Assembly (NCBI GenBank): GCA_947627375.1
Contig: CANQVR010000004.1
Span: 1-40,492 of the forward strand
Direction: 5' to 3'
Length of the DNA stretch: 40,492 nt
From: an uncultured Bacilli bacterium
GTDB taxonomy: Bacteria; Bacillota_I; Bacilli_A; RF39; UBA660
The notes beneath the pieces are model-generated. The model did not search any database, was not told the origin of the DNA, and worked only from the letters and a program-made list of their open reading frames with translations. Below are positions 1-40,492 of this stretch, piece by piece. Each line of letters opens with the position of its first letter. The first letter of the stretch is position 1. The position numbers and the translations under genes were made by a program.

Positions 1-491
1 TTTATTCTATTTAATTCTTTTTTTCTATCTTCATATAATCTGTATCCAGAATATATATCTTGATACAATTCATCTCTTTCTATAGGTTTGACATATTTTC
101 CTTCTGATGTTAATCTTGCGATTAACATCGCATCCCTTGGATCACTTTTTGCTGGATTACCATCGTATGAATCTTTTTCATTTTTAACTGTTTTTGTTGG
201 CATCAATACTGTTTCTTGTCCGCAGTCTTTAAAATATTTATTGATGTTTAACCAATAATGACCTGTTGGTTCAAAAGATATTAAAACATCTTTTTTATTT
301 GTCTTATACATTGCCTCTGTTATCTGACATCCTATGACATCCAAGTTTTTAGTTCTATCAAACCAAACTTTTTTATACACTTCCTTTCCTCTATAATCAC
401 AAAATCTTACACAGCAATTTGTCTTTCCTACATCGATTCCACAAATCAATGTGTCTTCTGTAATTCTTTCAATTTTTTCTTCAACTCTCAT
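1..491 (-). CDS. IS110-family transposase, N-terminal part (runs off window)
   Basis: This is the N-terminal 163 residues of a DEDD-type (RuvC-like) IS110 transposase, the enzyme that recombines the element in and out of DNA. I translated it by hand from the minus strand. It shows GIDVGK (Asp20), EPTGHYW (Glu74) and SDPRDAMLIARL (Asp117 and Asp120), which together form the catalytic tetrad of the family. ATG at 491 follows a strong GGAGG about seven bases upstream. The frame is intact to the window edge, so nothing here suggests decay; the C-terminal Tnp20 (serine) domain lies outside. It sits downstream of, and in the same direction as, the large secretion cluster, separated from it by the cluster terminator. 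Family assignment is firm; the exact IS and whether it is active cannot be told. Confidence 0.9.
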   Translation of the reverse strand, partial: MRVEEKIERITEDTLICGIDVGKTNCCVRFCDYRGKEVYKKVWFDRTKNLDVIGCQITEAMYKTNKKDVLISFEPTGHYWLNINKYFKDCGQETVLMPTKTVKNEKDSYDGNPAKSDPRDAMLIARLTSEGKYVKPIERDELYQDIYSGYRLYEDRKKELNRI

Positions 492-625
492 ATTTCAATC
501 CTCCATAATTTAATTTTATCAAACTTTGTAAAATTTAACTATCCGATTTCATTATAAGAGTCTTTCGCCCATAGTTTTAACACAAATAAAAAACAAGTGC
601 AAACGACCATTTTTTAAAATTCACT
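492..625 (-). mobile_element. Non-coding left end of the IS110 element; possible bridge-RNA region
   Basis: Between the transposase start and the cluster terminator lie about 130 bases without a credible gene. In elements of the IS110 group the non-coding segment upstream of the transposase encodes the bridge RNA that guides recombination, so this stretch is the expected place. It contains a locally less AT-rich block (GGGCGAAAGACTC on the minus strand, about 556-568). I could not define the element boundary or fold the RNA by eye, so the limits given are only those of the gene-free stretch. The role is inference from family knowledge. Confidence 0.35.
551..580 (-). promoter_or_regulatory. 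Candidate promoter for the IS110 transposase or its guide RNA
   Basis: A perfect TATAAT (551-556) is preceded 18 bases upstream by TTAAAA (575-580), a 4/6 match to the -35 box. It lies 60 bases upstream of the transposase ATG. In this AT-rich sequence chance matches are common, so confidence is modest. Confidence 0.4.
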
Positions 626-680
626 TCAAAAATAAAAGGAATTTAACAAATTCCCCTTAGGCGAATTTGTTATAATTCCT
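626..680 (-). terminator. Rho-independent terminator closing the secretion cluster
   Basis: On the minus strand a long hairpin (637-680; 17-bp stem with one bulge, arms AGGAATTATAACAAATTC and GAATTTGTTAAATTCCT, small CCTAAGG-containing loop) is followed by TTTTATTTTT. It lies about 50 bases after the rhodanese stop codon and separates the cluster from the IS110 element. The stem closely resembles the greA terminator at 29213-29266. Confidence 0.8.
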
Positions 681-728
681 AGTCAAAACTCTCTTGAAAA
701 TACAAAATTCATACTTTTTTAATTTTTT

Positions 729-1025
729 TTAAATACTAGCACTATATTCAAAGTAACCACCTTCGATATTAATTACTTTATATCCAAGTTCAGTTAATTT
801 ACGACAAGCTTTTATACTTTGTTTTCCATATTGACAAAACAAATAATATATTTCATCTTTTTTTAAATATTTATCTGGCATCATTAATAAAAAATTAATA
901 GGAGCATTCTTTGCACCAGGTATTGTTCCCGATAAATACATGTAATTATCTCTCAAGTCTATCATATTTATTTTTCTAATTTGTAAAATATCTTTTAAAT
1001 CTTTGATATTAATAGACCTAATCAT
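729..1025 (-). CDS. Small single-domain rhodanese-like protein
   Basis: A 98-residue rhodanese-fold protein. Family features seen are the MIDLRD segment, the G-x-IPGA-x-NAP strand-loop, and the active loop LFCQYGKQS with the persulfide-forming Cys, followed by a helix and the VINIEGGY end segment typical of GlpE/YbbB-like single rhodaneses. I start it at ATG 1025, where AGAGGTGG stands five bases upstream, rather than at an in-frame ATG at 1070 whose extra 15 residues add nothing to the fold. It is the last gene before the cluster terminator and follows the surface protein gene closely, so it is probably co-transcribed. Rhodaneses handle sulfane sulfur; a link to the cysteine-rich secreted proteins of this cluster is only speculation. 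No signal peptide is seen, so it should be cytoplasmic. Confidence 0.8.
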   Translation of the reverse strand: MIRSINIKDLKDILQIRKINMIDLRDNYMYLSGTIPGAKNAPINFLLMMPDKYLKKDEIYYLFCQYGKQSIKACRKLTELGYKVINIEGGYFEYSASI

Positions 1026-1077
1026 TTGTTCCACCTCTTTATAGTATATGAAAAAAAATCCTATATTCATAGGACTT

Positions 1078-2271
1078 TTATCTAATTATATATGGATTTT
1101 TTTCCGTACCTTTTCCTTCTTTATACATCGTTCTACTAGATAACTTTATAACTGGTCTAATATAAGCAGAAGATGCTGCTTGTACTTTTTCTACAATACC
1201 CGTTCTAACACTATAAACATTTGATGTATCATTAGCATCTGCAGTTATTAACCACCAGTTATAATTAGCTGCTAGATAGTTGTAGTTTTGACATGATCGA
1301 CCAAGTGGACTTATACATTCAGGATCAGTACTAGCATTCAAGTAATCTGATAATGTTAAAAGTCCAATCATTTGATTTTCAATTTTCTGTCCACATTCTA
1401 CAGAATTATTATTAGCGACATAATCTTCAGCTCTTTTACCAATACACAAATCAAATGGAACTAATTTTTCCTTGGTTTGATCAGAAATAATTTTACCTGT
1501 ATCATAATAAACAGTTTTAGCTGATTTATAATAATCTTTTAAGTAATTTCTCATTCTACTAATAGAAAAATCATTAATACCAGATTTATACAAACGAAGA
1601 GTATTATATCTATCATCCCAAGCAACTGTCATTGTTTTATTTTTATCATCACGTATTAGTAAAATTTCATTTGAACTGTCTACTTTTACTATACGCCAAA
1701 GGATATTATCAAGTAAAACATAATTCTTAACGTTTGTACCACGAAAAACATATTCATTATTTAGAAAATATAATCCATCATTATTAACTACTATATTCTT
1801 TTTATCTATTACTTTCTTATAAAGTTCTGATGTCTCATATTCATCATTACAAAATAAATATGGAGTATAAACAAATTTATTATTAATCTTTTCTACAGTA
1901 ACTCTACCTGAATCACACTCAGTATTATCACCTAAATATTCGGTAAATTCTTTCATATATTCACCTTTTATTAAAGTACTTGCTTCTATACCTTCGTTGG
2001 TAGTTTTTTCACCTGGTAATCTATTTTTATGTTCACTATAATATTTTTGAGCAGCTTGCTTCATAATTTCTTCAACTTCAACATAAGTCTTTCTTGGACT
2101 AAATATTAAAGAGAATAAAAACATAACTAAAAGAAATACAACTACTCCTATAGTAAGAAATATAGTATACTTAAGCATTTTGTTTTTTAAACTATTATCT
2201 TTTTTTGGAGTATTATTTTTTCCTTGAGAAGTTTTATCATCTGAATTTACTAACTTTAGATTCATATTCAT
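1078..2271 (-). CDS. Membrane-anchored surface protein: pseudopilin-like domain plus GxGT-NPY module
   Basis: A 397-residue protein with a charged cytoplasmic N-terminus, one TM helix (about 33-57), a pseudopilin-like segment (about 62-145) and a C-terminal module (about 172-397) ending in GKGTEKNPYIIR. The middle segment, AAQKYYSEHKNRLP followed by two cysteines (about 119 and 141), aligns by eye with residues 48-115 of the protein at 25780-27564, which has AEHYMQINRNKLP and Cys91/Cys115. The C-terminal module (YVLLDNILWRIVKV ... AYIRPVIKL ... GxGTxxNPYxI) recurs there twice and in the protein at 36241-37614. It resembles the DUF6273-type surface modules of Firmicutes, but I cannot confirm the Pfam family. 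It lies 23 bases after virD4 and is likely co-transcribed. Likely role: exposed subunit or accessory factor of the secretion machine. Function unknown. Confidence 0.75.
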   Translation of the reverse strand: MNMNLKLVNSDDKTSQGKNNTPKKDNSLKNKMLKYTIFLTIGVVVFLLVMFLFSLIFSPRKTYVEVEEIMKQAAQKYYSEHKNRLPGEKTTNEGIEASTLIKGEYMKEFTEYLGDNTECDSGRVTVEKINNKFVYTPYLFCNDEYETSELYKKVIDKKNIVVNNDGLYFLNNEYVFRGTNVKNYVLLDNILWRIVKVDSSNEILLIRDDKNKTMTVAWDDRYNTLRLYKSGINDFSISRMRNYLKDYYKSAKTVYYDTGKIISDQTKEKLVPFDLCIGKRAEDYVANNNSVECGQKIENQMIGLLTLSDYLNASTDPECISPLGRSCQNYNYLAANYNWWLITADANDTSNVYSVRTGIVEKVQAASSAYIRPVIKLSSRTMYKEGKGTEKNPYIIR

Positions 2272-2294
2272 AAACTTATACCTCTTTCTTTTTA

Positions 2295-4349
2295 TTAATC
2301 ATCAAAGAAATCATCGAAAAATTCTTCATTATCATCTTCAGCAACTACTTCATTTACTAGAGAATGCTCATCTCTAGAAATATTTTCTTGTTTTTCAATT
2401 TCAGCTTGATTTCTTTTTTCTTCTGCTTCTAATTCTGCGATTTTAGCATCTATTTTTTTAACTAAGTCATCCATGTTAAATCCTAATGGCTCTTCTTTTG
2501 CTGGTTCTTCATGCATTTGTTGTGATGGTTGAACATCATTATTTTGATTCATCACATTAGGTGGTATGAATGGTGGTATCATGCCTGCTCCACCACTAGG
2601 AGGTGTAGGAGCATTACTTTGTTGATTTAACATTTCAAGTAATCTTTTTTGTCTTATTTCTTTTACATAAGTTTTTAAATCAAAAATATGAACTGGTTGT
2701 TTCTCTCTTTGAGGATATTCTGCTTTAGGATATTTTTTACCCCAATCTATTTTAAAGTCCGGTGTTTGCATAACTTTAAATGGTTGTTTTCTCATACGAA
2801 GTATAATTGCTTCAAACTGTTTCATACGTTGTAAATCACTTACTGTAACAAGTGGAGTTGAGGCTGTTTTATCATCTTTTTTAGATTTTACTTCACCACA
2901 CATTTTAGATATTTCTTCAAGAGCTGAAAGTTCTGCTGAAATAAGATAGATAATATTACCACAGTTACCTTTAATTGTTTCAGCATCTTCTTTCCCATAG
3001 ACACTATCAAGTTGAGCATAGTTTTGGATAATAAAAGTAAATCTAATTTGACGACTACGAGCGGCAGTAATCATAGTGGTTACATCTTTAAGAGGTGGCA
3101 TATTAGCAAACTCATCTAGTAAGAAATTAGTTCTTATCGGAAGTTTTCCACCAGCTTCTTGAGCAACTCTAATTAATGTTTCATAACATTGTTTCAATAA
3201 AATAGTAACTAATGAGTGATATGTTTTCTTTTCATCTTGAACTACTATAAATAAAGCTGTTTTTTCTTTACCGATAGTTGAAAGATCTAAGTCACTATAA
3301 GATAACATTTCACTTAAATTTTCACGGGATGCAAAAAGTTTTATTTTTTGTCTGAATACTGATAAAATACTACCTTTAGTATCATCAGGAGCATTTATTG
3401 TAGATGATGCGTTAACTGCAGCTGTCGATGTCGGATCTTTGGCATCAAAATAAGTTTTAATATAAGTAGATCCTGCAAATTTCTCTTCTCCAACAGTTGT
3501 CATTAAGTTAATACTGTTAATATTGACTTCTTCTTCAGCAGCATCTTCAAAAAGTCCTATGGCAACTCCTGCAAAATAATCAGCGGAAGTATTTTCCCAA
3601 AATGGATCATTATTTTTACTTGATTCATCATATAAGATATTTTGAGCAAGGTCATCTAATAACTCAATTGCTTTATCTTGATTCCCATTTTTATACATTT
3701 CATAAGGAAGCGAAAGTGGATTCCATGCATTTCCTTGTTGAGGATCACGGAAGTTTAGAATTAAAATATTATAACCTTTTTCTTTTAACATTTCGGCAGT
3801 TTCTTCATATATTTCACCTTTAGGATCAGTTATAATCATACTCTCACCTTTTTTAGCAAGAGATCTTACTTGAGGTTTAATAACTGTTTCAGTTTTACCA
3901 CTACCAGTAGATCCAATAACTAAAGTATGATATTCACCATCATCTACCCACATTTCTTCTTCTTTTAAAATAAGCGGAACTCCAGCAGCATTTGCTTGTT
4001 CCTCTCTTACTGGTATACAATCAAGTTCTGCTTGAATTTCTTTATCTTTTGCCCAACGACTATAACCTTTATCTTTTTTTTCTGAGGTAATTCCAAAACC
4101 TTTTTCCATATCAAAGAAAGTTGATTTTACACTAAAAATCAAGACTGCTAATGCAATAAAATAAAATACTATCGTAGTAAGAATTATATCATGATTAAAA
4201 GCAGGTAATGGATTTATACCTGAAAGTACTCCATCATGTGCTAGAGTGTAGATATTGGCAGTACAAATACACACTACATAAAACATGAATATAGCAAAAA
4301 TTGTAAAGATGATTAAGTCTTCTTTATCAGCTCTGAATTTTAACTTCAT
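2295..4349 (-). CDS. VirD4/TraG-type coupling protein ATPase
   Basis: A 684-residue type IV coupling protein, the hexameric inner-membrane ATPase that receives substrates and hands them to the channel. Two TM helices lie at about 11-33 and 55-73. They are followed by the nucleotide-binding domain with Walker A GSTGSGKT (146-153), the DPKGE strand, and Walker B LLDEFANMP (about 410-418), and then the TAARSRQIRFTFIIQNYAQL segment characteristic of TraG/TraD. The C-terminal tail (about 575-684) is Pro/Gln-rich, then a charged coiled-coil-like stretch, and ends in a striking acidic-aromatic motif, EEFFDDFFDD. RBS GAAAGAGG precedes ATG 4349, and a separate promoter lies at 4377-4405. There is no relaxase nearby, so the substrate may be protein rather than DNA. 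Family is certain; substrate unknown. Confidence 0.93.
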   Translation of the reverse strand: MKLKFRADKEDLIIFTIFAIFMFYVVCICTANIYTLAHDGVLSGINPLPAFNHDIILTTIVFYFIALAVLIFSVKSTFFDMEKGFGITSEKKDKGYSRWAKDKEIQAELDCIPVREEQANAAGVPLILKEEEMWVDDGEYHTLVIGSTGSGKTETVIKPQVRSLAKKGESMIITDPKGEIYEETAEMLKEKGYNILILNFRDPQQGNAWNPLSLPYEMYKNGNQDKAIELLDDLAQNILYDESSKNNDPFWENTSADYFAGVAIGLFEDAAEEEVNINSINLMTTVGEEKFAGSTYIKTYFDAKDPTSTAAVNASSTINAPDDTKGSILSVFRQKIKLFASRENLSEMLSYSDLDLSTIGKEKTALFIVVQDEKKTYHSLVTILLKQCYETLIRVAQEAGGKLPIRTNFLLDEFANMPPLKDVTTMITAARSRQIRFTFIIQNYAQLDSVYGKEDAETIKGNCGNIIYLISAELSALEEISKMCGEVKSKKDDKTASTPLVTVSDLQRMKQFEAIILRMRKQPFKVMQTPDFKIDWGKKYPKAEYPQREKQPVHIFDLKTYVKEIRQKRLLEMLNQQSNAPTPPSGGAGMIPPFIPPNVMNQNNDVQPSQQMHEEPAKEEPLGFNMDDLVKKIDAKIAELEAEEKRNQAEIEKQENISRDEHSLVNEVVAEDDNEEFFDDFFDD

Positions 4350-4376
4350 TCTTTTCGCCTCTTTCTAACTGCTCCT

Positions 4377-4405
4377 ATTATACATTAAAAAGCTTATTTT
4401 GTCAC
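4377..4405 (-). promoter_or_regulatory. Internal promoter for virD4-like gene
   Basis: GTGACA (4400-4405, 5/6 match to the -35 box) and a perfect TATAAT (4377-4382) are separated by exactly 17 bases, within the 55-base gap before the coupling-protein gene. It suggests that virD4 and the two genes after it can be expressed apart from the rest of the cluster. Confidence 0.6.
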
Positions 4406-5220
4406 TAATTATTAATATTTATACGGCTAATTTTATTATTTTTATAATCATATAAATTGAGTTTATATGTATCATCACTTAAATATTCACAATTACTTAT
4501 TATTTTATAACTATTGTCATTTGCAAAACTAAAGATACCATCTAAACTAGGTAAACAAATATTTTTAAGATCACTATCATTTACAACTTTACTATAAATA
4601 TTATAAATTTTATTATTTCTTTCTAAAAACATAAAACTAAACACTTTTTTTAAGTCATCATTAATCTTAGTCTTATTATAATTAACCATATTACTAATAA
4701 TATAAATATTACTACTTCTAATATTATCACCATTAAATGATACTTTATATTTTTTAATATAACTGACATTATAATCTTTTTCTAAATTATTTCTCATAAG
4801 CTGTTTTAAGATTATATCTTCATTTTCACCATAATCTTTATCTTCTCTAAACTCAACGTAATTTACTTTAGAAGTTCCTCCATAAGTTAAAAGTTTTCCT
4901 CTAGTATAGCGAGTTACTGTTTTATTTGGATCTATAGTCATTTCTAATTTATTATTAATAATCTCATATTTGATATTACCTTTACTTTCATTATCTACAT
5001 ATAAATCATACGTAATATCAGTATAACTTTTAGTAAAATCAGACTTACTTATAGATTTCCATTCATTATTAGATTCTTGATATAAAATATATTTATTATC
5101 ATTAAAAACAAAAACTTCATAATTAAAAACTTTTCTGACAATAGAAAACAAAAAGAAGATTATGAAAAAAATGCAAAAAATTATTATAGGAATAATTATA
5201 TTTCTTGTCATTCTTTTCAT
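4405..5220 (-). CDS. Membrane-anchored exported protein, paralogue of the upstream gene
   Basis: A 271-residue protein of unknown function with one N-terminal TM helix (about 8-30) and an extracytoplasmic remainder. By eye it is a diverged paralogue of the product of 5223-6035: both have a W-x-S/I-x-x-S/D-x-x-(x)-Y-like region, an R-G-x-L/I-x-YGG turn near residue 110 (RGKLLTYGG here, RGTIAYGG there), an I-Y-R/S segment near 205, and two cysteines in the last third (ICLPS and NCEYL here, GCRPS and SCTFF there). It begins two bases after the upstream stop codon behind a strong AAAGGAGG, so the pair is translationally linked. It is placed between the cell-wall hydrolase gene and virD4, where conjugation clusters often carry TcpC/VirB8-like bitopic proteins. 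That placement is suggestive but no VirB8 motif can be recognised. Confidence 0.6.
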   Translation of the reverse strand: MKRMTRNIIIPIIIFCIFFIIFFLFSIVRKVFNYEVFVFNDNKYILYQESNNEWKSISKSDFTKSYTDITYDLYVDNESKGNIKYEIINNKLEMTIDPNKTVTRYTRGKLLTYGGTSKVNYVEFREDKDYGENEDIILKQLMRNNLEKDYNVSYIKKYKVSFNGDNIRSSNIYIISNMVNYNKTKINDDLKKVFSFMFLERNNKIYNIYSKVVNDSDLKNICLPSLDGIFSFANDNSYKIISNCEYLSDDTYKLNLYDYKNNKISRININN

Positions 5221-5222
5221 TT

Positions 5223-6035
5223 TTAATCCTCCTTTAGTTTAGTAAAATCTATTAAAATATTTTTAAAATCTGTAGTTTTATTATTGTATTCATATAAATA
5301 ATTATTTACTTCTACAGCACTAAAGAAAGTACAACTGATAGCTATTTTAGGGTTATTATCTTTGTTAATTTTAAAAGCTGTAGAAATACTTGGTCTGCAT
5401 CCTTGATAATGAGTTTTAAATTTTTCAATAGAACGATATATAACTGTATTTTTATTATTTTTTCTTAAGAAAACAATAGAATATACTTTGGTTGGAGTTA
5501 TCATATCTTGATATGTATTACTAATAGCAAATATTTCTTCTTTTGTTCCATCATTATCTAAATCAATTAAGTATTTTTTCTTAAGAGGTGTATTTTCATC
5601 TAATACATCTTTTATATTTAATTGTTTTAAAACTCTATTGGCATAAGCATATTCTTTATTAGTCATATTGGTACTGGTATAAGAAATATTTTCTATTTTA
5701 ATATCACCACCATAAGCAATCGTTCCTCTTTCCCAAGAAATTGACTTTCTATTATTATCAAAAATATACCATTGTCCTTCACTATTCATTAAGTAATTAT
5801 TACCAATAAATTTTTGATTTTGATATATATCATATTTTTTCCAACTATAATCTTCTATTTCCGAATCAGGAATTTTAGCCCATTTCTGATCTGAATATAT
5901 CCATTTACTATAATTATCTATAAATATAGTTGCTACACCTTTATTCTTATTAGATTGATTTATAAAAATTATTACAGCCATTATGATAGCGTATATACCT
6001 AAACAAATAAATACAAGTTTATATCTTTTTTTCAT
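5223..6035 (-). CDS. Membrane-anchored exported protein with DxDNDG motif
   Basis: A 270-residue bitopic protein of unknown function: TM about 7-25, then an extracytoplasmic domain. Residues about 158-170 read LIDLDNDGTKEEIFAI, a calcium-loop-like DxDNDG motif as in FG-GAP/VCBS repeats and similar secreted proteins. Two cysteines follow (QGCRPS and ISCTFF). It is the partner and paralogue of the protein encoded at 4405-5220, though the DNDG loop is not kept there. It lies 11 bases after the stop of the 1135-residue hydrolase gene and belongs to the same operon. A VirB8-like assembly role is possible from position and topology only. Confidence 0.6.
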   Translation of the reverse strand: MKKRYKLVFICLGIYAIIMAVIIFINQSNKNKGVATIFIDNYSKWIYSDQKWAKIPDSEIEDYSWKKYDIYQNQKFIGNNYLMNSEGQWYIFDNNRKSISWERGTIAYGGDIKIENISYTSTNMTNKEYAYANRVLKQLNIKDVLDENTPLKKKYLIDLDNDGTKEEIFAISNTYQDMITPTKVYSIVFLRKNNKNTVIYRSIEKFKTHYQGCRPSISTAFKINKDNNPKIAISCTFFSAVEVNNYLYEYNNKTTDFKNILIDFTKLKED

Positions 6036-6046
6036 AATTTCTCCTT

Positions 6047-9000
6047 TTATCCGGCAACTTTATAATAAGCATAAGTATCTACCATTCCATTTGGATAGTA
6101 ATCTACCATATCAGTTTTATCTGAAGCTGGATCCATCATAATTACTCTACCATTTTCTACTCTATCTATAGCAACCCAGTGTTGTCCTGAACCATATCCT
6201 GTTACTTGAGCAACTACATAGTATCCTTGATCAATTAATTCTTTGGCTTTCTCTGCTTCATTACCAGAGACGCTTGTTCTTCCAACATATTGGAAACTTG
6301 GAGCGACGTTAGAGACTGCACCCCATACTAAGTCTCCACCATTAACAAAGCCACCATTATCGTTCATAGCTTGAACGAAAGTTCCTGGATTAAATTCTCC
6401 TTGAACAATAGTAGGTACTCCTGATTTGGCGATTAACATTGCAATAGAAGTTGCTAGACAACCTATGTTGGCAATACTACCTCCACCTCCAACAGAAATA
6501 CTACCCCATCTAGGATCCATTTGTGACCAAGAAGCATAGTCTCCAGCTGCAGCACTTCCAGCATTTTGCTCAACACAATCATCACTTGTATTAGAACTAC
6601 TACTACTGCTGCCATCACATGACATGCTTGCTATTTGTGCTGCTCCACTATAATGTTCGATTAATAGTTCAGTATAACTTTTACCTTGACTAGCCTGACT
6701 ACTCCAATTATTTTGAACAACGTTATTATAAGTAGTATTCATAACATAGCCATTGTTATCAACTAAAATTTTACCATTAGTCTCAGCAACTGCCGCACGG
6801 AAAGAACTATCTTGAGGAACTGGTCCTTTATTATCACATCCTAAATCAGGATCACAGTACACTTGATCGTTGGTACAGTTTCTGATTTGTAAAACCCACT
6901 CATCATTTTCTTTTGATAAACTTAAACCAGATGAGTTATTCATAGCTGCAGGTCTTGTTAAAGCAAAACTTCTGGCGGCTATGGCTTGGGCTTTGGCGGC
7001 TTCAGGAGGTGCTTCACTACCAATTTCGGCATAAGTTACCCCTAAAACATATTTTTCAAAATCTATAAGATCTCCACTTTCAGGTCCACTACCATCACAG
7101 GTTAAAGTTCGTACTTTTAAATTAGAAATATTTTGAGCTTGCTCTTGATTATTTCCATTAATATTAAAGCCTTTGATTTGGTATGCACAACTACCAGCAG
7201 TACTATTAACAGTAGTATCACAGTCATCTTCTTCTTTGCCTATTAAACTATAATAATCATCTTTGTGTTCAAATATATCGTCAACCATTTCATCTAGTTT
7301 ATCTTCGCTTTTAATTTTTGGTAGTTCTCCTTTGATAAAAGCTTTTAATTCTTGTCTTACTTCATCAGGTATTCCGTTAGCATCAGTTGAAGAAGTTGTA
7401 CTTGAAGTTGCGCTATTTGGATACTGAGGTGATCCATATCCTGAAACATCTGCAAAAAATCCTTGATTTAATTGATCTTGTTTTACTGCCACCTTATCTT
7501 CAGTAACAGTAGTGTTTCCTTCTATTGTGGTAAGTACTCCATCTTTATAATCAACAACTAAACCAACATGACCATGATCATAAAAGATAAGATCTCCTTG
7601 TTTAGGTTGATAACTACTATCACTAGATGGATGGAATAACCCCCTTTCCTCAAACCAAGATACTCCAGTAGCGGAAGATGAAAATTTTGGTATAACATCT
7701 TCTGAAATACCAGCTTGATTAGCACACCATGAAATAAACATGGCACACCATTCATCTGTTGGCAATCCATACCACTCACCAAATTTGGTTTTTCCACCAG
7801 ACTCTTCAGTATATCCTTCTTCTGCTTTGGCAATTTCTACAATTTTAGCAGCAGATGAAGCAGGAGCACCTGTTGTGGTATTAGTCGTTTGTGTCGTTGT
7901 AGTATTGGTATTCCCATTAGGTGGGAAACTTTCTGTTGCAATGATATTTGGATTTGAGGCTGCAAAATCTTCAAAATAAACAAATCCACCTGCTGCTGCT
8001 TGCGCTTGCTTTAAAGCCATTGCAGTATCTTTTCCTACATATCTATAATGCCACTCTTCAGTTGTTCCACCATAATCAGCGGGATTATATCTTCTAAACC
8101 ACCCATATTCAGCTCCATGAGCTTCTAACCAAGCATATCCATCACTAGCGGCAACATCGATTGTTGTTCCAAGTTGATGCTCAGAAAAACCTGGAGAAGC
8201 TGCACGTGGGGAACCATACATAGCATATACAGCTTCTTGTTCTGCATAACTACGATAACCATCATTTAAAGATAATGATACTCCAGCTGCAGCTGCAGCA
8301 GCTTTCATATTTTCATAAGCAGTAGCTGCGACGTCTACAAGCTGATATTGTTCACCTGGAATAGCACGGGTCTGAGGAATATAAGCAGCATCTAATGGCC
8401 TTCCCGAACCAACTATTCTAAATAAACTTGAAACATTATCAACATCAAGTATTATTTTATCACCTACATTATAAGTAGTAGTAATAGTTCCAGTACCATT
8501 ATTACCACTTACTCCTCCTGTTGCTGTTGATGATGACAAATTAGCGGGTACTTTACTAAAAATTCCTGCTAGTTTATGAATTTTATTATCATTAAGGAAA
8601 AATCCTTGCAAACGTCTATTATCAGTAATATCATCATATCCATAACTTCCACTATTAGAATATTGTTCATTATCTATTAAAATAGCAAGAGTTGAAGAAA
8701 TATAATCAGGATTAAAATTTTTATTACTATTATATTCTTTCTTTAAAGCACTTATATATGCTCGTTCAGAAGAACCACCTTCTGTATTTTTTTCTTCAAT
8801 GGTAAAATTTTCTATTAAAGGTTCTACCCTTATCGTACTAGAAATAAAATTAGCAGTATAATTAGCAACAGCCGTAGATATAAAAAATAATATAAAAACT
8901 AAAGCTAGTGGTAAAGCTATAACAAATATTAATATTTTTGTTTTTAATTTTATAAAACCTTTACCAAATGTTGATAATATATTACTTTTATTTTCTTCTG

Positions 9001-9454
9001 AATTATTTTGACCAGCTACACCACTTTTATTTTTTTGATCACTGTCATCCTTTTTCTGTCCATTTTCGTTTTCTTTTTTTTCTTTCTTTTTATTATTTTT
9101 TTGTGAAAAAAATTGATTTAATTGATTAATTCCTTTTATGGCACCACCAATACCAGGTATATACTCAGCTGCTTTTCTAATAGTTGGATTTCCACCTAGT
9201 CCTGGTAGACGATCTAGTAAGGTTTTTTGTTTTTTGTTATTATTATTTGTATTAGAATTATTATTTTGTTTATTATTTTGTATATTATTTTTGTTTCCAA
9301 GATTTCTTCTTAAATCATTTACTTTGTTTTTTGCTTTTTCTTTGGTGTAATCTTTTATTTGATTTCCTATTCCACCAGAAGATTTACTTTTATTTTTATT
9401 TCTTCTGCTGGATCCACGAGCAGTATATTTTTCATCTTCTGGCATCCTATTCAC
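6047..9454 (-). CDS. Membrane-anchored four-domain peptidoglycan-processing protein (VanY, CHAP, SpoIID, C39-like)
   Basis: This 1135-residue protein occupies the VirB1/CwlT place of the secretion system, opening or remodelling the wall for the channel. In order it has: a disordered Asn/Lys-rich cytoplasmic region (1-170); one TM (about 172-195); an unassigned segment (200-340); an M15/VanY-type D,D-peptidase domain (about 352-475, SEHQLGTTIDVA with His426/Asp433 and EEWHY with His469); a CHAP amidase/endopeptidase domain (about 534-675, DEWCAMF with Cys570, and the HGHVG His); a SpoIID/LytB-like domain (about 795-938, YAEIGSEAPPEAAKAQAIAA with the catalytic-type Glu); and a C39-like papain-fold domain (about 970-1130, NIGCLATS with Cys999, QHWVAIDRV with His1092, then an Asp). 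Thr/Ser-rich linkers separate them. All key catalytic residues appear present. It starts 11 bases after virB4. Typical T4SS hydrolases carry two catalytic domains, so four is exceptional. Confidence 0.9.
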   Translation of the reverse strand: MNRMPEDEKYTARGSSRRNKNKSKSSGGIGNQIKDYTKEKAKNKVNDLRRNLGNKNNIQNNKQNNNSNTNNNNKKQKTLLDRLPGLGGNPTIRKAAEYIPGIGGAIKGINQLNQFFSQKNNKKKEKKENENGQKKDDSDQKNKSGVAGQNNSEENKSNILSTFGKGFIKLKTKILIFVIALPLALVFILFFISTAVANYTANFISSTIRVEPLIENFTIEEKNTEGGSSERAYISALKKEYNSNKNFNPDYISSTLAILIDNEQYSNSGSYGYDDITDNRRLQGFFLNDNKIHKLAGIFSKVPANLSSSTATGGVSGNNGTGTITTTYNVGDKIILDVDNVSSLFRIVGSGRPLDAAYIPQTRAIPGEQYQLVDVAATAYENMKAAAAAAGVSLSLNDGYRSYAEQEAVYAMYGSPRAASPGFSEHQLGTTIDVAASDGYAWLEAHGAEYGWFRRYNPADYGGTTEEWHYRYVGKDTAMALKQAQAAAGGFVYFEDFAASNPNIIATESFPPNGNTNTTTTQTTNTTTGAPASSAAKIVEIAKAEEGYTEESGGKTKFGEWYGLPTDEWCAMFISWCANQAGISEDVIPKFSSSATGVSWFEERGLFHPSSDSSYQPKQGDLIFYDHGHVGLVVDYKDGVLTTIEGNTTVTEDKVAVKQDQLNQGFFADVSGYGSPQYPNSATSSTTSSTDANGIPDEVRQELKAFIKGELPKIKSEDKLDEMVDDIFEHKDDYYSLIGKEEDDCDTTVNSTAGSCAYQIKGFNINGNNQEQAQNISNLKVRTLTCDGSGPESGDLIDFEKYVLGVTYAEIGSEAPPEAAKAQAIAARSFALTRPAAMNNSSGLSLSKENDEWVLQIRNCTNDQVYCDPDLGCDNKGPVPQDSSFRAAVAETNGKILVDNNGYVMNTTYNNVVQNNWSSQASQGKSYTELLIEHYSGAAQIASMSCDGSSSSSSNTSDDCVEQNAGSAAAGDYASWSQMDPRWGSISVGGGGSIANIGCLATSIAMLIAKSGVPTIVQGEFNPGTFVQAMNDNGGFVNGGDLVWGAVSNVAPSFQYVGRTSVSGNEAEKAKELIDQGYYVVAQVTGYGSGQHWVAIDRVENGRVIMMDPASDKTDMVDYYPNGMVDTYAYYKVAG

Positions 9455-9465
9455 CTACTTCTTTT

Positions 9466-11256
9466 TTATAATCCTCCACCGCTTCCAAAAGAATCTAATT
9501 CTTCTTTTGTTACAGTAACACTTATTCTCATTCTTCTGTTTCCACATACAAATAAAGCTTCTCCTTGAGAATAACGTTTTATACTTTCACGTTCATTATC
9601 GTTTAAGTCTATTAATAATCCTAAATCTTCTACTGCTTGTTTCTTTAATCCCATAACTAAATAATATGAAGCATTATCGAAGATTGCTTTTCCTTGAGTT
9701 ATAACACTAGGATCAGAAAAATCACTAGGTTGTTGAGTAATTATAATAGTTCCTGTGTTATATTTACGTGCACGTCTTTGCATTTGAGCAAGGAAATCTG
9801 CTCCTAATGCATTATTATCACCAAGTAAAACATGAGCTTCATCAACCATTAAAACAGTATTTACACTAGAATCTAAACATAATCCCCAAGCATACTTTAA
9901 GATATTGAAGAATAAAGCGTTTCTAACATTACTATCACTATTCATTAATTCACGAATATTGAAAACCATAAAATCACTTTCATCATTTACAGTTGTATGA
10001 CCATCAAAATAAAATCTTAATTCTTTAGTTATAGGTCTAACTTTAAGTTCAAGTTTTTCCATAATTTCACGTTCTTGAGTTTGTTCAGTCATAGACATAA
10101 GTCTACCTTTGATTGTTGCATAAACATCAGTAAAAGTTGGAAAATCTTTTGATGTAAATGTTGAAAAATCAGTATTATAATCAATTCCAAATCTACGATA
10201 AGTATCTTGTACAATCTCAGAAAACATTGTTAAAACACTTTCTTCAATAGATGGATCATAATATCTCATAAAAGCTTTTAAAAATTGTAATGTTCTTGTT
10301 AAAACAGTATAACCTAAACCTTGTTTTATTTCTTCTTCATCAGCATCTATTACTACTTCTAGTGGATTAATTAATCCATATTCTCCACCTTTACCCATAT
10401 CGATAGTGTCTCCACCATAAGTTTTTGTTATCTCTTCAAGTTCGTTTTCAGGGTCAATCGCAACGATTTGACAACCATTTCTAATATGGCCACGTAGCAA
10501 AAGTTTAGCTGCAGTAGATTTTCCTGATCCTGAAGTACCAAGTATAATCATATTGGCATTATTTCTATTATTTTCTTTTCTTTCTTTATATAAAAATTGA
10601 TTGAATAAAATTACTCCTCCAGAGAAATCTACTCCTAGTAAAGTGGACAAGCCTGGGTCTTTGATACTGTCAAAAATAAATGGATACATAGCTGCAATAG
10701 TAGTTGAAGGAATTGGTGTTCCAATTCTTTCTTCTACGTCTTGATTTGGAAAAACAGGTAAAATAGATTTAAAGACTTTTTCTTGTTCAAAACGTAGAGA
10801 AATTGCTTTTAATTCCATTGCATCTAAATAATTTTTAACATTAACTTTTTTTAATTCTAAATCTTCTTTTGTATCAGCAGTAATCATGATGTGCATTTGA
10901 AAATCAAATATTCTAGCTTGACTAGCGGCAAGCATAGAAGTAAAATATTCCAAACTTTCGGCATCTTGTCTAATTTTTTCCTTTAAAGTAACATCTTTTT
11001 CTTGACGATATTTCTCTCTTAAATCTGCAATTTGTTTATTTAACATTTTAGACATCGCAGAAAATGGGATTGGAATGTGTTTTACGACAACTTTAATTCC
11101 TGGCATATTAGTAAGTGTTGATAAATAACCAGGAGAAATATATTTTGGATAAGACACTACTGTTAATATTGTGGCATATTTATCACTAATGAAGAAATCA
11201 CTTGGATTAAAATGTAGCCCTTTTGGTGCTATTTGAGATTTTAATGATGTACTCAT
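9466..11256 (-). CDS. VirB4/TraE-type ATPase (main part of a split VirB4)
   Basis: A 596-residue VirB4-family ATPase, the conserved motor at the base of every T4SS. The first 220 residues correspond to the middle VirB4 domain (VVKHIPIPFSAM and following). The ATPase core carries Walker A LGTSGSGKST (about 239-248), AIDPENE after the first strand, Walker B VLMVDEAH (about 468-475), and the RRARKYNTGTIIITQQ sensor region typical of VirB4/TraC. The usual N-terminal domain is missing and is encoded by the preceding gene, which overlaps it by four bases (ATGA). Full-length VirB4 proteins are usually about 650-850 residues, so the two together restore the expected size. Soluble, membrane-associated by partners. 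Family is certain. Confidence 0.93.
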   Translation of the reverse strand: MSTSLKSQIAPKGLHFNPSDFFISDKYATILTVVSYPKYISPGYLSTLTNMPGIKVVVKHIPIPFSAMSKMLNKQIADLREKYRQEKDVTLKEKIRQDAESLEYFTSMLAASQARIFDFQMHIMITADTKEDLELKKVNVKNYLDAMELKAISLRFEQEKVFKSILPVFPNQDVEERIGTPIPSTTIAAMYPFIFDSIKDPGLSTLLGVDFSGGVILFNQFLYKERKENNRNNANMIILGTSGSGKSTAAKLLLRGHIRNGCQIVAIDPENELEEITKTYGGDTIDMGKGGEYGLINPLEVVIDADEEEIKQGLGYTVLTRTLQFLKAFMRYYDPSIEESVLTMFSEIVQDTYRRFGIDYNTDFSTFTSKDFPTFTDVYATIKGRLMSMTEQTQEREIMEKLELKVRPITKELRFYFDGHTTVNDESDFMVFNIRELMNSDSNVRNALFFNILKYAWGLCLDSSVNTVLMVDEAHVLLGDNNALGADFLAQMQRRARKYNTGTIIITQQPSDFSDPSVITQGKAIFDNASYYLVMGLKKQAVEDLGLLIDLNDNERESIKRYSQGEALFVCGNRRMRISVTVTKEELDSFGSGGGL

Positions 11257-11819
11257 ACTGGCATCACCGCCCCAAATTCTGTTGTATCTCCTCCATTTAA
11301 GAAATTATCTAAAATAACTCTTAAATCATCATTATTAGCTTGAGAAGCATTAAGCCCACAACTGGCAAGTCCATTTATTAAAAGACGTACTTTCTTTTGA
11401 ACCATATCTTCATCAGTTTCTTGAAACATTATATAATACTCAGTATCAACAATATTATTGTTAATAAAAGTTTGTCCTTTTTCTATGTCTTGCATAATAA
11501 GTTTTTTTATCGCAGGTGATGGTGTATCATTATATAAAAGTTGTAATTGTGAAAGATAGACTGATATATCAACAGGTCTATCGGCTACAACTAACCAAAA
11601 CTCAAAATCAATCATATTATAAAAGTTTTTCAAACTAATTAATATATTATCTTGAGCGTTTTGTTCAAGAATAAATATATTTCTAGGTAAAACTTTTACT
11701 CCTGCTACTCTTTTTTTATTAGAGGTTATAATCATCCCATTTTGTATTGCTTCGACAGGTAACCAATCTTCAGTCCATTTACTGGATGTTTGTTGTTGAT
11801 TCTTTTTCATCCATGCCAT
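11253..11819 (-). CDS. VirB4 N-terminal domain as a separate protein
   Basis: A 188-residue soluble protein with no TM or signal. Its features match the N-terminal TraC/VirB4 domain: opening DWLPVEAIQNGMIITSNKKRVAGVKV, a strand-helix unit IDFEFWLVVADRPVDISVY, and a second alpha/beta repeat (YYIMFQETDEDMVQKKVRLLINGLASCGL). It lies exactly where the missing start of VirB4 should be: its 3' end overlaps the next gene by four bases, and its 5' end overlaps the PrgI gene by 41 bases. Translational coupling would give equal amounts of the two halves. I read it as a fixed gene split rather than a recent frameshift because the downstream half has its own start and ribosome site (GGTGATG). PrgI-VirB4 order is standard in Gram-positive T4SS and supports the call. 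Confidence 0.7.
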   Translation of the reverse strand: MAWMKKNQQQTSSKWTEDWLPVEAIQNGMIITSNKKRVAGVKVLPRNIFILEQNAQDNILISLKNFYNMIDFEFWLVVADRPVDISVYLSQLQLLYNDTPSPAIKKLIMQDIEKGQTFINNNIVDTEYYIMFQETDEDMVQKKVRLLINGLASCGLNASQANNDDLRVILDNFLNGGDTTEFGAVMPV

Positions 11820-12114
11820 TTCTTATACACCAACCTTTCCAATAGTATTTTTGTCTATTTGTCATAAACTCATATAATTCTCCCAATATTGTAAGTAAAT
11901 TATGATAGTATGGAAGAGGTATTACTAGAAATCCTGTGATTAATGCTGGTAGTAATATTAATACTACAGTTATAGTATCTGCGATAGGAACTAACGCAAG
12001 TAATATAATTGAAATTACTACTCCAATTCCAAACATAATCAAATCAAAAGTCCTAAAAATACCAAATATGAGCATTCCTTTTTTTGTATTTGCAGGAATC
12101 AAATATCCATTCAT
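11779..12114 (-). CDS. PrgI/VirB3-like inner-membrane protein
   Basis: A 111-residue protein with the PrgI family layout: short N-terminus (YLIPANTKKG, close to the usual IP.nl.......G pattern), then two closely spaced hydrophobic helices (about 28-46 and 49-67), and a basic C-terminus around RQKYYWKGW. PrgI is the Gram-positive VirB3 counterpart and docks VirB4 at the membrane; in conjugation operons it precedes VirB4 directly, as here. Its last 41 bases overlap the next gene in another frame, a tight coupling. The match is by length, topology, motif and position. Confidence 0.8.
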   Translation of the reverse strand: MNGYLIPANTKKGMLIFGIFRTFDLIMFGIGVVISIILLALVPIADTITVVLILLPALITGFLVIPLPYYHNLLTILGELYEFMTNRQKYYWKGWCIRNGMDEKESTTNIQ

Positions 12115-12146
12115 CTATTATCACACTCCTTTTATTCAATGATTTA

Positions 12147-14213
12147 TTAAGGTCCTGGATGTCCTCCTGGAGGTCTACCACCAGGTACTGTAGATACATC
12201 TTTTTCTCCTTCTACTGTTGATAAATTATCTTGTGTTTCAGAACCAAACTTATTACTCTTTTTAAAGTCTCTCCTATCTCTTATAGGTCTTGTAACAGTA
12301 TCTTTTATAGTATCTCTTATAGGTCTTGCAACATAAGAATTGTCTTCAGATTGATCTTGTTGAAATTGACTATATTCATATTTGTTTCTATATGTCTTAC
12401 CACCATATTCATCAATAACTCTTCCTGAAATATCATAATTTTTATCACGTATAGTTTTAATTTTTTCATAATCTCTTTGAGTATCTCCTACTATAGCTGC
12501 TGCTTGAGAAGCTTTATCTTGTAATTCTTTATGATATTTATCGTTATATTCAATTTGCCCAGCAGACGCTGCTGCTTCATATCTTTTTAATTCATTGTCA
12601 GTCTTTATTTGATTTTGCTGAGCATTTAACCAAGCTTTTTTAGCTTTATCTTCATTTTCTTTTGTAAATCCATATTTAGATGCAACTCTGTCTTTATGCA
12701 TATAATCAAATCTATCTTGTAATTTACCGACAAATCCTCCACGTGCATTTTTATCACCAGTTTTAATTTGTCTTGCCAAATCTCTTTGTTGTCCCCAAAT
12801 TCCACCAATTGGTGCTTGCTTTCCTTGATTGTAAGCATCTTTTTGAGCTTCAGCTCCAGCAAGTGCACCTGCAGCAAATCCAGCAAGTCCTCCTCCACCT
12901 AATAGACGAGCACTTCCTCCAAGAAATCCAGCAAGTCCAACATTACCCATGTTGCCTTTTAAGCCTAAAGTATCTTTTATATATTTAGGAGCCATTCTTG
13001 CAAAGAAGAACAAACCAATAATTATAAATATAAGTGAAACTACACCAATAGTAGTATCATGAGCAAACAAATCACTAGAAAAATCGCCTTTTAATAGTCC
13101 ACTGGCAATATATATTACAAAGTATATTATTCCAAGTCTTAAGAAAATATCTATATAAGTAGAAAATAATGATTTTACCCAAGCTCCAAACATTCCTCCG
13201 TCTTTAGAAACTTTTGGACTTGCATAACTTATTGCTGCGATAGGGCCTAAAATTCTTAAGACTACTAACTTAAATATCCTAATAGAAATATCAATTGTAA
13301 AGAATAAAATTGTAATTGCTAAAAAAACACCAGCAGCTGTTGAAAAGCCAAATAAATAAACAAATTGATAATAATCGCCATCTTCTGGTAATCCTCTTTC
13401 TTCATGATCATTTATATTACATTTATTGTCAACATAACCAAATAAATAATTTACATTATATTCATCATTATAAAATTGTTGTCTTCCATTTTCCCCATCA
13501 AATTCTTGAGTCTCCCCACATACATATTTCTGTTTTGGAGATACTTCTTCATTAGTATTTTCATCATATTGAGGATTTAAATTAGGTTGAATGAAAAGTC
13601 TTAATATCTCAGTTGCCATATACTCACCAGCGACATCAAGCGGATCATCTTCTCCACTTTGTCCATTCATAAAAGTTTCTTCACCATTCGCATTTGTATT
13701 GCTTCTTCCCAATATTAATTTACCGAGTAAGTTCGTCTCTAAGACTCTATTCTGAAAATAAGTAAGTGTACCAAATAAAATACCTTGTTCATTTAATGAA
13801 CCTTCCCAAGAAATAACAGTATTTTTTCCTTCTTTAGTATAAACATTTTCTGAAGCTCCTGGGATATTTAAAGGAATCATCATCATTAATAAAATTAATC
13901 CAATAATAACTCTACCAATTATTTTAGAAAATCCTTTTTCTCTATCTGTAAATATATCGGGGTTTACAATTCCTTGAACAATATATACTGCAAAACTAAA
14001 TAAGAAAAAGATACCAACAATAAGTTGTAGTCTGCCTATCAAACTTTTTATTACATCTCCACCTATAATATTTTGATTAGCAACATTTAAAAATACCTTA
14101 TAAATAAATACTAATAGTCCATATATTATACCATCTATTGATGCAAAAAACTGTCTAATAATAGTTAAATACCAAGTATATTTATTAACATTTGATAGCA
14201 TTTTAAATGTCAC
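12147..14213 (-). CDS. VirB6/TrbL-like polytopic channel protein
   Basis: A 688-residue polytopic protein. TM helices are seen at about 27-46, 62-81, 100-118, 290-310, 315-331, 355-372 and 388-406, with a cysteine-containing loop of about 170 residues between the third and fourth. The fifth-helix segment KLVVLRILGPIAAISYAS is characteristic of the TrbL/VirB6 and Gram-positive conjugation membrane proteins (Orf15-like). A Gly/Ala-rich stretch follows (about 420-455), then a charged, probably coiled-coil cytoplasmic tail with repeated VxRPIRDTI/VTRPIRDR units near 640-660. VirB6 forms part of the inner-membrane channel. It lies between the VirB2-like genes and PrgI, the standard order. Confidence 0.85.
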   Translation of the reverse strand: MTFKMLSNVNKYTWYLTIIRQFFASIDGIIYGLLVFIYKVFLNVANQNIIGGDVIKSLIGRLQLIVGIFFLFSFAVYIVQGIVNPDIFTDREKGFSKIIGRVIIGLILLMMMIPLNIPGASENVYTKEGKNTVISWEGSLNEQGILFGTLTYFQNRVLETNLLGKLILGRSNTNANGEETFMNGQSGEDDPLDVAGEYMATEILRLFIQPNLNPQYDENTNEEVSPKQKYVCGETQEFDGENGRQQFYNDEYNVNYLFGYVDNKCNINDHEERGLPEDGDYYQFVYLFGFSTAAGVFLAITILFFTIDISIRIFKLVVLRILGPIAAISYASPKVSKDGGMFGAWVKSLFSTYIDIFLRLGIIYFVIYIASGLLKGDFSSDLFAHDTTIGVVSLIFIIIGLFFFARMAPKYIKDTLGLKGNMGNVGLAGFLGGSARLLGGGGLAGFAAGALAGAEAQKDAYNQGKQAPIGGIWGQQRDLARQIKTGDKNARGGFVGKLQDRFDYMHKDRVASKYGFTKENEDKAKKAWLNAQQNQIKTDNELKRYEAAASAGQIEYNDKYHKELQDKASQAAAIVGDTQRDYEKIKTIRDKNYDISGRVIDEYGGKTYRNKYEYSQFQQDQSEDNSYVARPIRDTIKDTVTRPIRDRRDFKKSNKFGSETQDNLSTVEGEKDVSTVPGGRPPGGHPGP

Positions 14214-14229
14214 CTCTTTTCTTATCTAA

Positions 14230-15255
14230 TTATTTAATACTGCATGATATATCAAAACTTCCTGATATAAATAAACCTAATAATATATTAATTATAGTAG
14301 GTAAAATCAGTAATGCAATAATAGCTCCTGAACGGAAAGATAACTTCTTTTGGGCTTTTTTCATCGCATCTGCGTCATTTGCTAAAATTACTTTAGTAAA
14401 ATCTATTCCACTAAATATAAGTGCAAGTAAAACTCCAATTAATTTTATATAGTTAAATAAAGTTTGTAAAATCCAAGCAACACTTTTTTTATCACTAGAT
14501 TTACCAAATACTGTTTCACATGTTTGATGCTCTGGTTCTCCAAATTCTGGAGGTTTTTTCTCTTTCCCACTAGGAATATATTTTGCATTTCCTGATGAGT
14601 CAACATATTTATTATATGTATCCGAATTTGTAGCATTATCTTTTTTTATTTCTTCTTGAGATTTTTCTTCTCCATTTGTTCTTTCATATTCTTTTTGGCA
14701 TTGTAGTATAATAGAAGAGAAATCACTACAATCATATGCATTTACATTATACCATCCTAAAATATCTGTTGCTCTATCACAACCTTGAGTACCACTCCAT
14801 TGAGCTCCTCCTTGAGCCGTATCATTATTATAAAGGTAAAGGTAAGGTTTAACTTGTCCATTTTTCTTTGTAAGTTTTCTTAGTACTACTAAAGTTGGAC
14901 ATTGTCCCACGGCAAGTTTTCCATCACCTGAAAGATTATTGTTAGGTGTTGTAAAGTTACTTAAAGTACCACCCCAAGTACCTGAAATATCCCTGACAGA
15001 AGTTGTACTAGTAGTCACAGTACAATCCTTATCTCTACCTGGTATACAGTTTTCTTTTCTTTTTTGTCCTGTATTAGAATTACTTGTATTTACACTATCT
15101 ACAGTAAATGAAACTGAAGCATCAGATCCACCTGGGGCATAAGAGCATGAACAATGTGTTTCAGATGAATCATTTACTGCTAAAACACTCTTCGGAATAA
15201 CCACATATATAAATAAAAATGTAAATAACGATAAAATTTTAACCTGCTTTTTCAT
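14230..15255 (-). CDS. Secreted cysteine-rich ectodomain fused to a VirB2-like two-helix module
   Basis: A 341-residue protein. It has a clear signal peptide (1-26, ending VLA), an extracytoplasmic Cys-rich domain (CSCSYAPGG, NCIPGRDKDC, GQCPT, QGCDRAT, YDCSDFSS, LQCQKE, QTCETVF), then two TM helices (about 264-283 and 309-332). The C-terminal block IKLIGVLLALIFSGIDFTKVILANDADAMKKAQKKLSF aligns with the small protein at 15345-15665 (GTLDLGKAVLSSDEKEIKGAQGRL), so both carry one module. Two hydrophobic helices joined by a short basic loop, small size and position before VirB6 match VirB2/TrbC pilins. Here the module anchors a large exposed domain, perhaps a pilus base or tip variant. It has its own promoter at 15287-15315. 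The domain fusion is the odd feature. Confidence 0.7.
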   Translation of the reverse strand: MKKQVKILSLFTFLFIYVVIPKSVLAVNDSSETHCSCSYAPGGSDASVSFTVDSVNTSNSNTGQKRKENCIPGRDKDCTVTTSTTSVRDISGTWGGTLSNFTTPNNNLSGDGKLAVGQCPTLVVLRKLTKKNGQVKPYLYLYNNDTAQGGAQWSGTQGCDRATDILGWYNVNAYDCSDFSSIILQCQKEYERTNGEEKSQEEIKKDNATNSDTYNKYVDSSGNAKYIPSGKEKKPPEFGEPEHQTCETVFGKSSDKKSVAWILQTLFNYIKLIGVLLALIFSGIDFTKVILANDADAMKKAQKKLSFRSGAIIALLILPTIINILLGLFISGSFDISCSIK

Positions 15256-15286
15256 CTATTTCACCCATTTTCTATTACACATGATA

Positions 15287-15315
15287 ATTATATCAAATAC
15301 AAAAAAAAATAGCAA
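15287..15315 (-). promoter_or_regulatory. Promoter for the VirB2-fusion gene, overlapping the terminator before it
   Basis: TTGCTA (15310-15315), a 17-base spacer and a perfect TATAAT (15287-15292) with an extended -10 (TGATATAAT). The -35 box is also the distal arm of the terminator stem at 15301-15330, so termination and re-initiation share bases. Confidence 0.55.
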
Positions 15316-15330
15316 TTGAAATGCTACTTT
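15301..15330 (-). terminator. Terminator after the small VirB2-like gene
   Basis: On the minus strand GTAGCATTTCAATTGCTA followed by nine Ts: a short stem (TAGCA/TGCTA) with a uridine tract, 15 bases after the stop codon. The stem is short and A/T-flanked, so it may be leaky and set the ratio of pilin to downstream genes. Confidence 0.65.
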
Positions 15331-15344
15331 ATTTTACATTTTTA

Positions 15345-15665
15345 TTATACATTTTGCCAACAAGTTGCCCAGTTAGCTTCTTGATCAGTTAATTGGTCTG
15401 GTTGTGCAGCACCAGTAACTAAATTCATCAATAAAGTTACTATTGTAACTATAAAGAAGATAGCTACTGCATAGATACAACGTTTAACAAGTCTACCTTG
15501 AGCTCCTTTAATCTCTTTTTCATCACTTGATAAAACTGCTTTTCCTAAATCAAGAGTACCCATTACAATTAAAACAATTGGAATACCTACTTGAATTATT
15601 GGAAAAAGTCCTTTTTTTATCAATCTAACAACTGGTTCTAAACCACGGCAAGCGCTATCATACAT
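15345..15665 (-). CDS. Small VirB2/TrbC-like two-helix pilin candidate
   Basis: A 106-residue hydrophobic protein: short N-terminus with one Cys, amphipathic LIKKGLFPI, TM helix (about 22-42), a basic loop with SSDEKEIKGAQGRLVKRC, second TM (about 63-84) and a short polar C-terminus with a Cys (ATCWQNV). Layout and the G-x-x-D-(L/F)-x-K-(A/V)-(V/I)-L-x-(S/N)-D core match VirB2/TrbC-type pilin or channel subunits of T4SS, and the same core ends the 341-residue protein encoded next. There is no signal peptide; the N-terminal region replaces it. I start at ATG 15665 because GAGAGG stands eight bases upstream; an in-frame ATG at 15692 lacks a ribosome site. The gene has its own promoter and its own terminator, as expected for an abundant subunit. 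Confidence 0.7.
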   Translation of the reverse strand: MYDSACRGLEPVVRLIKKGLFPIIQVGIPIVLIVMGTLDLGKAVLSSDEKEIKGAQGRLVKRCIYAVAIFFIVTIVTLLMNLVTGAAQPDQLTDQEANWATCWQNV

Positions 15666-15712
15666 ATATAAAACCTCTCTTTCATATAGCATTATAATTA
15701 TTCTATAGTATT

Positions 15713-15742
15713 ATAATACCTTATATACATAGGTATTGTCAA
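15713..15742 (-). promoter_or_regulatory. Strong promoter of the VirB2-like gene
   Basis: A consensus TTGACA (15737-15742) directly follows the TadZ stop codon; TATTAT (15713-15718) lies 18 bases on, with an overlapping TATAAT at 15710-15715 as alternative. It drives the VirB2-like gene, whose ATG is at 15665. Confidence 0.7.
15715..15737. promoter_or_regulatory. Inverted repeat in the promoter spacer, candidate operator
   Basis: A perfect 7-bp inverted repeat, AATACCT-N9-AGGTATT, fills the space between the -35 and -10 boxes of the promoter at 15713-15742 and overlaps the -10. A dimeric regulator bound here would block RNA polymerase. No run of T or A follows, so it is not a terminator. No regulator gene is present in the cluster. 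Confidence 0.5.
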
Positions 15743-16732
15743 TTATTTTTTAAACAATCCTATAATCTTTCCACTACTTGATTTATTTTCCTCTTTTGAA
15801 TTAGAAATACCTAGTTTAGATAAAAATCCTGATAGTATATTACTATTATTTTTTCTATCATCTAATGGTGGAATATTATAGAAAAATTTAGTTTTTACTT
15901 CATATTCTAATTCAGGAATTTCTTTATTAGTTAATAAACTTTTATTCAAAATAATTCTAGAACCTTTTAATTCTTCAAAAATATTTTTATTTCTTTTGAC
16001 TAATTTATTTAACATAATAGTACTTGGTTCTACTAAATATAATACATTTCCACATAAATCATCATTTTCTGTTTCATTCATGTCTATTAGAATGACATCT
16101 GCGTCATTAAGTTTTCCAATAGTATTAGAAATTTCAGAATTATCTACTGATATCATTTTTTTACTATGAAAGACATCAAAATCATGACGATTAATTTCTA
16201 TTGCATAGACATTCATATTATATGATGTTTCTAATTCTTTTTTTAACATGTAAATTAAAGTTGTAGCACCAGCATGACTAGTAAGATTTCTTATTCCAAA
16301 AATTCTAGTTCCTGTTGCTTTAACATTCTTATTAACATTTGATGATAAATCATTTAACTGCTGAATATGTGCAACATCTTTATAAGTATTAGGAGTTTTT
16401 AATAGATATCTTACTCCTTCTAAATTTGTTGTAAAATTGTAAATTCCCATCGAAATTATTTGTGATAAATAAACTGATGAAGTTGTTTCTTTACTAGTAG
16501 GAAGAAATAATATTATTTTGTCCGCTGGTAAATTTATTAAAATTTTCTGAATGTTTTCTGTATTTTTATAATCCTTGATTGCTGTGGCATCTAGAATCAT
16601 TCTTGAAAAAAACATATTTTTAAAAATTTCTATAAACTCTTCAGCTGTATATTCTCCCTCAACACTTTTTATAATGTCAATATCTAAATCAGTTAGTAAC
16701 TCTTTTCGTTCATTTGCTACTATAACATTCAT
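15743..16732 (-). CDS. TadZ/CpaE-like ParA-family protein with degenerate P-loop
   Basis: A 329-residue soluble protein. The N-terminal 110 residues look like a receiver-type alpha/beta domain (IILFLPTS and related strands), followed by a MinD/ParA-like ATPase domain from about 140. The P-loop reads SHAGATTLIYML (about 152-163): the GATT of CpaE/TadZ is kept but the lysine of the Walker A motif is absent. A Walker B-like VILIDMNE lies at 213-220. TadZ localises Tad pili at a pole or site and often lacks full ATPase residues. It ends six bases before the consensus -35 of the next gene. Role inferred: positioning factor of the pilus/secretion complex. Confidence 0.75.
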   Translation of the reverse strand: MNVIVANERKELLTDLDIDIIKSVEGEYTAEEFIEIFKNMFFSRMILDATAIKDYKNTENIQKILINLPADKIILFLPTSKETTSSVYLSQIISMGIYNFTTNLEGVRYLLKTPNTYKDVAHIQQLNDLSSNVNKNVKATGTRIFGIRNLTSHAGATTLIYMLKKELETSYNMNVYAIEINRHDFDVFHSKKMISVDNSEISNTIGKLNDADVILIDMNETENDDLCGNVLYLVEPSTIMLNKLVKRNKNIFEELKGSRIILNKSLLTNKEIPELEYEVKTKFFYNIPPLDDRKNNSNILSGFLSKLGISNSKEENKSSSGKIIGLFKK

Positions 16733-16746
16733 AATATCACCTAGTT

Positions 16747-17262
16747 TTAATCTTCACAACTAACTATTTCTTTTGTTTGAATTAAGTTACTTTCACCTTC
16801 AATTCTAAAGAAACTCATTCCTGCCATTATTTTATTAATAACTGGAATATCAATATTTATGAAAGTAACTACCCTATAATATACTCTTTTATAACAATTT
16901 CCTTCTTTGTCTTTTTTTGAAGTTGGTGCTCCTTCATACATACATATAGCAAATCTATTTTGGGGATCTTGAGCAACATTTTTTCCTGAAACTTTACCTG
17001 CGCTTCCATCTTGATAATCGCAGACATTAGTTGCTACTCCTCCTGTTGGACCACTATATCCAACTTTATCTGCATAAGCAGACATTTCTTGATTTGCATT
17101 GTTATGAGTATGTGTTTCATATTCCTCTAATTTATTTATTATATAATCTTTAACGCGAAAAGCCTTAGTGTAATTTACCGAAAACGCTAAATATCCACTT
17201 ACTACAGCGATAAAAATTAAAATCATTTGTATGTTTACAATACCTCCAAGAGCATCACGCAT
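16747..17262 (-). CDS. TadE-like single-TM pseudopilin candidate
   Basis: A 171-residue protein starting MRDALGGIVNIQM and then a hydrophobic helix (about 10-30), a polar linker and an extracytoplasmic domain with cysteines (NVCDYQ, ICMYEG, GNCYKR, VSCED). The N-terminal Gly-Gly before a hydrophobic helix resembles a prepilin-type N-terminus, and the size fits TadE/TadF minor pilins. It sits between the Flp-like gene and tadZ. Four cysteines suggest two disulfides outside the cell. RBS AGAGGTGA precedes the ATG. The TadE label rests on position and topology. Confidence 0.6.
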   Translation of the reverse strand: MRDALGGIVNIQMILIFIAVVSGYLAFSVNYTKAFRVKDYIINKLEEYETHTHNNANQEMSAYADKVGYSGPTGGVATNVCDYQDGSAGKVSGKNVAQDPQNRFAICMYEGAPTSKKDKEGNCYKRVYYRVVTFINIDIPVINKIMAGMSFFRIEGESNLIQTKEIVSCED

Positions 17263-17290
17263 TAAAAATCACCTCTTACTAAAACTTTTC

Positions 17291-17461
17291 TTATCTTACA
17301 GTATCTAATATTATCATACCGTCTCTAGTAGATAAATTGGCCCATTGATTATTAATAGTATTTTTAACCATTGGTAAAATAAGCCAGAAAAATCCAATAA
17401 CTGCTGCGATTGCAACAATTGTAATAACTGTTAAGTTTAACTCACCTGAAGCTGCTTTCAT
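17291..17461 (-). CDS. 56-residue Flp-like candidate major pilin
   Basis: A short gene in the gap between tadC and the TadE-like gene. Its translation starts MKAASGELNLTVITIVAI, runs through one hydrophobic helix (about 10-30, with AAVIGFFWLILP), and ends in a short polar tail (NQWANLSTRDGMIILDTVR). ATG 17461 has a near-perfect AAAGGAGTGATAATC ribosome site, and a TATAAT promoter lies just upstream. Length (50-65 is usual), a single N-terminal helix, Gly at a possible prepilin cleavage point (ASG/EL) and the position among tad genes fit an Flp/class-III pilin. The expected Glu-Tyr pair is not present, so the assignment is inference. If right it is the filament subunit of the Tad half. Confidence 0.65.
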   Translation of the reverse strand: MKAASGELNLTVITIVAIAAVIGFFWLILPMVKNTINNQWANLSTRDGMIILDTVR

Positions 17462-17494
17462 ATGATTATCACTCCTTTCATAGTATCCAATATT

Positions 17495-17523
17495 ATTATA
17501 TCAAATTAAAATTTATAATACAA
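17495..17523 (-). promoter_or_regulatory. Extended -10 promoter for the Flp-like gene
   Basis: A perfect TATAAT (17495-17500) with the TGn extension (TGATATAAT), 17 bases from TTGTAT (17518-17523; weak -35, 3/6). It lies between the tadC stop codon and the 56-residue gene. Confidence 0.6.
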
Positions 17524-17538
17524 TATTATTTTTTTAAT

Positions 17539-18321
17539 TTACATTGCAAACATGCCCATCATTGCTATAAGAACTAAAACCATAACTCCTCCACCAGTCA
17601 TTACTAACATGATCATAGTTTGATTTTCCATATGGTTTAATCTTTCTTTATATTTTATTTCACGAGCTTTATTTTGTAAGTTTGAAACAGTTCTGGAAAA
17701 CATCATTAGACTTTCATGTTTTCTTTCTTGAGAACCAATTCCAAGACGATACAAAAGTCTCATCATTCTCATAGAATCTCTAACTGGATAAAGATTAGCA
17801 AAATCCATATAAGGATTAATACTAGAATCACCAGCATTAACTTTTTCTATCAATTGTCTTAATCCAGGTTTAAAAATATCTGGTGCATCATCTAATGATT
17901 TACCAATAGCAACAGGTACAGTGTAATGTTGTATTAAAATTTCTAAGCTCTTTAAATAGTATGGCAACATTACATCTATATCATGCAAATGTTTTTTATA
18001 ATATGATTTTAATTGACTATAAGGCATTTTAAATATATAGTATGTAACTCCTAAAGTTATACAAATATTTAAAATAGATAAATTATTTAAAAACAATACT
18101 AGGAAACAACATCCACCAAGTATGGCATAAGTTATTCTTCTTCTATATAGAATATCTACATCAACGTCATCTCCATATTTAGCATATACTAAGAAAGTAT
18201 AATCCTCTTCTCTTAACATATTAAAATACTTTTCATTATCAGCAATAAATTTCTTCTTATCTATAACATTTGTATATACTAATAAGAAAATCATTATAAA
18301 TCCAAAAATTAATATTTCCAT
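17539..18321 (-). CDS. TadC-like pilus platform protein
   Basis: A 260-residue membrane protein of the T2SSF/TadC type. TM at 1-20, two helices about 68-102, a cytoplasmic helical domain (LKSYYKKHLHDIDVMLPYYLKSLEILIQHY ... DAPDIFKPGLRQLIEKV ... MRMMRLLYRLGIGSQERKHESLM), and a C-terminal TM pair (about 236-260). Pairs of such proteins form the inner-membrane platform on which the CpaF ATPase acts. Its start overlaps the tadB stop by one base (TAATG). Assignment rests on topology, the domain pattern and the place after cpaF and tadB. Confidence 0.8.
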   Translation of the reverse strand: MEILIFGFIMIFLLVYTNVIDKKKFIADNEKYFNMLREEDYTFLVYAKYGDDVDVDILYRRRITYAILGGCCFLVLFLNNLSILNICITLGVTYYIFKMPYSQLKSYYKKHLHDIDVMLPYYLKSLEILIQHYTVPVAIGKSLDDAPDIFKPGLRQLIEKVNAGDSSINPYMDFANLYPVRDSMRMMRLLYRLGIGSQERKHESLMMFSRTVSNLQNKAREIKYKERLNHMENQTMIMLVMTGGGVMVLVLIAMMGMFAM

Positions 18322-19217
18322 TATTCAGCACCTACATTCTCGTTATAATATTTTTCACCTTTAAGGAGAAAATAACTATTCGATAAAATTGTAAAATGAA
18401 GTAATGCTTGAACATACCATTTTTCTAATAAATTTATGTAACTATCAGTTCCTACTAAATACTGGACTGTCATAACTAAGATATAAAGCATCAGTCCAAA
18501 CTGTAAGAATTGTTTATGGAAACTTGCTCTATCAATTCGATCACGATATACACTTTCAACAAGCATATCGATATCTTGTTGCATATTTTCCAAACTGTCA
18601 GCAGAGTTTCTCGCACCTTCATTTGTAATTTGTAAAAATAATTGATGCATATTTTTGACAATATAATATGGATATAAATTATTCATGTAATCTAAAGATT
18701 CATCTATCGTACCATTTTGATAAGCAAGTTCTATCATATGACTTACATCTCTTTTTACGGGATCTTCAAGTGTTCCAGAATTTCTTACTCCTTCTAAGGC
18801 TTTAACAAAAGATTGGGTTGTAGCAAATTCCATAATAGTATTAGTTGTATAAACTTGTACTTGCTCGAAAAGAAATTCACTATAGATTCTTTTACATCTT
18901 AGAAAAGAAAGATATGGTATAAACATAATGACAATTATTACATAAATAACACTGACAATTAGATTGTAAAAATAAACCCAAGATACTATTGCTGTGAATG
19001 CAGAAAATATTAGTACTTGAATAGTATATTGTCTAAATGTATACTCTTGTCCTAATTGTTTAGTTTTTTCTCTTACAACTTGAAACGAATAAGGAGCAAA
19101 TCGATTGAATAATACTTGAGTTTGTTCTACAAAATATTTTGAAACATTTTGTCCTCGATAATTTCTATATATTAACCAAAAGCCACCTATCATTAATAGT
19201 ATAATTAATTCTATCAT
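18321..19217 (-). CDS. TadB-like pilus platform protein
   Basis: A 298-residue polytopic protein: N-terminal TM (1-18), a helix pair about 70-106, a cytoplasmic helical domain with AYQNGTIDESLDYMNNLYPYYIV and NMQQDIDMLVESVYRDRIDR, then two C-terminal TM helices (about 244-262 and 274-292). This is the T2SSF-domain layout of TadB. The gene lies 15 bases after the CpaF/TadA ATPase gene and is coupled by a one-base overlap to tadC, as in classical tad operons. Confidence 0.8.
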   Translation of the reverse strand: MIELIILLMIGGFWLIYRNYRGQNVSKYFVEQTQVLFNRFAPYSFQVVREKTKQLGQEYTFRQYTIQVLIFSAFTAIVSWVYFYNLIVSVIYVIIVIMFIPYLSFLRCKRIYSEFLFEQVQVYTTNTIMEFATTQSFVKALEGVRNSGTLEDPVKRDVSHMIELAYQNGTIDESLDYMNNLYPYYIVKNMHQLFLQITNEGARNSADSLENMQQDIDMLVESVYRDRIDRASFHKQFLQFGLMLYILVMTVQYLVGTDSYINLLEKWYVQALLHFTILSNSYFLLKGEKYYNENVGAE

Positions 19218-19232
19218 AATATTTCCTCCTAA

Positions 19233-20546
19233 CTACCCTTGTACATTTGCTACGTTTGACCCTGGTGTATTAACAACTTGTGGTTGTTGTATACTTTGCG
19301 ATGGTATAACTGGAGTTGTGGGTACAGCTTTTATGGTTGGTATTTTATTTTGTCCTGTGTTTGTATTTTGATTGTTTGCAACAGAAGTTTGAGTTGGTGT
19401 TGAAGTCGTTTGTGGTTTAGGAGTTGGAGTATTTTCTTTTGAATTATTTCCAACACTTTTTAAAACACTATCTTGTTCTATTTCCTTATCACTCATATGA
19501 CCAGCAATACTTTCAATATCAACGTTTTGATTTGCAAGATACTCCATTAAATGTTGACTAGGCCTTCTTTGAACTGGAGCTTTACCTAAAATCTTTTGGT
19601 AAATAACTCTAGTTTGAGGCTCATTATTATCATCAACATAGAATTCTGTAACTTCATCTACTTCACGATGGAATTTACCATATTCTTTACTATAGAATGC
19701 TTTTATATGAACACCTATTTGAATATATCTATAAATAGTATTCAAGAATTGATCTACTTCAATATCACTTTCAAGCAAACTATAAAGACGATATGGAATA
19801 GACGCTGCTTTATCAGCATGAATTGTCGATAAAATATTATGTCCAGATGATATTGAATTTCGTACAGCTGTAACAGCTTCAGCACTACGAACTTCTGATA
19901 ATAAAATCCATTTTGGATTTTGTCTCATGCAAGTAACTAAAACGTCTGAATAGGAAGCAATATTATTAGTCTTCATTGCTACAATATCTCTTTGAGGAAA
20001 TATTCTATCTAAGTGAAGTTCTAGTGTATCTTCGATGGTAATAACTTTTTCGTTAACTTTTGTATGACTAGCTAAGTATTTTACAAACTCAGTTTTACCT
20101 GAACCAGTCTCTCCTGCAACGATAATATTGCAATGCCCTTCAACACATTTTATTAAAATATCATGAATATCAGCGGTGAAATAATCTTCTTGTAATAATT
20201 TTTCTTTCTCTAAACGAATTTTAGCGGGAGTTTTACGAATAACACATGCAATACCATTAGTTGCAATAGATTGATGAACAAAGTTAAGACGTAGTTCAGC
20301 ACTTTCTGCATCTAGGAATGGTTTTGCATTGTTAAAAGTAGTTCCCATTACATTAGAACACTGAAAAGCAAGTTTCTCCATAAAGTCGGAACTTGCTCCA
20401 GGTACTTCTACTCTAAGAGATCCCTGGTTTAAAGAACGAACCCAGATTTGGCCACCATTACAAAATGAAATATCGGTAATATCATCGTTATCTAGTAATG
20501 GCTTTAAAGGTCCAAAATCTAATTTGTCAAAAATATTCTCGTTCAT
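19233..20546 (-). CDS. CpaF/TadA (VirB11-family) secretion ATPase
   Basis: A 437-residue hexameric ATPase that powers pilus assembly. N-terminal domain (1-110) with DITDISFCNGGQIWV, then the RecA-like core: Walker A GETGSGKT (145-152), Asp box ITIEDTLEL, Walker B WILLSEVRS (about 213-221), and His box SGHNILSTIHAD (about 234-245), all hallmark residues of the CpaF/VirB11 family. The last 80-100 residues are an unusual Pro/Thr/Gln/Asn-rich, probably disordered tail that CpaF proteins normally lack. CpaF and VirB11 are one superfamily, and monoderm T4SS generally have no VirB11, so this protein may serve both the Tad and T4SS halves. Family is certain; double service is a hypothesis. Confidence 0.93.
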   Translation of the reverse strand: MNENIFDKLDFGPLKPLLDNDDITDISFCNGGQIWVRSLNQGSLRVEVPGASSDFMEKLAFQCSNVMGTTFNNAKPFLDAESAELRLNFVHQSIATNGIACVIRKTPAKIRLEKEKLLQEDYFTADIHDILIKCVEGHCNIIVAGETGSGKTEFVKYLASHTKVNEKVITIEDTLELHLDRIFPQRDIVAMKTNNIASYSDVLVTCMRQNPKWILLSEVRSAEAVTAVRNSISSGHNILSTIHADKAASIPYRLYSLLESDIEVDQFLNTIYRYIQIGVHIKAFYSKEYGKFHREVDEVTEFYVDDNNEPQTRVIYQKILGKAPVQRRPSQHLMEYLANQNVDIESIAGHMSDKEIEQDSVLKSVGNNSKENTPTPKPQTTSTPTQTSVANNQNTNTGQNKIPTIKAVPTTPVIPSQSIQQPQVVNTPGSNVANVQG

Positions 20547-20589
20547 TTAAACCACATCCCTTTTCTTATTATTCTCTTTTTATCTTTTT

Positions 20590-21396
20590 TTATTTATCCT
20601 CAGTCCATACAGTAACTTGATTTATAAAGTTTTCAAGATCTTCGTTTGTAACATTTACATCACCAGGATTATTCTTTAAGCTTTCATTTGTTGGAACAAT
20701 AACAATTTCACTGTTATAAGTTCCTAAATATGAAGCTTTTTTAAGTAATACATAATACTCTTGTGGTAATGCAAAGATTATCATAGATGGTGTTGTCTTT
20801 TCATCAAGATTAGCAAATACAGAATTACCATCTGAATCTTTTACTGCTAGAACCTTAACATTTTCCATTAATTTTCCATACATAATTTGATCACTAACTG
20901 CTGTTGTTGTTCCTTCAGGTTCTTTCTTAGTAATTCTTAAATATATATCTATATAATTATCAGGATAAATTGAATTACCATAAGTAGTTTCAGTATTAAC
21001 ATTTAAATTATATAGAACATATCCTTTTGGATAATCTAGAATTATACTAGCAGGTAATTGTTCTTTTTCAACTACACTTCTAGAATAGAATAAACTTCCT
21101 TCAGGAATTACACTATCAGCACTAGTGTATTTATCAATTACTTCTGATGCGCTAGTAATTACATCACCTTCTAGCATTGCTGGTGGAACTTGTCTAGTTC
21201 CAACCATACTTTCAGTAATTTGAATACCAGGTGAAATAGTTTCTCTTGCATAAGGAACCTCTACTGGATTAATAGCCTGACTTACTCTAGCATTATATCC
21301 AAAATATAATACTAGAATAGCAACTACTACACAAACTACTGTAACTGTGTTTTTATTAGCCAAAAATTTTTTAAATCCCATTGTTATATTATTCAT
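20590..21396 (-). CDS. CpaB/RcpC-like SAF-domain protein
   Basis: A 268-residue protein with an N-terminal TM (about 17-35) and an SAF domain (about 45-110: VPYARETISPGIQITESMV ... ASEVIDKYTSADSVIPEGSLFYSRSV), then an RcpC-type C-terminal beta domain (YPDNYIDIYLRI, VKVLAVKDSDG, IIFALPQEYYVLLKKA, and IVIVPT). CpaB/RcpC proteins accompany Tad pili in both diderms and monoderms and are thought to act outside the membrane near wall glycan. It lies directly upstream of the CpaF gene. The LPQEYYVLLKKA helix is a standard RcpC feature. Confidence 0.85.
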   Translation of the reverse strand: MNNITMGFKKFLANKNTVTVVCVVVAILVLYFGYNARVSQAINPVEVPYARETISPGIQITESMVGTRQVPPAMLEGDVITSASEVIDKYTSADSVIPEGSLFYSRSVVEKEQLPASIILDYPKGYVLYNLNVNTETTYGNSIYPDNYIDIYLRITKKEPEGTTTAVSDQIMYGKLMENVKVLAVKDSDGNSVFANLDEKTTPSMIIFALPQEYYVLLKKASYLGTYNSEIVIVPTNESLKNNPGDVNVTNEDLENFINQVTVWTEDK

Positions 21397-21414
21397 TTTT
21401 TATACCCCTTTTCT

Positions 21415-21924
21415 TTAACTTACTGTGTATCCTGTAAAACATGATTTATCACGATCTGTATCTTCTGCTATTCCACACGTTTTATTCCAGTTAGTAACTA
21501 TTTGATCAGTTTTATTATTGGTTGTTAGAATCATAGTTAATTTAGTATCAATATCTAAATTATCGTTATCAGTTCCTTTGCTTGTTGGAAATCTATACAT
21601 AGTACTAGAATCGATTTTAACTGAAACTTTTGGTGGTGTTTCGTTTAAATCATAAAATCCTATCTTGTATTCTCTTGATTTATCAACGTTTTTTGAAAAA
21701 CGTCTTAAGAAACTTTCAACAAATTTTTCCTTATCCATCCTAACTTGACCAGTTATTCTGAAAAATTGTTCATCTACAGCATCTATCATAGAAGATTGTG
21801 TGGTTTCTTTTAATAAATAGTAGTCTAGTTCACTTCCGCTTGAATAGCTCTGAATAACATTAATGACAAACAGAGCTATTAAGCTAAGGAAGATGATACC
21901 AACTGTTAACATACCTTTACTCAC
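21415..21924 (-). CDS. Single-TM pseudopilin-like protein
   Basis: A 169-residue protein starting MSKGMLTVGIIFLSLIALFVINVIQSY, a short N-terminal segment with Gly before a hydrophobic helix, then an extracytoplasmic domain (YYLLKETTQSSMIDAVDEQFF ... KVSVKIDSSTMYRFP) with two cysteines near the end (KTCGIA, KSCFTG). Size and layout are those of minor pilins (TadE/TadF or DUF-type partners). It lies between the large Cys-rich protein and cpaB. The residues EQFF-x-I after the helix resemble TadE-like proteins in Firmicutes, but I cannot name the family with confidence. Confidence 0.6.
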   Translation of the reverse strand: MSKGMLTVGIIFLSLIALFVINVIQSYSSGSELDYYLLKETTQSSMIDAVDEQFFRITGQVRMDKEKFVESFLRRFSKNVDKSREYKIGFYDLNETPPKVSVKIDSSTMYRFPTSKGTDNDNLDIDTKLTMILTTNNKTDQIVTNWNKTCGIAEDTDRDKSCFTGYTVS

Positions 21925-21951
21925 AAATGGTTCCTCCTTTTTTTCTTAATT

Positions 21952-24900
21952 TTATTTATTTTCTTTCTTTTTAGCTGCAGCTACTGCATCTATTCTAGAT
22001 TTTAGAGCGGCAACTTCAGGAGAATAATAGCTAGCAAATGTTTCACAACTTGATCCACCTGGAGCTATATTATTACATTTTAATCCACCTTTAGATGGTG
22101 CTTTTTTATAAGTAATAGGACCTCCTCTAAATAATCCACTTTCGTATGCACGTAGTATATAATTTGTGTTTTTAGCAAAGATTTCTGAACCATTACTAAA
22201 TCTTTCGTAATTACCATATTTACCATCATCACTATCAACTATTGCTTTCATATCATTTCCAGTTAATACGAATTGATAATCTAGTTGATCCTCATTTTCG
22301 AAAATAGTATCTTCTCTTTCTTCAACTGCTTTCTTATAAGCTTCAGGTGCAATTTCATAACCTTCAATATCTAACTTACTAGCTTCATCACTCCAGTTGA
22401 ATGCTTCTTCTTGTTCTCCATCAGCATCTTTATCTGGTAATAAATCTGCTGTTGATGCAGCTTTAATTCTAACGTTATTAGAAGATGTAATTTCATCATC
22501 ATCATCAGATGTTGTAGCTTCACAGTTAGGATCGTTTGAATCACATTCAGGTTCATCACCACTATGATTATAGACTCCATAGAAACATTCCATATTTAAA
22601 TTCCAGCCATAATTACCAAAGTTTGTACTCTTAGCCCAAATGTTATAATCATCAGGTTGCATATCTTTTAAGTTTTCACGACCAACTTTATCATCAGTTA
22701 TATTTTTGTTATATTCTTTCCACCAATCTACATTAACTTCATCTTCTTCATCAGATATACAATATAAATTGTATCCACCTTCATAAGAATCTTCATTACC
22801 TGATGTTGGTGGTGTGTTTCTAACTTTTCCGTTTTTATAGTTATACCAACTACCTGGGAATGTCCATCTAGTATAATGATGCCATTTTCCATATTCAGAA
22901 TCTCCACAATAACATAATCCACCAGTACCATCTACTAATGTATCTTTAGTATTTCCTGAATCTCTACTTAAAATTATTTTGGCTCCATCTGAACTACAAG
23001 TTCCACTTGATGATGAATCAGCTTTTTCATTAACTGTAGTATTATGTGCTTCCCAACTTTCATCTTGCTTTTTAGTTCCAATTGTAAATGTTGATGTCTT
23101 AGAATCTGTTGTTCTACATTTAGCTTCAGCACTACATTCTGCTAGAGCTTGATTATATTTTTGTACATTTGCATCGTATTCCTCTTGTAACTCTTCTGCT
23201 GAACGTATACTACCTGCTTCACAACCAATCCATACACAAGTATTAGTACATCCACTTGTGTCCATATCTCTCCAATGTACACTAAATCCATATCCACCGT
23301 TACTAGGATTATTTCTATTACTAGGAGATGCTGATGGTCCGTATAATCCCCAAGGTCCTCCATTACCATTAGTATTCATAGCATCATGACTTAAAGTTCT
23401 TTCAGTATCTACAATTAAATACCAAGGTGCATAGAATGCCCAATAACAATCACTAGAGAAATAAGGTTCAAGTATCCTATATTTAATTTGTCCATTATCC
23501 ATGTAATAAGAACCTGTAACTGTATTTTGAGCCCAATCTCTTAGCTCTTGAACACTTGGATGTGGACCAGGACATTGTACATTATTGGCCATTTTTTTAG
23601 CTAAAATATTTTCAGCATAATCATTTAAAGTAACTTTAGTTTTTGTAGCTTTTGTAGTTTCTTTTGTTGTTTTACTCTTAGAATCAGATTTATCTTCATC
23701 TTCATATGTTTTTTTATAACATTTATCTACACAAGAATCTGAATATTTTCCGCCATCACATTTATTTACACACATATCAAAGTCTTCATTAGGACCAGCA
23801 TAATTATGTAGTGCATAATTGTTACAATGTGGAACTGGTGTACAAGATTTTTGCATTTGTGGTGCTGAATTTTCTTTAACTTCTGAATCACAAATTGTTT
23901 TAGATATAACTTGTACTGAGTAACTAAAGCATGCCCCACCTTTTACTGCTTGAGGTGGATCAAAGTTTACTTTTAAATATTCAGTACATGTAACCGTACA
24001 TACTGGAACATCTGGTTGTGGTTTTTTATTATAAACTGGTGTGTATGTTACATCATGAACTTCTGTATGTTTATATAAATATAAGTTTGGTTTTCCATTA
24101 GTACTTTCTGTAGTGTTATTCATACGTAAACCATTAATTTCTTTACTTTCTAATAAATTAGGATTTAAATAAACTGAATTTGATTTACATTGTAATGCAT
24201 TACCACCATTAACATTTTTTGTATCTTTAACTTCTTCATAATCAGAAAGATTACCTAACTCTTCTATATCAGAATCATGTTTAACTTTCTCATTAGGATC
24301 AACATATGATGCTTCAAAAGCGGTTTCAAATGTCTTCATACTCTTTAGAAGAACATCTTCTGGAAGTCTATTAGAAACAACACTTTGACAATAATTGAAG
24401 TTCCTTTTTCTATTAGTAAACTCTTGCTTTTTAGCTTCATCCATAGAATCTAAATTAGAATTTAATGTACGATTCTTATCAACTTTAATTTTTTCACCAT
24501 TAATCCATCTATTACAAAGATCAATATGTGGATTAGGTAAATCTCCAGTAATAGAAGGTGCTTGTGTTTCATATTGTACAACACATCTATTATTACCAGT
24601 TTTACGAGTTACAGTATATCTAATTTCTATTTTAGAATTTTTTTCACCATAACTATATACAAATTTATCATTGGCTTTTAAAATTTGTTCAGGTTCATCT
24701 GGTAATGTTTGCCCATTTACTGTTTTACTAACAACAACAGTTAAATCCTCACTTGAATTATTAACTAAAGTTGTAGTACGATTTTCAGGATCGTCTTGTT
24801 GCGAAAGATTTCTATACACAAAAGATTCACACGTATCCTGATCATTTTGTGTGCTATTTGTTTTTGCAAACACTTTATTGGTTACTTTAGTATTAAATGC

Positions 24901-24966
24901 CAATACGCTAAAGAAACCTGCAATTATAATCGCTATAATAGCCAACCCAATATTACGCTTTTTCAT
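21952..24966 (-). CDS. Large secreted cysteine-rich protein, candidate pilus adhesin or cap
   Basis: About 1004 residues: a basic start, one hydrophobic helix (signal peptide or anchor, about 6-27), and a long extracytoplasmic region with about 31 cysteines. Cysteine clusters are DMCVNKCDGGKYSDSCVDKC, TSGCTNTCVWIGC, and GLCYCG. A Ser/Lys/Thr linker sits near 430 and an acidic loop (DKDADGEQEE) near 860. The C-terminus (AAAKKKENK) has no sortase signal or second TM. I could not recognise a domain family. I start at ATG 24966: AGGAG abuts the earlier ATG at 24975 with no spacing but is nine bases from this one. It overlaps the sortase gene's end and precedes the pseudopilin and cpaB genes, so a role as surface-exposed tip or adhesin is likely but unproven. 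Confidence 0.75.
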   Translation of the reverse strand: MKKRNIGLAIIAIIIAGFFSVLAFNTKVTNKVFAKTNSTQNDQDTCESFVYRNLSQQDDPENRTTTLVNNSSEDLTVVVSKTVNGQTLPDEPEQILKANDKFVYSYGEKNSKIEIRYTVTRKTGNNRCVVQYETQAPSITGDLPNPHIDLCNRWINGEKIKVDKNRTLNSNLDSMDEAKKQEFTNRKRNFNYCQSVVSNRLPEDVLLKSMKTFETAFEASYVDPNEKVKHDSDIEELGNLSDYEEVKDTKNVNGGNALQCKSNSVYLNPNLLESKEINGLRMNNTTESTNGKPNLYLYKHTEVHDVTYTPVYNKKPQPDVPVCTVTCTEYLKVNFDPPQAVKGGACFSYSVQVISKTICDSEVKENSAPQMQKSCTPVPHCNNYALHNYAGPNEDFDMCVNKCDGGKYSDSCVDKCYKKTYEDEDKSDSKSKTTKETTKATKTKVTLNDYAENILAKKMANNVQCPGPHPSVQELRDWAQNTVTGSYYMDNGQIKYRILEPYFSSDCYWAFYAPWYLIVDTERTLSHDAMNTNGNGGPWGLYGPSASPSNRNNPSNGGYGFSVHWRDMDTSGCTNTCVWIGCEAGSIRSAEELQEEYDANVQKYNQALAECSAEAKCRTTDSKTSTFTIGTKKQDESWEAHNTTVNEKADSSSSGTCSSDGAKIILSRDSGNTKDTLVDGTGGLCYCGDSEYGKWHHYTRWTFPGSWYNYKNGKVRNTPPTSGNEDSYEGGYNLYCISDEEDEVNVDWWKEYNKNITDDKVGRENLKDMQPDDYNIWAKSTNFGNYGWNLNMECFYGVYNHSGDEPECDSNDPNCEATTSDDDDEITSSNNVRIKAASTADLLPDKDADGEQEEAFNWSDEASKLDIEGYEIAPEAYKKAVEEREDTIFENEDQLDYQFVLTGNDMKAIVDSDDGKYGNYERFSNGSEIFAKNTNYILRAYESGLFRGGPITYKKAPSKGGLKCNNIAPGGSSCETFASYYSPEVAALKSRIDAVAAAKKKENK

Positions 24967-25768
24967 TTGCTTCATCTCCTTTTAATATCTTATCAATCGT
25001 CTTGTAATTATTCTTTTCTTTAAAGCCATAATTCGATAACATCTCACCATTTCGAACTAATCTAGCATCTATTTTAAAATCATACCCCGTATTAGGTCCA
25101 AAAAATCTAGTGCATGTAACAAGGGTAATAATTCCATCATTTGTATCTACATCAACATTAAATTTGAAGTAGCTATCTTTTTTTGACTTAGCTATATATT
25201 CTTTCATCTCTTTTTTTGTAAGTGAACTCATATCAATATTGATATCTTTTATCTCTGCTATAGAAATTGAAAAGATTTTATAGACATAGTCTTTACCATC
25301 AATTGTAAATTGAATATATTTGTTATTTTTTACAAAAGAAGGATATAAAAATGATAGAAGTTGTTCAAAACGAGTGTGACCTTTGTTTGTTATATCAGGA
25401 TGAGAAGATATATTACGAAGATTATGACCATAAATTATAGGACGGTTAGTTAGTTTGTCGATTTTAGTATTCATCCAAGCAAAATCTCCGATTTCTCGTT
25501 CTATATCGACATCTTCGCTATTATAGATAACAGGATAGTCAATATTAGTTCCCTGAACTTTAATCCAGCCAATAACTTCTTCACTTCTTTTTTTAGTTTC
25601 TTCTGTAATTTTTTGAGTCCTAGGAGTTACTTTATAACTAGTGAAAATAAGCTTATAAAGTACAACTCCTAAAAACGCCAATAACAATACAGCACATATT
25701 ATAACACAAATTGTCAAATAATTACTAGTTTTTTTTGATTTTTTTTGATTTTTCTTTTTTCGGGGCAT
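24953..25768 (-). CDS. Class B sortase
   Basis: A 271-residue sortase, a membrane-anchored transpeptidase that joins surface proteins to wall or to each other. N-terminal TM (about 18-41); catalytic His115 in IIYGHNL, Cys219 in TLVTCTRFF, and Arg236 in DARLVR. The long helix before the Cys strand (SSLTKKEMKEYIAKSKKDSYFK) and WIKVQGTNIDYPV at the start are class B traits. The gene overlaps the 3' neighbour's start by 14-23 bases, tying it to the Cys-rich protein. No LPxTG or NPxTN signal followed by TM and basic tail is seen in any protein of the window, so its substrate is unknown. Confidence 0.92.
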   Translation of the reverse strand: MPRKKKNQKKSKKTSNYLTICVIICAVLLLAFLGVVLYKLIFTSYKVTPRTQKITEETKKRSEEVIGWIKVQGTNIDYPVIYNSEDVDIEREIGDFAWMNTKIDKLTNRPIIYGHNLRNISSHPDITNKGHTRFEQLLSFLYPSFVKNNKYIQFTIDGKDYVYKIFSISIAEIKDINIDMSSLTKKEMKEYIAKSKKDSYFKFNVDVDTNDGIITLVTCTRFFGPNTGYDFKIDARLVRNGEMLSNYGFKEKNNYKTIDKILKGDEANEKA

Positions 25769-25779
25769 ATTATCGACTC

Positions 25780-27564
25780 CTAATTATTTATTGTATAAGG
25801 ATCGCTTTGTGTACCACTACCATTTGCTACAATAGCTTGTTTGTTCAATTCAGCCACCAATTTTACTCCACAATTAAATGCTATATATTCATTTATATCA
25901 TTGTATACTGATCCTGTTTCTGATACTACATATACACGATCTTTGTTCTTAGATGAATCTCTATACCAATAACAGTACCCTTCATTTTTACCGCTGAATA
26001 ATTCTCTCATACTAGGACTAGCCAATCTAACTTTATATTCTTTTTTATCATCTTCACCTTTATATAAAGCTTTGTTTTTATAAATAGGAACGCTTATATT
26101 ATATTCTTCGAAACTATTTGATTTAATATAATCACCTAAACCTTGGTTTATCTTATATCCAAGATTTCCATTCTCTTTAGGATTATATACTCTATTAGTA
26201 TTTTTCTCATAACTTATTTGAACAGGTAATCCATTATCCATTAAAATATTATCCATAATTATTTTAGAATTTCCATTACTTGTTTTCTCAATAAATCTCC
26301 AACTATAACCTAAATAATAAATATATTCTCCTGTTACTAATTTATTTACTTTAGTTGATTTTTTAGCTTTTTTATAATCCCCTATTTTATAAGGATTATT
26401 TTCAGTACCATTTCCTGATTTTATTTCGGTTTCTTTTACCAAGTTAATAACAGGTCTTATAGCATTACTATCATTTTGAGAATATGATTTATAATAAACA
26501 TTAGGTTCAAATGATTTCATAGCTGTCCAGGCATTTTTACTACTACTTTTATTACTAGTCCATGTAATGCTTCTATTTAAAAGATATGAACTATTACCAT
26601 CAATAGAATTATTATAATTATCAAGTGAAAGTAATCCTACATTAGCTTCTTTATATTTTTTACAACTTTTAACATTATATGATTTAGTTGTATCATCACA
26701 GAATTTTCCTTTAGCAATATATTTTTTAGACTTGTCAGTTAAATGGTTATAGAAATAATCATTTAACCAGTCATTTACATTTTTATAATCTACATAAGAA
26801 ATATTTTTATCAGCTACTATTCTAATTGTATCATCATCATTTACTTTAACTATTCTAAATACTATTCCTGAAAACATTATATAGTTATTATTTACATTTC
26901 CTTTATATACTCCTGTATTATCTGTAGCTTCTTTAACAGTATCATTTAATTTTTGAACAACTGTAACATTTCTTTTTACAACTGTTTCGTTTTGTAAGCT
27001 ATCAGATACTGTATAAGTAATAGTATATTTACCAACTTTTGATGTATTAACGTTATTTTTTATCTTTACTTGATTAGTATCTATTTTTCCATCTTCATTA
27101 TCACTGACACTTTTTACACCAGGATCTGAGAATTTTTCACCTTTATTTAAAGTTATATTTTCTTCACCATTAAGAATAATGCTAGGTCCTTTATGATCGA
27201 CCATAGATGAGTAAACTCCACATTTTAAATAAGCATGATATTTATAGTTGCCATCTACATTTGTAACTTTAACCCAACTATCTTTTACTGAACATAAATT
27301 ACTAGAATAAGGAATGTATAACGTATCAACATATTGTTGTTGATATAACTCACTTAAAGTTAATGTTCTAACTTCTCCTCTTTGTGGAAGCTTATTACGA
27401 TTTATTTGCATGTAATGTTCTGCACCATCTATCATTTTATTTTTGTTATCCCCAAATTTAATAAAAGGATATACTAAGAACCCAACCACCACAATTACGA
27501 CAGCAATAATTATTATGAATTTAATGCTCGTCATGTTTTTTTTCTTATTTTTCTTTTTCTGCAT
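25780..27564 (-). CDS. Multi-module surface protein: pseudopilin-like, Ig-like, two GxGT-NPY modules
   Basis: A 594-residue membrane-anchored surface protein. Order: TM (about 13-35); pseudopilin-like segment (40-120, AEHYMQINRNKLPQRGEVRTLTLSEL-like, Cys91 and Cys115), which reads like the helix and opening of a type IV minor pilin; a DUF5011-type Ig-like domain (about 126-204, GEKFSDPGVKSVSDNEDG ... VGKYTITYTVSD); module 1 (about 218-395, IMFSGIVFRIVKV ... AIRPVINL ... GNGTENNPYKI); module 2 (about 410-594, ending GSGTQSDPYTI). A relative with one module lies at 1078-2271 at the other end of the cluster. DUF5011 domains are common in Firmicutes adhesins. Ribosome site AAGGGGTG precedes ATG 27564. 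Likely an exposed adhesin or structural subunit. Confidence 0.8.
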   Translation of the reverse strand: MQKKKNKKKNMTSIKFIIIIAVVIVVVGFLVYPFIKFGDNKNKMIDGAEHYMQINRNKLPQRGEVRTLTLSELYQQQYVDTLYIPYSSNLCSVKDSWVKVTNVDGNYKYHAYLKCGVYSSMVDHKGPSIILNGEENITLNKGEKFSDPGVKSVSDNEDGKIDTNQVKIKNNVNTSKVGKYTITYTVSDSLQNETVVKRNVTVVQKLNDTVKEATDNTGVYKGNVNNNYIMFSGIVFRIVKVNDDDTIRIVADKNISYVDYKNVNDWLNDYFYNHLTDKSKKYIAKGKFCDDTTKSYNVKSCKKYKEANVGLLSLDNYNNSIDGNSSYLLNRSITWTSNKSSSKNAWTAMKSFEPNVYYKSYSQNDSNAIRPVINLVKETEIKSGNGTENNPYKIGDYKKAKKSTKVNKLVTGEYIYYLGYSWRFIEKTSNGNSKIIMDNILMDNGLPVQISYEKNTNRVYNPKENGNLGYKINQGLGDYIKSNSFEEYNISVPIYKNKALYKGEDDKKEYKVRLASPSMRELFSGKNEGYCYWYRDSSKNKDRVYVVSETGSVYNDINEYIAFNCGVKLVAELNKQAIVANGSGTQSDPYTINN

Positions 27565-27583
27565 TAAAATGCACCCCTTTCTT

Positions 27584-29149
27584 TCACCTTACTTTATAAC
27601 TATATTTTTTATTGCGAATAACATATGTTATTATTAGATCTTTTTCAGTATTAAGATTTTTAGGAACTTTTAAAAACAAGTATCTTCCTTGATAGTCATT
27701 TTTTAAACTACTTTCGAGGTCAATTGTTCTTTTCTTACCATTACTCCTTATATAACTGATTTTACCATATTTTGTAGAAAAGTCAACAAAATATTTTCCT
27801 TCAAAATCAGATGATTCATATGTTAATTTGATTATTTTTTTACTACCTTTTTCCGATACTACTTCAGTTTCTATGTTACAATCATCATTTCTACTACATC
27901 TCAAAATACTATAGTTAAATTCATTACCTACTTCCATATTAGTAAAGGTCAAAGATTTTTTGTCATTATTAGGCATTTCTAAAGTTAATTCTTGATTCAT
28001 TTTCTTTGTCTTATAGCTTGTAATTTTGCTTATGTCTTCCTGTTTTATTTTCATTTTTCTTAAATATGTACTTCTACCATGATACTCTTGATAATATAGA
28101 GCAAAATTATTAAAGAAACTATTTTTTTGTTTATTTACTTTAAAAATAAGTAAGAAATTATAAGTCTTTCCTCTTGTCCATTTTTCATTGTTATATGGTT
28201 TTCCTAAATCTTTAAAATCCGTATTATAAGATACAGTATAAGTATAATCATCAGTCCAGTTAGCAATATGGAAACGATCCATCTTCATTTTTTCTCTACT
28301 ACTATTATTTTTTACTGTTAGATTTAAAACTATAAAAGCTTTATTCTTTTCGATAACATTTCCATTATAATCTTTATCAGTATAATAAGTCTTATTAACT
28401 TTTATTTCATATTCTCCAGTATTTAAAACTTGTCCTTGACGATAACTTTTATGGACAACTCCAAAATAATAATAAATATTTCCAAGTAAAATTACAGATA
28501 CTCCAACTATTGCTATATTCATGATAAATTTGTGCTCTAAGTAAAAATATCTGAAATTTCTAATAAATTTTTGAATAAGTCTTGAGATAATGTGTTTATC
28601 AAATTCAAAACTTATTTCTACTTCTTCTTTATCTGCTTCTTGAATTTCTAAAAATTCTTCATCACTGGCAAAATCAAATTTTTTTAGATCTATACCAGTA
28701 ATACGAATTATAAAAATGGCAAAAGCAATATATTGAGGAAAACTGACAATGAATGATAAATCATGAAGCATCCTAGCAGTTTTTAATTCAAAACTACCAC
28801 TGGTGTAGCCATAAAAATAAAGAGTTATATATAAGAATACTAGTAATGTAGCAGTGTATATAGCAAGTAACACCAAATACATTTTCCATGGTTTACCTTT
28901 TCTTTTTAATAAAATCATGAGTAAAGCAACTACCGCAATAATAACGATGAGTGAAAGATAAGTTAATATGCCTAATCGTTTACTAATAGGATCTAAGACT
29001 GCACTGTAAATTCCAGAAGATGAAAATTCAGTTAAAAAAGATGTTGTTGCAATATTTTTAGCAAAAACATAAAAAGAAAGTAACAACAAAACAATGTGTA
29101 CTCTACGAAAATATTTAATTAAAAAAGCATATGGTTTTCTAATTATCAT
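27584..29149 (-). CDS. Five-TM membrane protein with extracytoplasmic DUF4352-like domain
   Basis: A 521-residue protein of unknown function that opens the cluster. Five hydrophobic helices (about 18-34, 54-76, 86-108, 129-150, 208-230) are followed by an extracytoplasmic domain: LNTGEYEIKVNKTYYTDKDY ... AFIVLNLTVKNNSSR ... RFHIANWTDDYTY, which has the strand pattern of the DUF4352/Ig-like accessory domain. A second beta-rich region holds two cysteines (LRCSRNDDCNIE). The ribosome site is AGAGGTGG, eight bases from ATG. A TATAAT lies upstream and the greA terminator precedes that, so this is the first gene of the transcription unit. It may be a scaffold of the envelope complex. Confidence 0.65.
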   Translation of the reverse strand: MIIRKPYAFLIKYFRRVHIVLLLLSFYVFAKNIATTSFLTEFSSSGIYSAVLDPISKRLGILTYLSLIVIIAVVALLMILLKRKGKPWKMYLVLLAIYTATLLVFLYITLYFYGYTSGSFELKTARMLHDLSFIVSFPQYIAFAIFIIRITGIDLKKFDFASDEEFLEIQEADKEEVEISFEFDKHIISRLIQKFIRNFRYFYLEHKFIMNIAIVGVSVILLGNIYYYFGVVHKSYRQGQVLNTGEYEIKVNKTYYTDKDYNGNVIEKNKAFIVLNLTVKNNSSREKMKMDRFHIANWTDDYTYTVSYNTDFKDLGKPYNNEKWTRGKTYNFLLIFKVNKQKNSFFNNFALYYQEYHGRSTYLRKMKIKQEDISKITSYKTKKMNQELTLEMPNNDKKSLTFTNMEVGNEFNYSILRCSRNDDCNIETEVVSEKGSKKIIKLTYESSDFEGKYFVDFSTKYGKISYIRSNGKKRTIDLESSLKNDYQGRYLFLKVPKNLNTEKDLIITYVIRNKKYSYKVR

Positions 29150-29177
29150 AATAGCACCACCTCTTATTCTACTTTCT

Positions 29178-29183
29178 ATTATA
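29178..29183 (-). promoter_or_regulatory. -10 box of the probable cluster promoter
   Basis: A perfect TATAAT about 30 bases before the first gene of the cluster and just after the greA terminator. The best -35 at 17 bases is only a 3/6 match (TAGTAA), so activity may need an activator or this may not be the true start. Confidence 0.45.
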
Positions 29184-29212
29184 AAACATTTTTGATTTTA
29201 TTACTAGCTATT

Positions 29213-29266
29213 TCAAAAAGAAAATGAATTAAACAAATTCTTAAGCGAATTTATCTAATTCATTTT
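29213..29266 (-). terminator. Rho-independent terminator of greA
   Basis: A 20-bp stem with two mismatches (29221-29240 and 29247-29266), six-base loop GCTTAA, and a T-rich tail (TTTTCTTTTTG) on the minus strand, seven bases after the greA stop. It isolates the housekeeping block from the secretion cluster and resembles the terminator at 626-680. Confidence 0.85.
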
Positions 29267-29272
29267 AGTTCT

Positions 29273-29746
29273 TTACTTTATTTCTTTTATTTCTATATCA
29301 TAATTTCCATTAGGACTATTTACTGTAACAACGTCCCCTACTTTATGATCCATTAAAGCTTGAGCAATTGGTGATTCATTTGAGATTTTACTTTCAAATG
29401 GATCAGCTTCATGACTTCCGACGATCTTATATTCTTCTAAATCATCGTCATCATCAATATAACGAATAGAAACTATCGTTCCAATTCCAACTTTATCTTT
29501 AGAAACTTCTTTAATAATTTCTGCATTCTCTAACATCTTTTCAATCGTTTTTATTCTTCCTTCGATTTGAGCTTGTTCATCACGTGCTGCATCATAATCA
29601 GCATTTTCTGATAAATCTCCTAAAGCACGTGCGTCTTTTATAGCTTGAATGTTTTCTGGTCTTTTAACCTTTATTAAATTATCTAACTCAGCTTTTAGCT
29701 CATTTAACCCCTCTTCAGTTAGATATACAACATTATTATTTTTCAT
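29273..29746 (-). CDS. greA: Transcription elongation factor GreA
   Basis: A 157-residue GreA, which rescues backtracked RNA polymerase by stimulating transcript cleavage. The N-terminal coiled coil carries YLTEEGLNELKAELDNL and the signature ARALGDLSENADYDAARDEQ with its acidic tip (about 38-57). The C-terminal FKBP-like domain ends SPIAQALMDHKVGDVVTV, typical of GreA. Length is standard. It has its own promoter (29779-29807) and a strong terminator. In Bacillus greA lies next to yrrN-yrrO-udk, and the same neighbours (U32 proteins) occur here. Confidence 0.97.
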   Translation of the reverse strand: MKNNNVVYLTEEGLNELKAELDNLIKVKRPENIQAIKDARALGDLSENADYDAARDEQAQIEGRIKTIEKMLENAEIIKEVSKDKVGIGTIVSIRYIDDDDDLEEYKIVGSHEADPFESKISNESPIAQALMDHKVGDVVTVNSPNGNYDIEIKEIK

Positions 29747-29778
29747 TTTAATTCACCTCTTAATACAATGTGATATAA

Positions 29779-29807
29779 ATATTACTACAAAATAATATTT
29801 TTGTCAA
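29779..29807 (-). promoter_or_regulatory. greA promoter
   Basis: A perfect TTGACA (29802-29807), 17-base spacer and TAATAT (29779-29784; 4/6). It starts four bases after the stop codon of the preceding HD gene and gives a leader of about 25 bases before greA. Confidence 0.7.
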
Positions 29808-29810
29808 TTT

Positions 29811-30938
29811 TTATTTATCAAATTTTTTGATTTCTTGTAAGAAAAATTCATCAGTCATACCACAAATAAAATCTATTGCCATTCTCTTGGGAGAAGTATG
29901 ATTTAAATAAATATTTTTTTTATGATTTAAAAATACTTTAAAGATTAAACTTTCCTTATTATTACTTTTGATATCTTCTAAGTAAGAATAAAATATTTTA
30001 TTCATTCCCGTTTGATAATATTCATATTCTTCTTTACTTAAAGATTTAGAATAAATATTTTTATAATTAAATTCTTTTAATTTATTTAAAGCATCAAATA
30101 CTTTATCACTCATCTTAATATATGGTTTATCCATACTTTCACCAATAATATCTAAAATAATAGTATTAACAATATCAGTATTTGTATTTCCTAAGACATC
30201 TATTATTTCTTTAGGTAAGTCTTCTCTTTTGAATTTTCCTAAATTTATAGCGTCTTCTATATCTCTACCGATGTAAGCAATAATATCTGAGATACGTACG
30301 ACACATCCTTCTAAAGTCATAGGATGATAACTTTTAGAATTTTTTATATCCAAATAACTATTTTCATATTCAGTTAAAAACTCTTCTTTAGTTTTATGTA
30401 CAGGTTTATAAATTGGAGAAACCATCTCTCCGTTATGGCACATAATACCATCTAAAGTTTCAATAGTAAGGTTTATACCTTCTCCACCATTTTCAACATT
30501 CATATAGTATCTTACACCTTGTATATTATGTGCAAAAGCCATATTTAATTCACGTTTAGAAATTTCATTTAACATAGCTTCTCCTGAATGTCCAAGAGGA
30601 GCATGTCCGATATCATGTCCTAAAGCAATAGCTTCGATTAAATCTTCATTAAGTCTTAACGCACGACCGATAGTTCTAGCAATTTTACTGACAAGTTGAA
30701 CATGAACAATACGTTTAGAAATATGATCATTATTTTTAAAAGAATATACTTGGGTCTTATCTAAATATCTAGTATAACTATATGCATGAATAATTCTATC
30801 TATATCTCTAAAATATGCAGGACGCATATCTTCATCTAATTTATTTAGTCTTATACTATCTTGAGACTTCGATGCATATTCAGAAAGATTTTTTTCATTT
30901 AATAAGAAATTTTCTTTAGCTTTAGCTAAATTATTCAT
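29811..30938 (-). CDS. HD-domain dNTP triphosphohydrolase-like protein (dGTPase family)
   Basis: A 375-residue HD-superfamily protein. The YTRYLDKTQVYSF segment (about 56-68), HISKRIVHVQLVSKIARTIG and the metal site GHDIGHAPLGHSGE (His-Asp, about 108-121) match the dgt/dGTPase family, which removes triphosphate from dNTPs. Residues RISDIIAYIGRDIEDAI carry the later conserved Asp. It is somewhat shorter than E. coli Dgt (505) but in the range of Firmicutes YwfO-like or dgt-like proteins (about 340-440). The start overlaps the U32 gene by eight bases, so the two are co-translated. Substrate choice cannot be told. Confidence 0.85.
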   Translation of the reverse strand: MNNLAKAKENFLLNEKNLSEYASKSQDSIRLNKLDEDMRPAYFRDIDRIIHAYSYTRYLDKTQVYSFKNNDHISKRIVHVQLVSKIARTIGRALRLNEDLIEAIALGHDIGHAPLGHSGEAMLNEISKRELNMAFAHNIQGVRYYMNVENGGEGINLTIETLDGIMCHNGEMVSPIYKPVHKTKEEFLTEYENSYLDIKNSKSYHPMTLEGCVVRISDIIAYIGRDIEDAINLGKFKREDLPKEIIDVLGNTNTDIVNTIILDIIGESMDKPYIKMSDKVFDALNKLKEFNYKNIYSKSLSKEEYEYYQTGMNKIFYSYLEDIKSNNKESLIFKVFLNHKKNIYLNHTSPKRMAIDFICGMTDEFFLQEIKKFDK

Positions 30939-32124
30939 CAGCTTTACCTCCTTTTTTAATAAGTCTTATCATTGAGTATTCTACTAAATTGTGTTTAAAA
31001 GGAATTTTTAATATTTCACCAGGATGACGTCCTACTTTGATTTCGTTATTATCTTCATCATATAATTTTTCAATAACTAAGTTATATGTCTTTTTATCTG
31101 GAGTAAATATTTCTACTTGATCTCCTACTTCAAAATAATTCCTTTCAAGAAAAACTAAACTTTTTAATTTATCATCATAACCAATTATTAGTCCTAAATA
31201 GTCTTGATTAGATGATTCATTTCTACCACTATAATATTCATCAGTATAGTCTTCTTCTTTTAAAAAGAAATGAGTACTTACTTCACGATTAGCAACTCTA
31301 CTTAAAGTAGCACAGTAATAATTAAGTTTTTCATCATCCAAATCATTGTTATATATATCATCTATTATTTTACGATAAGTACCAATTACTGTAGCAAGAT
31401 AATAAAGAGAACGCATTCTACCTTCTACTTTTAAAGATTTTACGCCAATCTCTATTAAATCTTTGATATAACGAGCCATATTTAAGTCTTTAGTAGCCAT
31501 TGTAAATGGTTTAGTATCTGTATCAAATAAAAATCTACATACTTGACTACATCCACCACGATTAGCATCACGATTAGTAACATAATTTGATAGTGTACAT
31601 CTTCCGGACATACAAGTACACATAGCACCATGGATAAATACTTCCGTATCTATATTTACTTCATCGATTATTTCTTTTATTTCTTTTTTAGAAAGTTCAC
31701 GCGCAAGAACTATTCTATTAGTGTTTTGCTCTTTATAAAATTTAGCACTTTCTATATTAGTAATAGAACTTTGGGTTGAAACGTGAATTTCAATATCTTT
31801 ATTTATTTTTCTAATTAACTTTATAACATACGGATCACTTACAATAAATGCATCTATGCCACATTCTATTACATCTTTTATGTAAGTTTTTAAGTCTTTT
31901 AATTCTTTATTATGTAAAACTATATTAAGTGTTAGATATACTTTTTTATTTAATTTATGAGCAAAAAGACATCCCTCTTTTATTTCTTCTTTCGTAAAGT
32001 TTGTAGCATTTGCACGTAAACTATAATTTTTACCACCAATATAGACTGCATCTGCTCCATATAAAAGCGTTACTTTTAATCTTTCTAAGTCTCCAGCTGG
32101 AGATAATAATTCTATTTTAGCCAT
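30931..32124 (-). CDS. trhP2: U32 family protein, TrhP2/YrrO-like
   Basis: A 397-residue U32 protein. LSPAGDLERLKVTLLYGADAVYIGG at the start is the family hallmark, and VFIHGAMCTCMSGRCTLSNYV ... GGCSQVCRF (about 164-197) is the U32 signature with four cysteines that bind an Fe-S cluster in characterised members. DLIEIGVKSLKVEGRMRS follows, and a beta-barrel C-domain lies at about 300-390. In Bacillus the yrrN/yrrO pair (TrhP1/TrhP2) makes 5-hydroxyuridine at tRNA position 34 and lies beside greA; the same pair and greA occur here. The symbol rests on synteny as well as sequence. Starts with an eight-base overlap into the previous gene. Confidence 0.8.
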   Translation of the reverse strand: MAKIELLSPAGDLERLKVTLLYGADAVYIGGKNYSLRANATNFTKEEIKEGCLFAHKLNKKVYLTLNIVLHNKELKDLKTYIKDVIECGIDAFIVSDPYVIKLIRKINKDIEIHVSTQSSITNIESAKFYKEQNTNRIVLARELSKKEIKEIIDEVNIDTEVFIHGAMCTCMSGRCTLSNYVTNRDANRGGCSQVCRFLFDTDTKPFTMATKDLNMARYIKDLIEIGVKSLKVEGRMRSLYYLATVIGTYRKIIDDIYNNDLDDEKLNYYCATLSRVANREVSTHFFLKEEDYTDEYYSGRNESSNQDYLGLIIGYDDKLKSLVFLERNYFEVGDQVEIFTPDKKTYNLVIEKLYDEDNNEIKVGRHPGEILKIPFKHNLVEYSMIRLIKKGGKADE

Positions 32125-32977
32125 CTTTTTTCACCTGATAAATAGTTTCATTAAATAAGAAATTGGAATCACTACCAATTAAATTTGTAACGCTTGTTAA
32201 GAGTTCTTCTTTCGTAATTTTTTTATTTTCATATTTTTGATATAAATCTAACACCTTTAAGAAACATTCATGATTAATATCTTCTTCTTTAAAAATCATG
32301 CCATCTATTTTAACTTCATCTATAATCATAGTAGCATTTAATATTTGTTGTTTTTTTATACTTGTCCCAAAATTATTTTCAAAAATATTATATAAATTAT
32401 GAGTAGTATGTTCTTTTACTTCTAGTGATTTAGTCTCTTTTAATTTATGAAAAGTAGTATAATTTTTTAAAAGATGTCTTCTAGAAAACGCCATGACTGG
32501 ATAACCTATCATTAGAAGCCATAATTTCATTTTAGTATTTTTAGTAATTTCTTTTATCTCTTCTAGAGTAATTTCATTACTTAAGACTCCATATTTACAA
32601 CCTTCATTTAAATAAAAATCACAAGTCTTATAATTAGTAACCATATGAGTATTATTCCAAATAAGATCAGTCTTTAGATTTAGTTTCTTATGAATATTTA
32701 GAATACTTACATCATAAAATAATATTCCTTTAAAACCATATTTATCTATTTCTTTTAAAATAGACGTTAACTCTTTTAAGTCTTTATTAAAGATAGGTTT
32801 ATTCATAACTAAATAGATATTTATATCTTTAGATAAGTTTTTTAGTTTTAATATTTCTTCTAAGGTGTAGTCTTTTTTATAATCAACAGCATAATCTTTT
32901 AAAGGCATAATGAAATCTTTACTATATGGTAGATAATCAGTTAAAGTTTTAGTTGTTGGAATGATTATTTTTCTCAT
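32117..32977 (-). CDS. U32-like protein, TrhP1/YrrN-like partner
   Basis: A 286-residue protein with a TIM-barrel-like strand-helix repeat (INIYLVMNKPIFN, FKGILFYDVSI, DLIWNNTHMVTNYKTCDFYL, CKYGVLSNEITLEEIKEI, KLWLLMIGYPVMAFSRRHLLKNY). NTHMVTNYKTCDFYLNEG recalls the U32 pattern where strands end in a nearby helix, but the Cys-rich signature is lost. It precedes trhP2 with an eight-base overlap, as YrrN precedes YrrO. YrrN is about 309 residues, so the size fits. Assignment rests on both fold pattern and position; the sequence has diverged. Confidence 0.6.
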   Translation of the reverse strand: MRKIIIPTTKTLTDYLPYSKDFIMPLKDYAVDYKKDYTLEEILKLKNLSKDINIYLVMNKPIFNKDLKELTSILKEIDKYGFKGILFYDVSILNIHKKLNLKTDLIWNNTHMVTNYKTCDFYLNEGCKYGVLSNEITLEEIKEITKNTKMKLWLLMIGYPVMAFSRRHLLKNYTTFHKLKETKSLEVKEHTTHNLYNIFENNFGTSIKKQQILNATMIIDEVKIDGMIFKEEDINHECFLKVLDLYQKYENKKITKEELLTSVTNLIGSDSNFLFNETIYQVKKDG

Positions 32978-33026
32978 TTTCTACACCTTCCCTTTCTTCC
33001 ACAAGATTATAACATATTATACAAAG

Positions 33027-33053
33027 AAAAAAAAGATAAATTAAAATTATCTT
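33027..33053 (-). terminator. Terminator of murI
   Basis: AAGATAA-N7-TTATCTT on the minus strand followed by eight Ts, about 58 bases after the murI stop. Two TATAAT boxes lie between it and the next gene (one at 33006-33011), so the U32-HD block probably has its own promoter, though no good -35 is seen. Confidence 0.7.
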
Positions 33054-33110
33054 AATAATACTTAACTTTAAAATATTATAACTTTTATAAATTCTTATTT
33101 AATTTTAGTT

Positions 33111-33806
33111 TTAGTTTTTAATTATTCTTATACTACCTGTATTATCACTTTTGAGATTATTTATTTCAACTTGTCTTTTCACTTCATTAGCAACACCTAT
33201 TGAACCATCAAGTAAAACTACTTTAGGGAAATATTTTTGAATCTCATTTTTTATTAAAGAATAATGAGTACATCCCAAAACAAGAGAATCTATATTTTTA
33301 TATTTGTTAGAAAGACTATTTAAAATATTTTCTATAGTTTTATAATTATCATTTTCAATAGCAGAAGCTAGTCCAGGACATGCCTCTAAAAAGATGTTTT
33401 GTCCTTCTTTTTGATTATCATTTATTAATTCAGTAGTTCTTTGGGAAGTAATTGTAGCTGGTGTTGCCATAACTAAAGTATTTTTATAATTGTGATCACT
33501 TGCAACTTTAATTGCGGGAACTGTACCAATAAATATAAGATCTTGATAAGTATCTTTTAATTGTTTAATGCATCTAGTAGTGGCAGTATTACAAGCAATA
33601 ACTATTATTTTACATCCTTCTTGTTTTAATCTTTCAACTATTTTTTTAGTAATATTTAAAAGTTCTTTTGGACTTTTTTCACCATATGGATTATTTTTCT
33701 TATCACTATAATAAATAAAGTTATAATTAGGAAGTACTTTTTTTAACTGTTTCAAAATAGAAAGTCCTCCTTTTCCAGAATCAAAAACACCAATATAATT
33801 TTTCAT
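33111..33806 (-). CDS. murI: Glutamate racemase
   Basis: A 231-residue MurI that converts L- to D-glutamate for peptidoglycan. Substrate and catalytic motifs are present: IGVFDSGKGGLS (residues 5-16), YYSDKKNNPYG, IVIACNTATT with the first catalytic Cys (about 72), and LVLGCTHYSLI with the second (about 178). It is about 30 residues shorter than typical MurI (about 265), mainly at the C-terminus, but no catalytic element is lost. AGGAG stands six bases before ATG, nine bases after the deacetylase stop, so the two are one operon and both concern the cell wall. Confidence 0.95.
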   Translation of the reverse strand: MKNYIGVFDSGKGGLSILKQLKKVLPNYNFIYYSDKKNNPYGEKSPKELLNITKKIVERLKQEGCKIIVIACNTATTRCIKQLKDTYQDLIFIGTVPAIKVASDHNYKNTLVMATPATITSQRTTELINDNQKEGQNIFLEACPGLASAIENDNYKTIENILNSLSNKYKNIDSLVLGCTHYSLIKNEIQKYFPKVVLLDGSIGVANEVKRQVEINNLKSDNTGSIRIIKN

Positions 33807-33815
33807 TATCTTCTC

Positions 33816-35075
33816 CTAACTTATATAATTTTTATACTCTTCTAAAGTAGTATTTTTAAGAATAGTTATTCTAGGAATTTTAAAATTATTTATTCCTAAA
33901 GTTACTTTCTCGCCTCCACCAATAAAAGCTATTTTAAAACCTGCTTCCTTGACTGCTTCGAGAGCATGATTGTTAAATTCATAAAAAGGATAACAAAAGG
34001 CTTCACTATTTGTTTTTTCACGACTTTTATTTAAGTCAGTAATTAGTTCTTCTTTTGGCAAGCATTTTAAAGGGCTTCCTTGATCATCAGGACATACTCC
34101 TTGAGTATGTAAATTATCAGTATGAGAAGCTATTTCTAAGTAATCTGACTTAAAAGCTTCTAGAGGATACCAAGAAGTAACTAAAAATAAGGTTGCATTG
34201 ATTTTATATTTTTCTAATAAAGGAATAAAGTTTTCAGCTTTAGCACCATCATCTATAGTAACTAAGATACTTTTTTCAGGTAATCTTAATTTTCCTTCAT
34301 TCCAAAGTCTTAATTCTTTAGTAGTAATAGTAAAATAATTTTCTTGTTTTAAATATTCGAAATGAGATATTATTTGACTTTCAGGATGGCATATTATCTC
34401 ATTACATTCTTCATTACTTGAATATATAAAATGATATACAGTAACAGGAATATCTAAGGCATTAGTTAAAGTATTATTTTGATGATTATAGATAGTTTCT
34501 ATATCTTCATTTTTAATAAAATAATATTTATCAAATACTTCTACAAATACTCCATCTTCATTATCACCTTTCTCAATAATGGGTAAATCTAGACTATAGT
34601 TAAGAGTTAAAGCTTTTTTATTTTGATTATATAATTTTACATTAGTTTTAGTTTTAACATTTTCATTAAAAGGAATATATTTCTTATAACGTAGATCTTG
34701 TGTCGATAAACTATTTATTTTTTCAAGATCTTGATAATTAATATAATAATTTAATTTATCTATTTTAAAATATTTAGTATCTTTAGTAATATTTATTTTT
34801 TTAAGTATTAATTCTTCATCTTTAGAAATAGTACCAATAACTATATATTTATTATTTTTCTTTTGATATAGTTTAGTATCTTTATTTGTTTTAACATATA
34901 TATGATAATGATTTTTAATTTCTTTTATTATTTCTTTTTCTTTTTTTAATTGTTTTTCTTCTTTGTTTTTAGTATCAATATTTTTCCAAAGAAAAAAAGC
35001 AGAAACTACAACTATTACTACGATAAGACTGATTATAACTTTAGTTATGGTTTTTGCTTTATTCATATTCACCAA
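33816..35075 (-). CDS. Membrane-anchored polysaccharide deacetylase (NodB domain)
   Basis: A 419-residue protein with one N-terminal TM (about 9-29), a charged stalk, SH3-like beta segments (about 55-190), and a NodB/CE4 deacetylase domain (about 205-419). Motif 1 is SILVTIDDGAK, motif 2 is SHTDNLH (metal His residues), and motif 3 is FCYPFYEF. It would remove acetyl groups from peptidoglycan or an exopolysaccharide outside the membrane. Three starts are possible (TTG 35075, GTG 35072, ATG 35066); AAGGA is best spaced for GTG. It lies in one operon with murI and follows the phosphodiester glycosidase gene. Confidence 0.88.
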   Translation of the reverse strand: MVNMNKAKTITKVIISLIVVIVVVSAFFLWKNIDTKNKEEKQLKKEKEIIKEIKNHYHIYVKTNKDTKLYQKKNNKYIVIGTISKDEELILKKINITKDTKYFKIDKLNYYINYQDLEKINSLSTQDLRYKKYIPFNENVKTKTNVKLYNQNKKALTLNYSLDLPIIEKGDNEDGVFVEVFDKYYFIKNEDIETIYNHQNNTLTNALDIPVTVYHFIYSSNEECNEIICHPESQIISHFEYLKQENYFTITTKELRLWNEGKLRLPEKSILVTIDDGAKAENFIPLLEKYKINATLFLVTSWYPLEAFKSDYLEIASHTDNLHTQGVCPDDQGSPLKCLPKEELITDLNKSREKTNSEAFCYPFYEFNNHALEAVKEAGFKIAFIGGGEKVTLGINNFKIPRITILKNTTLEEYKNYIS

Positions 35076-35147
35076 CGTTCCTTTTTATTTTTTAGAAATT
35101 ATTACACTATCTATATGATGTACAAATTTTAAATATAATATTATTTC

Positions 35148-36236
35148 TTAATATTTTTTTAGATTATTTTTATTTTTTAAAGTAGCAGTAGCAGGAACTT
35201 TTTTATTTTGTTTATTAGTTACTATCCAAGCATTAGCAACACTTCTGCCACCATATTCTCCACCGGCACTAGGTTTATTATAAAGGCGTCCATTTACAGC
35301 CATAGTCGATGAGGCTCCACCATCTAAATTAGCAGCATTATACGCTCTATAACGAAGTAATATTTCGATAGCTTCACTCATAGTTGCTCCGATACTGTAA
35401 CCGGGAAGTCTACCTTCGATTACTAAAAATAAAACTATTCCATCTTTTCTTTGAGCAATGATAGTACGTGGAGCAACTCCCCAACCACCATCACCATGAA
35501 TTTTAGAAACTTTTCCATTGACTATTAAATTAGGTCCAAACTCAACTGCATCTTTCATACCTGCGGCAATAGCTTGATTTGGTTCGTCATCCGTTAAATA
35601 CATTTTATGATCTTTAGTAAATCCAATTAATTCTCCGGAACCACCGGCATAGTCCCAAATCGTTTTACTATTTTGGATAATAGCACCATATGGGGTCGAA
35701 CCATTACCCCAACCATCAGTGTCTTCAAAACCGCCTCCGTTAATACCGACAAGCCCATTGTTTTCAACACAAAGTTTAGCGACACTTTGGCCAAATTTAC
35801 CAACGTGCTTAGGAACAGCTAACTCAACATCACTCGGATCATAGACTCCGACTAAATAACCTTTAAAATTATCTTCCTTAATTCTAATGATTTTATAGAC
35901 ATCATTATCTTTATCTCTCGTAAGTAAATCTTTTTCATATTTATTCGCAAACTTAGTAGTCTTACTACCTATTTTTATATCATCTAAATTTATTTTTTCA
36001 CCACTTTTTTCAATATAGTTATTATTCATTACTTCTTCTACATGTTTTTCGCTATATAAAGTGTACGCTAGATACTTATGATTCATAGTTGTCATAGCTG
36101 TAGGTATCCAAAACTCATCAAATTTAATTATAGGTGTATAAATAACTATTAAAACACCAATGACAACTATATTTAAAAGTGTTGTAAAAATAGTAAATAC
36201 TTTTAATTTTGGCTTTTTTAACTTCTTCTTTTTCAC
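35148..36236 (-). CDS. Phosphodiester glycosidase (NAGPA-domain) exported protein
   Basis: A 362-residue protein with an N-terminal TM (about 12-33), a linker and a NAGPA domain (about 130-350). Family landmarks: VGINGGGFED, GAIIQNSKTIW, FGPNLIVNGK, GWGVAPRTIIAQRKDGIVLFL, and AYNAANLDGGASSTMAVNGR. These proteins cleave GlcNAc or sugar phosphodiesters and in bacteria act on wall or capsular glycans. The start is taken as GTG 36236, where GGGGTGA (overlapping the previous stop codon) is well spaced; the in-frame ATG at 36263 would overlap the previous gene and lacks a ribosome site. Co-transcribed with the surface-module protein upstream. Confidence 0.88.
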   Translation of the reverse strand: MKKKKLKKPKLKVFTIFTTLLNIVVIGVLIVIYTPIIKFDEFWIPTAMTTMNHKYLAYTLYSEKHVEEVMNNNYIEKSGEKINLDDIKIGSKTTKFANKYEKDLLTRDKDNDVYKIIRIKEDNFKGYLVGVYDPSDVELAVPKHVGKFGQSVAKLCVENNGLVGINGGGFEDTDGWGNGSTPYGAIIQNSKTIWDYAGGSGELIGFTKDHKMYLTDDEPNQAIAAGMKDAVEFGPNLIVNGKVSKIHGDGGWGVAPRTIIAQRKDGIVLFLVIEGRLPGYSIGATMSEAIEILLRYRAYNAANLDGGASSTMAVNGRLYNKPSAGGEYGGRSVANAWIVTNKQNKKVPATATLKNKNNLKKY

Positions 36237-36240
36237 AAAA

Positions 36241-37614
36241 TCACCCCGCAATAAATGGATCATCTAGTGAACCACTACCTGATTTAATTATACTTTTATC
36301 GATACAAATAGTTGGAACTATTCTTTTTTGTTCAGTTACTTTTACTTCTTCAATAGTATTATCACTTTTATAAACATTAGCCATACTTCCAATAGATGAT
36401 GTCGTATCCATTAAATAATAATCAGTAAGATCAGGATTAACGTTTATATCAAATGAATTTAGTAGGCCTATTTTATTACTGATACTTTCAGTATACATAT
36501 TTGTATAATCAAGTCCATTACTAAATGAAACTTCTCCAGTATAGAAATTACACTCCGCTAGAGACATCTTATAAGATAAACTATTATATAATGTTCTATT
36601 TAGATAATACGCTATATTATCTTTATTTAAAGGATTAAAGATAGAATTCTTATTACTATATGGAGTTAGGAAAATATCTTCTCCATCTTTTAAATATCCA
36701 TTTAAAGAAAGTCTTAAAGTATTTCCTGTTTCTTCATATACTTTCCATATATCATTACCTAATTTTACATATTTAAAATAATTATTATCTTCTCCTTCAG
36801 TATTAATTATATATGGATCAGGAAGTGAACCACTACCAGATAATACTTTTATATTTTTCTTGAAAGTAAAGACTACAATAACACCAAATGATTGATAATT
36901 TTCTGCTTCGATTACTGAACCATTATTTGAAACATATAAATTACTATTATTATTGCCACTACCTAAGATCCAATTATTTTTTTTAGTATTTAAATAACTA
37001 TTTTTAGCTAAAGTATCTATATAGTCTTCTAACGTTAAAACAGAAAAATAATCCTCTCCTTTTTCATTATTACAAGTAACTTTATTATCAGATAATTTAC
37101 CTTTACACCAAGAAGTCTTCTTAAGAAGTTTTTCTACTCCTGGAATACTTCTATAATATACTCCACTATTTTCTTTATTAGTTTTATTTAACCAATTATA
37201 AAGATTAGATTCTTTATATGATGAATCATCTCCATATAATAAAACTGCTTGTGAATCTAGGGAAGCCACTTTAACACTGTTATCATTATTTACTTTTATA
37301 ATGCGAAAAATTCTTCCAGCAAATTTAACATAGTTATTATCTACTATTCCTTTAAAAACATAGCCATCTTCTTCTTGATGAAGTCCATTATTACGTTTTG
37401 TTAATTTATTACTAGAAAGAACTAACCCTGCAAGAGTACTCTCTTCTTTTTTTGCTTTTCTTGTTTGTTTACTATAATAATAGATAGATCTAAAACCAAT
37501 ATAAAGACCAAGTATAATCACTAAGATAATACTAATTAAGTTAAAAAGAAATTCTTTTTTACCATAACGATTAATTTTATTTGTATTTTTCTTTTTATTT
37601 CTTTTCTTTATCAT
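36241..37614 (-). CDS. Membrane-anchored protein with two GxGT-NPY modules
   Basis: A 457-residue protein: basic start, TM (about 24-48), then module 1 (about 85-275, YVKFAGRIFRIIKVNNDNSVKVASL ... SGSGSLPDPYIIN) and module 2 (about 276-457, FKYVKLGNDIWKVYE ... RIVPTICIDKSIIKSGSGSLDDPFIAG). The modules match those in the proteins at 25780-27564 and 1078-2271, but this one lies outside the secretion cluster and has no pseudopilin-like segment. Two cysteines (WCKGK, VTCNN) sit in module 1. A TTGATA-17-TATAAT promoter and GGAAGG ribosome site precede it. Function unknown; a wall-associated surface role is likely given its glycan-enzyme neighbours. Confidence 0.7.
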   Translation of the reverse strand: MIKKRNKKKNTNKINRYGKKEFLFNLISIILVIILGLYIGFRSIYYYSKQTRKAKKEESTLAGLVLSSNKLTKRNNGLHQEEDGYVFKGIVDNNYVKFAGRIFRIIKVNNDNSVKVASLDSQAVLLYGDDSSYKESNLYNWLNKTNKENSGVYYRSIPGVEKLLKKTSWCKGKLSDNKVTCNNEKGEDYFSVLTLEDYIDTLAKNSYLNTKKNNWILGSGNNNSNLYVSNNGSVIEAENYQSFGVIVVFTFKKNIKVLSGSGSLPDPYIINTEGEDNNYFKYVKLGNDIWKVYEETGNTLRLSLNGYLKDGEDIFLTPYSNKNSIFNPLNKDNIAYYLNRTLYNSLSYKMSLAECNFYTGEVSFSNGLDYTNMYTESISNKIGLLNSFDINVNPDLTDYYLMDTTSSIGSMANVYKSDNTIEEVKVTEQKRIVPTICIDKSIIKSGSGSLDDPFIAG

Positions 37615-37635
37615 ATTTTCTACCTTCCATTATAA

Positions 37636-37664
37636 ATTATAACAAAGAAATTTTCTTGTATCAA
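37636..37664 (-). promoter_or_regulatory. Promoter of the surface-module/glycan-enzyme operon
   Basis: TTGATA (37659-37664, 5/6), a 17-base spacer and a perfect TATAAT (37636-37641), 22 bases before the ATG at 37614 and just after the previous terminator. Confidence 0.75.
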
Positions 37665-37695
37665 GAATAATATGGAAATGAAAAATTTTTCCAAT

Positions 37696-37720
37696 AGAAA
37701 AAGACTACCGAAGTAGTCTT
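37696..37720 (-). terminator. Terminator after the three TasA-like genes
   Basis: A perfect stem AAGACTAC-TTCG-GTAGTCTT with a UUCG tetraloop, followed by TTTTTC, 20 bases after the stop codon at 37741. Confidence 0.9.
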
Positions 37721-37740
37721 CAAAATCAATCAACTTTTAA

Positions 37741-38451
37741 TTAACCAGCTTTTGGTGTGGCACTACCATTTACATTAACTTTTATTGCAAATTTTTTAGC
37801 TGTTTTGAAATTCTCTCCTGTCACATCATCACTACCATAATTTTCATCTACCCACATTCTTAAACGATAGTAATGTGTGTCTGATGCTTTAGCTGAGGTA
37901 AATGTATCACTATGAAGTAGCATTTCATCATCAGGTGTGTCATTTATAGTTTTTTTAGTGTTAGAATCTGTAGTAAAGTGTGTTGGTTGTAATACTGGAT
38001 CATCTTCATATCCTGTTGTTTCTTCACTAGATTTTTCTAAATATAATTTAACTTCATTATCTTTTAGAGTACAGTCTCCTTCTTTTTTAGCTGTGATATC
38101 ATAATAAATTGTAGTTTGTCCTGTAATTGAAGCAGTTACATTGAAATCGAATACTCCGCTTCCTTCTGCTGCAACTGTTCCTGATTTAGGATCTTCTGAT
38201 GTAATATTTTTACCAGTTTCATCACTTATTGGCATAGCATCAGTGATGTTGATACCTGGTTTTTCTTCATTATAACTCATTGTAATTGATCCTGTTGTGA
38301 TTGTATTTTCTCTTTCTCCTTGTTTAGTATAAGTAAATACAGCGAATGAAATTCCTACTACTGCGACAATTAATATAGCAATCGCTAAAACTGACGCTAT
38401 AATTTGAGTTGTTTGATTTTGTTCTTTCTTGTTATTATTTTTTTCTTTCAT
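37741..38451 (-). CDS. TasA/camelysin-like exported protein, copy 3
   Basis: A 236-residue protein: short polar basic N-terminus, hydrophobic helix (about 17-37, ending SFAVFTYTKQG), then a beta-rich extracytoplasmic domain. Shared with its two paralogues upstream: N-T-I-x-TG-S-ITMxY, GINITDAMPI, FDFNVTASI, YYDITAKKEG, VKLYLEKS, YRLRMWVDENY and KVNVNGSATP. The TG-x-I/L after the helix and the strand pattern recall TasA/CalY fibre proteins, but the classic SipW signal and a sipW gene are not seen, so the name is tentative. It is last of three co-directional genes and has a perfect terminator after it. Confidence 0.6.
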   Translation of the reverse strand: MKEKNNNKKEQNQTTQIIASVLAIAILIVAVVGISFAVFTYTKQGERENTITTGSITMSYNEEKPGINITDAMPISDETGKNITSEDPKSGTVAAEGSGVFDFNVTASITGQTTIYYDITAKKEGDCTLKDNEVKLYLEKSSEETTGYEDDPVLQPTHFTTDSNTKKTINDTPDDEMLLHSDTFTSAKASDTHYYRLRMWVDENYGSDDVTGENFKTAKKFAIKVNVNGSATPKAG

Positions 38452-38506
38452 ATTTTTTTCCTCACTTCTTTCTTTATATTTTTATTTTATAATTAAATGT
38501 TTAAGG

Positions 38507-39130
38507 TTATACAACAGCATTACCATAAACATTAACTGCTATAGTATAAGTCTTCGGAGTACTTTGAACCTTATATGATTCATCTACCCACATTCTTAAA
38601 CGATAGTAATCAGTCTCATTTTTTCCAGAAAACTGTCCACTTGTTAGTAACATTTCAGTAGCTGGTGTTGCTTCTGCTGTTTTTTCTCCTCCAGGTGTAA
38701 AGTTTTTAGGAGCCATCTTTTCTTTCCAATCTGTAGTTCCATCAGTAGACTGTTCTAAGTACAATTTGACATCACTATCTGTTAATGTGCACTTTTCGTC
38801 TATTTTTTTTGCAGTTACATCATAATTAATTGTAGTTTTACCTGAGATTTTAGCATTAACATTAAAATCAAATACATTATTTGCTTCTGCTGGAATTAAT
38901 TTACCATCATCTTCATTCATAGGCATGGCATCTGTTATTGAGATACCATTATCAGCTTCATTATAAGTCATAGTAATAGTTCCAGTTTCAATACTATTTA
39001 CTTTAGAACCACTTTTACTATAGACGAATACAGCAACTGAGATTCCTACTACTGCTACAATTAATATAGCAACTGCTAGTACTGAGACAACTATTTGATT
39101 TACTTGTTTTTCTTGTTTCTTTCGACTCAT
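38507..39130 (-). CDS. TasA/camelysin-like exported protein, copy 2
   Basis: A 207-residue paralogue. Helix at about 15-33 (SVLAVAILIVAVVGISVAVF), then YSKSGSKVNSIETGTITMTY and the shared block GISITDAMPM ... FDFNVNAKI ... INYDVTAKKID ... VKLYLEQS ... YRLRMWVDESY ... AVNVYGNAVV. Start taken at ATG 39130 because AAGGGAGAG directly precedes it; an in-frame ATG at 39148 sits upstream of that ribosome site. It shares higher identity with copy 3 than with copy 1, suggesting a recent tandem duplication. Confidence 0.6.
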   Translation of the reverse strand: MSRKKQEKQVNQIVVSVLAVAILIVAVVGISVAVFVYSKSGSKVNSIETGTITMTYNEADNGISITDAMPMNEDDGKLIPAEANNVFDFNVNAKISGKTTINYDVTAKKIDEKCTLTDSDVKLYLEQSTDGTTDWKEKMAPKNFTPGGEKTAEATPATEMLLTSGQFSGKNETDYYRLRMWVDESYKVQSTPKTYTIAVNVYGNAVV

Positions 39131-39170
39131 CTCTCTCCCTTCTCTCATATTTTTTTATTCAGCAATGTTA

Positions 39171-39251
39171 TTAAGCAGTTGCTTTAACATTTACTAACTA
39201 TAATTTATTATTCACCATAAATTTTACTTTAACCGTGAAACTTTCTTTCAT
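39171..39251 (-). pseudogene. Degenerate fragment resembling the end of a TasA-like paralogue
   Basis: An 81-base frame in the gap between copies 1 and 2 reads MKESFTVKVKFMVNNKL, stop, LVNVKATA, stop. MKES equals the start of copy 1, and FTVKVKF plus VNVKATA resemble the C-terminal strand of the paralogues (FKMKVNVTATG in copy 1). It looks like a deletion relic of a fourth copy. Short length makes chance similarity possible. Confidence 0.35.
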
Positions 39252-39277
39252 ATGTTTTTTCTTATCACTTGGATAAA

Positions 39278-39913
39278 TCAACCTGTTGCTGTAACATTAA
39301 CTTTCATTTTGAATCTATTACTAATTCCACTAGGTTGATAATCTTTAGAAACCCATATTCTTAATCTAAAATAATCAGTCTTAGGACCATTAAAAGTTCC
39401 ATTATATAATACTTTTCCAGTAATTGTTTCTCCATTATCGTGGACTGTTATATCATCAAGTGAACTAAAGGTTGGTACGTTATTTTGATATCCAACTAGT
39501 GGTAATTCTCCTTCTCCATTAGTCAAATATACTTTGACATATTTTGAATCTAATTTAGGTCCATCCTCAGTAACATCTACACCATATATTGTATATTGAA
39601 TCGGTGTAGAATTGTGAGTTATTACATTTATATTAAAATCAAAATATCCCCGTACTAAACCTGGTTTTCCTGAAGCGGGTAATTTTTTACCTTCTTCATC
39701 ATCAATAGGTAAAGCATTAGTAATTTGTATTCCATCACTTGTCTCTGAATAAGCTAAGGTAATGGAACCAGTTTTAAGCGTGTTTTGTTTACTGCCAGCT
39801 TTGGAGTATTCAAAAACAGCATATGTTACACCAAATACCAAGAGAATAAGCGCAAGAACTATAATAGCTGATATTATTTTATTTTCTCGCTCATCATTTT
39901 GGCTTTCTTTCAT
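39278..39913 (-). CDS. TasA/camelysin-like exported protein, copy 1
   Basis: A 211-residue paralogue and first gene of the set. Helix (about 14-34, IIVLALILLVFGVTYAVF), then EYSKAGSKQNTLKTGSITLAY, GIQITNALPIDDEEGKKLP, FDFNINVITH, and YFRLRIWVSKDY near the end. It is more divergent than the other two, lacks the cysteine that they carry (CTL), and shares FKMKVNVTATG at its end. A TTGATA-17-TATAAA promoter (39950-39978) and GGAGGA ribosome site lie upstream. Such proteins form extracellular fibres or sit on the wall in Bacillus; whether these do so is inferred. Confidence 0.6.
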   Translation of the reverse strand: MKESQNDERENKIISAIIVLALILLVFGVTYAVFEYSKAGSKQNTLKTGSITLAYSETSDGIQITNALPIDDEEGKKLPASGKPGLVRGYFDFNINVITHNSTPIQYTIYGVDVTEDGPKLDSKYVKVYLTNGEGELPLVGYQNNVPTFSSLDDITVHDNGETITGKVLYNGTFNGPKTDYFRLRIWVSKDYQPSGISNRFKMKVNVTATG

Positions 39914-39949
39914 GTAAAAACTAATCCTCCTCTCCTACCTTATAAAATA

Positions 39950-39978
39950 TTTATACCATATCTTTTAAATCTTATCAA
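39950..39978 (-). promoter_or_regulatory. Promoter of the TasA-like gene set
   Basis: TTGATA (39973-39978), a 17-base spacer and TATAAA (39950-39955), 36 bases before the ATG at 39913. The rest of the 258-base gap to the next gene holds two terminators and no credible gene. Confidence 0.7.
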
Positions 39979-40051
39979 TATCTTTTAGTAAAATTAACAA
40001 AATTTTACAAAAAAACTCAACCATTATAATCATAAATTTAAACAAAAAAAT

Positions 40052-40078
40052 TACCATATTTGGTAATTAAATTACAAA
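40052..40078 (-). terminator. Second terminator after the Rpn-like gene
   Basis: AATTACCA-AATA-TGGTAATT followed by TTTTTTTG on the minus strand. Together with 40122-40146 it makes a tandem terminator before the TasA-like set. Confidence 0.75.
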
Positions 40079-40121
40079 AATTAGTTTTAAATAGAGATAT
40101 ATTCTTTATTCATCACACTAT

Positions 40122-40146
40122 AAAAAGGCTTTTAATTAGCCTTTTA
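40122..40146 (-). terminator. First terminator after the Rpn-like gene
   Basis: AAAGGCT-AATTAA-AAGCCTTT with a TTTTTA tail on the minus strand, about 25 bases after the stop codon. The stem is flanked by A on the upstream side and so may work in both directions. Confidence 0.75.
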
Positions 40147-40171
40147 CTATTATATAATGACTTAATATAAA

Positions 40172-40492
40172 TTAATTATTTTTAATCTCTAATATTTCTT
40201 CTTTGGAGAGTTTAGTATATTTGCTAATAGTTTCAATTGGAACACTATCTTTCAACATTTCTTTGACTATTTCTTGCAATTTCTCATCAGCACCTTCTTC
40301 TTTTCCCCATAGTCTCGTCTCCCATTCTTTATCATATGCACATAACATATCTTCATCTCTACTTGCATCTTTAGCATCTTTTATAAACTCTTCCATTATC
40401 TCATCTCCCAACGTTAGTCTCTTGCAAGTATCGATGTCACTTTCTGCATATATTAGGAGTAATCTCTCAAACTTACTCAGACTATTCTCTCC
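40172..40492 (-). CDS. C-terminal part of an Rpn/PD-(D/E)XK transposase-like nuclease (runs off window)
   Basis: At least 106 residues, open to the window end. The part seen has a helical region (SLSKFERLLLIYAES ... EEFIKDAKDASRDEDMLCAYDKEWETRLWGKEEG) followed by the C-terminal helix-turn pattern IVKEMLKDSVPIETISKYTKLSKEEIL. This matches the tail of Rpn-family recombination-promoting nucleases, common multi-copy genes in Firmicutes. The catalytic domain lies outside the window, so activity cannot be judged. A later in-frame TTG at 40411 is not needed as a start because the frame continues upstream. Confidence 0.65.
   Translation of the reverse strand, partial: GENSLSKFERLLLIYAESDIDTCKRLTLGDEIMEEFIKDAKDASRDEDMLCAYDKEWETRLWGKEEGADEKLQEIVKEMLKDSVPIETISKYTKLSKEEILEIKNN

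Follow-up and report, generated by a model that had tools for sequence, protein, structure and literature searches.

What does a membrane protein that carries four different wall-acting domains do amid the genes of a secretion machine, and is its domain set a peculiarity of one bacterium or one version of something more general? The question is raised by a gene of an uncultured Bacilli bacterium, located at 6047..9454 (-) of the window, by which we mean the whole stretch of 40 492 nt analyzed here.

A membrane-anchored protein with four domains of wall-acting type

The gene has a GTG start and no internal stops and encodes a membrane-anchored multidomain hydrolase of 1135 aa in the VirB1/PrgK position. 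A basic, Asn/Lys-rich cytoplasmic N-terminus (residues 1–173, 8936..9454 (-)) is followed by a single TM helix, recognized by its hydrophobicity (residues 174–192, 8879..8935 (-)), and by an extracellular stalk (residues 196–350, 8405..8869 (-)) in the same position as the stalk common to relatives with differing catalytic domains. Residues 116–202 gave a weak match to the CD1108 family (mobile element), which stays below the cut-off. Behind the stalk we observed three domains above the Pfam gathering score. The M15/VanY metallopeptidase domain (residues 351–490, 7985..8404 (-)) matches PF02557 at residues 372–475 (E 1.5e-17) and contains the zinc/catalytic motif HxxxxxxD...EWH with H426, D433, E467 and H469. 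The CHAP domain (residues 551–680, 7415..7804 (-)) matches PF05257 at residues 568–647 (E 5.6e-9), has the Cys-His motif (C570, H629) and strongly matches phage endolysin families (phrog_9589, E 2e-25). The SpoIID lytic-transglycosylase domain (residues 741–960, 6575..7234 (-)), supported by Pfam and motif and weakly by a model, matches PF08486 at residues 797–898 (E 1.9e-13), with E810 as the catalytic Glu and a conserved Cys pair in DQVYC.PD.GC. Chance domain matches are ruled out by these E-values and motifs. A displaced sporulation gene is ruled out as well, as the SpoIID domain scores 39.4 bits against the sporulation equivalog TIGR02870, far under its cut-off of 234.75.

The fourth domain (residues 968–1135, 6050..6553 (-)) has no Pfam match in the window protein and hence stays below the PF13529 cut-off, for which reason we call it C39-like and do not file it as a PF13529 member. 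Its assignment comes from aligned relatives, a model and a fold search. In the relative L078, Peptidase_C39_2 is found above the Pfam cut-off at residues 754–927 (E 9e-9), and 6 of 52 members match it at E ≤ 0.01. The window protein has the C39-like residues Q978, C999, H1092 and D1108; an alignment of 47 C39 sequences has Q, C and H in every row and D conserved to at least 90%. The AF2 model of the domain reached a pLDDT of 94, and Foldseek matched it to C39/papain-like peptidases (3erv, PCAT1, ComA and the pseudomurein endoisopeptidase PeiR) with E-values of 1e-4 to 6e-3 and a TM-score of about 0.5; besides PeiR, the nearest folds include bacterial toxins (CDI) and leader peptidases. Alignment and model thus agree on the papain-like Cys-His-Asp triad and the fold of a C39-like peptidase. 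A PDB sequence search with the domain alone returned no match, and a PDB search with the C39 profile returned 3erv as its sole, non-significant match.

The initial annotation had placed four such domains behind one TM helix, each with its key catalytic residues. This holds: VanY, CHAP and SpoIID pass Pfam, only the fourth domain is missed there and is recovered through relatives and model, and the motifs are intact in all four. Structure prediction, which it had suggested as a check, bears out part of the set, with a confident model for the C39-like domain and, in a second model, a SpoIID region that weakly matches SpoIID/SleC structures (E 0.007–0.04). The 786-aa model is poor over M15 and CHAP because MAFFT misplaced their few rows and left no usable alignment; with low-confidence models, these two assignments rest on Pfam and sequence motifs. 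A membrane anchor with extracellular wall-acting domains is the mark of VirB1-like hydrolases, and the window protein has both.

The gene belongs to a T4SS cluster

The hydrolase gene sits between virD4 (VirD4/TraG coupling ATPase, 2295..4349 (-)) and a split virB4, whose C-terminal part (9466..11256 (-)) and N-terminal part (11253..11819 (-)) are separate genes. Further upstream in the direction of transcription lie a tentative PrgI/VirB3-like gene (11779..12114 (-)), assigned because it weakly matches the N-terminal portion of a mycoplasma ICE VirB4 model, a VirB6/TrbL-like polytopic protein with weak matches (12147..14213 (-)), pilin-like genes and a Tad-type set. This set contains TadC- and TadB-like membrane proteins (17539..19217 (-)), recognized by position and hydrophobic layout and having no relevant Pfam or NCBIfam match, a TadA/VirB11-type secretion ATPase (19233..20546 (-)) and a CpaB/RcpC-like protein below curated cut-offs (20590..21396 (-)). 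The secretion operon of the initial annotation is accordingly a T4SS with VirD4, VirB4, PrgI-like and VirB6-like proteins.

Several further observations concern the surroundings. The PrgI-like gene and the two virB4 parts (9466–12114) successively match parts 2–96, 93–277 and 294–891 of NF045975, a single mycoplasma ICE VirB4 model. Between 15345 and 21396 T4SS and Tad-type genes stand in one conserved cluster; a 2025 review describes VirB11 homologues as universally absent from Gram-positive T4SS (PMC12857230). The Tad part is retained even in some relatives that carry it elsewhere in the genome. Two fast-evolving one-TM proteins are encoded between virD4 and the hydrolase gene (4405–6035), the one at 5223–6035 having no Pfam match, and most relatives have one or two genes of similar size at this place; these small proteins may be partners of the hydrolase. 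The Tad part also holds a 1007-aa Cys-rich protein (21952–24975) with no Pfam match, adjoining a sortase (24953–25768), which is a candidate pilus tip or adhesin. Three proteins (1078–2271, 25780–27564 and 36241–37614) share a similar C-terminal pattern, G.G....PYII, which in the first is DUF6273-like below the cut-off, and apparently form a surface protein family. Finally, three tandem related proteins at 37741–39913 look, by eye, like TasA/camelysin-type surface proteins.

The cluster is most likely inherited with the chromosome

We found VirB4 in 29 of 36 genomes of the same family at 68–93% identity, with the gene order of the window in most relatives; the named relatives are uncultured gut Bacilli including Candidatus Onthousia and Candidatus Faecimonas. 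VirB4 and a close TadA occur together in 28 of these genomes, both are absent from 4 and 4 are discordant (Fisher p 0.003, with no correction for kinship or incomplete genomes). The hydrolase is less conserved: even that of the same-genus genome G002 is only 43% identical, compared with 68–93% for VirB4 across the family.

VirD4, VirB4, PrgI-like and VirB6-like proteins are of conjugation type, NF045975 is the best match of the window VirB4, and relatives hold other T4SS loci with C39-bearing proteins, all of which would suit a mobile cluster in which the protein serves a conjugative element (ICE). We nevertheless consider this quite unlikely. VirB4 is near family-wide and its gene order conserved, none of the relaxases of the three families searched (PF03432, PF01076, PF02486) is linked to the cluster, and 13 of the 29 VirB4-positive genomes lack them altogether; further genes of the contig look, by eye, housekeeping-like (greA-like, murI-like). 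From the near family-wide VirB4 and the lack of a nearby relaxase of these three families we therefore conclude that the cluster is most likely an inherited chromosomal machine and not a mobile element. Searches of plasmid and phage collections gave no full-length relative of the hydrolase, with coverage of at most 16% of the protein among the matches listed.

Domain sets at the hydrolase position

Proteins encoded at the same position in relatives comprise 101 sequences, 99 of them distinct. At least one wall-acting domain is present in 98 of the 99, and a glycan cutter is paired with a peptide or amide cutter in 75. We counted about 20 architectures among the 101 proteins: SpoIID-C39 is the commonest (49), followed by M23 (15), glucosaminidase-CHAP (6) and M23-lysozyme (6), while the 17 remaining ones have one to three examples each. 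Domains were called with custom profiles derived from segments that Pfam had located; any domain overlooked in this way raises the counts of change given below. M15-CHAP-SpoIID-C39 was found only in the window and in the genus-mate G002 (L065). Set against the combination of SLT/muramidase with CHAP or NlpC of VirB1-like hydrolases, CHAP is present in the window protein and SpoIID replaces SLT, and relatives use NlpC/P60, M23 and lysozyme.

The view that SpoIID is unusual in a secretion operon is not supported by this comparison, since no other catalytic domain is as frequent at the position (63 of 101 proteins). Moreover, the lineage itself carries Spo0A and SpoIVA, and SpoIID domains are known in proteins outside sporulation (PMC6635528). 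The genome of the window encodes three further SpoIID-domain proteins (L002, L003, L004), two of which have, by eye, apparent peptidoglycan-binding repeats as in the spore cortex-lytic SleC, and one of which adjoins an amidase-like gene.

C39 is accompanied by SpoIID in 54 of 55 cases at the position, although these sequences are related and not independent. Outside the core cluster, a C39-like domain (43–48% identity) is found in proteins of 446–551 aa, L096 (G009:C1), L097 (G005:C5) and L098 (G010:C37). In L097 and L098 it is the C-terminal domain, and since both lie near other, distant VirB4/VirD4-like genes, the domain occurs in other transfer systems as well. In L142 (residues 355–596) and its relatives, the group counted as M23 only, the M23 domain is followed by a conserved domain with AGTEQGW...NFWGIG that looks glucosaminidase/lysozyme-like by eye; as it has no Pfam match and its profile retrieved nothing related from the PDB, we excluded it from the domain counts.

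Ordinary autolysins and phage lysins are built from the same domain types, and the protein might accordingly be a general autolysin or cell-separation hydrolase whose T4SS neighbours are coincidental. Its gene, however, keeps its place next to virB4/virD4 in nearly every relative despite the changes of domains, and in G035, where virB4 is on a different contig, the hydrolase gene (L092) still stands beside virD4. As the head-TM-stalk layout is moreover that of VirB1-type proteins, we see little chance that this explanation is right. A VirB1/PrgK-type hydrolase of the secretion machine fits better.

Exchange of catalytic parts on a conserved anchor

The architectures were mapped onto a 100-row VirB4 tree. 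Parsimony on this quick tree, which lacks an outgroup root, gave at least 35 changes of architecture and at least 23 changes of the first glycan domain. Close pairs differ in their catalytic sets: glucosaminidase-CHAP in L151 and M23 in L152, glucosaminidase-CHAP in L103 and SpoIID-C39 in L109, CHAP in L117 and SpoIID-C39 in L112. L151 and L152 are 55–81% identical per 40-column block over residues 1–190, where their alignment ends, and identity between L142 and L144 is 40–70% up to column 200 and about 20% beyond it. Stalk identity is 63% for L142/L144 and 44% for L101/L105; for the window stalk, L065 alone has a recognizably similar counterpart (40%). In L101 the glucosaminidase-CHAP part matches the endolysin family phrog_1309 over residues 421–689.

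Because anchor and stalk are similar across differing catalytic sets, we conclude that the anchor stays while the catalytic part is exchanged. This exchange of catalytic cassettes at a fixed T4SS position, an unexpected feature, is well supported by the sequence comparisons. The set of four domains seems to be an elaboration within the genus, with M15 and CHAP added to the widespread SpoIID-C39 form, a direction that we infer from the tree lacking an outgroup root.

Polymorphic toxins, too, quickly replace their C-terminal cassettes behind a constant N-terminus, and the C39-like fold is near CDI toxins. The protein could thus be an anti-competitor effector whose C-terminal domains attack neighbours and are swapped like toxin tips. 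We give this only a very slight chance: the protein is TM-anchored, an unsystematic look at the locus revealed no immunity gene pattern, and a hydrolase adjoining virB4 is what one expects of a Gram-positive T4SS.

Proposed function

Taken together, the window protein is probably the peptidoglycan hydrolase, of VirB1/PrgK type, of a T4SS that uncultured gut Bacilli inherit with their chromosome, because it lies between virD4 and virB4, has the matching topology and shares its position with proteins of which 98 of 99 have a wall-acting domain. Its cytoplasmic head and TM helix would hold it at the secretion machine, and the stalk would carry the catalytic domains into the wall to open a local hole. 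There M15, CHAP and probably the C39-like domain would trim stem peptides and cross-links, SpoIID would then cut the bared glycan strands, and the hole would serve the secretion channel or a pilus. The sequences show the domain content, the intact motifs, the topology, the conserved place in the genome and the repeated exchange of catalytic cassettes; the activity of every domain, the sequence of steps and the use of the hole are what we infer. Against a wall substrate of the C39-like domain speak the frequent cleavage of proteins by C39 peptidases and the toxins and leader peptidases among its nearest folds. The association of C39 with SpoIID suggests that C39 supplies the first step.

SpoIID-type enzymes cut glycan strands once an amidase has taken off the stem peptides (PMC6221140, PMC6635528). 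The SpoIID of C. difficile is inactive on intact peptidoglycan without SpoIIP (PMC6221140), whereas that of Waddlia works with an amidase and is also lytic on intact peptidoglycan (PMC6635528). A caution against assuming activity for all four domains comes from PrgK, of whose three domains only one is active in vitro while the others down-regulate it (PMC11323569). M15 and CHAP in the window's genus may likewise serve regulation, or else further peptide trimming. The complete wall-opening tool proposed by the initial annotation remains a plausible description of the four-domain protein.

More broadly, and with slightly more doubt than confidence, we propose that cassettes are exchanged at the T4SS hydrolase position, where a conserved head-TM-stalk would take interchangeable sets of glycan and peptide cutters, some apparently from phage lysins; the commonest set, SpoIID with C39-like, would be a one-chain counterpart of SpoIID-SpoIIP, and the C39-like domain a previously unrecognized peptidoglycan amidase/endopeptidase. 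If the swap pattern is true, it is a natural experiment with about 20 hydrolase designs on one secretion machine and shows what wall cutters the machine needs, usually one for glycan and one for peptide. It would predict wall-cutting activity for the C39-like domain and place SpoIID domains in routine use outside sporulation, within T4SS.

Comparison with known systems

A limited literature search found no description of this hydrolase set or cluster. The VirB1-class hydrolases of Gram-positive T4SS are membrane-anchored with at least one extracellular catalytic domain, and three in PrgK (PMC12857230, PMC11323569). PrgK of pCF10, a DELTA-class VirB1 protein with LytM-SLT-CHAP (PMC11323569), resembles the window protein in its N-terminal intracellular part, its membrane anchor, its multiple extracellular domains of wall-acting type and its T4SS operon. 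The window set of M15, CHAP, SpoIID and C39-like, however, has only CHAP in common with it, and the window system is chromosomal and family-wide. TraG of pIP501 and Orf14 of Tn916, of the ALPHA and BETA VirB1 classes (PMC12857230), are likewise membrane-anchored VirB1 homologues, and TraG also has CHAP; in contrast to the window protein, TraG has two catalytic domains, and SLT stands in place of SpoIID, with no M15 or C39.

The engulfment DMP pair SpoIID-SpoIIP similarly has SpoIID cut glycan alongside a partner that cuts peptide or amide bonds (PMC6221140), but in the window protein SpoIID and a C39-like domain are parts of a single polypeptide encoded in a non-sporulation operon; C39 would be the partner of SpoIID here, as SpoIIP is there. 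Modular phage endolysins (CHAP, glucosaminidase-CHAP) are alike in the phrog_9589 and phrog_1309 matches, whereas the window protein is membrane-anchored and encoded in a T4SS cluster, not as a lysis gene. Judged by sequence, what is new with respect to known VirB1-type hydrolases is a different domain set in the same position and topology.
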